Shown here: one piece after another, positions 1-64,000 of the stretch
How the letters are laid out: the number at the start of each line of letters is the position of its first letter
How positions within the stretch are numbered: position 1 is the stretch's first letter
NCBI RefSeq assembly: GCF_003315245.1
Contig: NZ_QNRT01000001.1
Location: 750,963 to 814,962 of the forward strand
Direction: 5' to 3'
DNA: 64,000 nucleotides
Source: Arenicella xantha
GTDB taxonomy: Bacteria; Pseudomonadota; Gammaproteobacteria; Arenicellales; Arenicellaceae
The notes under the pieces: generated by a model
Seen by the model: only the letters and a program-made list of their open reading frames with translations
Database searches by the model: none
Told to the model about the DNA's origin: nothing
Translations under genes and position numbers: made by a program

Positions 1-350
1 GCCGGCATCATCACAATAAGCACATCATCTTCGCTCGGATGGCCACAATACTCGGTAATTGCTTTGGTGCCGGGAGCGCCTAATGATTTAGGAACTCGCA
101 ACTCAATAATTCGGCGCTCGGAAAAGAGCGACATAGACTGCCCTGCGCCCATCAACGCTGACCAATCAAAGCCAGCTTCTAATTGATACTTGATTCGCTC
201 ACTAAACCCTAGCTCTCTGAGGGCTGCGCGCGCGCCGTCTAAAGCTTCCTCAATAAGCAGCGGCTCATTGCCATTTAATAAAATCAGCTTCGGCAGTTTA
301 CTTGCATTGGCGGCCAGTCGGCCAGCCAAGTCATCCAGCGCCACTCGCAT
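1..350 (-). CDS. holA: DNA polymerase III subunit delta (partial, N-terminal part)
   Basis: Delta subunit of the clamp loader, which opens the beta sliding clamp during replication. Only the first ~116 residues are inside the window; the rest lies beyond base 1. The visible part begins MRVALDDLAGRLAANASKLP and includes ILLNGNEPLLIEEALD, a typical HolA N-terminus (nucleotide-binding-fold region without a full Walker A). The ATG at 350-348 is 12 nt after the lptE stop, and an in-frame TAG just upstream fixes this start. The order leuS-lptE-holA is a classic gammaproteobacterial operon, which supports the call. Confidence 0.88.
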   Translation of the reverse strand, partial: MRVALDDLAGRLAANASKLPKLILLNGNEPLLIEEALDGARAALRELGFSERIKYQLEAGFDWSALMGAGQSMSLFSERRIIELRVPKSLGAPGTKAITEYCGHPSEDDVLIVMMP

Positions 351-362
351 GAGCGTGGTCGA

Positions 363-911
363 CTAATTCGACGGGCTTGATTGGCCGGGCTGGTAGTCGG
401 TAATAGTCGAAAGCTGTCGCAAAATACGCAGAACCGCATCCTGCTCCATGCTTTCGAGCAACTCTTCTTCCTCAGACTCGGACTCAATCACTAACTCTGG
501 ATCAAAGTTATAACGCCTAAATTCACTAACAACGGTACGTTCACGCAACAACTCGCCTTCTAAGCCTTCAAGCGTATAAACAACTTTAAACGTAAGGTTA
601 TAGCTGTTTGCCTTACCACGCTCATCGATGGTTCCAACACTTCGCTTCGAGCCAGCCTCGCTGACGTTCAACACCACATCAGCGGCGCCTTTAGAACTTG
701 CCAACTCGGCACCAGCTTTAGTTAGCAACTCCTGCAACTCGTCCTTGAACGAGCCTTCAGGCGCTATCACGTACATATTTTTTATCCCGTCGGATAACGG
801 AATGTTACCGCGCAAATGAAACCCACAGGCGCTAACAGCCACGACAAGAACTGCGACGGCAACTAAGCGCAGCGCACGTTTGGAACGATGGAAAAGCGGA
901 TTTTTCAGCAT
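363..911 (-). CDS. lptE: LPS-assembly lipoprotein LptE
   Basis: Outer-membrane lipoprotein that plugs the LptD barrel and helps place LPS in the outer leaflet. From the ATG at 911 the protein is 182 residues and starts with a lipoprotein signal peptide: basic n-region (KNPLFHRSKRALR), hydrophobic stretch and lipobox VSAC, followed by GFHLRG, a hallmark of LptE. An in-frame GTG at 980 would add 23 residues before the signal and is less likely; an AGG-type ribosome site precedes the 911 ATG. It lies between leuS and holA on the same strand, as in E. coli, so it is probably co-transcribed with them. Confidence 0.9.
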   Translation of the reverse strand: MLKNPLFHRSKRALRLVAVAVLVVAVSACGFHLRGNIPLSDGIKNMYVIAPEGSFKDELQELLTKAGAELASSKGAADVVLNVSEAGSKRSVGTIDERGKANSYNLTFKVVYTLEGLEGELLRERTVVSEFRRYNFDPELVIESESEEEELLESMEQDAVLRILRQLSTITDYQPGQSSPSN

Positions 912-988
912 ATTCTGAACCTTAATTCGTTTCTTATTAGAGTGACGGGCATACGTTGATTTTAGCGTATGCGAAGCCACTCGCGGGA

Positions 989-3577
989 TTAATTTGCCAC
1001 AATATTCACTAGCTTATTGGGCACAACAATCACTTTCCGAACTGTAAGACCGTCCAAAAAGCGCTGCACATTCTCTTCATTAAGCGCATCAGCTTCAACG
1101 GAGGCTTTATCGGCCGAGGCTGAGACATTGATTTTACCGCGCAACTTACCGTTCACCTGCACAACATAGGTGATCTCATCCTGCACCAATGCCGCCTCAT
1201 CAACAGTCAAGAAGTCAGCATCAAATAGCCAACGCTGATCACCATACTGCTGCCAGAGGTAATCGCACAAATGCGGCGTCACGGGGGCCAGTATTTTCAC
1301 CACAGCATGCCCGACTTCCGCTTTGATCGCATCCGCATCGTCACCCATTGAATCCCAGTCCGCTTTCTCTGCGGCGTTCATCAACTCCATTGCCGCGGCA
1401 ACAACGGTATTAAACTGTTGGCGCTCGTAATCAAATACAACGCGTTTAATAATCGTATGTAGCGTAAGGCGCAGCGCTTTGATGCTTGAATTTGAGCTGT
1501 CCACGCCCGCAACCGGCTTGAGTCTACTCGACTGCAGCGCTGCGGAGTGCTTATCAAACCAGTTCCAAACCCGACGCAGAAATCGTGACCCGCCAGCAAT
1601 CGCATCATCATTCCACTCCAACGACTGATCGGGCGGCGAAGCAAACATCGTGAACAAACGCACAGTGTCAGCGCCGAATCGATCTATCATACTCTGCGGA
1701 TCGACTCCGTTTTTCTTCGACTTGCCCATCTTTTCGGTGGTGATTACCACCGGCTTGCCATCAGCGATCAACGTCGCTCCAGTAATGGAACCACGATCAT
1801 CACGACTAATCGAGACTTCACTGGCCTCGTAAAATTCTTCCTTGCCATCACCGACGCGCCGATAAAATGTGTCAGCGGTGACCATGCCTTGAGTTAACAA
1901 CCGAGTGAATGGCTCATCGGAATCAATCAAACCAACATCGCGCATCAATTTATGGAAAAAGCGCGCATACAATAAATGCATTACCGCGTGTTCGATGCCA
2001 CCTATATATTGATCGACCGGCAACCAATGATTGGCACGTTCATCAAGCATCGCAGTGTCTAAATCAGGGCAGCAATATCGTGCGTAATACCACGACGATT
2101 CAAAGAAAGTATCGAAGGTGTCGGTTTCGCGAGTTGCTGGCTCACCGGTCTGCGGATGCACGATGTCAATAAACGATGCCATTTTCTTAATCGGTGAACC
2201 GACCCCATCCATTATCACGTCTGTTGGCAATTCCACCGGAAACTCTGTGGCTGGCGAGGCATTGCCCTCGGCGTCGTAGACGAACGGAATCGGACAGCCC
2301 CAATACCGCTGGCGCGACACGCCCCAGTCACGCAACCGATAGTTAACTTGCTCTTCGCCCAACTCACGCTCAGCCAACCAAGCCGTGATTGCCGACTTGG
2401 CTTGCTCAGAACTCAAGCCATCAAAATCACCTGAGTTAATCAATCGACCCAACTCGGTAAAAGCCGCTTCACTCACATCAGCCTCACCTTCAAGCGGTGC
2501 GATTACCGGGCGAATACCAATGCCGTACTTGGTGGCGAACTCAAAATCTCGTTGATCGTGCGCGGGCACCGCCATCACAGCGCCAGTACCATAATTCATT
2601 AAGACAAAATTGGCGCACCATACAGGCACTGAATCACCGGTAATCGGATGCTGTGCGTTAATGCCTAGCGCTATGCCTTTTTTCTCCATAGTCTCAAGAT
2701 CGGCTTCAGCCGTCGACGTTTGCGCACACTCACTGCGAAACTGACTGATCGCCGTACTTGACTCGGCAGCGCGAATCGCTAGCGGATGGTCTGCCGCCAC
2801 CGCGAGATAAGTCACGCCGAAGATAGTGTCCGGTCGAGTTGTGAAAACGCGCAATGGCTCCGCACCGTCTACCGCGAAAGCGACTTCAGCACCAACCGAT
2901 TTACCAATCCAGTTGCGCTGCATGGTTTTTACCGCATCAGGCCAACCATCAAGATCATCCAAACTGCTTAATAGCTCTTCAGCATAAGCTGTGATTTTAA
3001 TGAACCACTGCGGTATTTTTTTCTTTTCGACCAAGGCACCAGAACGCCAACCGCGACCATCGACAACTTGCTCATTTGCCAACACAGTTTGATCCACTGG
3101 ATCCCAATTAACTTCAGCCTCTTTTTTATAGACTAATCCGCGCTCATATAATTGCGTAAAAAACCATTGCTCCCAACGGTAATAGTCAGGCTCACAGGTT
3201 GCAAATTCACGATTCCAATCATAGCTAAAACCCAAACGCTTGAGCTGGTCACGCATGTTAGCGATGTTTTGCTTGGTCCAACTGGCCGGCGCCGTTTTGT
3301 TTTGAATAGCTGCGTTCTCAGCTGGCAAACCGAAAGCATCCCAACCCATAGGATGCAAAACGTTCTTACCCAACATACGTTGATAGCGACTAATGACATC
3401 ACCAATCGTGTAGTTTCTGACGTGCCCCATATGCAGCTTGCCAGATGGATACGGAAACATCTCTAAACAGTAAAATTTTTCTTTATCGCTAAGTTCGTCA
3501 GCACGATAAACGTCCTGCTCTGCCCAGGCTTTTTGAATGGCAACTTCTATCGATTGAGGGTCGTATTCTTGATGCAT
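989..3577 (-). CDS. leuS: Leucyl-tRNA synthetase
   Basis: Class I aminoacyl-tRNA synthetase that charges tRNA-Leu; cytoplasmic, 862 residues, the normal bacterial size. The HIGH signature is near residue 50 ([12 protein letters not shown]). The CP1 editing domain contains [12 protein letters not shown], and a WYYARYC segment follows. The KMSKS loop reads [10 protein letters not shown], with Gly where the commonest form has Ser. The C-terminal anticodon-binding region ends with [11 protein letters not shown], also typical. It is the first gene of leuS-lptE-holA. The ATG at 3577 is followed directly by [11 protein letters not shown], a usual LeuRS start. Confidence 0.97.
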
Positions 3578-3677
3578 GTCGGTCTACGTTATTAGCCCAA
3601 CCTTCAGGTCAGGCAGAAATGGATTAAAAAGGGTTGAAGGTCTAGGCTCAAACTACCAACCAGCCCACAACTCACTA

Positions 3678-4091
3678 CTATAGATAGGCACCAGCGCGCT
3701 GGTAAATAGCTCTCAACATGGAATGCAGACCATTACTCCGCGTAGGACTTAAATGGTCAGTAAATCCAATATCTTTAATAAAATCAGGCTTGGCCGCCAA
3801 GATATCCGCCGGCGTCTGATCAGAATAAACTCGGAGCACAATCGCTACCAAGCCAGACACAATAGCCGCGTCACTGGAACCATCAATATGCAGCTTGCCA
3901 TCTTGCAATTGCATATTTAACCAAACTTGCGACTGACAACCTTGAATTTTATTCGCTTCGGTCTTCCACTCTTCAGGGAACTCAGCGAGTTGTCGCCCCA
4001 GATCAATCACGTATTCATACCGCGACATCCAGTCATCAAACATAGCGAACTCTTCAACCAAGTCAGCTTGAATATTAGCAATCGTACTCAT
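3678..4091 (-). CDS. sufE: SufE-family cysteine desulfuration protein
   Basis: Sulfur-acceptor protein that takes persulfide sulfur from a SufS/CsdA-type cysteine desulfurase and passes it to Fe-S cluster assembly; cytoplasmic, 137 residues, full length. The acceptor cysteine lies in KIQGCQSQVW. The N-terminal helix (LVEEFAMFDDWMSRYEYVIDLG) and the C-terminal GLHSMLRAIYQRA are standard for the family. No desulfurase gene is in the window. The start codon is one base after the cysS stop, so the gene is very likely translated with cysS. It could equally be called csdE; sequence alone does not separate the two. Confidence 0.9.
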   Translation of the reverse strand: MSTIANIQADLVEEFAMFDDWMSRYEYVIDLGRQLAEFPEEWKTEANKIQGCQSQVWLNMQLQDGKLHIDGSSDAAIVSGLVAIVLRVYSDQTPADILAAKPDFIKDIGFTDHLSPTRSNGLHSMLRAIYQRAGAYL

Positions 4092-4092
4092 G

Positions 4093-5466
4093 TTAATTCT
4101 CTATTCGCCATATTGTGCCAGCCGGGCCGTCTTCGAGCACAACGTTGCGTTGATTCAGTTCATCGCGTATTTCATCCGCACGCGCCCAATTCTTATCCGC
4201 CTTGGCTTGCGCGCGATCGCTAATCAGTTGCTCAATGACTTGCGCATCTACTGCGCTAGTATCACCAGAGAACCAGCTTTCAGGATCTTCCTGCAACAGG
4301 CCGAGTAAAGAGCCCGCCTCCAGCAAAGCAGCTTTGATGCGCTGCTGTTCTGCAATATCGTCACTAATATTTGCTTGCTTAGCCAATGAAAACAACTCCG
4401 CCAACGCTTTCGGAGTATTTAGGTCGTCCTCTAAAGCATCGATAAACAGGGGCGGTAAATAACTGTCTTTATCACTAGCGGCTTCAATATCTTGTAGTTT
4501 GCGTAACGCACCATACAGGCGATCGAGACTGCTGTTCGCTTGCTCAATCACATCATCGCTCCAGTCCAGCGGCGCACGATAATGCGCGGCGAGCAACACA
4601 TAACGAATGGCTTCTCCGGAATATTGCGTTAGCAGATCTTTCACTAATAACACATTGCCAATCGATTTAGACATCTTCTCACGATTAACGTTTACAAACC
4701 CATTATGCAACCAGTAGCGCACGAATGGCGCATCATGTGCACACACAGACTGCGCTCGCTCGTTCTCATGGTGTGGAAAAATCAGGTCGTGACCGCCGCC
4801 ATGTATATCCATGGTTGCCCCCAAATGCCGAGCCGCCATCGCGGTACATTCTATATGCCAACCAGGTCGACCACGACCCCATGGGCTATCCCAGCCTGGC
4901 TGATCGTCACTAGAAGGTTTCCATAACACGAAATCTCCAGCACTACGCTTGTAAGCGGCAACATCAACTCGCGCGCCAGCCAATAGCTCTTCGGGGTCGC
5001 GCTTAGACAACTCTCCATATCCGGCAAAAGATGAAACGCTAAACAACACATGACCCTGCTCTACATAAGCATGGCCGCGTTCAATAAGAGCTTGAATTTC
5101 ATGATGAATTTCGGCGACATGTTCAGTAACTTTAGGCTCCACATCGGGTGCCAGCACACCTAAGGCCGCTAAATCAGAGTGATACGCAGCCGTGTAGCGG
5201 GTCGTAATATCCGAAATTGGCACACCAAGCTGTTCTGCGGCGGCGTTGATTTTGTCATCAATATCAGTGATGTTTCGCACATAAGTCAGCTTGGGGTAAT
5301 TGCGACGCAACAACCTAGCCAACACGTCAAACACCACGGCTGGACGAAAATTGCCAATGTGGCAAAAATTGTAGACCGTTGGACCACACACATACATAGT
5401 GACATGCTGCGGGTTCAGCGGCACAAACTCTTGCTTTGATTTGGTTTCGGTATTATAAAGTTTCAC
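4093..5466 (-). CDS. cysS: Cysteinyl-tRNA synthetase
   Basis: Class I synthetase that charges tRNA-Cys; 457 residues, the normal length. HIGH is present as CHIGNFRP near residue 35 and KMSKS as EKMSKSIGN near 270. Zinc ligands typical of the family are visible: Cys in MYVCGPTVYN, Cys in WHIECTAMA, and His/Glu in FPHHENE. It sits immediately upstream of sufE with a 1-nt gap, which puts cysteine charging and cysteine-derived sulfur transfer in one transcript. The ATG at 5466 begins MKLYNTETKSK, the usual N-terminus. Confidence 0.97.
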   Translation of the reverse strand: MKLYNTETKSKQEFVPLNPQHVTMYVCGPTVYNFCHIGNFRPAVVFDVLARLLRRNYPKLTYVRNITDIDDKINAAAEQLGVPISDITTRYTAAYHSDLAALGVLAPDVEPKVTEHVAEIHHEIQALIERGHAYVEQGHVLFSVSSFAGYGELSKRDPEELLAGARVDVAAYKRSAGDFVLWKPSSDDQPGWDSPWGRGRPGWHIECTAMAARHLGATMDIHGGGHDLIFPHHENERAQSVCAHDAPFVRYWLHNGFVNVNREKMSKSIGNVLLVKDLLTQYSGEAIRYVLLAAHYRAPLDWSDDVIEQANSSLDRLYGALRKLQDIEAASDKDSYLPPLFIDALEDDLNTPKALAELFSLAKQANISDDIAEQQRIKAALLEAGSLLGLLQEDPESWFSGDTSAVDAQVIEQLISDRAQAKADKNWARADEIRDELNQRNVVLEDGPAGTIWRIEN

Positions 5467-5659
5467 GACGAGGCAAGCTCAGACTGACGTTTCAAACCGC
5501 GAATTGTAGCATCTATGCCACAAACCTATGCCATAAATAGGTGATGTATTGGCTACCAAGCCATGGCAAATACTGCCAGCGAGGCTAGCAACCTCATCTA
5601 CAGCCTTGAGAGCGGCGACCTAAGCTAAAATTCAACTCCGGTCGACACTCAAAGGACAC

Positions 5660-7804
5660 CTACTGCCACCAACGCACTGTTGCCATGACAATGGCGTCAT
5701 CTCCGAAATCACTTATATGATTCGGATTTTGCCGATACGAGACAAAGCCGCCAAGCTCCATCTTGGAATTAATCATGGTGCGATAGTAAGCTTCAATATT
5801 CCGCTCGGTGGCATTAGTGTCAGACAAATTAATACGCTCCGTATTAAATCCAATATCACCGTTTATCAAGCGACTGTCGGGTACAGAATAATTAACTGCC
5901 CCAGAACGAATCTTGATCGGTTGCGACACGGCGATGCCCATTTGATCTTTGGCGCGGAACACATTATTCCCGACTAAACCAAGACTGTACCAATCACTGC
6001 TCAGGGTTGAAAAATCATTCAACAGACTCGATTCAGAAGCCTCTACCTTGGTTCGGCCTACACCATAATTTGCCACCAAAGACACCTTGTTGGTCGCCTT
6101 GATATTGCCAGAAATATCCAACGCATAAGTGACCGAATTCTCAACACCAAGCACGCCTGCAGCACCGCCGCCAAGCACACTGCCCAGCTCATCAAGCTGA
6201 CCAAATTTGACCGACACACCACCCATATCTGCGAATTGATATGAGCCCTGCAAAACGGTGGATAACGACTGCTGCTTATAAAGCCCCGACTCATCGATTG
6301 ACACAAACCCTAGCTTGACTGAGGTGTTTGCGGCGCTCGGCGCATATCGAAAGCTCAAAGTATTCGCTTGCGAGCTAAAACCTGAAAGCACCGAATCGAA
6401 CGACTGGCCGGAAACAAACGAGCTCGAGCCAAATTGTGCATGCGTGTCTAAGTCTCGGACCGCGCCCAACTCTAGACTCGGGCTAACTTGATATCCCGCG
6501 CTCAACGATAGCGACTCACTTAACTTGCTCGACATCGCGACTGACAAGTTGGTGTATCTATCTTCAATTCCACGATCCCCCGGAGTCGAGAAATATTCGA
6601 CAAAATCCACGCGAGGATCTGCCAAAGCGGTGGCAGCAAACGCCACATCAGTATTTATTGACGGTATGGCGAACTGATTACCGATAGATTTATTTTCTAG
6701 CGAATTAAAAAATTCACTCATATGCAACACACCATCGTTAATCTCGATGTGGTCATTCAAATCCACTTGAAAGCCTCGACCATAGGAATCTAACACTAGG
6801 GTCTTCTCAAGTTTCGTCTTGGATTTCTTGGATAGCAGCAATGCGCCGGCTAAAGCGCCTCCGACCAACAGTATTGCGCCACCGCCACCACCACCGCCGC
6901 CGCCAGAGTTAGTAGGGGGCGTGACCGGTTCAGTCGGCACGACGACTGGGCCAATCACATTATTTAACACTTGTTCAGCAGATAAAATCACACCGCGACC
7001 ATAGACTGGGTCAGTCCCTTGCGCACCACGATCTTCAGCTGATTGCAAAATTACATCGACAACTTCTTGAGCGGTAAGATCCGGATTTTGCAGAAACACC
7101 GCTCCGGCTATACCGGAAATACGCGCAGTTGCCCACGACGTTCCACCATTGGTCGCCTCAGAATTTGGTAGACCAATCGCCGCAACATATCGTTCGGCAG
7201 TAGTGCCCGCACGGTTAGATGTTGCCAGCAATACCCCTTCGGTATCGGTGGCACCAACAATAATTACCCCAGGTAGATTGAAACTAGAAGTCGATAAGGC
7301 ATTTGGTTGTGCTGCAAATTCATTGCCAGCTAATATGGCAATGACTTTTCCAGCGCGAGATAGATCAGACATTAATGGTGCCGCCGACGCGCTCACGCCC
7401 TCAGTACCCCAAGTAAAACCAACAACTCGAATACTATTGCGCCCCAAAATATCTGAAATGGCGTTATCACGCGCAACCCGAACTTGCCCCTCATTGGAAC
7501 GAGTTAAATCGCCGTCGGTCACTACAAACGGGACAATATCACCAGAGAACGCTTCGGAGGCAACCCGCACCGAAACCGTTCCATGACCTTCACCTTCACG
7601 ATCAGACACATCGCTCGTATCATCACTATTGGTGTAATAGTTAAACCCCGGAGCCGTATTAAAATTACGTGCAGGGTCTACGCCTGAATCGAGTAATGCA
7701 ATTTGCTGCGCGTGAGCATTACCCACCACAACGCCTAGCATTCCCACCGAAGCGGCAATTATTTGACTGAGTTTGGTTTTTCTTAAAGGCTTATTGTTCA
7801 GCAT
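5660..7804 (-). CDS. Exported subtilisin-like (S8) protease with polyglycine/hydrophobic linker and beta-rich C-terminal domain
   Basis: Predicted secreted serine protease of 714 residues from the ATG at 7804. That start has an AGGTG ribosome site; an in-frame GTG at 7849 would add 15 residues before the signal peptide. A Sec signal ends near residue 32 (NAHA-QQ). The S8 catalytic residues are visible: D39 (LLDSGVD), H74 (EGHGT), N161 (LAGNE) and S223 (GGTSWATA). After the protease (to ~285) comes a Pro/Thr stretch, nine consecutive glycines (301-309), a hydrophobic segment (310-324) and a basic SKKSK. About 385 residues of alternating, beta-strand-like sequence follow, ending VMATVRWWQ, like an autotransporter barrel. 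Whether the tail is a true barrel, and what the hydrophobic segment does, is inference. The gene appears monocistronic. Confidence 0.8.
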   Translation of the reverse strand: MLNNKPLRKTKLSQIIAASVGMLGVVVGNAHAQQIALLDSGVDPARNFNTAPGFNYYTNSDDTSDVSDREGEGHGTVSVRVASEAFSGDIVPFVVTDGDLTRSNEGQVRVARDNAISDILGRNSIRVVGFTWGTEGVSASAAPLMSDLSRAGKVIAILAGNEFAAQPNALSTSSFNLPGVIIVGATDTEGVLLATSNRAGTTAERYVAAIGLPNSEATNGGTSWATARISGIAGAVFLQNPDLTAQEVVDVILQSAEDRGAQGTDPVYGRGVILSAEQVLNNVIGPVVVPTEPVTPPTNSGGGGGGGGGAILLVGGALAGALLLSKKSKTKLEKTLVLDSYGRGFQVDLNDHIEINDGVLHMSEFFNSLENKSIGNQFAIPSINTDVAFAATALADPRVDFVEYFSTPGDRGIEDRYTNLSVAMSSKLSESLSLSAGYQVSPSLELGAVRDLDTHAQFGSSSFVSGQSFDSVLSGFSSQANTLSFRYAPSAANTSVKLGFVSIDESGLYKQQSLSTVLQGSYQFADMGGVSVKFGQLDELGSVLGGGAAGVLGVENSVTYALDISGNIKATNKVSLVANYGVGRTKVEASESSLLNDFSTLSSDWYSLGLVGNNVFRAKDQMGIAVSQPIKIRSGAVNYSVPDSRLINGDIGFNTERINLSDTNATERNIEAYYRTMINSKMELGGFVSYRQNPNHISDFGDDAIVMATVRWWQ

Positions 7805-7957
7805 ATGTGGCACCTGCCTGCTAAGTTTACCGGGAGCCGTGTATTCCACACCGCTGCTGGTGATGTAAATTCTGCGTTAGATACTGACGATTATAGGGCA
7901 AGTTTACGATTGCGTAAATTTGTCACCTAGGTCTGACTCACTTTGCTGAAGCCGACA

Positions 7958-8473
7958 TTAACGCCCCAATGCACCTGAGAAATAATTCCGTTCCTTGGTA
8001 AATAGTAGCTTAATGCAGATTAGAACCATTACTGAGAAAACCACAACCATCCAAGCAGGCATACTCAAACCAAGCAATTGCCACTGTATTTCAGCGCACT
8101 CACCACTACCGGCCAAGACCGTTTGAATGGTCTGCATCAGAGGGAACGCCTCAAGCATAAAATCCAAATCAGGTCCGCACTCAGGAACTTGATCCGCCGG
8201 CAAGTTCTGCAACCACACCTGACGCCCAGCAATTGCTAAGCCTAATGCAGAAAATACTAAACTACCAAATACAAATAGCTTGGCGACAACCTTCTTGGGC
8301 TTAAAAATAATCCCTAACAAGCAAAAGAACGCCACACCTACCAAACAAGCCCGTTGAAACATACACAGCGGACAAGGAGGCAGCCCAAGCTGTAGTTGAA
8401 AATAGAAATACGCCACGGCTAATAAACCGCCACAGGCCAATAGTCCAATCCAGTACCAACGCGTTGCTATCAC
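7958..8473 (-). CDS. dsbB: Disulfide bond formation protein DsbB
   Basis: Inner-membrane quinone reductase that reoxidises DsbA. It is 171 residues with four hydrophobic segments. The first periplasmic loop carries the redox pair CPLC (GLPPCPLCMFQRA). The second loop carries the partner pair, Cys in VPECGPD and Cys in GSGECAEI, about 26 residues apart as expected. The start is a GTG at 8473 (MIATRWYWIG); no good ATG lies upstream. No dsbA is in the window. The next gene upstream on the same strand is the ycgN homologue, 112 nt away, so shared transcription is possible. Confidence 0.93.
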   Translation of the reverse strand: MIATRWYWIGLLACGGLLAVAYFYFQLQLGLPPCPLCMFQRACLVGVAFFCLLGIIFKPKKVVAKLFVFGSLVFSALGLAIAGRQVWLQNLPADQVPECGPDLDFMLEAFPLMQTIQTVLAGSGECAEIQWQLLGLSMPAWMVVVFSVMVLICIKLLFTKERNYFSGALGR

Positions 8474-8585
8474 CTAATTTGCTCCAAACCCGCCTGTTTA
8501 ATGAGAGCAACAGTATACACCAAGGCTAGGCGGTTTCTGCAAGCCAGCAATCGACAACTATTCAGCATGCGTTGAAGAAATACCA

Positions 8586-9044
8586 TTAACTCGCTTCAGC
8601 CGGCCATTCGACTATGTAATCTTGCAAGCTGTCTTCGTCGACCTCTCGTTCGAACCGAACCCTATGGCGTACGGATTTACCGCGCTCATGCACAGTCGCT
8701 ACAGAACCACTTACCAAGTGATGCCAATCAGCTAGCGGCTGACCCTGCAAGACTAAGCGATAAGCACAACTTGGTGGCGCAAATTCGGCGGCTTCATGCA
8801 CATTATCGGGGGTCATCGTCACACAACGAGGGACTCGAACCGAACGGTTCTCATAGTCAGTACAGCGACAAGTATTGTCATCCAACAAATCGCAAGCAAC
8901 ATCAGTAAATACCAGTTGCTCGGTTTCATCATCCTGCAACTGAGAAAGACAGCATTTTGCGCATCCATCGCACAAAGACTCCCATTCCTGCAGTGACATC
9001 TCAAAAAGAGATTTAGTTTCCCAATATGGCGTCGAGTTATTCAT
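8586..9044 (-). CDS. YcgN-family (UPF0260) cysteine-cluster protein
   Basis: Conserved cytoplasmic protein of the YcgN/UPF0260 family (152 residues, full length), whose biochemical role is not established. The N-terminus has WESLCDGCAKCC, the CxxCxxCC cluster thought in this family to bind zinc or iron, followed by further cysteines in DLLDDNTCRCTDYENR and VPRCVTM. The centre has PPSCAYRLV and the C-terminus LQDYIVEWP, both characteristic. It is 12 nt downstream of the DNA glycosylase gene and probably in the tkt-pgk transcript. Confidence 0.87.
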   Translation of the reverse strand: MNNSTPYWETKSLFEMSLQEWESLCDGCAKCCLSQLQDDETEQLVFTDVACDLLDDNTCRCTDYENRSVRVPRCVTMTPDNVHEAAEFAPPSCAYRLVLQGQPLADWHHLVSGSVATVHERGKSVRHRVRFEREVDEDSLQDYIVEWPAEAS

Positions 9045-9056
9045 TGGTCTTTAAAT

Positions 9057-9575
9057 TCAAATGAAACCGGGTTCAGCCTGGCTCGGCTCAAATAAAGCTT
9101 GCCAAGCCTGCAATTTATCTTCTCGCCCGAGGCTAGCATATGCAGGGCTAGTAGACGGCAATTTAATCCATCTAATATTTGGATAGCGCTGCATCAACGA
9201 GCCACAATGTCGCTTAAACAGCGCCGCAGACGCAGCACCATTAAAACCAACGATAGAGATTGACGGCTGCGCGCGGAAAAAAGACCCAAAGTCATTCGGC
9301 ACCTCAGTAGCACGCACAATATTACTATCCAAACTACCCGGGCGTTCACATTCAGAGAGCACGTCCCAGACAGCCACGCGATGCTCGCGGAGCAACTCAA
9401 CTCGTTGTGCATAATCGTCAGACAATTCGAAGCTGAACAACTGAGACATGATCCACCAAAAACTATTACGAGGATGCGCATAGTACTGCCGAGCCGACAG
9501 CGATACTTGGCCCGGCATCGAGCCCAAAATTAAGTACTTAGGCGCTGGCCCAAGAAGCGGTTCAAACGCCGGCAT
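9057..9575 (-). CDS. DNA-deoxyinosine (hypoxanthine) glycosylase, uracil-DNA glycosylase superfamily, family 6-like
   Basis: Base-excision-repair glycosylase of the UDG superfamily; the closest match by motif is the hypoxanthine-DNA glycosylase group (family 6), which removes deaminated adenine. Motif 1 is ILGSMPGQVSLSARQYYAHP, followed by RNSFWWIM. Further motifs are VAVWDVLSECERPGSLDSNI and, in the C-terminal half, KLPSTSPAYA. It has 172 residues, the usual size. It starts 7 nt after the pgk stop, so repair and glycolytic genes share a transcript; no functional link is implied. Substrate specificity (hypoxanthine versus uracil) is taken from the family. Confidence 0.85.
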   Translation of the reverse strand: MPAFEPLLGPAPKYLILGSMPGQVSLSARQYYAHPRNSFWWIMSQLFSFELSDDYAQRVELLREHRVAVWDVLSECERPGSLDSNIVRATEVPNDFGSFFRAQPSISIVGFNGAASAALFKRHCGSLMQRYPNIRWIKLPSTSPAYASLGREDKLQAWQALFEPSQAEPGFI

Positions 9576-9582
9576 AAGTCGA

Positions 9583-10758
9583 CTACTTAGCGCGCTCCTC
9601 TAAAATGGCAACAGCGGGCAATACCTTACCTTCTAAGAACTCCAGAAAAGCGCCGCCCCCGGTAGAAATGTAGGATATGCGATCAGCCACGCCGTATTTA
9701 TCAATGGCCGCCACCGTGTCACCACCACCAGCAATCGAAAAAGCTGAGGATTCGGCAATCGCATGCGCCAAGGTTTCCGTACCTTTACCGAATTGATCAA
9801 ATTCAAACACGCCAACTGGACCATTCCAAACGATAGTGCCTGCATTCTTTAAGTACGAGGCAAAACGCTCTGCGGTCTCTGGGCCTATATCAAAAATCAG
9901 GTCAGAATCACTCACATCAGACACCAACTTAGTTTCGGCAATAGCGGAAGCAGAAAACTCTTTGGCACACACCACATCAGTAGGAATTGGAATGTCGCCA
10001 TTTGCAGCCTTAGCATTCTCAACCAACGCCGTTGCCTGATCCAACAAATCAGGCTCATACAACGATTTACCGACTGGATAACCCGCACAAGCAATGAAGG
10101 TATTAGCAATACCACCACCAACAATTAACTGGTCAACCTTATGACTTAGAGAGTCTAATACCGTAAGTTTTGTCGACACTTTAGACCCACCAACAATAGC
10201 AACGATAGGCCGAGCAGGATTATCCAACGCCTTTGACAACGCATCTAACTCTTGACTCAACAACGGCCCAGCGCATGCAGTGGCAGCGTATCTAGCCACA
10301 CCTTCGGTAGACGCTTGAGCGCGGTGTGCTGTGCCAAAGGCATCCATCACAAACACATCACATAACGCGGCCATTTGTTTAGCCAAGCGCTCATCATTGG
10401 ATTTTTCACCGGCATTAAACCGAACGTTTTCACACAACACTAGCTCGCCCGGCGCTACCTCGATGCCGGTCAACCAACCTGACTCTAGCCGGACTGAACA
10501 ACTTAACTTGTCGGCAAGGTAAGTTGCTACTGGCGCAAGCGACAGCTCTGCGTCAAACTCTCCTTCAGTCGGTCGCCCCAAATGAGACATAACCATCACT
10601 GCCGCACCTTTTTCTAAAGCCAGCTTAATGGTCGGTAACGAAGCACGAAGTCGTGCGTCGTTACTGATCTGACCGTCAGCTAAGGGTACATTTAAGTCCT
10701 GCCGAATAAGAACTCGCTTTCCTGAGAGATCGAGGTCTTGCATACGTAAATAGGTCAT
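9583..10758 (-). CDS. pgk: Phosphoglycerate kinase
   Basis: Glycolytic/gluconeogenic enzyme that transfers phosphate between 1,3-bisphosphoglycerate and ADP; cytoplasmic monomer of 391 residues. Visible signatures are [13 protein letters not shown] near the N-terminus, [46 protein letters not shown] (hinge region), [10 protein letters not shown] and the C-terminal [16 protein letters not shown]-type nucleotide loop (here [18 protein letters not shown]). It lies 64 nt after tkt on the same strand, a common pairing, although the gap/epd, pyk and fba genes often found with it are not present in the window. Confidence 0.97.
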
Positions 10759-10822
10759 CTTGGTTTCCGTTTAACGTTAAGTTAACTTTGCGATTGAGTA
10801 GAGCTCATTAGCCTTGGCCGGT

Positions 10823-12823
10823 TTAAGCTAGTCCTTTGACCGTCGCCACCACATTATCGACGGTAAAACCAAAGTGCTCAAACAACAACTCGGCCGGCGC
10901 TGACTCACCAAAAGAGCGCATACCAACTACCGCACCCTGAATACCGACGTACTTGTACCAGTAGTCTGCGATGCCAGCTTCAATAGCAACGCGTTTAGTA
11001 ACCGAACTCGGCAACACGCTTTCTTTATAAGCCTGATCTTGTGCATCAAAATGGTCAGTCGACGGCATAGAAACCACTCGAACAGCGGTGCCTGACGACT
11101 CTAACTGCTCGGCAGCTTGCATCGCCAGCGCAACTTCAGACCCAGTCGCGATCAAAATCACATCTGGCGTAGCCGCTGAATCCTTCAATATATAGCCACC
11201 TTTTTCAATATTGGCTAACTGCTCAGCAGTTCGTGTTTGGTGTGGTAAGTTTTGGCGAGAAAATACTAAGCTGCTCGGCTGATCTGTGGCTTCAACAGCC
11301 ATTTTCCAAGCCACAAAAGACTCCACCGCATCACACGGGCGCCATAGCGACATGTTAGGTATTAGTCGCAGGCTGGCAACGTGCTCTACCGGCTGATGGG
11401 TCGGGCCGTCCTCACCTAAACCAATGGAATCATGCGTCAAAACATAAATCACCGGCTGCTTCATTAATGCTGACATACGCATACCATTACGCATATAGTC
11501 AGCAAATACTAAAAAGGTTCCAGCGTAGGCTTTAAAACCACCGTGTAGCGCCAAGCCATTACTAATCGCGGACATCGCAAATTCACGCACGCCAAAATAC
11601 AAGTAATTGCCATTAGGAGAAGCCGCACTAATGCCTTTAGAGCCACTCCAAATCGTATAATTTGACCCCGCAAGATCAGCCGAGCCACCAACCAATTCCG
11701 ACAGTAACGGACCCAGTTGATTTAAACTGTTTAGACTAGCTTTGCGCGATGCAATGGTCGCACCAGCCTCGTCAACTTGCTTCAATAACGCATCAGTTGA
11801 TGCTGCCCAGTTAGCTGGAAGTTCTCCACTCATTCGGCGTAGAAACTCGTTTGCCAACTCAGGATTGGCCGACTGGTATGCGTCAAAAATAGATTGCCAC
11901 TGAGCTTCGGCCGCTTTACCTTTCGCCGTACCATCCCAAGACGCTTTGATATCCGCTGGCACTTCAAATGGCTTGGCATCCCAACCTAAACGTTCGCGAA
12001 CTAAGGCGATTTCATCGACGCCTAAAGGTGCACCGTGGCAACCCTCGGTACCTTCCTTGTTGGGAGAGCCTTTACCGATTACGGTTTTACAACAAATCAA
12101 CGTAGGCTTATCGCTAGACTGTGTGGCTTGTTTAATCGCAGCTTGTAGGGCATTCGCATCATGACCGTCTACCGACTCGATAACGTTCCAGTTATAGGCT
12201 CGGAATCTTGCCGGTGTGTCATCAGTAAACCAGCCCTCGACTTCGCCGTCGATCGAGATACCATTATCATCCCAAAATGCGACCAGTTTACCCAGCCCCA
12301 ACGTACCGGCAAGTGACGCCGCCTCGTGTGAGACGCCTTCCATCATGCAGCCGTCGCCCATAAACACATAGGTATTGTGGTCTACGATAGTATGTTCTTC
12401 AGTATTAAACTCCGCCGCTAACGTACGCTCAGCGATAGCCATACCTACCGCATTTGCGATGCCTTGACCGAGCGGCCCTGTAGTTGTTTCAACACCAGGG
12501 GTATAGCCGTATTCAGGATGACCCGGTGTTTTGGAGTGAAGCTGTCGGAAATTGCGCAAATCGTCAGCGGAAACGTCGTAACCTGATAGGTGTAACAACG
12601 AATAAATCAACATCGAACCATGCCCGTTAGACAAAACAAAGCGGTCACGATTTACCCAACCGGGGTTTGATGGATTATGACTTAGAAAATCGTTCCACAG
12701 AACTTCAGCGATATCCGCCATTCCCATCGGCGCGCCTGGATGACCAGAGTTAGCTTGTTGAACAGCGTCGGCGCTGAGTACGCGGATTGCATTGGCGAGT
12801 TGTTGACGATTCGTCGAAGACAT
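10823..12823 (-). CDS. tkt: Transketolase
   Basis: Thiamine-diphosphate enzyme of the pentose phosphate pathway (and Calvin cycle where present) that moves two-carbon ketol units; 666 residues, normal length. Motifs are [13 protein letters not shown] at the N-terminus, the ThDP/Mg site [15 protein letters not shown] with [29 protein letters not shown], and in the pyrimidine domain [19 protein letters not shown]. The ATG at 12823 ([14 protein letters not shown]) follows a GGGAGTCC stretch. It leads the tkt-pgk-glycosylase-ycgN gene run. Confidence 0.97.
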
Positions 12824-12893
12824 GAGGGAGTCCTATGAAACAGTTAAAACAGTTAACGACAACCTGGTTAATTAACTATCACTCGCTACTAGG

Positions 12894-12921
12894 ATATTAA
12901 ACTAGATAGCCGAGCCTACAA
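12894..12921 (-). promoter_or_regulatory. Candidate sigma-70 promoter of tkt-pgk
   Basis: Reading the minus strand there is a -35-like TTGTAG (12921-12916), a 16-nt spacer and a -10-like TAATAT (12899-12894), about 70 nt before the tkt ATG. It is supported only by consensus matching and position. Confidence 0.35.
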
Positions 12922-13012
12922 TCAACATGGTCGCGTCATTTGAGGCCGTAATATAGCAAATTTGAATTTACTTGCCTCACGCAGAGAGCCAAATATAAGC
13001 TCTTTTTTTAGC

Positions 13013-13030
13013 ACTTTATCGAAATAAAGT
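13013..13030 (-). terminator. Hairpin with UUCG loop after the pil-chp operon (possible terminator)
   Basis: A perfect 7-bp stem (ACTTTAT / ATAAAGT) closes a TTCG loop on the minus strand, about 45 nt after the chpC stop. The stem is AU-rich and is followed by GCTAAAAAAAG rather than a T run, so it is not a canonical intrinsic terminator; it may only stabilise the mRNA end. Confidence 0.35.
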
Positions 13031-13072
13031 CATTTTAACTATAAGTATCAAGATGGATTCGACACAATCTGT

Positions 13073-13528
13073 CTAAAAATAGGAAAAAGCCACGCCCAGC
13101 GCCGTCAACTTGGGTACCAAAAACTCCTTTTCTCCAAGCTTGATTACCGCTTCTATATAGCGACGATCACCACCAGACGGAGCATCACCGAACTCTAAAT
13201 TAGGCTCAACACTCACCCGTTTGACGTCGCCAAAGCACAACAAGGCGGAATACGCTTTTCTCGCCGCTCCAGGAATCGGATTCAGCACCACTAAATGCGG
13301 CTTTTCTTGACTTGCATCATTAGCTTTAGCACCTACCAGACCACTAAATTCCATGACCGGAAGGCGTTGATTCTGCCAATTCACGTGACCCTGCATCCAG
13401 CTCGCTGGCGCTTTAGCCAATTTCACGATCACAGGCTCAGCCACAATCTCAGCGATACACTCAACCGGCAGCAGTAACGGCTTAGGTGTCGAAGGGAGAA
13501 TATAACAGTCGATAGTTTGCTCGCTCAT
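13073..13528 (-). CDS. chpC: CheW-like protein of the Pil-Chp system (ChpC type)
   Basis: Small CheW-domain adaptor (151 residues) expected to link chemoreceptor and ChpA kinase in the type IV pilus chemosensory array. The sequence has the CheW-type pattern: LLLPVECIAEIV, the ASWMQGHVNWQNQRLPVMEFSG segment and the C-terminal LTALGVAFSYF. Its place as the last gene of the operon, downstream of chpA, is where chpC lies in Pseudomonas; the symbol rests on that position as well as the domain. The gap to chpA is 101 nt. chpB (methylesterase) is not present between them. Confidence 0.8.
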   Translation of the reverse strand: MSEQTIDCYILPSTPKPLLLPVECIAEIVAEPVIVKLAKAPASWMQGHVNWQNQRLPVMEFSGLVGAKANDASQEKPHLVVLNPIPGAARKAYSALLCFGDVKRVSVEPNLEFGDAPSGGDRRYIEAVIKLGEKEFLVPKLTALGVAFSYF

Positions 13529-13629
13529 GGGCGTCTTTTATAAGTTATTGGTTCACGTTGCATTTGATATTTAGCATGCCAAGCTGATTCAATCTAATTA
13601 CTAAACTGAATCAGCTGCACAGCAAAGAC

Positions 13630-21204
<7,575 letters not shown>

Positions 21205-21259
21205 ATCAGGTCTCAGTGTTCGTTCATTTTCTGAATCTGATTAACTGAACGGCCTTCAA

Positions 21260-23419
21260 TTAATTTGCTGGCAGTTTGAATCGTGATACGGATGTTTCTA
21301 GGTCTTTCGCTAGTTCCAACAATTTCGCAATCGAGTTAGCTGATTCTTGTGCTTTGCGGGACGTCTCAGTAGAGGAGTCACTTACCTGTGTCACTTGTTC
21401 CGACACTCGGGTAACCGTTTCCGCCTGCTGGTTTGAACCCGCCGAAATACCCTGCACTAGGGCTGACAAAGTTTGCGACACTCGCTCAATTTCTGCCAGT
21501 GCATTACCGGCCGAGTCAGCAACTTTGGTACCACTGACCACTTGTTGCGTCGCTTTTTCCATTGAAAGAACCGCGTCATTAGTATCGTTCTGAATGGTGG
21601 TTACCAGTTCAGCAATTTTCTTTGTTGCCTCAGTAGACCGTTCCGCCAGACTTTGTACCTCATCCGATACAACCGCGAAACCGCGACCAGCCTCACCGGC
21701 CATCGATGCCTGAATCGCCGCGTTCAGTGACAAGATATTTGTTTGTTCAGCAATATCATCAATCAGCGCCACAATGTCTCCAATGCGTTGCGAACTTTCA
21801 CCAAGTCGCTTGATACGCTTAGATGTATCTTGGATCTGCTCACGCATGTCTTCCATGCCCGAGATAGTGTCACGCACCGCCTGCGCTCCCTGCTCCGCAG
21901 CCTTCAATGATTCCGATGCCATGTCTGACGAGCTATTCGCTTGCTCTGACATTTGACGCATACCAGCCGTCACTTCTTGCATCAATGCCGCCGCCGCGGA
22001 TATTTGCTCAGCCTGAGTCATATTCGATTGCGAAACTGATTGCGCGTTACTTACCGCCAATTCTGATTCGTTCGCCACCTGAATCGAGGCGCGGTTAATT
22101 TGAGATACCAGTTCACGCATCTCGATTACCGCAAAGTTAACGGAGTCAGCAATCGCACCAGTAATCTGGTCGGTTACCTCGGCCTCTACCGTTAGATCTC
22201 CATCCGCAAGCGCGCTCATTTCGTCAAGCAACTTCAAAATAGATTCTTGTTGGTCAGCCAGCGTTTCTTCTAAGCCCGCGTCATGCGCAACCAATTCACT
22301 GGTTTGAGCCTGACTGTAACGCCATAAAGAGAACACACCAAATAGCGCCAGCAACAGTGGTAACAAGATAGCAAGCTGATTTAACCGACCGGTCAAGCCT
22401 TGATTACTGGCAGCCTGAACTGATTGCGCTAGAGTTGCCCCTTGATCACGAACCGATTGCAACGAGGCTCTCGATTCGGTTAGTGCCGCAGCTCTGTCGC
22501 CGATTTCCAAAACACGTGTTTCGAGGTCAGCGTACTGAGCCCGTAGTGGCTCGGCTGCAGTGGCAACTACTGTAGATGAGTTACTTACGATTCGATTAAG
22601 CGTTTCCTGTAATCGCACCATCAAGCCATTCTGCGCATCAGCCAACTGAGGCAAATTTGATTCAGGTAAGAAGTAACCTCGCAAAGTAGTCGACAACCGC
22701 CCCAAAATACCGTTCAGGTTTGATGCTTCAGAAGTCAAAAATAAATATTTGTCTTTCGATGCACCGGTATCTTTATTGCGACCCTCTCGCGCTACCGCCT
22801 CAACAAAGCCCACCGAGTCACCAACCACTTTGGTCAATCGCCCAGTTAGAGCCTGCAACCGCTGCTTAACCTCTTGAACATCACCTTCGTTAGCTAAGAA
22901 CTGTTGTGTTGCCGCCTTATAGGCTGACCACTGTTCAGTCACCGCACTGTTTGCTTCACCATTGCCAAACAATGCGCCAGCAATCTTCTCGGACATGCCA
23001 TCTGGAGTCACTAAGCGATTGATTGCATCTTCGGTTCCAGCAATATTTTCTTTTAGGGGCTCGTAACGACCGCCTACTTCGGTAAGTGCTTGCGCTGCAG
23101 AAGTCGTAGTGAGGTTGATCTTATTCACCACCTCGGAAACCTGATCCACTCGCTGTTTCTGCGACGAAACCGCTGGCGATAACAACAACGTAGACAATAA
23201 CGCGAGGCCAAATGCCAACAACGTTAAAATCATCCACAGTCGCTCGCTAGAGGAACTCTCTTTAGAAACGGCAATGACTTCTTCAGACTCTAGATCTTCC
23301 AACCCATCAAGATCAGCTAACTCTGCATCATCATAAAGACTCTGCAAATCATCGTCATCACTTACAATATCGTCGAGGTCGAGAATATCATTGTCAATAT
23401 TGCTTTTCGGATCACTCAT
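21260..23419 (-). CDS. pilJ: Type IV pilus methyl-accepting chemoreceptor PilJ
   Basis: Membrane chemoreceptor of the Pil-Chp system, 719 residues. It has an acidic cytoplasmic N-terminal extension (~1-58, rich in Asp/Glu), a first membrane helix (~62-83), a periplasmic PilJ-type sensing region, a second helix (~345-365), a HAMP-like linker and a cytoplasmic signalling coiled coil. The signalling tip reads EQTNILSLNAAIQASMAGEA, followed by GRGFAVVSDEVQSLAERS. In this family signals from retracting pili are thought to pass through PilJ to ChpA. It lies between pilI and chpA. No pilK (methyltransferase) follows it, unlike Pseudomonas. The acidic extension is unusual; the ATG at 23419 is clear and no better start lies nearer the first helix. 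Confidence 0.92.
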   Translation of the reverse strand: MSDPKSNIDNDILDLDDIVSDDDDLQSLYDDAELADLDGLEDLESEEVIAVSKESSSSERLWMILTLLAFGLALLSTLLLSPAVSSQKQRVDQVSEVVNKINLTTTSAAQALTEVGGRYEPLKENIAGTEDAINRLVTPDGMSEKIAGALFGNGEANSAVTEQWSAYKAATQQFLANEGDVQEVKQRLQALTGRLTKVVGDSVGFVEAVAREGRNKDTGASKDKYLFLTSEASNLNGILGRLSTTLRGYFLPESNLPQLADAQNGLMVRLQETLNRIVSNSSTVVATAAEPLRAQYADLETRVLEIGDRAAALTESRASLQSVRDQGATLAQSVQAASNQGLTGRLNQLAILLPLLLALFGVFSLWRYSQAQTSELVAHDAGLEETLADQQESILKLLDEMSALADGDLTVEAEVTDQITGAIADSVNFAVIEMRELVSQINRASIQVANESELAVSNAQSVSQSNMTQAEQISAAAALMQEVTAGMRQMSEQANSSSDMASESLKAAEQGAQAVRDTISGMEDMREQIQDTSKRIKRLGESSQRIGDIVALIDDIAEQTNILSLNAAIQASMAGEAGRGFAVVSDEVQSLAERSTEATKKIAELVTTIQNDTNDAVLSMEKATQQVVSGTKVADSAGNALAEIERVSQTLSALVQGISAGSNQQAETVTRVSEQVTQVSDSSTETSRKAQESANSIAKLLELAKDLETSVSRFKLPAN

Positions 23420-23511
23420 TTTTCCACCTATTACCTTGCGCCACTCTTTTTAGTCGGCGGCCTGTTCATGTATCGCTATCTACTTACCCAAAAAAGATAA
23501 GGTTCAGTGCC

Positions 23512-24054
23512 TTACTGAACCTCTCGAAACTGCTCTGATGCTAACAATTTACTCACATTCAAACGGTACCAGTCTTGCCCATCGGCCCGGTACCCTTTAT
23601 CAACAAACGCACTCAAACCATCAAGCGCTTCTTGTTTATCATCAAGGCTAGACATTTCGTCAGACTCATTGAAATATCGAAACCCAATTACCCGGTTTAC
23701 CAAGATAGAGCTTTGCACCGCCTCTTCCGCCAACAGCAACAAATGCCCTTTTTTAGCCTGAATTGCTCGGCCATAACCGGCAAACAAAGACAAATCGGTA
23801 ACCGAATACAAAACCCCTTTAGAATTAACCAAGCCGCGCATCCACGCCTTAGTCTGCGGAACAATCATTAAGTTCTCACATACCGACACTTCTTTAACAT
23901 CGGTTGCTTCGCAATAAAAATTCACACCATTAACCACGTAAGCAATGTTTTTGGTGCCCGCTGATTGAGTCGAATAAGTTAGACCCTGCGCCGCTAACGC
24001 AATCGCTTCGGAACGAAGTTGACTGAGTAGCTCGAATGGTGCGTTTTGTTGCAT
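23512..24054 (-). CDS. pilI: CheW-like adaptor PilI
   Basis: CheW-domain protein (180 residues) that couples PilJ to ChpA. Visible features are NIAYVVNGVNFYCEATDVKEV, then MIVPQTKAWMRGLVNSKGVLYSVTDLSLFAG, which matches the CheW receptor- and kinase-binding core, and VNRVIGFRYF. A C-terminal stretch (WYRLNVSKLLASEQFREV) is typical of PilI. It is 23 nt downstream of pilH and 92 nt upstream of pilJ, in the standard order. Confidence 0.9.
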   Translation of the reverse strand: MQQNAPFELLSQLRSEAIALAAQGLTYSTQSAGTKNIAYVVNGVNFYCEATDVKEVSVCENLMIVPQTKAWMRGLVNSKGVLYSVTDLSLFAGYGRAIQAKKGHLLLLAEEAVQSSILVNRVIGFRYFNESDEMSSLDDKQEALDGLSAFVDKGYRADGQDWYRLNVSKLLASEQFREVQ

Positions 24055-24077
24055 ATTGGAATAAACCTATGATTAAT

Positions 24078-24446
24078 CTAGGCCAGCAGCGACTTAAGCT
24101 TGCTGAGTAAAAGCTTAGGATTAGCTGGCTTCACCAAATAATCCGTTGCACCTTGTCGCTCGGCCCACACTTTGTCAGTTTGCTGTGATTTCGAGCTAAG
24201 CATCAAAATCGGAATTTCAGCAGTTTCAAGCTGCCTCGAAATAGCGCGCGTCGCTTGGAAGCCGTTCATCTCAGGCATAACCACATCCATCAAGATGCAG
24301 TCAGGTTTAATATCTTTTGCCATCTCAATTCCATCTTGACCTGAAGGGGCATAAGCCACCTTGTAGCCACCGTGATCCAGAATATTTTTCACGTAAAGAA
24401 AGTCAGTTTTAGAATCATCAACAACGAGAATAGTTTTAGTAGACAT
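24078..24446 (-). CDS. pilH: Response regulator PilH
   Basis: Single-domain CheY-like receiver, 122 residues. The acidic pocket (VVDDSK), phospho-acceptor Asp in CILMDVVMPEMNGFQ, Thr/Ser in LMLSSKSQQTD and conserved Lys in DYLVKPANP are all present. In Pseudomonas PilH opposes PilG in control of pilus retraction/extension and cAMP; the same role is inferred here from operon position (second gene, before pilI). Confidence 0.92.
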   Translation of the reverse strand: MSTKTILVVDDSKTDFLYVKNILDHGGYKVAYAPSGQDGIEMAKDIKPDCILMDVVMPEMNGFQATRAISRQLETAEIPILMLSSKSQQTDKVWAERQGATDYLVKPANPKLLLSKLKSLLA

Positions 24447-24516
24447 AGCTTTTTATTTGGTAGTGTTTTATCGAACAGAGCATTTCGCGATTTTTTGACG
24501 CATTGAAACCCTATCT

Positions 24517-24906
24517 TTAAACATAGCGATTAATCGCTTCTAATAATTCACTCTTGGTGAATGGTTTATTAATATGTTGCTCAGATCCAGCTACTCGGCC
24601 GCGCGCTCGATCAAACAAACTATCTTTACTCGACAGCATTATCACGGGCGTATTGCGGAAGTAGCTATTGTTTTTGATCAACTTACAAGTCTGATACCCG
24701 TCCAGCCTAGGCATCATAATATCAACAAATATGATATCTGGTCGCGTATCGGTAATCACCGACATCGCCTCAAACCCATTTGTTGCTGTAAAGACCTCGT
24801 AACCCTCTTTCTTTAATATTGTTTCAGCCGTCATACGGATCGTATTACTGTCGTCGATAACCATTACGCGACGTTGAGCTGGGGTTTTACTAGAGCTTTC
24901 TGACAT
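24517..24906 (-). CDS. pilG: Response regulator PilG
   Basis: Single-domain CheY-like receiver and first gene of the Pil-Chp operon; 129 residues from the ATG at 24906 (MSESSSKTPAQRR). An in-frame TTG at 24924 would add six residues; I prefer the ATG, though its ribosome site is weak. Receiver residues are VMVIDDSNTIR, FVDIMMPRLDGYQ (phospho-acceptor), VIMLSSKD and INKPFTKSE. The segment GYQTCKLIKNN is PilG-like. In known systems PilG promotes pilus extension through PilB. Confidence 0.92.
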   Translation of the reverse strand: MSESSSKTPAQRRVMVIDDSNTIRMTAETILKKEGYEVFTATNGFEAMSVITDTRPDIIFVDIMMPRLDGYQTCKLIKNNSYFRNTPVIMLSSKDSLFDRARGRVAGSEQHINKPFTKSELLEAINRYV

Positions 24907-24924
24907 ACATGTACTCTGATCCAA

Positions 24925-25377
24925 AAATGAGTTATTAAACCTTGTAGGGAAGGTCTAAGGCAAGCCCGTAGAATGCAGACCGCTGTCAAGTAATTAGCAG
25001 GACATTGGAGCTGCGATAGGTGAACTTTTACGATCGCCCCTATTCTACAAAAGCCAATCTAAGCGAGTTTCACAACTTACGGGCTTAAATTATTGTTATT
25101 AATATCGTTTACACTCTATAACATACATCATTGAACTTTTTTTGTTAATCAAAAAGTGACATTTAATGAGCATCTTATGAATTTTGCTTTTTTTTCGTGT
25201 AGTCCAGACTTTTGCTTATAATGGCGATCAACACAAGCACTTGTTGCAAATACAGAAGCAGTTTGACTCATTTTGCACTAATTTAATCGTCCAATACGGC
25301 CTTCACCACATGCTAGCAACCCGTTGTTTAAACCAATCTCTATGCCACACAGTTGACAAGCAACTTGGCGCGACCTC
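24925..25377. other. Divergent intergenic region between pilG and the GIY-YIG gene
   Basis: AT-rich, gene-free stretch of ~450 bp that must hold the pil-chp promoter (minus) and the promoter for the GIY-YIG/rsgA pair (plus). Apart from the -10-like box listed separately I see no convincing operator, hairpin terminator or small gene. A frame open from 25184 to 25381 begins with TTG upstream of that -10 box and has no recognisable product. Confidence 0.6.
25193..25222 (+). promoter_or_regulatory. Candidate sigma-70 promoter for the GIY-YIG/rsgA pair
   Basis: A perfect -10 box TATAAT at 25217-25222 is preceded, 18 nt upstream, by a weak -35-like TTTCGT (25193-25198). It would leave a ~150-nt leader before the GIY-YIG start codon. 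Confidence 0.4.
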
Positions 25378-25629
25378 ATGAATTGGGTAGTGTACGTGCT
25401 ACGCTGCGCCGACGACTCTTTGTACACTGGCATCACCAAGGATATTGAACGACGCATCTATGAACACAATGAGTGTGACCAAAAAGGAGCAAAATACACG
25501 CGCGCGCGCCGCCCCGTCAAGCTGGTATACCAAGAACCTCACGAAGATCGCGCCTCAGCCAGCCAACGTGAGCACGCCATTAAGCAACTATCACGATCAC
25601 AGAAGTTAGGCTTGGTAAACGCCTCATGA
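25378..25629 (+). CDS. GIY-YIG nuclease-domain protein (YhbQ-like)
   Basis: Small single-domain GIY-YIG superfamily protein (83 residues), similar to E. coli YhbQ. Motifs are WVVYVLRCADDSLYTGIT (the Y...YTG pair replaces GIY-YIG), the catalytic Arg in DIERRIYEHN, and Glu in SQREHAIKQLSR. Members of this family may be DNA-structure-specific nucleases, but the cellular role is not settled. Its stop overlaps the rsgA start (ATGA at 25626-25629), so the two are translationally coupled. Confidence 0.88.
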   Translation: MNWVVYVLRCADDSLYTGITKDIERRIYEHNECDQKGAKYTRARRPVKLVYQEPHEDRASASQREHAIKQLSRSQKLGLVNAS

Positions 25630-26687
25630 GCCAACGCAAACTAAATCGCCGACAAGCATGGCGAGCCGAAAAGATCCAGGCCGAACGTAGCGCTCGCTCT
25701 CAGAAAGAAGAACGAAACCTGTCTCGCCAAGTTCAGTCAGGCTTACTAAGCAGCGAACAAACCGGATTAGTGATATGCCGGTATAGCAAACATTTTGAAA
25801 TCGAAGCCATGGAAGGACAAGACCAAGGCGAAATACATAAATGCACAGCACGCACCAATCTCGGCTCGATTGTCGCTGGCGACCAAGTCACTTGGCGGGC
25901 AGGCAGTGATGGCACCGGTGTCATCGAAGCGCGTTTAGAGCGACGTAGCATTCTTGAACGACCGGATAATTTCGGAAAGTTAAAGCCTGTTGCCGCCAAC
26001 ATTGACCAGATGCTGATTGTGATCGCCTGCGAACCGACTCCACAAATCAACCTGATTGACCGTTATTTAGTCGCCGCCGAGCTAATGCACGTTCGACCGA
26101 TCATCGTACTCAATAAAGCCGATTTACTGAACGATCAAAACTCTAGCGAACTCAATGCCCTGCTGGAAATTTATCAATCATTAGGCTATCACGTCGAAAA
26201 AATTATCAGCTCACGACACCAACCAGCTGAGCTAGCGGATTTACCAAGCTTGATTGATCAGCGCACCAGCATTGTCGTCGGCCAATCGGGAGTCGGCAAG
26301 TCGTCGTTTATCAACACACTATTACCGGAAGCCAATTTAGCCGTAGGTGACTTATCAACTAGCACCAGAGAAGGCACACACACTACCACTCAGGCCAAGC
26401 TATTCCACCTGCCGTGCGGTGGACAACTGATTGACTCGCCCGGCATTAGAGACTTCAGTCTATGGCACATTGACCCACCACAACTGCAACAAGGATTTAT
26501 TGAGATTGCCGCGCTGCTTGGCCAATGCCGCTTCCGCGACTGTAAACACGAACACGAACCTGGCTGCGCCATCTTACTAGCCGCCGAGCAAGAAACAATC
26601 CATCCATTACGCTTCGAAAGTTATGAACGCATCAAAGCAGCAATCCTCGACCAACAGTCCCGAGGGCTCAATCTGGATAGCTACTAG
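25626..26687 (+). CDS. rsgA: Ribosome small subunit biogenesis GTPase RsgA
   Basis: Circularly permuted GTPase that checks late maturation of the 30S subunit; 353 residues. The order of GTPase motifs is permuted as expected: G4 NKAD (VLNKADLL), then G1 GQSGVGKSS and G3 DSPGIRDF. An N-terminal OB-fold (residues ~45-115) precedes the GTPase, and a C-terminal zinc site is visible in CRFRDCKHEHEPGCA. The basic, glutamine-rich N-terminus (MSQRKLNRRQAWRAEKIQ) is typical of gammaproteobacterial RsgA. Confidence 0.95.
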   Translation: MSQRKLNRRQAWRAEKIQAERSARSQKEERNLSRQVQSGLLSSEQTGLVICRYSKHFEIEAMEGQDQGEIHKCTARTNLGSIVAGDQVTWRAGSDGTGVIEARLERRSILERPDNFGKLKPVAANIDQMLIVIACEPTPQINLIDRYLVAAELMHVRPIIVLNKADLLNDQNSSELNALLEIYQSLGYHVEKIISSRHQPAELADLPSLIDQRTSIVVGQSGVGKSSFINTLLPEANLAVGDLSTSTREGTHTTTQAKLFHLPCGGQLIDSPGIRDFSLWHIDPPQLQQGFIEIAALLGQCRFRDCKHEHEPGCAILLAAEQETIHPLRFESYERIKAAILDQQSRGLNLDSY

Positions 26688-26693
26688 TCGACA

Positions 26694-27221
26694 TTAACCA
26701 GCCACGTCAAAGCGATAAGTGCCACTGCAGAGTTGAGGCAAGACCTCCACCTCAGCGTCAGATTCCGCCATAGCCGCTTCGATCCAAGTGAGATAACAAG
26801 CTCGATTTAATCGCGCCCATAGGTCATACCTAACATGCAGATATGGTACCAGCTGCCCTCGGTAGTTACGCAACTGCACTGGATGCGCGGCACTCACAAT
26901 AACTTGCTCTTGAGTATTGGTTGTGGCAACCCAGTTACCATCAACTCGCTCGACCTGCTGCACAACATATGGAACATCAGCAACCTTGATGCGTAGCTTC
27001 TCTGCCGGCGTCACCAAAAAATATTGATCATTTTCAAACCACAGAATGCTTGCAAAAAGACGAACCAACGACAGTCGCTTAAAGGGCGCACCTTCATGTT
27101 GCCAAATGCCATCACTATCAATAGTGATATCAATTTCGCCAAGTTGCTTAGGCTTCCACGTATCGACAGGCGGTTGTGAGCGTGCGTCAATTTGCTGACT
27201 GATTTTTTCTAGCTGATTCAT
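26694..27221 (-). CDS. DUF1285-family conserved protein
   Basis: Cytoplasmic protein of the DUF1285 family (175 residues from the ATG at 27221); function unknown. The family pattern is visible: ISQQIDARSQPPVDTWKP at the start, DGIWQHEGAPFKRLSLVRLF, YFLVTPAEKLRI and the central VDGNWVATTN. The frame stays open upstream to 27314, but that extension (Cys/Trp-rich) does not look like family sequence. The gene is convergent with rsgA (7-nt gap between stops) and divergent from the HIT gene. Confidence 0.8.
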   Translation of the reverse strand: MNQLEKISQQIDARSQPPVDTWKPKQLGEIDITIDSDGIWQHEGAPFKRLSLVRLFASILWFENDQYFLVTPAEKLRIKVADVPYVVQQVERVDGNWVATTNTQEQVIVSAAHPVQLRNYRGQLVPYLHVRYDLWARLNRACYLTWIEAAMAESDAEVEVLPQLCSGTYRFDVAG

Positions 27222-27399
27222 AACCCAAGTATAACGAGCCTCAGTGAAACAGCAATTGCACCATAAGCCGAGGTTAAAATCATTCAACACAATAGATCTC
27301 CGGCACCTCATCAAGCACCGCTAGCACACACTACCTAATTGCAGTCCAGCGATAGGCATGGCAATCTGACACTTTACCTCTTACTCCGGAATTTTTGCC

Positions 27400-27828
27400 A
27401 TGTATGAACTACACCCAACACTAAAAGCCGACACCATCGCCATTGGCGACCTCAATTTATGTGAACTTCGGTTGATGAATAATGCGTTGGTACCATGGCT
27501 AATCTTAGTGCCGAAGCGTCCAAACATCAGTGAAGCCTATCAATTGTCCGAGGACGAGCAAATTCAACTGTGCCAGGAAACCAGCCTGATATCGGAACTG
27601 ACCATGCAGATATTCCAAGGCGACAAGCTGAACACAGGCGCGATCGGCAACATCGTGCCGCAACTGCATATACACATCGTGATTCGCTATCAAGTTGATC
27701 CCGTGTGGCCCAAACCGGTATGGGGCAACATTGAGGAACACCCTTACACACATGAAGAAATCAAACTAGTACGCCAAACTCTGCACACCTCCATTCAACA
27801 AAAGTTAGCGCGATTTCGCCCTCATTAG
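27400..27828 (+). CDS. HIT-domain (histidine triad superfamily) protein
   Basis: Small HIT-superfamily protein of 142 residues, probably a nucleotide-binding hydrolase or transferase. The signature region is GNIVPQLHIHIVIRYQVDPVWPKPVW. It has two histidines of the HxHxHxx triad, with Val where the third His would be; I believe a gammaproteobacterial HIT branch shares this, but activity is uncertain. The N-terminal part (WLILVPKRPN) is the usual beta-strand before the alpha helix. It stands alone upstream of putA. Confidence 0.8.
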   Translation: MYELHPTLKADTIAIGDLNLCELRLMNNALVPWLILVPKRPNISEAYQLSEDEQIQLCQETSLISELTMQIFQGDKLNTGAIGNIVPQLHIHIVIRYQVDPVWPKPVWGNIEEHPYTHEEIKLVRQTLHTSIQQKLARFRPH

Positions 27829-27904
27829 CCACACTCCTTTAAAAAACAGTATTAGCCATTGCGTGGCGTCCGTCATATCCATTGGTATTCAGTCATTAGC
27901 CGGA

Positions 27905-27917
27905 AGCATATTATGCT
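27905..27917. promoter_or_regulatory. Palindromic candidate operator upstream of putA
   Basis: AGCATATTATGCT is a perfect 13-nt palindrome (6-bp arms, central T) 125 nt before the putA ATG. Lrp/AsnC-family proteins often bind AT-centred inverted repeats, and a gene for such a regulator lies just past putA, so it could be that regulator's site. This is inference from position and symmetry only. Confidence 0.35.
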
Positions 27918-28042
27918 GAAAACATCACTTTAAACTAAAATATTGCGCTTCAATTGGTGCGTTTTCAAGGGGATATTCTTGCCGTATCTCGGCAGAATGA
28001 GACTTACACAGCTGTAGATTTCTTATAAGCCACAACCTTGTT

Positions 28043-31000
28043 ATGAGTAAAAATGCCATGAGTATGAGCAATGGTCTCGCTGAACGCGAACAAACAGACC
28101 CAACCCAATCCGCAGAACTCGCTGCCCTGCGAAAAGCAATTGCCGCAACTAAACATGTCGATGAGCACCGCTTTGTAAGCGACTTAATCGATAAGCCGGT
28201 CCTCAACGAGGCTCAGCGCAAAAACGTAACTGAACATGCTCAAACACTGGTCCGAGCCTGCCGTAAAGACACCAATAGCCAAACACTATTAGATTCGTTT
28301 TTACAAGAATTCGGGCTATCTAATAAAGAGGGCGTGGCACTTATGTGTTTGGCTGAAGCCCTACTTCGCGTTCCCGACAAAACCACAGCAGACCGACTCA
28401 TCGCTGAAAAAATAACGTCTGGCGACTGGCGTAGTCACAATGGGCGATCAGAATCACTGTTCGTTAATGCGGCAACATGGGGCATGATTCTCACCGGCAA
28501 GTTAATCAAGCTTGACGAAGAAATCACTCAGCAACCTGGGTCATGGCTCAAGACCTTGTCTTCCAACTTGAGCGAACCAGTTGTGCGCCGCGCAATTCTA
28601 CAGGCCATGCGGATTATGGGCGGGCAATATGTATTAGGTCGCAGCATTGAGGAAGGCGCGCGAAAAGGCGCAAAATATAACTCAGTCGACACACGCTACT
28701 CATTTGATATGTTAGGCGAGGCCGCTCGCACTGAGCATGATGCCGAGAGATATTATCAAGCGTATTCCAACTCAATCGATCGTATCGGCGCACTGAACAA
28801 ACAATCCGACGTTTACACCTCGGATGGCATATCAGTAAAACTTTCAGCCTTACATCCACAATATCATTTTGCTCACTATCAAACAGTGATGGATGAGCTC
28901 CTGCCAAAAATTACCGAGCTATGCAGAAAAGCTAAGCACTACAACATTGGCATCAGCATTGATGCCGAGGAAGCAAGTCGCCTAGAAATGTCGATCGACC
29001 TGTTTGAAGCCCTGTGTCGTCACCCAGATTTACAGCAATGGGACGGTCTCGGATTTGTCATGCAAGCATACCAAAAGCGCGCACCAGCTCTCGCTAACTG
29101 GCTCATTGCTATCGGTCGAGACACTAACCGGAAAATTATGGTTCGTTTAGTTAAAGGCGCGTATTGGGATGCCGAAATAAAGCACGCGCAAGAGCAAGGC
29201 TTGCCCGACTATCCGGTGTTCACTCGAAAAGTAAATACCGATGCGTGTTATATGACCTGCGCAAAAAGCCTACTCGAAGCTAAAGACACAATATTTCCTC
29301 AATTTGCCACGCATAATGCTTATACCGCGGTCGCAATTCTCGGCATATCCGACGCGGCAGGCAACCGTAACTTCGAGTTCCAACGCTTACATGGCATGGG
29401 CGAATTACTCTATAAACACCTGCTTAAATCGTCCGCTGCGAAGGACATCCCATTGCGTGTTTATGCACCGATCGGTCAACACGAAGACCTGTTGCCGTAC
29501 TTGGTGCGACGACTCCTAGAAAACGGTGCCAATAGCTCATTCGTAAACCGCTTTTTAGACGATGACACTCCCGTCATCGAGCTAATTCAAGACGTTTACC
29601 AAGATGTTGCCAGTCATCCGCAATACCGGCATAGCAAAATCCCCGTCCCCAGCAACTTATTTATTGCCGCTGGTGAGGCTCGAATCAACGCGCGGGGAAT
29701 CGATCTTGACGACGCCCAATCAGTGTCACAGGTCACTGAAGCAATGGAGCGAGTTGCTCAGCAAACCATTGAGGCACACTCGATCATCAATGGCCGTTCA
29801 ACACCGGCAGAACCGGTGAACATTTTCAATCCTGCCAACATTAAACAGGTCGTCGGCCATAGCAGTTATGCCAACGCGACAATGATTGAGACAGCGCTTT
29901 CCAGTGCTGACAAATTTCAGCCGGACTGGCGTTCAAAACCCGCTATAGAACGAGCAACTGTGCTTGAAAAAACAGCCGACTTACTCGAGCAAAATATGCT
30001 CGAACTGATGGGCATAATCAGCTTGGAAGCAGGCCGTACAATTCCTGATTGCGTTTCAGAAGTCCGAGAAGCTATCGACTTCTGTCGCTATTACGCCATG
30101 CAAGCAACTCAAGGCTCGCTGAGTCAATCAGATGCGCAGGGACGCGGAGTATTCTTTTGTATCAGCCCGTGGAATTTTCCGTTAGCTATCTTTGTTGGCC
30201 AGATTTCAGCCGCGCTAGTCGCCGGCAACTGTGTACTCGCTAAACCAGCCGAACAAACCCCGCTAGTTGCGGCACGCGCAGTCGAGCTCTTTTTACAGGC
30301 CGGATGCCCGCCCCAAGCATTGCAATTGATTCTAGGCGAAGGCGCTTTCGTTGGCGGACTATTAACCAGTGACCCTCGAATCCAAGGCGTAGCCTTTACC
30401 GGATCGACACTCACCGCTCAACGCATCAACCAAACCATCGCCACTCGTTCAGGCGGAACCATTCCAATTATCGCCGAAACCGGCGGTCAAAATTGCATGA
30501 TTGTCGACTCCACCGCGCTACCGGAGCAAGTAGTCGACGATGTCATATCGTCCGCGTTTCACAGCGCCGGACAACGATGCTCAGCGCTGCGAGTGCTGTT
30601 TTTACAAGACGTAATCGCCGACAAAGTCTTGACCATGCTAGAAGGCGCAATGCAAGCCGTCCGCGTCGATGACCCCGCGAAACTTAGTGCCGATATAGGC
30701 CCAGTGATTGACCAACCAGCGTATGCCGCTTTGCAAACTCATATTGACTATATCGCGCCATTAAGCCGCCAACATTATCGAGTTGAGGTCAGTCCAGAGC
30801 TTTTAGAAAAAGGCCTATTCTTTCAACCACAAGTGTTTGAAATTGACTCATTAAATCAATTAGATCACGAGGTGTTCGGGCCAGTCTTGCATGTAATCCG
30901 CTACAACATCAAAGACATTAGCTCAGTGATTGAGCAAATCAACGCAACCGGCTACGGCTTAACACTTGGAGTTCATAGCCGTATCAGCGCGTTCGCAGAT

Positions 31001-31903
31001 TTCGTGTATCGCAACACCCGTGTAGGCAACACTTATATCAATCGAAATACCATTGGCGCCATGGTAGGCGTCAATCCGTTTGGTGGTAAAGGGCTTTCTG
31101 GCACCGGCCCCAAAGCCGGCGGCCCCAACTACCTGCACCGATTTCAGCGCCAGACTGATACTCGCGATATCCCAGCAAAGTTAGCGCACATTCATCGCGC
31201 TTTTTCGGCAGTCGAACCTAATCAGGACGACAAAACGGCTATTGCTCGTGCCTTATCTTCACAGAAAACATGGTCGCGACTTGCCAGCAATGAACGTTGC
31301 GCCAAATTGCTAGCCGCGTTGACTAAAACTGACACTGAACAAACGATAACAGCAAGCAAAATCATTAAGCGCATTAATACCGACCTACATGATCAGCAGA
31401 TCTTGCCGGGGCCAACAGGCGAAGAAAACATATTATTTTGCGGTGCCCGCGGACTTGTACTCATCCCTGTACATGATGCACTCTCAGCCACGGACCTCAC
31501 CGCAATGCTCAGCATCATTGTTGCGACCGGTAACACCGTGCTCCTACATACTAGCAGCAGCTCAAGTCGGGCTATGGTTGAATCAATACGCGTGTTGATT
31601 GGCGCCGCAATGCCTAGCGGCGTGCTTCAATTGAGCGAAGCGGAGAATTTAGGCTCGCTGTTAGCTCACACCGACATCTCGGCCATTGTTGCCTCGACCA
31701 GCTTCCCGGACATTCAGGCTGTGCGAAAGCTGCTAGCTGACCGCACGGGGCCAATCACACAACTGATTGAATTTGACTCAAGCGTAAGCAACCCAAACAG
31801 AAGCAGTAACTATGTAAGCTTCTTGATTGATGAACGCACCAAGACCGACAACCTCGTAGCGCGCGGCGGTAACACGCAACTGTTTAATTTAACGGAAGCC
31901 TAA
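28043..31903 (+). CDS. putA: Bifunctional proline dehydrogenase / delta-1-pyrroline-5-carboxylate dehydrogenase PutA
   Basis: Two-step enzyme that oxidises proline to glutamate: a FAD proline dehydrogenase barrel (~190-480) and an NAD aldehyde dehydrogenase (~570-1040), 1286 residues in all. In the first domain GISIDAEEASRLE, GFVMQAYQKRA and RLVKGAYWDAEIK mark the barrel. In the second, FCISPWNFPLAIF, AETGGQNCMIVDS and the catalytic Cys in SAGQRCSALR (~847) are clear. A further ~200-residue C-terminal region is present. There is no N-terminal ribbon-helix-helix DNA-binding domain, so this is the non-regulatory long type. Control may come from the AsnC/Lrp gene downstream. putP lies on the opposite strand. 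Confidence 0.95.
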   Translation: MSKNAMSMSNGLAEREQTDPTQSAELAALRKAIAATKHVDEHRFVSDLIDKPVLNEAQRKNVTEHAQTLVRACRKDTNSQTLLDSFLQEFGLSNKEGVALMCLAEALLRVPDKTTADRLIAEKITSGDWRSHNGRSESLFVNAATWGMILTGKLIKLDEEITQQPGSWLKTLSSNLSEPVVRRAILQAMRIMGGQYVLGRSIEEGARKGAKYNSVDTRYSFDMLGEAARTEHDAERYYQAYSNSIDRIGALNKQSDVYTSDGISVKLSALHPQYHFAHYQTVMDELLPKITELCRKAKHYNIGISIDAEEASRLEMSIDLFEALCRHPDLQQWDGLGFVMQAYQKRAPALANWLIAIGRDTNRKIMVRLVKGAYWDAEIKHAQEQGLPDYPVFTRKVNTDACYMTCAKSLLEAKDTIFPQFATHNAYTAVAILGISDAAGNRNFEFQRLHGMGELLYKHLLKSSAAKDIPLRVYAPIGQHEDLLPYLVRRLLENGANSSFVNRFLDDDTPVIELIQDVYQDVASHPQYRHSKIPVPSNLFIAAGEARINARGIDLDDAQSVSQVTEAMERVAQQTIEAHSIINGRSTPAEPVNIFNPANIKQVVGHSSYANATMIETALSSADKFQPDWRSKPAIERATVLEKTADLLEQNMLELMGIISLEAGRTIPDCVSEVREAIDFCRYYAMQATQGSLSQSDAQGRGVFFCISPWNFPLAIFVGQISAALVAGNCVLAKPAEQTPLVAARAVELFLQAGCPPQALQLILGEGAFVGGLLTSDPRIQGVAFTGSTLTAQRINQTIATRSGGTIPIIAETGGQNCMIVDSTALPEQVVDDVISSAFHSAGQRCSALRVLFLQDVIADKVLTMLEGAMQAVRVDDPAKLSADIGPVIDQPAYAALQTHIDYIAPLSRQHYRVEVSPELLEKGLFFQPQVFEIDSLNQLDHEVFGPVLHVIRYNIKDISSVIEQINATGYGLTLGVHSRISAFADFVYRNTRVGNTYINRNTIGAMVGVNPFGGKGLSGTGPKAGGPNYLHRFQRQTDTRDIPAKLAHIHRAFSAVEPNQDDKTAIARALSSQKTWSRLASNERCAKLLAALTKTDTEQTITASKIIKRINTDLHDQQILPGPTGEENILFCGARGLVLIPVHDALSATDLTAMLSIIVATGNTVLLHTSSSSSRAMVESIRVLIGAAMPSGVLQLSEAENLGSLLAHTDISAIVASTSFPDIQAVRKLLADRTGPITQLIEFDSSVSNPNRSSNYVSFLIDERTKTDNLVARGGNTQLFNLTEA

Positions 31904-31932
31904 GCGAGCACAGGCAGACACCCTGAAAGACA

Positions 31933-31959
31933 AATAGGCCCTCGTCCTGAGGGCCTATT
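31933..31959. terminator. Bidirectional hairpin between putA and the lrp-like gene
   Basis: A perfect 11-bp stem (AATAGGCCCTC / GAGGGCCTATT) with a 5-nt loop lies between convergent gene ends. T runs are short on both sides (TTTG on the minus strand), so efficiency is uncertain, but position and stem favour a shared terminator. Confidence 0.75.
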
Positions 31960-31978
31960 GAAAAGCTAAACAAGTAAT

Positions 31979-32473
31979 TTAGTCGAGCGGCACATCCGTC
32001 ACAATTTTCACTTGCTCAATAACCATATACGTATGCGTCTGTGACACACCAGGAAACCGCACAATACGCTCGAGCACCGACCGATAGTTTTCCATGTCTT
32101 CAAAACGAACCTTAAGCAAATAATCGTAGCCCCCGGCCACCATGTGACATTCGGCAACGAAGTCGCTCTTTTTGACCTCATTCTTGAACTCAAGAAATAC
32201 CTCTTCGGTAGTGCGCTCCAAGGTAACTTGAATAAACGCAACCTTGCCGTAGCCCAACATATCGGCGTCGAGTTGCGCACTATATCCAGTAATATAGCCC
32301 GCCGCTTCGAGCCGCTTAACTCGCTCCAAACAAGGACTTGGGCTCAAATGTACCTTTTCAGCTAATGCGACATTAGACATACGCCCATCGGCCTGCAATG
32401 CCGACAAAATTGCACGATCAATACGATCAAGATTTCGATGCCGTTTAGTTGGGCTTTTGATTACCTTTGACAC
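31979..32473 (-). CDS. AsnC/Lrp-family transcription regulator (probable proline-catabolism regulator)
   Basis: Leucine-responsive-type regulator, 164 residues. The helix-turn-helix is at ~17-60 (LDRIDRAILSALQADGRMSNVALAEKVHLSPSPCLERVKRLEAAG, typical Lrp), followed by the RAM ligand-binding domain with FVAECHMVAGGYDYLLKVR and RFPGVSQTHTYMV. It resembles Lrp in length. It lies 36 nt after putP on the same strand and convergent to putA, so it is a good candidate for a PutR-like activator that senses proline. It could also act globally, which sequence cannot exclude. Confidence 0.85.
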   Translation of the reverse strand: MSKVIKSPTKRHRNLDRIDRAILSALQADGRMSNVALAEKVHLSPSPCLERVKRLEAAGYITGYSAQLDADMLGYGKVAFIQVTLERTTEEVFLEFKNEVKKSDFVAECHMVAGGYDYLLKVRFEDMENYRSVLERIVRFPGVSQTHTYMVIEQVKIVTDVPLD

Positions 32474-32509
32474 ACCTCACCTCATAAAATGTAACTATTG
32501 TGACTCTAG

Positions 32510-34006
32510 TTAGGCCAGCTGACGTTTTAACTCCGATTTCATTAGTTCAAACGTAGAGGTCATTTGTTCGGACGGCGGACGCGTCAATAAGCTCACGACA
32601 AAAATCGCCACTGCCGACAGTATAAACCCAGGAACGATTTCAAAAATCACCGCACTAAGCGCTTGCCCTTGATAGGTGAAAGGGCCATAGATCCAAATTA
32701 GCACGGTGGCTGCTCCAACTACAATCCCCGCCAACGCGCCCTGCCTAGTCATACGCTTCCAAAACAGACTGATCAGCACTACCGGCCCGAATGCCGAGCC
32801 AAACCCAGCCCAAGCATTACTCACCAAGCTCAATATACTGCTATCCCGATCCTGTGCCAATAAGACTGCCAAAACCGCTACCGCCACTACCGACAACCGC
32901 CCCACCATCACCAACTCTTGCGGCGATGCAGACTTGCGTAAAAACGTCTTGTAGAGATCCTCAGTTAAGGAACTCGACGTAACTAATAACTGCGATGAAA
33001 TAGTGCTCATTATGGCCGCTAATATCGCCGCCAGCAAAAAACCACTAATCAGCGGATGAAACAATGTGGTAGATAAAAAGATAAAGACCGCCTCAGGATC
33101 TTTTAAGCTAGCACCTGTCGCCGAAATATAGGCTAAGCCGACAATGCCGACCATGGTCGCACCGATCAATGACACGATCATCCAACTCATGCCGATTCGG
33201 CGCGCCACCTTCATTTCTTTAACGGAGCGAATCGCCATAAAACGCACAATAATATGCGGCTGACCGAAGTAGCCTAAGCCCCAACTTGCAGCTGAAATAA
33301 TTGCCAAAGTTGATACTCCGCCCAAGCTTAACAAGCTTGGGTCGATAGCGATGATTTGTGCCTGAGTGGCTTCAATACCACCTAGATTGTACAGAGCCAC
33401 CGACGGCACCAAAATTAGCGCAACAAACATTATGCAGCCTTGCACGAAGTCGGTCGTACTGACCGCCAGAAAGCCACCAAACGCACTGTACGCGACAACC
33501 ACGCCAGCGGTAACCATTACGCCAACTTGGTAGCTCATATCAAACGACGTTTCAAACAACTTACCGCCAGCGACCACGCCAGACGTCGTATAGATAGCAA
33601 AAAACACCACAATCACAATCGCACAAATGACTCTAATTATATGATTATGGTCCTCAAAACGTCGCTCAAAAAACTCGGGAATTGTAACCGCATCGCCAGC
33701 CACTTCGGTGTAAACGCGCAGCCGAGGAGCCACGGTTAAATAGTTCAAATACGCGCCAACTGATAGGCCGACAGCGATCCAGACATTGCCAAGACCTGAT
33801 AAATACATCGCACCAGGCAGACCCATTAGCATCCAACCACTCATGTCCGACGCACCTGCCGACAACGCCGTCACTGATGGACTCAAACTCCGTCCGCCCA
33901 GCATAAAACCGGAGACGTCATTCTTGGTTTTCAAGTACGAATAAAGACCAATGCCCAACATCACCGCAAAGTACACGGCGAGCGACACATAAACACCTAA
34001 TTGCAT
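32510..34006 (-). CDS. putP: Sodium/proline symporter
   Basis: Inner-membrane SSS-family transporter that imports proline with sodium; 498 residues and about 13 hydrophobic segments. Family motifs include SAGASDMSGWMLMGLPGAMYLSGL near residue 50, the conserved SWGLGYFGQPHIIVRFMAIRS and the STISSQLLVTSSSLTEDLYK region. It pairs with putA for proline use and is followed by the AsnC/Lrp gene. The ATG at 34006 begins MQLGVYVSLAVYF. Confidence 0.93.
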   Translation of the reverse strand: MQLGVYVSLAVYFAVMLGIGLYSYLKTKNDVSGFMLGGRSLSPSVTALSAGASDMSGWMLMGLPGAMYLSGLGNVWIAVGLSVGAYLNYLTVAPRLRVYTEVAGDAVTIPEFFERRFEDHNHIIRVICAIVIVVFFAIYTTSGVVAGGKLFETSFDMSYQVGVMVTAGVVVAYSAFGGFLAVSTTDFVQGCIMFVALILVPSVALYNLGGIEATQAQIIAIDPSLLSLGGVSTLAIISAASWGLGYFGQPHIIVRFMAIRSVKEMKVARRIGMSWMIVSLIGATMVGIVGLAYISATGASLKDPEAVFIFLSTTLFHPLISGFLLAAILAAIMSTISSQLLVTSSSLTEDLYKTFLRKSASPQELVMVGRLSVVAVAVLAVLLAQDRDSSILSLVSNAWAGFGSAFGPVVLISLFWKRMTRQGALAGIVVGAATVLIWIYGPFTYQGQALSAVIFEIVPGFILSAVAIFVVSLLTRPPSEQMTSTFELMKSELKRQLA

Positions 34007-34323
34007 AATCGCTTCTCTATATTTTATTTTTCCGCCAACCCAATCTTAGAAATCACATCAGGCAGCATCAATTTATTAGCTTAACCACATCGTCCCATAC
34101 TTTGCGACGAATAGAAATCAAAGCGTCTGAGCAATCACCGGCAAAATGCCGTGCCGACTAGAACCAGAAACACGCGCGCGATATAATTAGCCAGCCTAAC
34201 TCTGCATCAGTCATTATTGAGCAACACCTTGCTAGGCGTCGATGCTAGCCGCGTTCGGCTGTTGATTAGCGATTAAATGTCCTTAGAATTCGGAAACTCA
34301 TACAAAATGACCCCAAGTGGGTA
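34007..34323. other. Intergenic region between recQ and putP
   Basis: About 317 bp upstream of putP and downstream of recQ, both on the minus strand. It presumably holds the putP promoter. I see no clear -10/-35 pair, hairpin terminator, repeat or small gene in it. Confidence 0.5.
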
Positions 34324-36117
34324 TTAGCTAAATTCAGCCAATACTTCTAAAAACGCATCACCAAATTTTTCCAATTTAACTTGTCCCACTCCATTGATAG
34401 TAAGCAATTCGTCAGCATCAGCGGGTTGGTATTGCATCATTTCCATTAACGTCGCATCGTGAAAAACGTGAAATGGCGGCACGCCTAGCTCATCTGCTAG
34501 CGATTTCCGACACGCCTTGAGAGCCTCCCACAATGCCTCGTCGCCATGCGACACAGCGACCGGTGTGCGCTTAGCCCGAGCCGGCTTAGCCGCTGCCGAA
34601 TCTTGCCGCAGAAATAATGACACGTCTCCACGTAGCAGCGCGCGCGCCTTTTCGGTCAATTGAATCGCTCCATATAATTGCTCATTGACCAACAAGTAAC
34701 CCTGCACAATCAACTGACGAATAACCGAACGCCATTGTTGGTCGCTAACGTCTGCGCCAATTCCATAAGTACTTAAACTATGATGACCGAACTGTTTGAC
34801 CTTAGCGGTTTCCTTACCACGCAACACATCGATTACATGGCCAGAACCAAAACGTTGACCAGTTCGGTAAATATTCGACAATAGCTTCTGCGCTGCTTCT
34901 GTAGCATTCCATGTTTTAGGAGGGTTCAAGCAAACATCACAATTGCCACAAACCTCCGCGTCTGCTTCACCGAAGTACCGCAATAACGCACGACGCCGAC
35001 AAGTAGTCGCCTCACACCAAGCCAACAAGCTGTCGATCTTGCCACGCTCCATACGCTTAAATTGCTCATCCGCATTAGAGTCTTGCACCATTTTACCAAT
35101 GCGCACCACGTCTTGTAGCCCGTAAACCATCCAAGCCACACTAGGCTGACCATCACGACCCGCACGGCCGGTTTCTTGGTAATAGGCCTCAATGCTCTTA
35201 GGCAGATCAAGGTGCGCCACAAATCGCACATCTGGCTTATCGATCCCCATTCCAAAGGCGATAGTTGCGACCATTACGATGCCTTCTTCACGTAAAAAGC
35301 GTCGTTGATTCTCTTGTCGCTCTTCGCCAGGTAAGCCAGCATGGTATGGCAGCGCTTTATATCCACGTTGCGATAACCATGCAGCAATGCCATCGACGCG
35401 ACTTCGTGACATGCAATAGACAATACCAGCCTGTTGTTTGTAGTCTTGCAAAAAACTGAGCAGCTGAGACTTAGCCTCGCCCTTTTCTTTAACAATATAA
35501 CGGATATTGGGTCGATCAAAACTACTGACGAACACCTTTGGCTCGCACAAATCCAGCCGCATCATGATTTCTTCGCGTGAGCGCTCATCAGCGGTAGCGG
35601 TCAGCGCTAGTCGCGGAACACCCGGAAAGGCATATCGCAATACATTGAGCCCAAGGTAATCAGCGCGAAAATCATGCCCCCATTGCGACACACAATGCGC
35701 CTCGTCAATCGCAATCAACGACACCGGCACACTGCAAAGACGGTCCAAGGTGGCATCTTGCAATAAACGCTCAGGCGCAATATACAAAACATCTAATTCA
35801 TGATCATGAATCGCTCGAAGTGTTGCTCCAGCCTCTTCGCGAGATAAGGTAGAGTTCAAATAGGCCGCACGAATACCTAATTGTTGCAGTGCGGCTACTT
35901 GGTCTTGCATTAAAGCAATCAAGGGGGAAACCACGATCGCCATACCATCGCGCACCAACCCAGGAATTTGATAACAAAGGGACTTACCACCACCAGTTGG
36001 CATCAACACCAGCGCATCTTGGCCAGCCAACGCGGTTTCGATCACAGATTTTTGCGACCCACGAAAATGCGTATAACCAAAGGTATGTTTTAAAATATCT
36101 TCTGCGCGGTCTATCAT
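34324..36117 (-). CDS. recQ: ATP-dependent DNA helicase RecQ
   Basis: 3'-5' superfamily 2 helicase of the RecF recombination pathway; 597 residues. Walker A is TGGGKSLCYQIP and motif II is DEAHCVSQWGHDFR. Motifs V/VI read ATIAFGMGIDKPDVR and QETGRAGRDG. A zinc-binding RQC region has cysteines in CEATTCRRR and CGNCDVC, and the C-terminus has an HRDC domain (ELLTINGVGQVKLEKFGDAFL). Divergent from greB with an 84-bp gap. Confidence 0.96.
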   Translation of the reverse strand: MIDRAEDILKHTFGYTHFRGSQKSVIETALAGQDALVLMPTGGGKSLCYQIPGLVRDGMAIVVSPLIALMQDQVAALQQLGIRAAYLNSTLSREEAGATLRAIHDHELDVLYIAPERLLQDATLDRLCSVPVSLIAIDEAHCVSQWGHDFRADYLGLNVLRYAFPGVPRLALTATADERSREEIMMRLDLCEPKVFVSSFDRPNIRYIVKEKGEAKSQLLSFLQDYKQQAGIVYCMSRSRVDGIAAWLSQRGYKALPYHAGLPGEERQENQRRFLREEGIVMVATIAFGMGIDKPDVRFVAHLDLPKSIEAYYQETGRAGRDGQPSVAWMVYGLQDVVRIGKMVQDSNADEQFKRMERGKIDSLLAWCEATTCRRRALLRYFGEADAEVCGNCDVCLNPPKTWNATEAAQKLLSNIYRTGQRFGSGHVIDVLRGKETAKVKQFGHHSLSTYGIGADVSDQQWRSVIRQLIVQGYLLVNEQLYGAIQLTEKARALLRGDVSLFLRQDSAAAKPARAKRTPVAVSHGDEALWEALKACRKSLADELGVPPFHVFHDATLMEMMQYQPADADELLTINGVGQVKLEKFGDAFLEVLAEFS

Positions 36118-36201
36118 AACGGTCCTTATTACTGATATTAATTACGTGCGCTCATCGGGCATCGAGTATGCCGTTTGACAGCGTGACGTTCAAGGTGAAT
36201 T

Positions 36202-36693
36202 ATGAGCCGTTGGCGCCCCCCTCAACCAAAATCTACAGCAATCATCACGCCGACCGGCTACGCTGCCCTCGAGAAAGAACTAAAGCAACTGTGGGCCAAG
36301 CGGCGCATTGTCAATGACGCCCTCGCCGCCGCCGCCGCGGAGGGCGATCGCAGCGAGAATGCTGAATACATATATCGCAAGAAGGAGCAGGCTGGAATTG
36401 ATCGCCGGATTCGCTATTTGCAAAAGCGCATGCCCGACCTACGCGTGGTGTCAGACATAGGTAATCGACAACAGGTGTTTTTTAGCGCCACCGTGACTTT
36501 AGAGACTGATGACGGAACTGAGTATCGCTACCGAATCGTTGGTCCCGACGAAACCAACACCCAAGCTGGCGACATCAGTATTGACTCGCCGTTAGCCAAA
36601 GCGCTACTGAAAAAACAAGTGGATGACGAAGTAAACGTAACAATCGCAGGTCAACCCGTTACCTACCTTATCCTAGACATTGAGTACACTTGA
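36202..36693 (+). CDS. greB: Transcription elongation factor GreB
   Basis: Cleavage factor that rescues backtracked RNA polymerase; 163 residues. The N-terminal coiled coil carries the acidic tip [17 protein letters not shown], and the C-terminal FKBP-like domain has [27 protein letters not shown]. The tyrosine-rich [10 protein letters not shown] segment and basic N-terminus favour GreB over GreA. A hairpin (AGACC...GGTCT, 36693-36724) right after the stop may terminate it weakly. Confidence 0.94.
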
Positions 36694-36736
36694 GACCTTC
36701 CTGCAACAGCCGGAAATCGGGTCTTTCGCCTTAAAT

Positions 36737-36766
36737 TTCATTAAAATTTCGTTACAGGTGTAAAAT
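36737..36766 (+). promoter_or_regulatory. Candidate promoter of the small transcript after greB
   Basis: -35-like TTCATT (36737-36742), 18-nt spacer and -10-like TAAAAT (36761-36766). Together with the terminator ending at 36933 it would define a ~160-nt transcript. Confidence 0.4.
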
Positions 36767-36816
36767 AGCCGTGTGCGAAGAGAATATTTTTGGTATAAAT
36801 AAGGGGTCGAAGCGGA

Positions 36817-36891
36817 ATGAACGAGCCGTTTAGACATGTTGTTTTTCATTTGAAAACCAAGCTAAATATACCCCACCCCTACACTATTTAG
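36817..36891 (+). CDS. Possible 24-residue micropeptide
   Basis: ATG to TAG frame encoding MNEPFRHVVFHLKTKLNIPH plus four more residues (PYTI). A purine-rich AAGCGGA lies directly before the ATG and AAGGGG lies 11-16 nt upstream, so translation is possible but the spacing is not ideal. It fits wholly within the candidate small transcript. No homology is recognised; it may be chance. Confidence 0.25.
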   Translation: MNEPFRHVVFHLKTKLNIPHPYTI

Positions 36892-36899
36892 TTTGTTTC

Positions 36900-36933
36900 A
36901 AGCGCTTCGGCCCTAAACCGAAGCGCTTTTTTT
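36900..36933 (+). terminator. Strong intrinsic terminator
   Basis: Perfect 11-bp GC-rich stem (AAGCGCTTCGG / CCGAAGCGCTT) with a 7-nt loop, followed by a run of Ts. It lies ~207 nt after the greB stop, further than usual for greB itself. Confidence 0.9.
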
Positions 36934-36950
36934 ATGCCTAGGTACTTTTT

Positions 36951-37233
36951 ATAACGTGCGCCCTAGCGCACTTTGGCTCAAGGCTGATTTATAACGTGCG
37001 CCCTAGCGCACTTTGGCTCAAGGCTGATTTATAACGTGCGCCCTAGCGCACTTTGGCTCAAGGCTGACTTACTAACGTGCGCCCTAGCGCACTTTGGCTC
37101 AAGGCTGACTTACTAACGTGCGCCTTAGCGCACTTTGGCTCAAGATTGACTTACTAACGTGCGCCCTAGCGCACTTTGGCTCAAGGCTGATTTATAACGT
37201 GCGCCCTAGCGCACTTTGGCTCAAGGTTGATTT
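36951..37233. repeat. Seven tandem 40-41 bp repeats with a palindromic core
   Basis: Units start at 36951, 36991, 37031, 37071, 37112, 37153 and 37194; units 1-3 and 7 are 40 bp and units 4-6 are 41 bp. Each contains the inverted repeat GTGCGCCCTAGCGCAC (6-bp arms; unit 5 has CTTA in the loop) followed by TTTGGCTCAAG and a variable TGATTT/TGACTT end. A decayed eighth start (TAGCTTGCGCTAGCC) follows at 37233. There are no unique spacers, so it is not CRISPR. It lies between convergent gene ends. Confidence 0.95.
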
Positions 37234-37275
37234 ATAGCTTGCGCTAGCCATGTCGAGACTGACCGTGAAAGATAC

Positions 37276-38304
37276 CTAATTGCCATAAACGAGCTTATTG
37301 GTTACCACAAACTTATTCTCAAGCCAAATCAACAAGGCAATAATCGCGGCCACTGACGCAATGCTAACGGCATAGTAGATTAGCGGTTGAGTTTCATGAA
37401 TGTCCCAACCTTTTAGCAAGAACATCGGCACCACGTGCCACAAATAAATTGGCAGCGAAATGCGCCCCATTACAATCATAATGTTACTGATCAAACTGGG
37501 ATTATCAGCTGCGCGCTTAGCTGGTTTCTTAGACTGGGTCGACTTCGCCCACTGCACGCCGATCGCAACTAATGTACAGTTCATGAGCAACCAGGCTAAG
37601 CCTTTAAGCGACGACTTGTCGACACCTATTTGAACTAAGTAAATACTAGCCGTCATTAATACAACGGCCATTGGAATAACTTTTACCGTCATCACGGCAC
37701 GCAACAAGCGATGACCACTCGGCGTTCTAAGCCAGGCCCCAAACAGAAAGAAACTGAAAAAATAGACAACTTTCTTGCTCAGTAACACAGCTAAATAGGC
37801 TGGTAACTGGTGCGCGGGGAAGACACTCCAAATCGCTGACAAAGCCAACATTACTAACAGCAATACAATAATAGGAATGCGCAACTTAAGGCTAAGCCAG
37901 AAACCCAAAACCCAAAGGACTAGTGTGGGCACAAACCAAAGGTGGTAATACGGCGTGACAAGGTAAGAAATAACCAGCGTATTGTCCAGCCGCCCCTCTC
38001 GGCTTGCATGCAACAAAAGCACACCAGTAAAGAACAGGAACGCAAGCATGAACGGCAACCCAACGCGCCACCAATAGCGCCAACCAACAGCAAACAACGA
38101 GCTGCTTTTAAGCTTGTCAGGGTTTACCAAATAACCGGTTAACCCAATAAACAAGGGCATATGAAATGAATAGATGGCGTAGCGGATAAAATTGTCGTGC
38201 ACTGACCCCAAAACAATGTGGCCGACCACGACCAAAAATATAAGCCAGCCGCGCAGTAAATCAATTCGCGGATTACGAGCAGTGATAGGTTGGCGTGTCG
38301 TCAT
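37276..38304 (-). CDS. Acyltransferase family 3 membrane protein (fucose 4-O-acetylase-like)
   Basis: Integral membrane acyltransferase of 342 residues with about ten hydrophobic segments. The signature RIDLLRGWLIFLVVVGHIVLG carries the conserved Arg and His of acyltransferase-3 proteins, and YSFHMPLFIGLTGYL follows. Such proteins move acetyl or other acyl groups onto surface or periplasmic sugars; the substrate is not known here. No polysaccharide genes are adjacent. The frame ends in VVTNKLVYGN at 37276, next to the tandem repeats. Confidence 0.82.
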   Translation of the reverse strand: MTTRQPITARNPRIDLLRGWLIFLVVVGHIVLGSVHDNFIRYAIYSFHMPLFIGLTGYLVNPDKLKSSSLFAVGWRYWWRVGLPFMLAFLFFTGVLLLHASREGRLDNTLVISYLVTPYYHLWFVPTLVLWVLGFWLSLKLRIPIIVLLLVMLALSAIWSVFPAHQLPAYLAVLLSKKVVYFFSFFLFGAWLRTPSGHRLLRAVMTVKVIPMAVVLMTASIYLVQIGVDKSSLKGLAWLLMNCTLVAIGVQWAKSTQSKKPAKRAADNPSLISNIMIVMGRISLPIYLWHVVPMFLLKGWDIHETQPLIYYAVSIASVAAIIALLIWLENKFVVTNKLVYGN

Positions 38305-38425
38305 TGTTCAATTGTCTGCTTTCTTCAAGCCAAGCGCAACTGTACCTAAACATAAGCCTTTAATACCGCATTACCCACTACTTAACATAGCGGGTAAACG
38401 GCTTGCCTAATAAATCAAACTCGCC

Positions 38426-39607
38426 TTAGACTGCCTCGACGATCATCGCAATACCCTGACCTCCACCGATACAGAGCGTGGCCAAACCATAACGACCTCC
38501 GACCCGATGTAGTTCATAAATCAGCTTGGTCAAAATGATTGCGCCGCTTGCTCCCACCGGATGGCCCAGCGCTATCGCTCCACCATTTGGATTGGTTTTA
38601 TCGTCGGGAAACTCCAATTCTTTTGCCACCGTCAGAGCTTGGGCTGCAAATGCTTCATTCGACTCGATAACATCGAGATCCGACACTTTAAGTCCTGCGC
38701 GTGACAGCGCCATGGTACTCGCGCCGACCGGACCAATGCCCATAATTTCATTCGGCACTCCACAGCGGCCGTAAGAGACTACGCGTGCCATAGGTTTCAA
38801 GCTTTGCTGTTTTACTTGGTCCTCAGTGGCTAGCACCACCATACCTGCGCCATCATTAATCCCAGAGGCATTGCCCGCAGTGACCGAGCCACCGTCCTTA
38901 AATACTGCCCGCAAGCGAGCCAATTGTTCTAGCGTTGAACTAGCACGTGGATGCTCATCGGTATCAAATACCGTACTTCCCTTACGCGACTTAATTTCAT
39001 AGGGCACAATCTGCTCAGCAAAGTAACCGGCTTCGATGGCGGCCACCGCACGTTGTTGTGACAACAATGCAAAAGCGTCTTGCTCCTCGCGTGAAATAGC
39101 ATACTTCTCAGCTAGGTTCTCAGCAGTAATGCCCATGTGTCCAACGCCGAAAGGATCGGTAAGACTGCCGGTCAGTTCATCTTGAATCTTGCCATCACCC
39201 ATTGGCTGCCCCCAACGATTAGTGGTCAGCAAATGTGCCGCTGAGCTCATCGACTCAGTGCCACCGGCTACCGCTACCGAAACCTCACCTAACTGCAACT
39301 GTTGACTCGCAAACGTGATCGCTTCAAGACCCGATCCACACAGTCGGTTTAGTGTCAGTGATTGAGTATGCACCGGCATGTCGGAATTCAGTGCCACACG
39401 GCGCGCCATGTAAGCATCCTTAATATCGCTTCGAATAACATGACCGACTACGTTAGAGCCAATCGATTGTGGGTCTATTCCAGAGCGACGAATAGCTTCT
39501 CGACTCACATGCACACCTAAGTCTGCAGGCGAAACCCCTTTTAAAGCGCCACCAAAACTACCAATAGCGGTTCTTGTGGCACTAATTATAAATACGTCGT
39601 TCAGCAT
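38426..39607 (-). CDS. Acetyl-CoA C-acetyltransferase / thiolase
   Basis: Thiolase of 393 residues that condenses or cleaves acyl-CoA; the length and sequence fit the biosynthetic (AtoB/PhaA) type. The nucleophile is C90 (LNRLCGSGLEA). The second signature is GGAIALGHPVGASGA and the C-terminal one CIGGGQGIAMI. ESNEAFAAQ is also present. It appears to be a single gene, with no beta-oxidation partner adjacent. It is divergent from the aspartic protease gene. Confidence 0.92.
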   Translation of the reverse strand: MLNDVFIISATRTAIGSFGGALKGVSPADLGVHVSREAIRRSGIDPQSIGSNVVGHVIRSDIKDAYMARRVALNSDMPVHTQSLTLNRLCGSGLEAITFASQQLQLGEVSVAVAGGTESMSSAAHLLTTNRWGQPMGDGKIQDELTGSLTDPFGVGHMGITAENLAEKYAISREEQDAFALLSQQRAVAAIEAGYFAEQIVPYEIKSRKGSTVFDTDEHPRASSTLEQLARLRAVFKDGGSVTAGNASGINDGAGMVVLATEDQVKQQSLKPMARVVSYGRCGVPNEIMGIGPVGASTMALSRAGLKVSDLDVIESNEAFAAQALTVAKELEFPDDKTNPNGGAIALGHPVGASGAIILTKLIYELHRVGGRYGLATLCIGGGQGIAMIVEAV

Positions 39608-39720
39608 CTATTACTCCAATATTAAAGATGATCAGTAAGGCGTCGATCTTAACAATCACATTGCTTACTGACCAGCAATGCGACGACATTCCGGCTATTC
39701 GTTTATGTTATCTTCGCTAT

Positions 39721-40941
39721 ATGAAAATTTTGCTCGCACTCACGGTCTCAAGCATGGTGGCTCTTGGCCTACTGGCATGGACGACGCAACAACCACCAAC
39801 GCCGGCGATCAATAAGCTATTAATGAGTGCACAAATACCGAGCACCTCAAGTGAATCAAACCAATCCCTCACAGCAAGCAATACATCAACCCCAATAACC
39901 AACGTAAGCGACGCAGTCGGAGCCAGCCCAAACGAGCATCAAATTTGGGTCGCAAGACTATTAGAGAAAAACCAATTCCATGCAGCAATTGAATATATTA
40001 ACGAACACTATTCGGCACTATCTTCCGAGCAATTAGATCAACTAAAGTTCCAGTTTCTTAATTCGCAAGACGGCCAACCCCCTGCACTAGAAAGGCTCAA
40101 CTCAGCCGCCAAACTATTCGACGACTTGTCAAGCTGGAGCGCGCTTGCTCAGAGCGCTGTGTCTCAACAGAATTGGGAGATAGCTCACATCGCGCTATTG
40201 CGAGTCAGTGAACTAGAAAGCCGACCAATTGAGTTACAAGAAAGCCTAGCTGCATTGGTGCGCAGCAGCAGTTACCTTAAAGCCATCAGAGAGCGGAATC
40301 AGGACTTTATTGGAGTTCGCGAGCTGTACTCAGACCTGCATCAAACACATCCTTGGTATCCACGCTTTCAATTGGAACTGGCTCACGCCGAAGCCGCCTT
40401 AGGAGACTATGAAGCCGCTGAAAAGCTCTATACGGCGCTGCGTTTCGACCCCGAATTTGGTGCAATAGCGACTCAAGCGCTCAAACAACTAGAACAGAAC
40501 AACGCTCCGAGTGACACGGAAAAACGTAAGTCAGGCAATTCGACTGAAGTGCTCATTCCCCTAACTCGAACCGGAACCAGTTTATTAATCAACGCGCTTA
40601 TCAACGGTCAAACCACGCCAATGCTGCTAGATACTGGCGCATCGATAACAGCGCTATCGAGTCAGACTATTCAAAAACTCGGCCTGAAACCTACAGGCCG
40701 CCGGATTCAAATCAATACCGCCAATGGTGCTCGATCAGCAAAGCTGTTTTTTGCCGACACCATCCGTTTTGGCCAAATGCAATTATCCAATTTAGAAGTG
40801 GCTGAAATTGATCTTGGCTCCAACTCTAGGTTCACTGGCTTACTCGGCACCGACGCACTGAGTGCGTTCAACCAAGATTTCGACTATGCCATTGACCAGC
40901 GCCGAAATGCGCTAGTCTTCACGCCCCAGAAGACAGATTAA
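39721..40941 (+). CDS. Membrane-anchored/periplasmic retropepsin-like aspartic protease with helical repeat region
   Basis: Predicted protein of 406 residues from the ATG at 39721 (MKILLALTVSSMVALGLLAW), which gives a signal anchor; the upstream open frame lacks one. A Ser/Thr-rich spacer is followed by ~200 residues of helical, TPR-like sequence (HPWYPRFQLELAHAEAALGDYEAAEKLY). The C-terminal domain is a single-chain retroviral-type aspartic protease: catalytic D304 in MLLDTGASITALS and the partner GLLGTDALSAF. Such bacterial proteins (clan AA, TIGR02281-like) probably act as dimers; the substrate is unknown. Confidence 0.8.
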   Translation: MKILLALTVSSMVALGLLAWTTQQPPTPAINKLLMSAQIPSTSSESNQSLTASNTSTPITNVSDAVGASPNEHQIWVARLLEKNQFHAAIEYINEHYSALSSEQLDQLKFQFLNSQDGQPPALERLNSAAKLFDDLSSWSALAQSAVSQQNWEIAHIALLRVSELESRPIELQESLAALVRSSSYLKAIRERNQDFIGVRELYSDLHQTHPWYPRFQLELAHAEAALGDYEAAEKLYTALRFDPEFGAIATQALKQLEQNNAPSDTEKRKSGNSTEVLIPLTRTGTSLLINALINGQTTPMLLDTGASITALSSQTIQKLGLKPTGRRIQINTANGARSAKLFFADTIRFGQMQLSNLEVAEIDLGSNSRFTGLLGTDALSAFNQDFDYAIDQRRNALVFTPQKTD

Positions 40942-40986
40942 TTGGCGATTATTAACCCGCTAAGACACATCGCACGCCACGCATGC

Positions 40987-41340
40987 TTAAAGTTGGGCGA
41001 ACAACAACTCGTCTTCGAGCAGAGCAAGTTCCTGCATTTCCAGCTCATGCAAGCTGATTTGCCCGTTGCTGCTGGCAACTGGAGCTGACGGCAATAACGT
41101 AGCCGACGGTAGCATTACCGTAAAAGCGACGGACAGCACAGCAAGACCTGCGAAACCGGCTGCAAATCGTTGCGCAATCAAATTCGGGAAACGCCAAATT
41201 CGACGTACTTCTTGAGGCTCTGACTGTTGCGACTGATTTTGCGTGGCCGCTAAAATCGAAGCTTGCAAAGCACTAGTATCCGGAACCGGCTCACGGGGAA
41301 TTCGATGCCAGACGACAGATGTGTTTGTTTCAATACTCAT
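40987..41340 (-). CDS. Small single-pass membrane protein, candidate anti-sigma factor
   Basis: Protein of 117 residues with a ~60-residue soluble N-terminus, one hydrophobic segment (~60-78, FAAGFAGLAVLSVAFTVML) and a short acidic, Leu/Glu-rich tail (LHELEMQELALLEDELL). No family is recognised. It starts 13 nt after the ECF sigma gene stop, and this topology and position are typical of anti-sigma factors; that role is inferred. Confidence 0.65.
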   Translation of the reverse strand: MSIETNTSVVWHRIPREPVPDTSALQASILAATQNQSQQSEPQEVRRIWRFPNLIAQRFAAGFAGLAVLSVAFTVMLPSATLLPSAPVASSNGQISLHELEMQELALLEDELLFAQL

Positions 41341-41353
41341 AGAACCCTCCGAT

Positions 41354-41965
41354 TTATTTACTTGAGGCTAACGCCAAAGAATCATCACGTGCTTGTTTGG
41401 CTATCGCCGCGGTAACAAACTGATGTAAATGACGCTTGGCTCGAACCAGCAATGACTCAAACGCCTTCAAACTAATACCCAGAATTTCTGCTGCCTCGCG
41501 CTGCGGCATCTCGCAATAAACAGCCAGGTTGAGCGCGTCGCGTTGAGCCGTCGGCAAACTTCTAATTGCTTGCTCCAAGTATCGACGCTGCCACTTCAAA
41601 TGCTGTTCCGCTTCAACCGTCGCAGAGGTAGCCAGCGTAGATTCTAGTAGATCAAAATCTTCACTGGCCATATTAACTTGACGATTGGACCGACGTTGCA
41701 GGTCATGACAGGCGTTCAGGATCACGCGGTAAAACCAAGTGGTGAATTTCGCTTGCCGCGGGTCCCACATTGACGGTCTCGTCCAGAACTTGATAAACGC
41801 ATTCTGTACTACATCCTCAGCATCATGAGCGTTTTGCAAACTCCGAAATGCCAAAGCAAAGAATGCGTCAGTATGGCGGTTCACCAATTCTGCAAATGCA
41901 GCATGATTCCCCGCCTTAATTAAGTCGACCAGTGGCTGATCTTCAATGGTCGCGTAAGCTGACAC
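41354..41965 (-). CDS. ECF-type RNA polymerase sigma factor
   Basis: Extracytoplasmic-function sigma-70 family protein, 203 residues. Region 2 is visible as LVNRHTDAFFALAFRSLQNAHDAEDVVQNAFIKFW and KFTTWFYRVILNACHDLQRR. Region 4 is visible as SLPTAQRDALNLAVYCEMPQREAAEILGISLKAFESLLVRAKRHL. It lies between an EF-hand protein and a small membrane protein, all on one strand with 13-14 nt gaps, suggesting an operon that responds to an envelope or calcium signal. Confidence 0.92.
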   Translation of the reverse strand: MSAYATIEDQPLVDLIKAGNHAAFAELVNRHTDAFFALAFRSLQNAHDAEDVVQNAFIKFWTRPSMWDPRQAKFTTWFYRVILNACHDLQRRSNRQVNMASEDFDLLESTLATSATVEAEQHLKWQRRYLEQAIRSLPTAQRDALNLAVYCEMPQREAAEILGISLKAFESLLVRAKRHLHQFVTAAIAKQARDDSLALASSK

Positions 41966-41979
41966 TAGGCGTATCTAAT

Positions 41980-42357
41980 CTACTGATCCGCTTTCGCTTC
42001 GCGTTCGGCGCGGCGCTCTTCACGCATTTGCTTGCGCATTTCACGATGCTTTTCGCGCATGATTTTGCCTGCTTCTCGATGCTCTTCAGGCGTCACATAG
42101 CCATCGCTATTCAGGTCCATGCTGGCAAAACGCTCTTCGGCACTCGCCATGTACTCGGCCCGATCCACCTGACCATCTTGGTTCGTATCAATGCGCTTAA
42201 GCATGTACTCATGCTTTTTATCTTTGCCACCACGGTCATGAGACTCTTTATGATGGCCTCTGCGGTCGCTTGGAGAATCCTCGCTTTGAGCAATGGCGAT
42301 ACCAGTAGCAGTAAGAGAGAAAGCGGCTAACAAGCTAATTAATGATTTGTTGTGCAT
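41980..42357 (-). CDS. Exported EF-hand calcium-binding protein
   Basis: Secreted or periplasmic protein of 125 residues. A signal peptide ends near residue 23 (GIAIA-QSED). Two EF-hand loops are visible: DTNQDGQVDRAE and DLNSDGYVTPEE, both with the Asp/Asn/Gly/Glu ligands in place. The rest is Lys/Arg/Glu-rich and helical (MREKHREMRKQMREERRAE). It is the first gene of the sigma-factor operon. A calcium-sensing role for that operon is inferred from the context. Confidence 0.88.
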   Translation of the reverse strand: MHNKSLISLLAAFSLTATGIAIAQSEDSPSDRRGHHKESHDRGGKDKKHEYMLKRIDTNQDGQVDRAEYMASAEERFASMDLNSDGYVTPEEHREAGKIMREKHREMRKQMREERRAEREAKADQ

Positions 42358-42553
42358 GATTTATTCCTCATAACAGTTGATCTAATGGTATTGAGACGAC
42401 TCAACTCCGTACTTCCTGCGCAAAAAGTTGAAAATAGTTCCAAGAAATACAAAATACACAGATCAACCACGCCCCTATTTTGAACCTTGAAAACACTAAA
42501 CTCTAGTCCGGAAACGTGAGAAAATTGCATATAGACAGACAATATAGCGACAA

Positions 42554-43348
42554 ATGACTATGCAAATTCAACTGAACCCAAACCTCGGCACCACCCAACT
42601 GGCGAGCGATTTTCAACAAAAGAAACGTCTTCGTATCGACAATATCCTAAGCGCTGACTCTGCCGAAGCTATTCTTGATTGCTTAAAAAATCAAACAGCT
42701 TGGCAGTTACTTTATAGCAATGCAGACAGCAGCCCAACGCGTCTCAACAATCAGCAATTAGAGCAAACAACTATTGAACAAATCAAAGCCACCCATGCAC
42801 AAGTCTACGCGCGCGCGACTTCGAGCTATCAATATTGGTATAAGTTCTTTCCGATGGTTGAGGCTATTACGACAGGCCAAGTAACCGAAAAATCGCCCCT
42901 CAATGAAGTTACAAAATTCTTAAACAGTGCGGAGTTCATTGGCCTAGCTCGCAAGATTACCGGTCATAGCAGCTTGGTAAAAATCGACCCACATGCAACG
43001 CTGTACGAACCCGGTGACTTTAAAAACCTACATGATGACATGCGCGATGATAAAGATGCTCGAGACAAAAGCATTCGACGGTACGCTGTCGTAATAGATT
43101 TCACCAAAAACTGGTCAGTTAATTGGGGCGGCGAGATGCAGTTTTACCCTGGACAAAACCCTACCACGTCAGAGAGTATTTTCCCTGGATTTAACGCTCT
43201 AACTCTTTTTCAAGTACCAACCTTACACCGAACCAATATGGTAGCGCCATATGCCGCCAAAGGTCGCTATGCGATTGCTGGCTGGCTGAGAGACGACCCG
43301 AATATCACTCGCTTGGATTTGGGCGATACACCGGTCGAAGCCAAATAA
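42554..43348 (+). CDS. 2-oxoglutarate/Fe(II)-dependent oxygenase (prolyl hydroxylase-like), copy 1
   Basis: Cytoplasmic 2OG-Fe(II) dioxygenase of 264 residues with no signal peptide. Iron ligands are H160 and D162 (NLHDDM) and H225 (TLHRTN), and R238 (KGRYAIAGW) probably binds 2-oxoglutarate. The fold and motif spacing resemble the prolyl-4-hydroxylase/Ofd1 group that acts on proteins. It is paralogous to the gene at 45961 along its whole length. The Asp/Asn hydroxylase gene follows 10 nt later. The substrate is unknown. Confidence 0.87.
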   Translation: MTMQIQLNPNLGTTQLASDFQQKKRLRIDNILSADSAEAILDCLKNQTAWQLLYSNADSSPTRLNNQQLEQTTIEQIKATHAQVYARATSSYQYWYKFFPMVEAITTGQVTEKSPLNEVTKFLNSAEFIGLARKITGHSSLVKIDPHATLYEPGDFKNLHDDMRDDKDARDKSIRRYAVVIDFTKNWSVNWGGEMQFYPGQNPTTSESIFPGFNALTLFQVPTLHRTNMVAPYAAKGRYAIAGWLRDDPNITRLDLGDTPVEAK

Positions 43349-43358
43349 ACCAAACGCG

Positions 43359-44558
43359 ATGACTCGAACAACCCTATTAGCGCAAGCCGACGCCGCGTTC
43401 GATGAAGGTCGACCAGTAGATGGCTTAGCGCTACTGCGTGAGCTTAATAAACATTATTCTGACGATGCAGCCAGCTGGCATCGTCAAGCCATTGTCGAAG
43501 AGCAAATAGGCTCGCCAGCTCAAGCTGGGCTGGCGCATTATCGCTGCATTGAAGTAGCTCCAAACAATGCTCTAGGATACCTTTATGCCGGTCATTGGCT
43601 GCAACGTCAGCAACAGACAAACGCGGCGGCAGCGCTATACTCGATTGCTCAAGATCTAGATGCCTCAATCTTACATCTAGCACACCATCAGCAGATATCT
43701 GAGCAAGCGAGACTCCGCTCTTCTGAAGCAAACCTCACGCTACGCCACGTACTGAGCAAACAGCACCGCGATCTTTGCGCTAAAATGATTGATGCGGAAC
43801 GAATAGCAGACGCCAAATGGGTACAAACAAACGACCAAGCTATTCATTTCAAATCGAAGAATTTTGCGCCTGAACTGTTTTACATTCCGTCACTTGCGGC
43901 CACACCATTCCACGAGTGTGCAGACTGTAATTGGGCCCAAGAGATTACTGAAAAATCTTCCGAAATCCAGCAAGAATTAACGCGCGCCTTGGAGCAAAAA
44001 CTATCGCAAGACAGCCTAAGACCTTATTTAAGTGGCGCGTTTGCCAAACATTCAGACTTAAGTGAACTAGCAAACTCAGCGAACTGGCTGGCAATGGATT
44101 TATATAAAAATGGCGAACTCAACACCCAAATTGCTGGACTATTTCCCACCACATTAAAAGCCCTGCAGTCAGCCCCTCACTACACACTTGATTCACAGCC
44201 ATTCGAGATCTTCTTTTCGTTGTTAAAGCCGGGACAACAGATTGCTCCACACTACGGACAATCAAATCATGCGTTAACCGCACACCTTGCATTGGATATT
44301 CCACCGAACTGTCACCTGACGGTCGACACTATTAACCGAGAATGGAAAGCCGGTGAGTTAATTCTATTTGATGATAGTTTTTTACATTCGGCACACAATA
44401 ACAGCGATCAAACGCGTGTAGTTTTGATTTTCTCAATCTGGCACCCAGACTTAAGTGAGAATGAGAAAACCGCTATTCAGCAATGCTTTCAAGCTCGCCA
44501 AGATTGGCTCAATCAACGACAATCCCAGATAAAAACCTTGCTTGCACTAACTGACTAA
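43359..44558 (+). CDS. TPR protein with aspartyl/asparaginyl beta-hydroxylase domain
   Basis: Protein of 399 residues. An N-terminal TPR-like region (~1-110) is followed by an Asp/Asn beta-hydroxylase domain (~200-375), a 2OG-Fe(II) oxygenase that hydroxylates side chains of proteins. Motifs are IAPHYGQSNHALTAHLALDI, then WKAGELILFDDSFLHSAHNN and TRVVLIFSIWHPDLS. The metal histidines are PHYG and FLHS. At the place where AspH-type enzymes have L-R-x-H this protein has L-T-A-H, so 2OG binding may differ. It probably shares a transcript with the 2OG oxygenase upstream, and its last 12 bp overlap the end of the opposing sulfotransferase gene. Confidence 0.83.
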   Translation: MTRTTLLAQADAAFDEGRPVDGLALLRELNKHYSDDAASWHRQAIVEEQIGSPAQAGLAHYRCIEVAPNNALGYLYAGHWLQRQQQTNAAAALYSIAQDLDASILHLAHHQQISEQARLRSSEANLTLRHVLSKQHRDLCAKMIDAERIADAKWVQTNDQAIHFKSKNFAPELFYIPSLAATPFHECADCNWAQEITEKSSEIQQELTRALEQKLSQDSLRPYLSGAFAKHSDLSELANSANWLAMDLYKNGELNTQIAGLFPTTLKALQSAPHYTLDSQPFEIFFSLLKPGQQIAPHYGQSNHALTAHLALDIPPNCHLTVDTINREWKAGELILFDDSFLHSAHNNSDQTRVVLIFSIWHPDLSENEKTAIQQCFQARQDWLNQRQSQIKTLLALTD

Positions 44559-45611
44559 ATTTAACCCGCCCGTCAACGTCGGGGTTAACGAAGTGGCAGG
44601 GTTATTATTTGTCAGCCAGCGGTAACCATTTTCCAAATCTGCGCCATAAAATGACTCAATAGCTTCATAAGTCGCATCACGTTTCTCTTTGCTAAACTGA
44701 TGCTGGCTATTCTTGGCGTCTTGAAACCTTACATCGTCAGTAGCGATAGCTTGCATTACATCGCCGTTCAAACCTAGCTCCAGAAATTGATTAACCGCCT
44801 CTAACGCACCCGCAGGGTCGGCGATTAATGTTTCTGCATAAAGCGATGCCATCTTATTACTCGGCACAAAATGCTTAAGCATTTGCTCGGCTTGCTCTAG
44901 CTGCAAACGCCACAGCGTTAACGTGACTTTAAGATCAGACATATGAATTACATCGGTAATCCTTAGCTGTGATAAATGCGGGAAATCACATCGCAAAAGA
45001 TCAAACATAGCACGAACTGTTTGCCGTGCATCTTCGCCTTTTTTTAGAGTTGAAAGCAAAAAATTTCTAGCGTCAGTGTAAAGCATCACAGCTTTACTTC
45101 GACTATTTACCTGCAGCAACTCAGGAATAATATTATTGACCGAATTGATCGGTTTAATAATCAACGTTTGGTCAGGCAATGCATGTTTTTGTAGCAAGCG
45201 CATAGCGAGAGAGGGTAAATGTCTGAAATCCAATTTAGTCGATGCCGACTGCCACTGCAATCGCTTGGCATTGGCCGCATCCAACAACAATTGCGGTTCA
45301 CGTAGACTTTGGCTAAAACCTTTCACATCAAGACATCGCGATAAGAATGTGGACCCACAATATGCAGTATGAAAAATGAAGTGTACTTTTGATTTAGGTA
45401 TCGTTGCACCGAGATCGTTTAAAGCATTAAGTAATTGCGACAACGGCACTGCTAGCGGTGCTTGATTCGAGTCTAGCGCGTCTCGATTAAGCCAAGTCGC
45501 ATTTGACAGGTCGCCATCAGCTATCGACACAAACTCAACGGCTTCAGTATCGAAGTTAAACTTATAGGCGAAATAACCTGGATCTTCTATTAAATCTCTA
45601 ACGCTTGTCAT
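44547..45611 (-). CDS. Sulfotransferase-like protein, copy 1
   Basis: Protein of 354 residues with a P-loop-like 5'-phosphosulfate-binding motif at ~78-92 (FIFHTAYCGSTFLSRCLD), then SLREPQLLLDA and LIIKPINSVNNIIPELL, as in a divergent branch of the sulfotransferase family. The usual RSGST is replaced by YCGST. No signal peptide, so it should act in the cytoplasm with PAPS. It is paralogous to the gene at 46728. Activity and substrate are unproved; the fold could also serve another nucleotide. Confidence 0.7.
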   Translation of the reverse strand: MTSVRDLIEDPGYFAYKFNFDTEAVEFVSIADGDLSNATWLNRDALDSNQAPLAVPLSQLLNALNDLGATIPKSKVHFIFHTAYCGSTFLSRCLDVKGFSQSLREPQLLLDAANAKRLQWQSASTKLDFRHLPSLAMRLLQKHALPDQTLIIKPINSVNNIIPELLQVNSRSKAVMLYTDARNFLLSTLKKGEDARQTVRAMFDLLRCDFPHLSQLRITDVIHMSDLKVTLTLWRLQLEQAEQMLKHFVPSNKMASLYAETLIADPAGALEAVNQFLELGLNGDVMQAIATDDVRFQDAKNSQHQFSKEKRDATYEAIESFYGADLENGYRWLTNNNPATSLTPTLTGGLNLVS

Positions 45612-45960
45612 ACCTTGGGGGGCCTCTAGTCAATCAGCTTCATAGAATCAGTGGTCAGGAGCAACGCTGACAATTTAGTATGAGATATTATGCCAGAACC
45701 CAAGCGTTAATTTGCTTGACCCAAGATTCGTTTGTAGATCAATTATAGTACACTCAATGGCGGCTAATTTTCGCTGGTCGTTGGGTTGCTGACTGCCCTG
45801 CAGCAACCTTATTAGCCTAGCGGATGAGCTAGCACCGCCAAGCCTAAACTGTTTTAATCGATGTTCGACAAAAATGTTTCGCTATATCAATACTCGCTGT
45901 TAAGAACCGGTGACGTAAACCCTCTAGCCACTTTGAGCGCATGACCATTACTGCTGAATT
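45612..45960. other. Divergent intergenic region between sulfotransferase 1 and oxygenase 2
   Basis: About 350 bp with the start of the minus-strand sulfotransferase on one side and the plus-strand 2OG oxygenase on the other, so it should contain both promoters. The only notable element is a 7-codon reading frame (45941-45964) that ends across the oxygenase start codon. No precursor-peptide gene with a convincing ribosome site was found. Confidence 0.55.
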
Positions 45961-46731
45961 ATGACAATTAGAATCAATCCAACACTCAATTTTGAATCGC
46001 TACATGCTCAATTTTCTGAGCAGAAAAAAATCAGAATTGAAAATTTTTTCACTTCGCAGACAGCCGAGTATATTGCTGATAATTTACAGCACACGACCCC
46101 TTGGCACATGGTTCACTCCGATGCCAAAGGGCTCCCAGTGCGGTATAACCCTGAGCAATTAGCGACGCTGAGTACAGCTCAAAAAGATGAGATCGATACA
46201 AAACTGCAGCAACTTGCAGCCGAACATTATCAATACAAGTACAAATTCTACCCCATCATTGACTCAATTAAAGATGGCACACTTGCAATAGACTCAATGC
46301 TCTATCAGATGGCAAGCTTCGTTAACGGCACAGAATTTATGCGTTTTGCTAGACAATTAACTGATGTCAGCTCGTTAGTGAAAATGGATCCACAAGCATC
46401 TTTATACGAGAGCGGCGACTTTCTAACTATGCATGATGACTCGAACTACCAGCGCCAAGCTGGTGACCATAGCTCTCGGCGTTTTGCCGTAGTGTTCGGT
46501 TTCACTAAACACTGGTCACCAAACTGGGGCGGGCAAACTGCATTTTACACCAGCGCCGATGCGGTCGAGTCGATTAGCTGGAACCCCGGCTATAACGTGC
46601 TAACGGTCTTTGAGGTGCCAGTACAACACTGCGTTAACTACGTAACCCCTTTTGCGACAAATGGTCGCTATTCAATTACCGGCTGGCTACGCGATGACCC
46701 GACAATTAGCCGACCTGACCTTGGAGACTAA
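45961..46731 (+). CDS. 2-oxoglutarate/Fe(II)-dependent oxygenase (prolyl hydroxylase-like), copy 2
   Basis: Paralogue (256 residues) of the 42554 gene. Iron ligands are H158 and D160 (TMHDDSN) and H223 (VQHCVN), with R236 (NGRYSITGW) for 2-oxoglutarate. The central WGG and FTKHWSPNWGGQTAFYT are shared with copy 1. A 7-codon frame (MTITAEL) ends over its start codon by ATGA overlap, which might couple translation. It converges on, and overlaps by 4 bp, the sulfotransferase gene at 46728. The substrate is unknown. Confidence 0.86.
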   Translation: MTIRINPTLNFESLHAQFSEQKKIRIENFFTSQTAEYIADNLQHTTPWHMVHSDAKGLPVRYNPEQLATLSTAQKDEIDTKLQQLAAEHYQYKYKFYPIIDSIKDGTLAIDSMLYQMASFVNGTEFMRFARQLTDVSSLVKMDPQASLYESGDFLTMHDDSNYQRQAGDHSSRRFAVVFGFTKHWSPNWGGQTAFYTSADAVESISWNPGYNVLTVFEVPVQHCVNYVTPFATNGRYSITGWLRDDPTISRPDLGD

Positions 46732-47765
46732 AGCGGGTTAGCTATTTGATCTGAGTAAGGGTATTTAAACTGCAATTGCTTGGCCCAAGGAATGATCACC
46801 TCTAGGCTTTCCGAGAATTGTGTTTGCGCCAACGAGTACTCTTCACTTCGGCTACTAGCGTCAAACGTTTGGCCTGGCGTTTTAGAATTAGCTGCCAGCG
46901 GTGCTTGCGCGAGCATTTTTTCAATATTTTCTTGCAAGGCATTACACTCAAAAAAACTAACTATACGAGTCAGCAAATCCTCAGGGGCGGCGAGTAGACG
47001 GTCGCAATGAAGCGAACTCACCTGCTTAGCATCCATCTTTTCAAACATTTCGAAAAATCGCTCAAGCTGGAGATGCCAGGTAATAGCCGTTACTTGTGAA
47101 TCAGTCATGCGCATTAACTTGGTGGCATCAAGGTGCTGTGCTTCAGCAGAATCCATCCGAAAAATGGTGAACAAATGGCGCGCAAAACCTCGACCCTGCT
47201 CACCTTTTTTTAAGGTAGATAACAAAAAGCTAGCTAAGTCAGAGTGCAAAAGCAGTGCTTTGCTCTGAGAGTGCGTTGCCATCAACGGCTGCATTATATT
47301 GTTGACAGTATTGGTTGGTTTAACCAGCACTGACTGTCCTTCGCCAAATGGTCGAAACAGCAACTTTGAGACAAGCCGATAAATAGTAGAGGCCCGGTTT
47401 GGGTCGGCAAGATAAGGGTGTTGAACACGCTGATAGTTTGCTAACGCCATCAACACCGCAGGTTCTTTAAGCGACACATTCGCCGACTCAAGATTTAAAC
47501 ACCGCGCTAATAAAGTTGAACAACAAAATGCAGTATGAAATACAAATCGTGGCGGACCACTGTTGATTGAGTCCGTGTAGGGTAAAACGTCTTGTAACGG
47601 CAGCACCATCGATGGCAACTGACGAGTGTCAAAACGATTATCCAAAAAACTACATGCCGCTAACGCCTGGTGATCGGTCTTTACAAACAACAGTGACCGT
47701 TCATCTAAATTAATTCCATGCAGAAACCAATTAGGGTTTTGCACGATATCGGCTGCAGTTGTCAT
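46728..47765 (-). CDS. Sulfotransferase-like protein, copy 2
   Basis: Protein of 345 residues, paralogous to the 44547 product. The nucleotide motif is FVFHTAFCCSTLLARCLN (~72-88), followed by SLKEPAVLMAL and VLVKPTNTVNNIMQPLM, the counterpart of IKPINSVNNI in copy 1. Both share a C-terminal half with WHLQLE and LHCDRLL. Cytoplasmic, no signal peptide. It may be co-transcribed after the two TPR-sulfotransferase genes (101-nt gap). Sulfotransferase activity is inferred from the family only. Confidence 0.7.
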   Translation of the reverse strand: MTTAADIVQNPNWFLHGINLDERSLLFVKTDHQALAACSFLDNRFDTRQLPSMVLPLQDVLPYTDSINSGPPRFVFHTAFCCSTLLARCLNLESANVSLKEPAVLMALANYQRVQHPYLADPNRASTIYRLVSKLLFRPFGEGQSVLVKPTNTVNNIMQPLMATHSQSKALLLHSDLASFLLSTLKKGEQGRGFARHLFTIFRMDSAEAQHLDATKLMRMTDSQVTAITWHLQLERFFEMFEKMDAKQVSSLHCDRLLAAPEDLLTRIVSFFECNALQENIEKMLAQAPLAANSKTPGQTFDASSRSEEYSLAQTQFSESLEVIIPWAKQLQFKYPYSDQIANPL

Positions 47766-47866
47766 ACGCTTAGTACCTTAGCGACCATTTAGCAACTATA
47801 TAGCTAGACAGACATTGTTTAGACAAGGCTCAACAACAGACGCTTGATGAACCTCAGATTCGCAAA

Positions 47867-49738
47867 CTAATCGTTATTTAGTTCAGGATAATACTCAGCG
47901 TAATGCTGCCATCGACCAATGCGTTTGTCTGCGATTGGCTGTCGAACTTGCATTTCACTAAAGGTGAAACTCTTATTAATAGATTGATGAAAATCCAAAT
48001 AAGAGTCATTCCACTCAAAACCACAGAACTCAACAAGTTGCTTTGCGTAATGCGATGGATTTTGCACCAAGTCCTCGTAGTTAAGATCCATTAAGCGCGG
48101 TGAGTTCATGCTAGACCAATGAGCCATCATACGCTCACACTCATCATAAAAATGGCTTAGATCTTCCCAACGATTTGCATAGTTGTGACCTGGCGCAAAG
48201 GCATGAGAATATATAGAAAAGCACACGTCTCGTTTGTCGCGATGCATTTGAATAACTCGGGCATCAGGAAATAGCTTGTGTATCAAACCCACATGACGAA
48301 AGTTATGCGGTAACTTATCGGTAAATATCGGCTTGCTAATCTCTGGTAATTTTTCCAAATATAATTTACGCAATTCTGCCCATTGGTGTGGCGTGACATC
48401 TATCGCATCAGCCAATTTTCCGGTCATGGTTTTCTGATGAAAATCAGCCGCAACGTACTCCATTGCCTCCTGCTCACCGGCATTAAATACTTGAACATTT
48501 TGACCGAGAATACGCTCCACTAAAGTGGTACCACTGCGCGGCATGCCGACAATGAAAATTGGTTGTATGGCACGAGATTCCTTATCTAACTTAGCATCTG
48601 ATTGGTCGAACACATCGCGATCAAAATTCTTAGTAATGCGCTCTACCATCTGCGTCACATGCTCTTGCTGATAGACGGTGTTGGTTCCTTGTAAAAATAG
48701 GTGCTGTACCTCATTAGCCTCTTTGAAGGACTTTGCAGCTTGCTGATAGTCACCAATACGGTCTTGCATATGTGCCAAAGCGTAGTTCAACAAGCCCCTG
48801 TGTTGATGGTTCAGCATCGCTATTTCTTCAAGCTTTGCGAGTTGCTTGGAAAGCAATTCAATTAATTCCTTGAGCTGTTCATCCGTCGCCAACTCAGCAC
48901 GCATTGACCATGCTTCGCCATGATTAGGCATACGTTGGATCGCCTTATCCAAAGACTCGTTAGCCTTTACATAGTCACCATCCAACCGCGCGACTTTAGC
49001 CTGCATCACAAATATCTGCGGACCATCTTCACCAAGTTCCATTGCGTGTTTAATCGCTTTCTCGCTACGTTCAGACTGCTGCGCCATCAACAGTAAATCA
49101 GCGAAACGGAGATAATCCTCGGCAGTGGGAGAGACCAACCGCAGGTAACGCTCAAAGGCACTGATTGCAGTTGGGAAATCACGTAGCTTTCCGGCAGTAA
49201 CTGCCAAATTGTTAGCGATACTCGAATCATCAGGAAGCTCGTCGTTAAGTCGTCGCAATATATTGACTGCTTCTCGCCAATTCGAAACGCCTGCTTGCGC
49301 ACGGGCTAAAATAATCTGGTCTGCGGGCGTCAATACTTTCAAGCGCGACAGTAATTGGATCGCGGCCGGCGGCTCACCCAAACTGAGTAGAAAGTCTGCA
49401 ATGCGTGAGCAAAACACGGGATCATCCTTACAAAACTTGGTGGCGTGTTGTAGTTGGATCAATGCCTGACGCCGATTTCCGACACGATGATAACAGTGCG
49501 CTAAATTAACCGCGATATCGACCGCGTTAGGCTCTAGCTCCTGAGCTCGCCCAAGCGATTTAAATGCTTCGTCAAGCCGGTCTCGCTGCATTGCAACGCT
49601 GCCAAGACCATAGTGCGCGGATGCGGAGTCAGGCTCGAGTTCAACGGCAGCTAGAAAAGACTGCTCAGCCTGATCAACCTTTCCGGCTCTAATCGCATCT
49701 TCAGCGTCTTTAAGAAGTTGGTCTATGTTTTGGTCCAC
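47867..49738 (-). CDS. TPR-sulfotransferase fusion protein, copy 1
   Basis: Protein of 623 residues: ~8-10 TPR repeats (residues ~1-340, e.g. SASAHYGLGSVAMQRDRLDEA) joined to a sulfotransferase domain (~390-615). The 5'-phosphosulfate loop is QPIFIVGMPRSGTTLVERIL, and the 3'-phosphate region includes HRDKRDVCFSIYSHAF. The C-terminal VRQPIADKRIGRWQHY is characteristic of TPR-linked sulfotransferases. TPRs normally hold protein or peptide partners, so a polypeptide substrate is plausible, as for the tyrosylprotein sulfotransferases. Part of the minus-strand run after the TonB receptor. Confidence 0.87.
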   Translation of the reverse strand: MDQNIDQLLKDAEDAIRAGKVDQAEQSFLAAVELEPDSASAHYGLGSVAMQRDRLDEAFKSLGRAQELEPNAVDIAVNLAHCYHRVGNRRQALIQLQHATKFCKDDPVFCSRIADFLLSLGEPPAAIQLLSRLKVLTPADQIILARAQAGVSNWREAVNILRRLNDELPDDSSIANNLAVTAGKLRDFPTAISAFERYLRLVSPTAEDYLRFADLLLMAQQSERSEKAIKHAMELGEDGPQIFVMQAKVARLDGDYVKANESLDKAIQRMPNHGEAWSMRAELATDEQLKELIELLSKQLAKLEEIAMLNHQHRGLLNYALAHMQDRIGDYQQAAKSFKEANEVQHLFLQGTNTVYQQEHVTQMVERITKNFDRDVFDQSDAKLDKESRAIQPIFIVGMPRSGTTLVERILGQNVQVFNAGEQEAMEYVAADFHQKTMTGKLADAIDVTPHQWAELRKLYLEKLPEISKPIFTDKLPHNFRHVGLIHKLFPDARVIQMHRDKRDVCFSIYSHAFAPGHNYANRWEDLSHFYDECERMMAHWSSMNSPRLMDLNYEDLVQNPSHYAKQLVEFCGFEWNDSYLDFHQSINKSFTFSEMQVRQPIADKRIGRWQHYAEYYPELNND

Positions 49739-50008
49739 AGTACATTCCTATTCGAATTGTGCGATCAGCATCTGTTCGCTAAATAATCTGGTTGTTTGCC
49801 CAAGGCACTATTTTGTTCGGTCTCACCGTGAATGCGGCATTGAACGCGATAAGCACTTGCCAAGCCATAAGTAACGCCAATATAAGGCGCTAAATTAGAC
49901 TAATATTATACAGCCTTCACAGGCGATTTACCGCTAAGAGCGCAACCATATCAATGATCGCAAGCAAGAACAATCTGCTCAAGAATAAAGCACTCAGGCG
50001 AGCTCAGA
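49739..50008. other. Gap between the two TPR-sulfotransferase genes
   Basis: A 270-bp AT-rich gap, long for a single operon. On the minus strand there is a perfect TATAAT at 49910-49905, ~165 nt before the downstream gene, but no good -35, so an internal promoter is only possible. Confidence 0.4.
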
Positions 50009-51652
50009 TTATTCTGCAAATTCCGCTATCAGATCAGCGATATTATTCTGATAATTTTTCCACCGACCCGAGCTGGACTGGTACAACGGTTGGCGCACTT
50101 GCCAAATACTTGCGGTTTTTACTCTGTTTTTCAAACGATGAAAATCAAGACACTGCGGCTCCCATGGCAGATCTAAAAACGCCAATAGATCTCGAACGAT
50201 TGGCTCGGGATCAACCACCAGTCGATCATAATCGAGGGCATACACGTTCTCCGGAAACAACTTCCTCCAATGCGCCATTAGTCGCAAGTATTGCTTATAG
50301 TAATGGGCTATGTCGGTCAAGTTTGCCGCATAACTCATTGACGCCGCCGTTCTAAGAAAGTAGATGGACAGGCAATTATCGCGTGGATTTCGATTAGTCT
50401 GGATAAACTTCGCGCGTGGAAACAATGTCTTAATTAAGCCAATATGCAAAAAATTATCGGGCCGCTTATCGGTAGGTCGTGCATCTCCCGGAAAGGCCTT
50501 CGCCAAGTCGGCTAAATAGTCATTAGCCATTTCCTGTAATGCGGAAAACTCTATTTTTTCCAGAGCAACCGGATAAGGATCAATATTGGAACGCGCTAAT
50601 TTATAAAAGAAGTCTCTCTCACCACCAGCCGTCAGACTTGAGTGCGACGCTAATACTTGCTCAGCAAGTGTAGAGCCTGACCGAAACATGCCACAAATAA
50701 AAATCGGGCTAGCATCAGAAGTCGGCGCATGACGATTAAACCAATCTTCTGTGAAGAAATTAATATTGTCGTCGACAATCTGCTCCTGCCGCTCCTTGCT
50801 ATAAAGGGGGTTATTGGAACGATCCAAATCATTGGCCGCTGCATAGTGTTTGAAAGCATCATCGAACTCACCACAATCATCTAGAGCCTTACCCAATGCG
50901 TAGTGAATATTCGTGCGGCTAAAATCATCCATTGATGAGTCAACCAAGGCAGTTTGCAACTTGGAAATAATCGGCGCACTGGGGTCAAGTATCCGCTGAG
51001 CCTCGGCGAGCCGAGCAAGTGCGCGATGATTACTCGGATCAAACTCTACAATTTTCTCGTAAAGCTTAGCGGCATGGGCCTTATCACCTTCTTCCTCATA
51101 CAAGGTTGCTAAGTTAAACATTGCCGGCGTATATGATGGCAATTGATTTAGTGCGCGCTCCAAACAACTTTTTGCTTGATCTTCTTGCCTTAAATGCTCT
51201 GAGTATATAACCGCCATATTGGTCAACACTTCTTCTGGTTGACTTATGCCGTGCTCCAATGCCTGCTGATAATTTTCGATTGCGCGTGCATATTCGCCAG
51301 CCTGCTTTAAGTAGTAAGCCGCATTGTAATACCCATCAGCTTGAGACGGGTTACTCCGTAAAAATTCCAAGTAGCATACAGCCGCTTGCATCCATCGCTG
51401 CTGCTTGACATACAAATTTGCACGGGCTTCATAGTATGCTAATTTTGACGGATAGAGCGTGCACAGCTGCTCTAAATAGTTTGCAGCAGCGTCCAAATCT
51501 TGAGCTTGAATACATACATGAGCCAATCGGCTTAACACGGCTTCACGCTGATATCCTTGCTTAAGAAGATCTTGATAGAGCGAATATGCTAGCGCTAAAT
51601 TACCACTTTGATGCGCACTTTGGGCTTGTGCCCATAAAGCATCTAAATTCAT
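50009..51652 (-). CDS. TPR-sulfotransferase fusion protein, copy 2
   Basis: Protein of 547 residues from the ATG at 51652, which overlaps the methyltransferase stop as ATGA (51652-51649), so translation is probably coupled. An in-frame start at 51679 would lie inside the methyltransferase gene. TPR repeats occupy ~1-290 (SQADGYYNAAYYLKQAGEYARAIENYQQAL). The sulfotransferase domain begins at ~316 with PIFICGMFRSGSTLAEQVLA and has NRNPRDNCLSIYFLR and VRQPLYQSSSGRWKNY. Paralogous to the 47867 product. Substrate unknown. Confidence 0.87.
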   Translation of the reverse strand: MNLDALWAQAQSAHQSGNLALAYSLYQDLLKQGYQREAVLSRLAHVCIQAQDLDAAANYLEQLCTLYPSKLAYYEARANLYVKQQRWMQAAVCYLEFLRSNPSQADGYYNAAYYLKQAGEYARAIENYQQALEHGISQPEEVLTNMAVIYSEHLRQEDQAKSCLERALNQLPSYTPAMFNLATLYEEEGDKAHAAKLYEKIVEFDPSNHRALARLAEAQRILDPSAPIISKLQTALVDSSMDDFSRTNIHYALGKALDDCGEFDDAFKHYAAANDLDRSNNPLYSKERQEQIVDDNINFFTEDWFNRHAPTSDASPIFICGMFRSGSTLAEQVLASHSSLTAGGERDFFYKLARSNIDPYPVALEKIEFSALQEMANDYLADLAKAFPGDARPTDKRPDNFLHIGLIKTLFPRAKFIQTNRNPRDNCLSIYFLRTAASMSYAANLTDIAHYYKQYLRLMAHWRKLFPENVYALDYDRLVVDPEPIVRDLLAFLDLPWEPQCLDFHRLKNRVKTASIWQVRQPLYQSSSGRWKNYQNNIADLIAEFAE

Positions 51653-52563
51653 GCGGGCTTCTGCCCAGACACCAGCCATCCGAGTAAATAAAGCGACTCT
51701 TGGCGGTCTATAACGATAGGCTCGAAACTAGCTGAAATACCGGCATCAGACAGCAGACCTTGCTGCCATGCAAGCATTTCGTCCTCACTGCGGCCGGCGG
51801 CAAGTAACTGCTGAAGCCGAGACAACTCGGAGCGAACCCGCAAGTTCATAGCAACGCCGAGCTCGATTGACTCTTTTGGTCGCAGCTGCAAGCCACTGGC
51901 TATTTTCTCTATACCCAAAAACACTTGTCCAGATACAGCTTCAGTTCTTACTATATCTTGCTCTAGGTAAGCTGCACCCAATTGCTCTAACTCGTTAAAA
52001 TCCGTCTCCCGACGCAGCACCTTAATTAAGGTATCAAGCAAACCATTAACTTGTGTTAGCTGCTCAAGTTCGGTCACTTTAACGCGCGACGAGGCAATAA
52101 TATCGCTCTGTGAATGATGCACCACATAGCGGAAACGACCGCCAGGCTTTAGCAACGACAGCACCGTCGAACTAGCTTCTGAGAAGCCAGCATATTCGAT
52201 ACCGAATTGACTAGTGATGGCGTCAAAAGTCGATAACTCGAATGGCATCTCAAAGAGATCAGTATCCGCGTGAAAACGAACCGCAGCTAGATTTTCCTGA
52301 CCGCTCAAATAGCTTGTTGGATCAATACTCGCTTTATCCACCGCGTCAATATCTAGGTCGCTCCGCACCGCTAACATTGCACTCGCCACCGCCCCGTTAC
52401 CAGTCGCCAAATCCAAAACCTTGGCGCCGGAGTCTAACGACTGAGCAAATGAACGCCATAACTCATTCAAAACCGTCTGGTCTTGATCGGTCGCTTGCGC
52501 AACACAACTATGCAATCGGTCAGCTGACCAATAAAGTGACCATGGGTTTTGTTCTTGACTCAT
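51649..52563 (-). CDS. Class I SAM-dependent methyltransferase
   Basis: Cytoplasmic methyltransferase, 304 residues. The SAM site is VLDLATGNGAVASAML (~49-64), the acidic end of strand 2 is in DIDAVDKAS, and motif IV region is FDAITSQFGIEYAGF followed by LLKPGGRFRYVVHH. The target atom and molecule cannot be told. It is coupled to the TPR-sulfotransferase gene by a 4-nt overlap and follows the TPR-2OG gene by 91 nt, so it is probably part of the same modifying set. Confidence 0.85.
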   Translation of the reverse strand: MSQEQNPWSLYWSADRLHSCVAQATDQDQTVLNELWRSFAQSLDSGAKVLDLATGNGAVASAMLAVRSDLDIDAVDKASIDPTSYLSGQENLAAVRFHADTDLFEMPFELSTFDAITSQFGIEYAGFSEASSTVLSLLKPGGRFRYVVHHSQSDIIASSRVKVTELEQLTQVNGLLDTLIKVLRRETDFNELEQLGAAYLEQDIVRTEAVSGQVFLGIEKIASGLQLRPKESIELGVAMNLRVRSELSRLQQLLAAGRSEDEMLAWQQGLLSDAGISASFEPIVIDRQESLYLLGWLVSGQKPA

Positions 52564-52654
52564 ATTCTCTCTCTTTAGATGTTCTTTATGGCAGGACTAC
52601 TGGCTGCATGGGTATGGATCTCGGGTCTTAAATCTAACAAGGTATCGATACCTG

Positions 52655-54505
52655 TTAGCCGACTGGCAGGATATCAAACGGAGCTGTCATACGGTAGTCT
52701 GAATCTGTACCACTGAACGGGAAGGTGCCATGCCAACAATAAGATGGGAATAACACCACCATACCTGGCTTTGGTCGAACACACATTTCAATCACATCAC
52801 GGTCACCGAGCTGCAGCGGACTTTCACCGAACTTAATACACCCTTGATTGTCGGCCGCAACGTCAACAGACTCTGTTTCTGGGTCTATGTCAATCGAAGA
52901 GGACTCATGCATTCCGCGAGGAATTGTAATGTAGCAGGACGAGCTAATCCATCCTTCAGGATGGACATGATTTACATGAAACCCATTTGCCCGCAGCTTG
53001 ACCGACCAAGAGCCAGAAAAATCAAACTGCTCTCGTTTGCGCGACAAAAATGGATGATTGAGGTCATCAGGTAAGCCAGAAATATAATCTCGAACAATTT
53101 TCTGCAAGCATTCCTTTAACGCCTTAATCGCAGGATGTGGGCTATGCAATAGTCGAGATGCGGTTTGTGTGCCATTGCGAAGGGTCTGCAACAAAGGCTC
53201 CCTTTCGGTTCGATGCATTGGTATTAGTGCATTTTCGACGTCAGTTAAAAATGCCGCTAGGTTATCGTAGCCAGCGGGTACAGCTATTTTGTAGACTTGA
53301 ACAAACTTCTCATATTGCATCAACCAATGGTAGCGCTTATCGCCGGATAAACGCCAAATCAAACTTTGCAATGCCCAGTTCAATTGACAATTCGGCGCCT
53401 CGATAAAAGCTTGGTTAAGCAAGTCTTGCGCTTGAGCATATCGCGACAGCAAGATATCAATTTTAATTAATTGCTGGGCCACATCCTTTGCATACTGGAT
53501 CTCTAAACTTCGAGTCATCATGTGGTAGGCCGTACTCAAGTCGCCCATCTCTGCGGCAATTGTTCCTTGCAAGGCCAGCAGATTGTGATTATCTAAAGCG
53601 CCAGAGGCATAGCGTTCCAGCACCTGCTTGGCCTGTGTGACGTGCCCTGCACGGAATAGCAATGATGCATAGGACTCAATTAAACTAAGATTGCCCGATA
53701 ACTGACTAAGGGCCGAACGATAACTTTCACCGAATTCACTCGCAAACTCACTTTCCCATAACATAGCGTTAAATCGCTCATGCAATTCAATATGGTCGGG
53801 ATTCTGCTGTAATGCGCGCTCAAAAATTTGAATCGACTGCTGCGTCTTACCCGCCTCATGGAGGCACAAAGCTAAACTTTGAGATACTTCAGGACGAGGT
53901 CCCGCTAACTCGAAAGCTTTATGGTAACACTCGAGAGCTTTTGTTAATTTTCCCTGCAAATGAAACACCAAACCCAAATTATGCCAACCATTTACCTTTT
54001 GGGGATCAATCGCAAGCACGGACACATACAGGGACTCGGCCTTTTCAAGATCGCCTATTAAACGCTGCGCATCAGCCAGGCCAATCAGAGCTGAAGAGTC
54101 GTTCGGCGCTAAATCCAGAGCGCGCTGATACGATTCGAGCGCCGCTTCATAATGGGATTGAGCTTGCAAACAAATGCCTAGATTGCGCCATGCCTGCAAA
54201 TATTTTGGATTGAGCTCGACAGCTCGCCGATAGTGCGCTTCGGCATCTGAATAACTCTCTTCAGATTTCAATAAATTTGCCAGATTGTTAAGCACCTCTG
54301 GCTGATGCTCATTCAATTCTAAACTCTGCTTAAAGTGCTGCTTAGCGCGCGCCTTATCGCCAAGCGCTTTGTAACTAAGCGCCAGGAGGTGTGCCACATC
54401 AGCATTATTAGGAACCTGCGCTGCTATCGACTGCAGCTTAGAAATCGCTTGCTGTGGCTGTTGGTTTTGAAGGTCTTGATAGGCCGATTTTAGTAAATCC
54501 TGCAT
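52655..54505 (-). CDS. TPR protein with C-terminal 2OG-Fe(II) oxygenase domain
   Basis: Protein of 616 residues. About seven TPR units fill ~1-260 (AWRNLGICLQAQSHYEAALE), then a helical middle, then a C-terminal 2OG-Fe(II) oxygenase domain (~490-612) of the TIGR02466/PF13759 type. Visible motif: GFHVNHVHPEGWISSSCYI (~H510-H515 metal region) and VLFPSYCWHGTFPFSG with the distal His (~592); an Arg in DYRMTAPF may bind 2-oxoglutarate. No signal peptide. It lies between the TonB receptor and the methyltransferase on the same strand. Substrate unknown. Confidence 0.82.
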   Translation of the reverse strand: MQDLLKSAYQDLQNQQPQQAISKLQSIAAQVPNNADVAHLLALSYKALGDKARAKQHFKQSLELNEHQPEVLNNLANLLKSEESYSDAEAHYRRAVELNPKYLQAWRNLGICLQAQSHYEAALESYQRALDLAPNDSSALIGLADAQRLIGDLEKAESLYVSVLAIDPQKVNGWHNLGLVFHLQGKLTKALECYHKAFELAGPRPEVSQSLALCLHEAGKTQQSIQIFERALQQNPDHIELHERFNAMLWESEFASEFGESYRSALSQLSGNLSLIESYASLLFRAGHVTQAKQVLERYASGALDNHNLLALQGTIAAEMGDLSTAYHMMTRSLEIQYAKDVAQQLIKIDILLSRYAQAQDLLNQAFIEAPNCQLNWALQSLIWRLSGDKRYHWLMQYEKFVQVYKIAVPAGYDNLAAFLTDVENALIPMHRTEREPLLQTLRNGTQTASRLLHSPHPAIKALKECLQKIVRDYISGLPDDLNHPFLSRKREQFDFSGSWSVKLRANGFHVNHVHPEGWISSSCYITIPRGMHESSSIDIDPETESVDVAADNQGCIKFGESPLQLGDRDVIEMCVRPKPGMVVLFPSYCWHGTFPFSGTDSDYRMTAPFDILPVG

Positions 54506-54649
54506 CGCACAAACCTGGGAATTAATAGTTGCGACATAATCCTGCGCTAACCATGTTGGATGTTAGCTACCTTATGTCGTCAAATAACTAGCTTAATTGC
54601 AAGCACTTCGTCTCCGAATCGTGCAACGCTGCTACTCAATCAAAACAAA

Positions 54650-54673
54650 AACGGCGAGCCTAAGCTCGCCGTT
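54650..54673 (-). terminator. Intrinsic terminator of the TonB receptor gene
   Basis: Perfect 10-bp stem (AACGGCGAGC / GCTCGCCGTT) with a 4-nt loop, followed on the minus strand by a TTTTTGTTTTG tract. It lies 40 nt after the receptor stop, so most receptor transcripts should end before the TPR genes. Confidence 0.88.
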
Positions 54674-54710
54674 CTCGTTACTTCTTAGTACTGCGTCTAA
54701 CTACTAAAGA

Positions 54711-57542
54711 CTACCGAAAACGGAAGTTAGCACTTAGGAATACGCGTGGACCAAGCAAATCATACGTTGATGGGAACGTATTACCTTGCTCTTGCTGATC
54801 ACCAATTTGAGTTGGCTCAGTGTCTAGTATGTTGTTAACACCGAAGTTCACTGAGAAGTCATCGCTGAACGCATACGTTGCAGCAAGATCTAAGTAAATT
54901 TCAGCATCAAGCTTATCAACTAAAATATCCGCACGGTTTGCATCTTGAGTAGCAATAGTATCATCGTCAACTGCACTTAAATAACGAATCAAACCAGTGA
55001 ATCCCCAAGGACCAGTATTCCAAGTTACACGAGTATTAACGATTAGCTCATTCAACGGAGAGCCACAAGTGTTACCAAAACTACCGGCACACTCATTAGT
55101 TCCAGCTAATTCAGCAACTGGAGTCACGTCAAAATCAAGCAAGTAAGTAGCTTTACTGTTGATTTCTAGAGTGGAACCTTCACCACCAAGACCGAAGTCC
55201 AGATCTTTAGTCCACCCAATGTTCAAGTCAACACCAGATGTTTCAAGTGATGAAATGTTCTCGTTAAGAACATTAACAATACCAACTTGACCGTCTGCAC
55301 GGCGAGTAACCGCTTGACAGAATGCTGAATTAATATCTTTAACTTGGTTGTAACAGATATCCAATACGTTGTTAACACTACCACCTAAGATGCTGATCGC
55401 GTTTTCAATTTGAATATCGAAATAATCAACAGTGATGTCTAGGTTTTCAGTAGGTTGGAAAACCGCACCCAAAGTAAATGTATCTGACTCTTCTTCAGAA
55501 AGATTAGTGTTACCACCAAACAAACCTTGAATCTGTGTATTTGCTTGAGAGAACACGCCAACTTGGCTCGCCGCTACACCAGTAGCCGCGCAAAGTGCTG
55601 CGTCAGTTGACGCTGGATCAAACCCGTCAGCTGAACATGGGTCAGTTGCACCTGGGAAGCCATTACCGCCACCGCTAAACAACTCAGCTACGTTTGGCGC
55701 ACGAACCGCACTTTGGAAACCTGCACGAAAACGCATTTTGTCAGTTGGAGCAAAAGACAATGCAGTCGCATACGAACTTACACCACCAATGTTAGAGTAG
55801 TCCGCATAACGATATGCGCCCCACGCTTCAACTTGGTCAGTAAGAGGCACTCGAATCTCAGTAAACAGCTCAGTAACGTCGAATCCACCAACAGTTGGGT
55901 TACCAGCGTTAAAACCAGCTACATCACCTGACGATAAAGCTGTATCAGGTTGGAAACGAGAGAAATCTTTACGGTATTCCAAACCAGCAACAACACCGAT
56001 TTGCTGATCAGTGGTTGGAAGTGATCCAACTAAGCCTGATACAGAACCTTGCCATACTTCTTGCGTAATGCTGGTTACGTTAATCGCACCAATACGAATG
56101 AAATCAGCTGCAGCTGCAGAGATATTGCCTTCACCGAAAATATTCAGTGGCACACAACCATTTGATGGGTCTTGACAAGCCAAACCATCATCAGTCACTA
56201 ATGCAGCTTGAAGTGAACGTGAACGTGAAATGTTACCGTTTTGAACTTGGATACGGTCTAGTACTGAACGACTGTAGTAACCGTCATAGCTCCAAACGTC
56301 GTTAATTTCGCCACTCAAGCCAACCAAAATACGGTTACCATCACGAGTATCGAGAGACTGACGTGAACCAACTTCAACCATACGACGACCAATGTAAGAA
56401 AGGGTCGCATTGTCATTACCGTTGATTACGCCGTCGCCATTTGTATCAGAACGAATGCCGTTCAAAGCAGACTGTACATCTGGTGCAAAGAATGGGCTAT
56501 CCGGGTTAACTGGCAAAGTAGTAAACCATGGAGTTGGAGCCAACTCTGAATCTACTTGGTTGCGCGAGAATGCTAACTCACTGTACAGTCTGGCTGATTC
56601 AGTCAGATCGTAGTGAGCCATTGCACTGATCAAATAACGCTCTTGTGGCAACTGTAAAAAGTTATCAGGAGCGTAGTTGAACGCATCACTTGAGGTATAA
56701 GGAGCGCCTGAGCCATCAGTATTAAAACGACCGAGAGTTTGGCCATTTGGTAGTGTTGGACCACCGAAGACACGTGTGCCAGGGATACCAGAAGAACCAC
56801 CAGGAACTAGTGCAGTATTGTCACTATTCTCAGTTAGAGCAAATTGCGAAAAATCACGCTCGCCTTGATAAACCGCCTCACGTTTTGAGAAGCTGGTGTA
56901 AACAGTAGCGTTACCACGACCGTCATCAAAGTTTCCGCCCATGGTCAAATCGATATTGACTTTCTCGGCATCGCCTTCGCTTGCAACATCATACAAACCG
57001 CTGATTTCAACACCTTCGAAATCATCAATAAGTTGGAAGTTTACAACCCCAGCTAATGCGTCAGAACCGTATACCGCTGATGCACCACCAGTTGTTACGT
57101 CAACCTGCTTGATCAATGAACCTGGAATAGAGTTAAGATCCACAACACCTGTTTGCGTTGCTGGGATGTAACGTCGACCATTTACAAGAACAAGCGTTCG
57201 AGCGGTACCCAAACCACGTAAATCAACACGTGCAGTACCATCACCTGGGTTATTCGAACTTGGTCCGAATGAAGGCAATGTTTGTGGCAATTCAGCCAAT
57301 TTTTGCTCAACGTTCAGGTTACCTGAAATTTTGAACTCTTCGCCAGAAACGACTGATACAGGAGTAACAGACGCTAAATCAGGACGTCGGATACGTGAAC
57401 CAGTAACGATTACTTCTTCAAGTGCCGTTGCTGTCTCAGCATCCTGTGCGAAAGCGACATTGCTCATGCCGGCAGACATCATAGTCGCTGAACTGACCGC
57501 TAGTGCAATCGCACTTTTTCTATATGGATTTTTGTAATTCAT
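54711..57542 (-). CDS. TonB-dependent outer-membrane receptor
   Basis: Large outer-membrane receptor of 943 residues. A signal peptide ends near residue 32 (VAFA-QDAE), a TonB box lies at 42-48 (EEVIVTG), the plug domain has VDLRGLGTARTLVLVNGRRY and GGASAVYGSDALAGVVNF, and a 22-strand-type barrel ends in FLSANFRFR. Several Cys pairs occur in extracellular-loop-like regions (e.g. CQDPSNGC, CAGSFGNTC). Length and plug resemble receptors for peptides or carbohydrates rather than siderophores, but the ligand is unknown. It is flanked by the modifying-enzyme cluster and by a peptide transporter/peptidase pair. A good AGAGGAAAGAG ribosome site precedes the ATG. Confidence 0.94.
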   Translation of the reverse strand: MNYKNPYRKSAIALAVSSATMMSAGMSNVAFAQDAETATALEEVIVTGSRIRRPDLASVTPVSVVSGEEFKISGNLNVEQKLAELPQTLPSFGPSSNNPGDGTARVDLRGLGTARTLVLVNGRRYIPATQTGVVDLNSIPGSLIKQVDVTTGGASAVYGSDALAGVVNFQLIDDFEGVEISGLYDVASEGDAEKVNIDLTMGGNFDDGRGNATVYTSFSKREAVYQGERDFSQFALTENSDNTALVPGGSSGIPGTRVFGGPTLPNGQTLGRFNTDGSGAPYTSSDAFNYAPDNFLQLPQERYLISAMAHYDLTESARLYSELAFSRNQVDSELAPTPWFTTLPVNPDSPFFAPDVQSALNGIRSDTNGDGVINGNDNATLSYIGRRMVEVGSRQSLDTRDGNRILVGLSGEINDVWSYDGYYSRSVLDRIQVQNGNISRSRSLQAALVTDDGLACQDPSNGCVPLNIFGEGNISAAAADFIRIGAINVTSITQEVWQGSVSGLVGSLPTTDQQIGVVAGLEYRKDFSRFQPDTALSSGDVAGFNAGNPTVGGFDVTELFTEIRVPLTDQVEAWGAYRYADYSNIGGVSSYATALSFAPTDKMRFRAGFQSAVRAPNVAELFSGGGNGFPGATDPCSADGFDPASTDAALCAATGVAASQVGVFSQANTQIQGLFGGNTNLSEEESDTFTLGAVFQPTENLDITVDYFDIQIENAISILGGSVNNVLDICYNQVKDINSAFCQAVTRRADGQVGIVNVLNENISSLETSGVDLNIGWTKDLDFGLGGEGSTLEINSKATYLLDFDVTPVAELAGTNECAGSFGNTCGSPLNELIVNTRVTWNTGPWGFTGLIRYLSAVDDDTIATQDANRADILVDKLDAEIYLDLAATYAFSDDFSVNFGVNNILDTEPTQIGDQQEQGNTFPSTYDLLGPRVFLSANFRFR

Positions 57543-57681
57543 ACACTCTTTCCTCTAATTAGGTTTATGTAAGACTTTTAACGCAATCAAACATGCACAG
57601 ACCACAATGAACAAAAACGTTGAAATGGGAAAAGTTATTCACGTATTGATGATTGAGTCAGAACACACGCGCCCAAGCGAA

Positions 57682-57695
57682 GTACAACGTTGTAC
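57682..57695. promoter_or_regulatory. Palindromic candidate operator upstream of the TonB receptor
   Basis: GTACAACGTTGTAC is a perfect 14-bp palindrome with the central CG typical of LacI-family operators. Partly matching arms (CCCAAGCG / CGCTCGGG) extend it. It lies 140 bp upstream of the receptor ATG. No LacI-type gene is in the window. Confidence 0.45.
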
Positions 57696-58003
57696 GCTCG
57701 GGTCGATTGCCTAACTAGGAAAGCACACTCGTGGAAGCATCAATCTCTCCTAATTTGTTACCAGCTTATTACAGACGGGTTAATAAGACAATGTTTTTGC
57801 CGCGCCAGACTGGACTGTCTGTTTGTGCCAACACTAACACCAAAACGACTTTGACAGTTACTACCCACACCCTCAAACAGAACACAATAAGTCATTGTAT
57901 TGAAACAATATTTTTACATTTGCGTGATTTGCTAATGATCGCTGACAAGGCGTAAAACCGTGAAAGATAATTACATTCAAAAAAACACAAACCGAGAGCG
58001 TGA

Positions 58004-58107
58004 ATCTACTGCGAAAACACACCATATTTAGTGAATAATGTGCGGTTATTCAGGCGATATCCGCAGTAGATGCGACGCTCAATTAAGTTGGTGACAATAA
58101 CACCAAC
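58004..58107. repeat. Cluster of inverted repeats (possible structured RNA or multi-site operator)
   Basis: Outer perfect 10-bp inverted repeat ATCTACTGCG (58004-58013) / CGCAGTAGAT (58062-58071) encloses a 7-bp hairpin TGAATAA/TTATTCA (58032-58052). A second hairpin GTTGGTG/CACCAAC with a 7-nt loop follows (58087-58107). No T run follows, so it is not a terminator. Confidence 0.6.
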
Positions 58108-58591
58108 AAATCATCACCAATCCGACTAATCAAACCACTCGAACGATCCAATTCCAAACCAACAAGGTGGCACCAACCCAACTGATATTACAACACCCAA
58201 TCCGCACCGGCAAAAACGACTCAAATGCGCACCACGAAAGGAATGCCGCACCTCAAGCAAACCTCATCGCCACCGACTACACATTCAGCAATCCACGTTA
58301 ACTAATATTTCCATTATGGGTTTCACACTGATCAAATTCAAAAACACACACATTTCACATCTCACGACGGATTGACTCAAGCCAGCACCCGAGCGCAGAG
58401 AAAGTAACGCGGCAAACTGCGTGATTTGTGATATTTTCTTGCTGTTGCGGTTCGATCAACGCCGATTTTGGCTCGCGATGATTGTACTAACCTGCTTTCG
58501 CTCTGGGTCTTATCTCACTTGCTATTCGAGAAAATTGAAGACTGCTGAATGCGCGAAAGCTTTGAATTTAAAAATAAAAATAGGTAAACCT

Positions 58592-60094
58592 ATGAATCAA
58601 CCAGCAAATAGCTCACTGAACACCTCGTTCTTTGGCCACCCAAAGGGATTACAAACTCTGTTCTTCACCGAAATGTGGGAACGCATGAGTTACTACGGAA
58701 TGCGCGTTCTACTCGTGCTTTATATGACCGCCTCAATGCAAGAAGGCGGCTTACAACTAACTGTCGCCGCCGCCGGTGCGATATATGGGCTTTATACTGG
58801 CTCGGTTTATTTCATGGGCCTACCCGGAGGCTGGATTGCGGATCGCTTAATAGGCGGGCAAAAAGCAATTTGGTATGGCGGCATCATCATTATGCTCGGG
58901 CATATTATTTTAGCCATTCCAATTGAAGGAACGTTCTTTATTGGTTTGATCTTCGTGGTGCTCGGCACAGGGCTCTTAAAACCGAACATTAGCGCGGTGG
59001 TTGGTCAGCTCTATTCTATAGAGGACAAGCGTCGCGACGCCGGATATGCCATTTACTACATGGGCATCAACCTAGGTTCGTTTATTGGCTACATCGTCTG
59101 CGGCTACTTGTCTACCGCCTACGGTTGGCATTGGGCGTTTGGCGCCGCGGCCGTGGGTATGGCAATCGGCCTCATTCAGTACCGAAAGACTATTGGCAAC
59201 CTAGAAGGTGTAAGCGCTGAACCGGTGGATCGTTTGTCGAGCACCGCAGACCGCAACAGCCGCCTAACAATCGGTGCACTTCTGTTGGTATTAGCCGTCG
59301 TTACTTGGCTGATGATGACCGGCAAACTGGTTTTCAACCCAGTCCAACTCGCTGAAAGCGTGGCGATCATTTTCACTGCGGTATTCGCGATTTATTTCGC
59401 TGCTATTTATTTTCTGGGCAAGCTGGATGGGCGCGAAAAACGCGGCATGATAGCGCTCTTATTGGTGTGCGTTGCATCCGCCTGCTTTTGGTCAGGATTC
59501 GAACAAGCCGGCTCAACATTGAACTTATTTGCACAAGACTACACCGACCGCATGATCGGCACTTTCGAGATTCCGACCGGATGGTTTGGTTCGGCAAATG
59601 CGCTGTTTATCGTGCTACTTACACCGTTCTTCGCCGCAATTTGGATCAACCTAGGCAAGCGCATGGTGTCGCCCGCCTATGGTATTAAATGTGCGGTTGG
59701 CCTAATGATTATGGCTAGTGGCTTTATTGTGATGTTTTTCGCTGCGCAGATTGCTGCCGCCGGACTTAAAGCAGCACCATTCTGGTTAATCTTAGTGTAT
59801 TTCCTGCATACCGTTGGCGAGCTTTGCTTGAGCCCAATGGCGTTAAGCGCAGTAAGTAAATTATCTCCACGCCGCTTTGTTGGCCAACTGATGGGCGTCT
59901 TCGTATTGACTTATTCGATCGGCAACATCATCGCGGGCTTGTTAGCTGGAAACTTTGATCCGAACAATGTTGCCGAAATGCCTAGCTTGTATATGCAAAT
60001 CGCCACCTTCAGCATTGGTATTGGTGCCGTCATTCTATTGCTTGGCATGTTTACCAAGAAATGGGAAAAAGAAGTCGAAATGACTGAAAGCTAG
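58592..60094 (+). CDS. Proton-dependent oligopeptide transporter (POT/PTR family)
   Basis: Inner-membrane di/tripeptide-proton symporter of 500 residues from the ATG at 58592, which has TAGGT upstream; the longer open frame to 58421 adds sequence unlike the family. The proton-coupling motif is FTEMWERMSYYGMRVLLVLYM (ExxER), and GGWIADRLIGGQKAIWYGG, YMGINLGSFIGY and FWSGFEQAGSTLNLF are typical of DtpA/B-like proteins. It lies 34 nt before the ACE-like peptidase gene, so the two form an operon for peptide release and uptake. Confidence 0.94.
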   Translation: MNQPANSSLNTSFFGHPKGLQTLFFTEMWERMSYYGMRVLLVLYMTASMQEGGLQLTVAAAGAIYGLYTGSVYFMGLPGGWIADRLIGGQKAIWYGGIIIMLGHIILAIPIEGTFFIGLIFVVLGTGLLKPNISAVVGQLYSIEDKRRDAGYAIYYMGINLGSFIGYIVCGYLSTAYGWHWAFGAAAVGMAIGLIQYRKTIGNLEGVSAEPVDRLSSTADRNSRLTIGALLLVLAVVTWLMMTGKLVFNPVQLAESVAIIFTAVFAIYFAAIYFLGKLDGREKRGMIALLLVCVASACFWSGFEQAGSTLNLFAQDYTDRMIGTFEIPTGWFGSANALFIVLLTPFFAAIWINLGKRMVSPAYGIKCAVGLMIMASGFIVMFFAAQIAAAGLKAAPFWLILVYFLHTVGELCLSPMALSAVSKLSPRRFVGQLMGVFVLTYSIGNIIAGLLAGNFDPNNVAEMPSLYMQIATFSIGIGAVILLLGMFTKKWEKEVEMTES

Positions 60095-60128
60095 TCGTTA
60101 ATTCGGACCAGTTTACTCGGAGAATATT

Positions 60129-61943
60129 ATGAATTTAAAACATTATTCCTATGCGCTAGCAACAGCACTAAGCTTGGCTTGCGCAACCACGGCAGCACAG
60201 GCCGATGACCATAAACAACCCAAGGAATCCGCCAAAGAATTTGTCGACCGCGTTGAAAAAGAAGGCCTCGAACTCGCTAAAGAGGTCGAAGCCGCGTACT
60301 GGGTTCGCAGCACCTACATCACCGGTGATACAGGTGTGTTGGCCGCGAAAGCTGGTGAACGCTCACTGGCATTTGAGAGTCGCGTAGTCAATCAAGCCAA
60401 GCAATACAAAGGCACTGACATGGCCCCAGATACCGCGCGTGCAATCGAACTGATGCTGCGTGGTTCTGCGGCTCCGGCGCCAGACGACGCCGCACTTCGG
60501 TCTGAACTCGCACAAGTGCTGACCGATATGGAAGGCGCCTACGGCTCAGGAAAATACTGCAACGAAGCTGGCGAATGTCGTGAACTACAAGAACTCGAGG
60601 CCGTGCTAGCTGACTCACGTGATTATGATGAACTATTAGATGTTTGGCGTGGTTGGCGCACGGTATCCCCAGCTTATCGCGATGACTACCAACGATTCGT
60701 CGAGCTTGGTAATCAAGGCGCTAAAGATGCCGGCTTTGCCAACTTAGCTGAAGCATGGAAGTCAAACTACGATATGACTGGCGCTGAATTCACCATTGAA
60801 GCACGGCGCTTATGGGATCAAGTAAAACCGTTCTATGAAGAGCTACATTGCCATGTTCGCGCCAAGCTTAGTGAGCAATATGGTGCCGACAAAGTACCAT
60901 TAGACCAACCAATTCCAGCACATTTGCTAGGAAATATGTGGTCACAAACGTGGGAAAATATCTATCCGATCATGGAGCCTCACGCTGGCGTTGCTTCACT
61001 AGACGTAACCGCCGCATTGAAAGAGCAAGGCTATGATGAACTCAAAATGGTACAGACCGCAGAAGGCTTTTTCACCTCGCTAGGACTGCCAGAACTACCC
61101 GAGAGCTTCTATAAGAATTCATTGATCAAAAAGCCTCGCGACCGCAACGTCGTATGCCATGCCAGTGCATGGGATTTAGATAATGGTAATGATCCTCGCA
61201 TTAAGCAATGCGTTGAAGTCACGGAAGAGCAGTTTGGCACTTTGCACCATGAATTGGGCCATATCTATTACTACCTGATGTACAAGGACCTACCACCAAT
61301 TTTCAAAGGCGGCGCGCACGATGGTTTCCACGAAGCAATCGGCGACACCATTCAACTATCGATGACACCTAGCTACTTGCAAGCGAAGGGACTGATCGAC
61401 GAGGTAGAAGAAAGCCCAGAAGCCACGCTGAATAAACAAATGAAGCTGGCACTCGAGAAAATTGCCTTCTTACCGTTCGGTAAAATGATCGATGAGTGGC
61501 GTTGGAAAGTGTTCTCAGGCGAAATATCCGTCGATGACTACAACCAAGGTTGGTGGGACTTGCGCACCGAATATCAAGGCGTCGCGGCACCGGTTGAGCG
61601 CAGCGAAGCTGACTTTGATGCCGGCGCCAAATACCATATTCCGGGCAATACTCCATACACCCGATACTTCCTGTCTTTTATCATGCAGTTCCAATTTCAC
61701 AAGGCGCTATGTGAAAAAGCTGGCCACACTGGCCCACTGCATGAGTGTTCAATCTACCAGAACAAAGATGCAGGCAAAGCATTAGGTGAGATGCTAGCAA
61801 TGGGTCAGAGCAAACCATGGCCTGATGCGATGGAAGCTCTAACCGGTCAACGTAAAATGGATGCAAGCGCAATTATCGACTACTTTGCGCCACTCAACGC
61901 CTACTTGAAGGAACAAAATCAAGGTCGTCAATGCGGCTGGTAG
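60129..61943 (+). CDS. Peptidyl-dipeptidase, peptidase family M2 (ACE-like)
   Basis: Exported zinc metallopeptidase, 604 residues, homologous to angiotensin-converting enzyme, which removes dipeptides from peptide C-termini. A signal peptide ends at AQA-DDH. Zinc ligands are H374 and H378 (HHELGHIYYY) and E402 (GFHEAIGD), with the 28-residue spacing known for ACE. DLPPIFKGGAHDGFHEAIGD is the family signature, and YHIPGNTPYTRYFLSFIMQFQFHK is the substrate/chloride region. It should act in the periplasm and feed dipeptides to the transporter encoded just upstream. Confidence 0.95.
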   Translation: MNLKHYSYALATALSLACATTAAQADDHKQPKESAKEFVDRVEKEGLELAKEVEAAYWVRSTYITGDTGVLAAKAGERSLAFESRVVNQAKQYKGTDMAPDTARAIELMLRGSAAPAPDDAALRSELAQVLTDMEGAYGSGKYCNEAGECRELQELEAVLADSRDYDELLDVWRGWRTVSPAYRDDYQRFVELGNQGAKDAGFANLAEAWKSNYDMTGAEFTIEARRLWDQVKPFYEELHCHVRAKLSEQYGADKVPLDQPIPAHLLGNMWSQTWENIYPIMEPHAGVASLDVTAALKEQGYDELKMVQTAEGFFTSLGLPELPESFYKNSLIKKPRDRNVVCHASAWDLDNGNDPRIKQCVEVTEEQFGTLHHELGHIYYYLMYKDLPPIFKGGAHDGFHEAIGDTIQLSMTPSYLQAKGLIDEVEESPEATLNKQMKLALEKIAFLPFGKMIDEWRWKVFSGEISVDDYNQGWWDLRTEYQGVAAPVERSEADFDAGAKYHIPGNTPYTRYFLSFIMQFQFHKALCEKAGHTGPLHECSIYQNKDAGKALGEMLAMGQSKPWPDAMEALTGQRKMDASAIIDYFAPLNAYLKEQNQGRQCGW

Positions 61944-61953
61944 GTTATTAAAT

Positions 61954-61988
61954 AAAGCCCCCACTCTAGATCGTAGAGTGGGGGCTTT
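61954..61988 (+). terminator. Intrinsic terminator of the transporter-peptidase operon
   Basis: Perfect 15-bp stem (AAAGCCCCCACTCTA / TAGAGTGGGGGCTTT) with a 5-nt loop, followed by TATTTTG, 10 nt after the peptidase stop. Confidence 0.93.
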
Positions 61989-62212
61989 TATTTTGTATAA
62001 GCCACTATTTAATACGCCCTACCCCCACAGCTCTCAATAGCACATAAGACTGAGCAGCTCTCTTGCCGAGCCCCAGCGCTGGGCACATCACCGCCACATA
62101 AACACACCACTAGGCTTGTCTTTATGTCGCCCTCATGGCAATCTCCCGCTTTCACTGAAACGCAATTCAAACGCTAGGACACCGCCGTCACTAGCCAACT
62201 TTGGGCTCCGCT

Positions 62213-62812
62213 ATGACCTTTATTTCTGCTGCATTGCTGCTGTTCCTAGTCATGGATCCGCTGGGTAACATTCCGCTTTACCTCACGGCCCTTAAAAACG
62301 TAGACCCGCGTCGTAGACTAAAGGTAATCATGCGTGAGCTATTGATTGCACTACTGGTCATGGTGGTGTTTTTGTTCTCAGGCCAGGCCTTTTTATCAGC
62401 GCTACACATCTCTGAGCCGGCCTTAACCGCCACCGGTGGGGTAATCCTATTTTTGATTGCGATCAAAATGATCTTTCCGCCGGAGTCGTTAGTTGACCCT
62501 AAAAATGAGGAAGAGCCGTTTATCGTACCGCTCGCCATTCCTTACGTAGCGGGTCCATCCGCCTTAGCCACATTGCTGCTCATCATGAACGGCGAACCCG
62601 AAAAATGGCTAACTTGGCTCGGTGCGTTACTTGCCGCGTGGGTTGTAACGGGTTTAATTCTGCTTGCTGCAGGTCCCTTGGCTCGCATTTTACGCAACCG
62701 CGGCTTAATCGCAATCGAGCGATTAATGGGCATGATCTTAGTGGCGATTGCCATTCAAATGCTCATGAATGGCATCGCCGAATTTGTCGAAGTATTAGCC
62801 GTTAAGCCTTAG
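62213..62812 (+). CDS. MarC-family inner-membrane protein
   Basis: Integral membrane protein of 199 residues with six hydrophobic segments, of the MarC/YchE/YhgN family. The motif MDPLGNIPLYLTAL follows the first segment, and PFIVPLAIPYVAGPSALATLLL and ERLMGMILVAIAIQM are family features. The role is unknown, and the old link to multiple antibiotic resistance is not supported. ATG at 62213 preferred over a TTG at 62201. A 12-bp palindrome CCCAGCGCTGGG (62072-62083) lies upstream. Its last 11 bp overlap the opposing zapG end. Confidence 0.9.
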   Translation: MTFISAALLLFLVMDPLGNIPLYLTALKNVDPRRRLKVIMRELLIALLVMVVFLFSGQAFLSALHISEPALTATGGVILFLIAIKMIFPPESLVDPKNEEEPFIVPLAIPYVAGPSALATLLLIMNGEPEKWLTWLGALLAAWVVTGLILLAAGPLARILRNRGLIAIERLMGMILVAIAIQMLMNGIAEFVEVLAVKP

Positions 62813-63323
62813 GCTTTGTTGGCGCCGGGTTCTTGTCGCCCGCGACCTTATTCGCAATGTCATTCGCTTTGGCCGGTGCAGCCTTGGATGCAGTCGCCGG
62901 CTTGGCTGGCTCAGTAGACTTAACTTGCTCAGCAGGCTTATCGTTACCAGCTGTTGCGGTACCGACTACTGAATCAACATTGGCCGGCTTAACCCCGGAC
63001 GCATCGTCTAACTTTATGGTTTTGTCCATAGGCGAACGCTGGTCAGCTAATGCCGCCGCTGCGCTGTCTGGGCGACACAATGATGTCGCGCCAATAGACA
63101 GATGCTGATACAGGTCTTGATACTGCTCTGTCATATCCTTGAACTTTTTTGAGGTCTCTTCAAAGTGACGCTCGACCTCGGCTTGATACTCATCGTACTC
63201 TTGTTGAACGTTTTTGGGAGACGCTGAGCCGCTTCTGATCTTATTGACTAGCAGCATGACCAGCACACCAAACACCACGCCAAATACAAATACAGCAATA
63301 AATTGTAATAATTCTGATTCCAT
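62802..63323 (-). CDS. zapG: ZapG/YhcB-family (DUF1043) membrane-anchored coiled-coil protein
   Basis: Inner-membrane protein of 173 residues from the ATG at 63323. One N-terminal membrane helix (FIAVFVFGVVFGVLVMLLV) is followed by a coiled coil (QQEYDEYQAEVERHFEETSKKFKDMTEQYQDLYQHL), the DUF1043 core, linked in E. coli to cell division and envelope growth. A Pro/Ala/Lys-rich, disordered tail (~80 residues) extends it. The open frame continues upstream to 63530, but that sequence is not family-like. It is divergent from prc, as often seen near yhcB. Confidence 0.88.
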   Translation of the reverse strand: MESELLQFIAVFVFGVVFGVLVMLLVNKIRSGSASPKNVQQEYDEYQAEVERHFEETSKKFKDMTEQYQDLYQHLSIGATSLCRPDSAAAALADQRSPMDKTIKLDDASGVKPANVDSVVGTATAGNDKPAEQVKSTEPAKPATASKAAPAKANDIANKVAGDKNPAPTKPKA

Positions 63324-63514
63324 CTTGATCTCTAAAGGGGTAAAACTAGTATAGTTGCAAGCAAGTGTACGAAAACAATACCAATTAAGATACGCGCCCT
63401 CACCGCTTGAGCGCTTGTTTTTACGATTCTTTACGTAAAGACAGTGAATGCTCCAAAGCCAATGATACGCTTGCAACGTGTCTAGGGGATTACCGTTTCG
63501 AAATAGTAACCAAT

Positions 63515-63540
63515 TTGTACACACGCGCATCCTCTATAAT
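63515..63540 (+). promoter_or_regulatory. Candidate promoter of prc
   Basis: A perfect -10 TATAAT (63535-63540) lies 40 nt before the prc ATG. Upstream elements are weak: TTGTAC at 63515 is only 14 nt away, and an ATTTG at 63513 would give a longer spacing. The palindrome CTTTACGTAAAG (63429-63440) lies further upstream. Confidence 0.4.
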
Positions 63541-63579
63541 GGTGGAGCGTGTCACTAATGACGTCTGTTGGAAGATTTG

Positions 63580-64000
63580 ATGAAAAAAGAATTGATGAGA
63601 AATAAGCTGTTTACCCACCTAAGCCGAACCACTGCATTTGTTTCAATAATGAGCATTGCCGTCATCGGGCTACTGGGCTCAAGCCCAGCAATCGCCGATG
63701 TGCAAGAGGTGGCTGACTCAGAGTTGACCATGACCAAAGATTTAAGCTTTGACATACATAAGACTCTCTATTTCCTTCAATTCGGTCACTACTCACCTAA
63801 GAGCTTAGATGATGACTATTCGGCTAGAATCTTTGAAGACTACCTAAAAACGCTCGACCCGAATAAGGTGTACTTTACCCAACAAGACATCGACACATTT
63901 GAACCATATCGCTTCAAACTCGACGACTTATTGAAGCGTCGCGACGCCGAAGTGGCTTTTGAAATTTTCAAAGTATTTCGTAAGCGTCTACAGGATCGAA
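63580..64000 (+). CDS. prc: Tail-specific protease Prc (C-terminal processing protease), N-terminal part
   Basis: Start of a periplasmic S41-family protease that degrades or processes proteins at the C-terminus; only the first ~140 residues are in the window. A signal peptide ends near SPAIA-DV. The N-terminal domain shows KTLYFLQFGHYSPKSLDDDY and FEDYLKTLDPNKVYFTQQDI, followed by FKLDDLLKRRDAEVAFEIFK, all typical of Prc. The ATG at 63580 has GGAAG 8 nt upstream. The catalytic part lies beyond base 64000. Confidence 0.93.
   Translation, partial: MKKELMRNKLFTHLSRTTAFVSIMSIAVIGLLGSSPAIADVQEVADSELTMTKDLSFDIHKTLYFLQFGHYSPKSLDDDYSARIFEDYLKTLDPNKVYFTQQDIDTFEPYRFKLDDLLKRRDAEVAFEIFKVFRKRLQDR

Follow-up and report, generated by a model that had tools for sequence, protein, structure and literature searches.

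A candidate receptor-linked protein-modification cassette beside a TonB-dependent receptor gene of Arenicella xantha

Results and discussion

Gene content of the cassette

We analysed a window of 64,000 nucleotides from Arenicella xantha, to which all positions refer. An initial annotation had described ten adjacent genes, here A to J, and all ten open reading frames are intact where it placed them. Four of their products are sulfotransferase-like proteins and three are 2OG oxygenases; the others are one Asp/Asn-hydroxylase-type enzyme, one methyltransferase and one TonB-dependent receptor (TBDR). Domains of the ten proteins were called by Pfam and NCBIfam profile searches.

40987..41340, minus: short protein that position alone suggests as an anti-sigma factor (no FecR match)
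41354..41965, minus: ECF sigma factor (profile match)
41980..42357, minus: EF-hand protein (profile match), putatively exported (N-terminus by inspection)
42554..43348, plus: A, 2OG-Fe(II) oxygenase, 264 aa (2OG-FeII_Oxy_4, 7e-17; weak Ofd1 match)
43359..44558, plus: B, Asp/Asn beta-hydroxylase-type enzyme with degenerate N-terminal TPR, 399 aa (Asp_Arg_Hydrox, 4e-39)
44547..45611, minus: C, sulfotransferase-like protein of the STn family, 354 aa (profile, model, fold)
45961..46731, plus: D, 2OG-Fe(II) oxygenase, paralogue of A, 256 aa (2OG-FeII_Oxy_4)
46728..47765, minus: E, STn sulfotransferase-like protein, paralogue of C, 345 aa (profile comparison)
47867..49738, minus: F, TPR-sulfotransferase, 623 aa (TPR; Sulfotransfer_3, 1.6e-43)
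50009..51679, minus: G, TPR-sulfotransferase, 556 aa (TPR; Sulfotransfer_3, 1.9e-39)
51649..52563, minus: H, class I SAM-dependent methyltransferase, 304 aa (weak match, 3e-6; relatives)
52655..54505, minus: I, TPR plus 2OG-FeII_Oxy_5 oxygenase, 616 aa (oxygenase domain, 5.9e-18)
54642..54680, minus: strong terminator-like hairpin with T-rich 3' side in the gap between J and I (sequence and folding)
54711..57542, minus: J, TonB-dependent receptor with signal peptide, 943 aa (Plug and TonB_dep_Rec barrel)
58421..60094, plus: POT-family peptide transporter (3.9e-59)
60129..61943, plus: M2 peptidase, an ACE-like dipeptidyl carboxypeptidase (8.6e-223)

Genes A and B are spaced by 10 bp, C converges on B and E on D with overlaps of 12 bp and 4 bp, and G and H overlap by 31 bp. 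The hairpin lies about 40 nt past the stop codon of J and is supported by folding (-26.7 kcal/mol, z -7.0), although a consensus terminator scan does not list it. The flanks of J are peptide-uptake genes (POT and M2); an Opp-type oligopeptide transporter lies in the flank of the G012 locus.

By a crude hydropathy check and inspection, none of A to I has a signal peptide, as originally claimed, while J carries one. Four TPR enzymes had also been proposed: the repeats are clear in F, G and I, whereas those of B score only E 0.086 in B itself, with relatives of B having clear TPRs (L034 AspH, 7e-12).

Enzyme families and candidate active sites

Conserved residues in A, B, I and F mark candidate active sites, with roles that we assume from general knowledge of such enzymes. 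At least 90 % of the 18 family members compared conserve H160, D162, H225 and R238 of A, and the corresponding candidates in I are H513, H515, H592 and R605. The conserved H298, H343 and R353 of B would provide, in a predicted 2OG fold domain, the His pair and Arg that an Asp/Asn beta-hydroxylase needs. F conserves G398-x-x-R401-x-G403 and E422.

The count of four sulfotransferase-like proteins holds even though C and E lack a Pfam match above cut-off (C reaches 21.7 bits to Sulfotransfer_1 with a cut-off of 22; E has none), because the two are paralogues (30 % identity), their profile retrieves solved sulfotransferases (2zq5, 1.9e-5) and the model of C (pLDDT 94.4) adopts a sulfotransferase fold whose closest structures in the PDB are TPST1/2. 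S87, T88, E105 and K153 are invariant across 50 STn sequences. With a P-loop-like 5' motif, a candidate catalytic residue and the fold, C and E are predicted PAPS-dependent sulfotransferases, and PAPS can be made since the genome encodes an APS kinase.

TPR or Sel1 repeats are attached to sulfotransferase, AspH and 2OG enzymes alike, and L067 encodes an AspH-sulfotransferase fusion. Hydroxylase-sulfotransferase fusions of the latter kind suggest that the two activities may act as serial steps. AspH-type genes occur in 10 of 40 fetched genus loci with a TPR-sulfotransferase, and 8 of these 10 also have a TBDR.

TPR-sulfotransferases often adjoin TonB-dependent receptors

To compare neighbourhoods we anchored on PF13469 and took sampled TPR-sulfotransferase loci of the Arenicella-like genus outside the cassette (n = 38), with EamA loci as control (n = 20); orthologous loci are counted separately in the Fisher tests. 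The next gene is a TBDR in 25 of 38 TPR-sulfotransferase loci and in 0 of 20 EamA loci (4.5e-7), and 5 of the 13 loci without it are at a contig end. Within 5 kb, a TBDR is found in 29/38 compared to 4/20 (6e-5), contig ends making up five of the nine misses. L027, in the window's own genome, has no adjoining TBDR, and neither have four TPR-sulfotransferases away from contig ends in other genomes of the genus, two of which are weak profile matches.

Six sulfotransferase groups and eight TBDR groups pair nearly one to one, four of the six occurring with a single TBDR group. Orientation is constant within each group pair, and the pairing recurs at other sites. Judged from gene order, the association of receptor and enzymes is greater than chance, which supports a functional link between them. 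The families of the cassette adjoin TBDRs at several chromosomal sites within the genus as well as in Alpha- and Gammaproteobacteria outside it, and their homologues are not scattered independently among related genomes. STn genes are also found without a nearby TBDR, often beside a TauD-type oxygenase.

The cross-class tally holds 81 loci, namely the window and 80 fetched loci, four of which (L049, L082, L086 and L110) are probably the same as the G001, G012, G007 and G008 loci. Two Sphingomonadales loci with TBDRs that group with J in the tree, L052 and L069, have two OG4 genes together with TPR-2OG5 and AspH, and L069 also has MT. Over these classes, enzyme-set similarity does not follow TBDR similarity: 65 rows collapsed to 28 representatives give a Spearman coefficient of -0.05 (3372 of 5000 permutations as high), or 0.18 for linked loci only (452 of 5000). 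Rows dropped were two outgroups, G013C54, L050 and the class-unclear L072, L074 and L076, and the window's AspH, which falls just beyond the 9 kb limit, was labelled manually. Since the test is not significant, the match between TPR-2OG5 and a TBDR clade is a pattern and not a proven rule.

The cassette site across the genus

Of 18 genomes, 13 have the chromosomal site of the cassette, of which only one side was visible in several, and 12 of the 13 carry at least one modifier there. Receptor and enzyme set vary together between species at this site, so that when the receptor changes the enzymes, numbering from zero to nine, change as well. G017 has a receptor and no modifier at the site, and several J-like receptors at other sites are without modifiers. 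Orthologues of J and of the TPR-2OG enzyme I are present in the same 7 of 18 genomes. The G014 stretch has no ECF, EF-hand or thiolase genes; its left flank, an asp protease and then the downstream genes that other genomes also have, identifies it as the same site and rules out a cassette that moved elsewhere.

A TBDR of a peptide-uptake locus is kept together with cytosolic 2OG, AspH-type, TPR-sulfotransferase, TPR-free STn and methyltransferase enzymes. The cassette is a bounded enzyme set with a single obvious candidate substrate, and receptors accompanied by anywhere from zero to nine enzymes at its site provide a contrast.

Possible substrates of the enzymes

The initial annotation had proposed a system that modifies a polypeptide. 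This is plausible given the TPRs fused to sulfotransferase, AspH and 2OG domains and the TPST-like fold, and given that none of the ten proteins matches a carrier protein or an NRPS; a polypeptide substrate, the receptor included, is an inference. Because related species also keep such sets beside receptors, the enzymes may decorate the receptor, and we tentatively favour a receptor-linked cassette that modifies its cognate receptor before export, at a confidence somewhat short of even. In this reading the TPR enzymes would bind the receptor precursor while it is still unfolded in the cytoplasm, either as a whole or by one segment. Side chains would gain hydroxyls from the 2OG and AspH enzymes, the PAPS-dependent sulfotransferases would sulfate hydroxyls, probably in part those newly made, and the methyltransferase would place one further mark before the modified receptor leaves via Sec and BAM. 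Such marks would alter charge on surface loops or on the plug, which would tune ligand binding or else sensitivity to phages and bacteriocins that exploit the receptor. With a terminator 3' of the receptor gene, the enzymes would be made in catalytic, not stoichiometric, amounts. If the receptor is the target, this would add a post-translational layer to uptake specificity and to phage and bacteriocin sensitivity.

The linked TBDRs show no residue or motif signature marking a modified site. The few columns special to TPR-2OG5-linked receptors (e.g. Y215 and C818/C826) are confounded with clade and were set aside. We compared tyrosines in eight representatives, one per receptor group, with those in 28 unlinked TBDRs of the same genome, keeping six halogenase/cupin-linked receptors apart. 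Tyr is not enriched in linked TBDRs, and acidic-context Tyr is rarer (0.046 versus 0.136 per 100 aa, p 0.027). Assuming that the TBDR is the substrate, it does not offer the Tyr in acidic context expected of a tyrosylprotein sulfotransferase target, and these counts make sulfation of receptor tyrosines at acidic motifs unlikely. The receptor, one of the two substrates first suggested, is a candidate by inference.

A peptide was the other. We consider it unlikely, but the enzymes could build a ribosomal or other peptide, such as a metallophore, which would leave the cell and return via the TBDR, as for methanobactin and TBDR-linked lasso operons. PMC3621798 describes methanobactin operons that combine the TBDR MbnT, the ECF factor and sensor MbnI/R and, in some, a sulfotransferase, MbnS, thought to act on the peptide; the cassette resembles them in its TBDR beside an ECF sigma gene, its sulfotransferases and, in our reading, polypeptide modification. 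One table in PMC10040529 has a lasso B2 protein, sulfotransferases, aspartyl beta-hydroxylase, PqqD and Asn-synthase under near-consecutive numbers in two sphingomonad genera. However, when ORFs of 12-110 aa from six gaps of the cassette and one in its flank were compared with six relative stretches, no candidate precursor was clearly conserved; a precursor may sit elsewhere in the genome. The sole strong cross-species small-ORF match overlies the J-I hairpin. Nor do the ten proteins match core maturases (MbnB/C, lasso B1/B2, radical SAM, YcaO), a leader peptidase or an exporter, and the cassette further differs from methanobactin operons in its TPR domains, its several 2OG enzymes and its total of four sulfotransferase-like proteins.

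It is conceivable, with about the same low probability, that the substrate is another exported protein, for instance a surface or periplasmic one that works with the receptor, and that the receptor itself would be only a partner or a transport output. An STn and OG4 pair without a cassette, L021, adjoins a SPASM radical SAM enzyme and a secreted repeat protein, and c6, a small protein with an export-like N-terminus, is found in 14 of 89 clustered stretches and also adjoins the G017 receptor. Against this, a non-systematic look noticed no other export-type family recurring in linked loci of different orders.

Modification of an envelope lipid, lipid A or a glycan, by an OlsC/LpxO-like hydroxylase and sulfotransferases acting on glycans or lipids, appears quite improbable. 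B does match OlsC (5e-18) and LpxO (6e-13), both far under the cut-offs of these NCBIfam equivalogs (65.2 bits of 450 and 48.5 of 500). The TPR domains argue otherwise, as does the fact that none of the ten proteins matches a glycosyltransferase or a lipid-biosynthesis family, and all 18 genus genomes have a separate, shorter and higher-scoring AspH-type gene, which could be the lipid enzyme. Finally, it is very doubtful that functionally unrelated genes have merely collected next to receptor genes at a hot spot of insertion: the site is clearly variable among species and the cross-class co-variation test was negative, but the receptor-sulfotransferase pairing recurs elsewhere with constant orientation, and in other classes.

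Relation to known systems

Our literature search found no earlier description of such a cassette and no covalently modified TBDR, and to our knowledge bacteria are little known for placing sulfate or hydroxyl groups on protein side chains. RaxST is a bacterial system placed with the tyrosylprotein sulfotransferases. The cassette enzymes resemble TPST1/2 in the modelled STn fold and, for the TPR-sulfotransferases, in the Sulfotransfer_3 domain with a conserved Glu after the P-loop; they differ in that STn has only about 12-17 % identity (TM about 0.4-0.5) and the linked receptors lack acidic-Tyr enrichment. An ECF sigma gene lies nearby as in FecI/FecR signalling, but J has no N-terminal signalling domain (Plug and barrel are the only domains called up to E 0.01) and the sigma-gene neighbour has no FecR match, so a FecIRA system was rejected. 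A defence system was set aside as well, PADLOC giving only generic 2OG, TPR, PrimPol and methyltransferase-like matches.

Candidate side-chain-modifying enzymes also adjoin TBDRs in loci with Trp halogenase, SapC and Cupin_8. Sets of this type stand beside 6 of the 38 TBDRs of this genome; their chemistry is different, and in none of the TBDR loci examined in this genome do the two kinds of set occur together. We consider it possible, if rather doubtful, that TBDRs are a widespread covalently decorated class, many types having their own cytosolic enzyme set that acts before export. Decoration would then be TPR-guided hydroxylation, O-sulfation and methylation here and perhaps Trp halogenation elsewhere, with marks that change the ligands and which phages or bacteriocins use the receptors. 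Modification of receptors could also explain orphan halogenases beside TBDRs. BrvH, which PMC5945002 presents as a flavin halogenase without known natural substrate, may be a member of this TBDR-linked halogenase type.

A receptor-linked cassette of predicted modification enzymes

The ten genes at 42554-57542 encode two OG4-type 2OG oxygenases (A, D), an Asp/Asn hydroxylase-type enzyme (AspH; B), two sulfotransferase-like proteins (STn; C, E), two TPR-sulfotransferases (TPR-ST; F, G), a methyltransferase (MT; H), a TPR-2OG5 oxygenase (I) and a TonB-dependent receptor (TBDR; J). We define them as a recurrent receptor-linked modification cassette with a candidate substrate and a chemistry predicted from sequence. 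The initial annotation described the ten genes correctly and all are intact; a signal peptide is absent from the enzymes, as it stated, and present on the receptor. Among the top-ranked open-licence PMC literature we found no description of TBDR-linked sulfotransferase/2OG cassettes and no characterised member of them, and the retrieved portion of PMC3608174 holds no relevant modification.

The window belongs to contig C1 of a genome assembly of 4.44 Mb and 29 contigs. A and B form a pair on the plus strand, J, I, H, G, F and E follow one another in that order on the minus strand, and C and D are placed between, with convergent overlaps of 12 bp (B/C) and 4 bp (D/E). About 40 nt past the stop of J is a hairpin with a T-rich 3' side (-26.7 kcal/mol by folding), which the consensus terminator scan did not list; J is therefore probably transcribed strongly on its own, and little of this transcription would continue into the enzyme genes.

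The left edge of the cassette site (window 40987-42357) carries an ECF sigma factor, a short partner protein and an EF-hand protein, conserved irrespective of cassette content; the ECF is found there in 11 of the 18 genomes of the genus. Window 13630-21204, minus strand, is one ORF of 2524 aa.

TPR-sulfotransferases adjoin TBDRs across the genus

For an assessment independent of C and E, we started from Pfam Sulfotransfer_3 matches in the 18 genomes and fetched 40 stretches, excluding the cassette site and the window's genome, in descending order of score (197 down to 114 bits), skipping two partial matches within this range (G005:C379 and G008:C145); several of the fetched stretches are themselves short contigs. 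Thirty-eight of the 40 anchors match the TPR-ST profile, two only weakly at 57 and 63 bits, and TBDRs were called by a match at 1e-12 to any of 37 TBDRs of the window's genome. A TBDR is the next gene in 25/38 loci and lies within 5 kb in 29/38; the nine others comprise five at contig ends and four not. For EamA control loci of the same genus (n = 20, drawn from the upper part of the list, some skipped), a TBDR is adjacent in 0/20 and within 5 kb in 4/20 (Fisher, 4.5e-7 for adjacency and 6e-5 at 5 kb, the 38 loci not being independent events). Two of the three TPR-sulfotransferases outside the cassette in the window's genome also adjoin a TBDR (L028, L029); L027 does not.

Twenty-eight pairs with a receptor above 400 aa, two pairs from the window's genome and F/J resolve into six sulfotransferase and eight TBDR groups. 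Of the six, four pair with a single TBDR group and two with two, and orientation is invariant inside each group pair where recorded.

The cassette site in 18 genomes

Thiolase, aspartic protease, ECF and EF-hand genes border the site to the left and POT-M2 to the right; it is recognised in 13 of the 18 genomes (G000-G017). It is seen from the left side only in G001, G004, G005, G008 and G010, and was identified in G014 by the aspartic protease and downstream genes to its left and POT to its right.

Content of the cassette site
G000: A-J
G007: as A-J, without E
G001, G012, G014, G008, G010: subsets with TPR-2OG5, MT, TPR-ST, AspH and OG4; G001 also C
G015: different receptor (32-37% identical), MT, two TPR-ST, STn, OG4
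G005: OG4 and TPR-ST, up to the contig end
G004: two TPR-ST, receptor, MT
G011: short AspH, receptor, OG5-type enzyme, MT
G009: receptor, MT as only modifier
G017: receptor and c6-type protein, no modifier

In the POT stretches of G002, G013 and G016 no cassette is visible; in G013 a receptor lies past an ABC transporter at a contig end. Neither site anchor was found in G003 or G006. Orthologues of J (at least 68% identical) and of I occur in the same 7/18 genomes, and in G011 a 29% relative of I adjoins a 35% TBDR. The receptor lies mostly or wholly on a different contig from the enzymes in G001, G008 and G010, which makes the link in these three genomes an inference in whole or in part. J clusters in the tree with receptors L052 and L069 of Sphingomonadales; their loci, too, hold two OG4, TPR-2OG5 and AspH.

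POT, the M2 peptidase, an oligopeptide transporter of the Opp type (G012, between receptor and POT) and an M3 oligopeptidase (G014, adjoining the receptor) place the receptor in a peptide-uptake setting. The small proteins of the c6 group, and that at L150:10518-11129, begin with an export-like segment and reach the cut-off of no Pfam family; in sphingomonads they often lie close to linked TBDRs, and one also adjoins the modifier-free G017 receptor.

C and E as remote sulfotransferases

A Pfam search with C and E gave nothing above cut-off. A ten-member STn profile matches solved sulfotransferases (2zq5, 1.9e-5; CurM, 0.019; TPST2, 0.97). An AlphaFold model of C (with 49 relatives; pLDDT 94.4) comes closest among solved folds to human TPST1/2 (best E 4.2e-6, TM about 0.4-0.5), further sulfotransferases ranking just under them. 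Four residues of C, S87, T88, E105 and K153, do not vary across the 50 sequences. Taken together, these results indicate that C and E are remote sulfotransferases with predicted catalysis.

A C/E-anchored search of genome contigs gave 102 stretches encoding relatives, of which 80 loci were kept, from Gammaproteobacteria (Lysobacter, Colwellia, Arenicella), Alphaproteobacteria (Sphingomonas, Marinicaulis, Hyphomonadaceae) and three Phycisphaerales or Planctomycetota MAGs. With the window, the 81 loci searched with profiles built in this analysis contain a TBDR in 47 (weak matches included), a TPR-sulfotransferase in 44, AspH-type in 23 and any 2OG or AspH enzyme in 55; for the 53 loci of at least 18 kb the counts are 36, 35, 12 and 36. 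The gene-neighbourhood comparison that the initial annotation proposed finds cassette-type enzymes recurrently linked to TBDRs, in the genus and in other classes. Oxygenase type varies by lineage: OG5 and OG3 at many Lysobacter loci, TauD and AspH at many sphingomonad loci, OG4, TPR-2OG5 and AspH in relatives of the window. Many C/E relatives lack a nearby TBDR, and these are often paired with an enzyme of the TauD type.

STn beside a TauD-type dioxygenase, in a stretch without TBDR, is a second recurrent pairing of the family (L025, L079, L080, L084, L094, L096, L102, L108, L109), divergent except in L102. In Marinicaulis/Parvularcula-type loci (L036, L038-L040, L044, L045) STn adjoins two CoA_trans genes (two of them checked by Pfam) and not a linked TBDR. 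On contig C2 of the window's genome (L021:9543-14371), a radical SAM/SPASM enzyme and a Chlam_PMP-repeat protein come after an STn and OG4 pair, and a TBDR lies a few kb beyond.

Proposed mechanism and candidate substrate

We hypothesize that TPR-guided modification of the receptor precursor may take place prior to export. Receptor and enzyme set vary together at one chromosomal site, candidate active-site residues are conserved in the cassette enzymes, and an APS kinase (for PAPS) is present in the genome. An Asp_Arg_Hydrox domain is fused to a Sulfotransfer_3 domain at L067:3223-5067, both match a 634-aa frame of the window's genome (C3:374030-375568), and AspH-type genes occur in 10/40 genus loci with TPR-ST, eight of them also with a TBDR; this suggests that hydroxylation and sulfation could be serial steps.

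The initial reading of a system that hydroxylates, sulfates and methylates a cytoplasmic polypeptide, perhaps the receptor, is partly supported by the recurrent receptor linkage. Several results weigh against the receptor as the substrate. We found no modified-site signature in linked receptors; in eight linked representatives compared to 28 unlinked receptors, Tyr is not enriched and acidic-context Tyr is depleted; cross-class co-variation of receptor and enzyme set failed (rho -0.05; 0.18 for linked loci only, 452 of 5000 permutations as high); and several genomes hold J-like receptors without modifiers. These results lower the reading of the receptor as substrate and leave the linkage unaffected.

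A second sort of receptor-linked candidate modifier occurs in the window's genome, where 6/38 Plug-positive TBDRs adjoin a Trp halogenase or Cupin_8 gene (L118, L120, L134, L135, L143, L146), with Trp_halogenase at five and SapC too at two.
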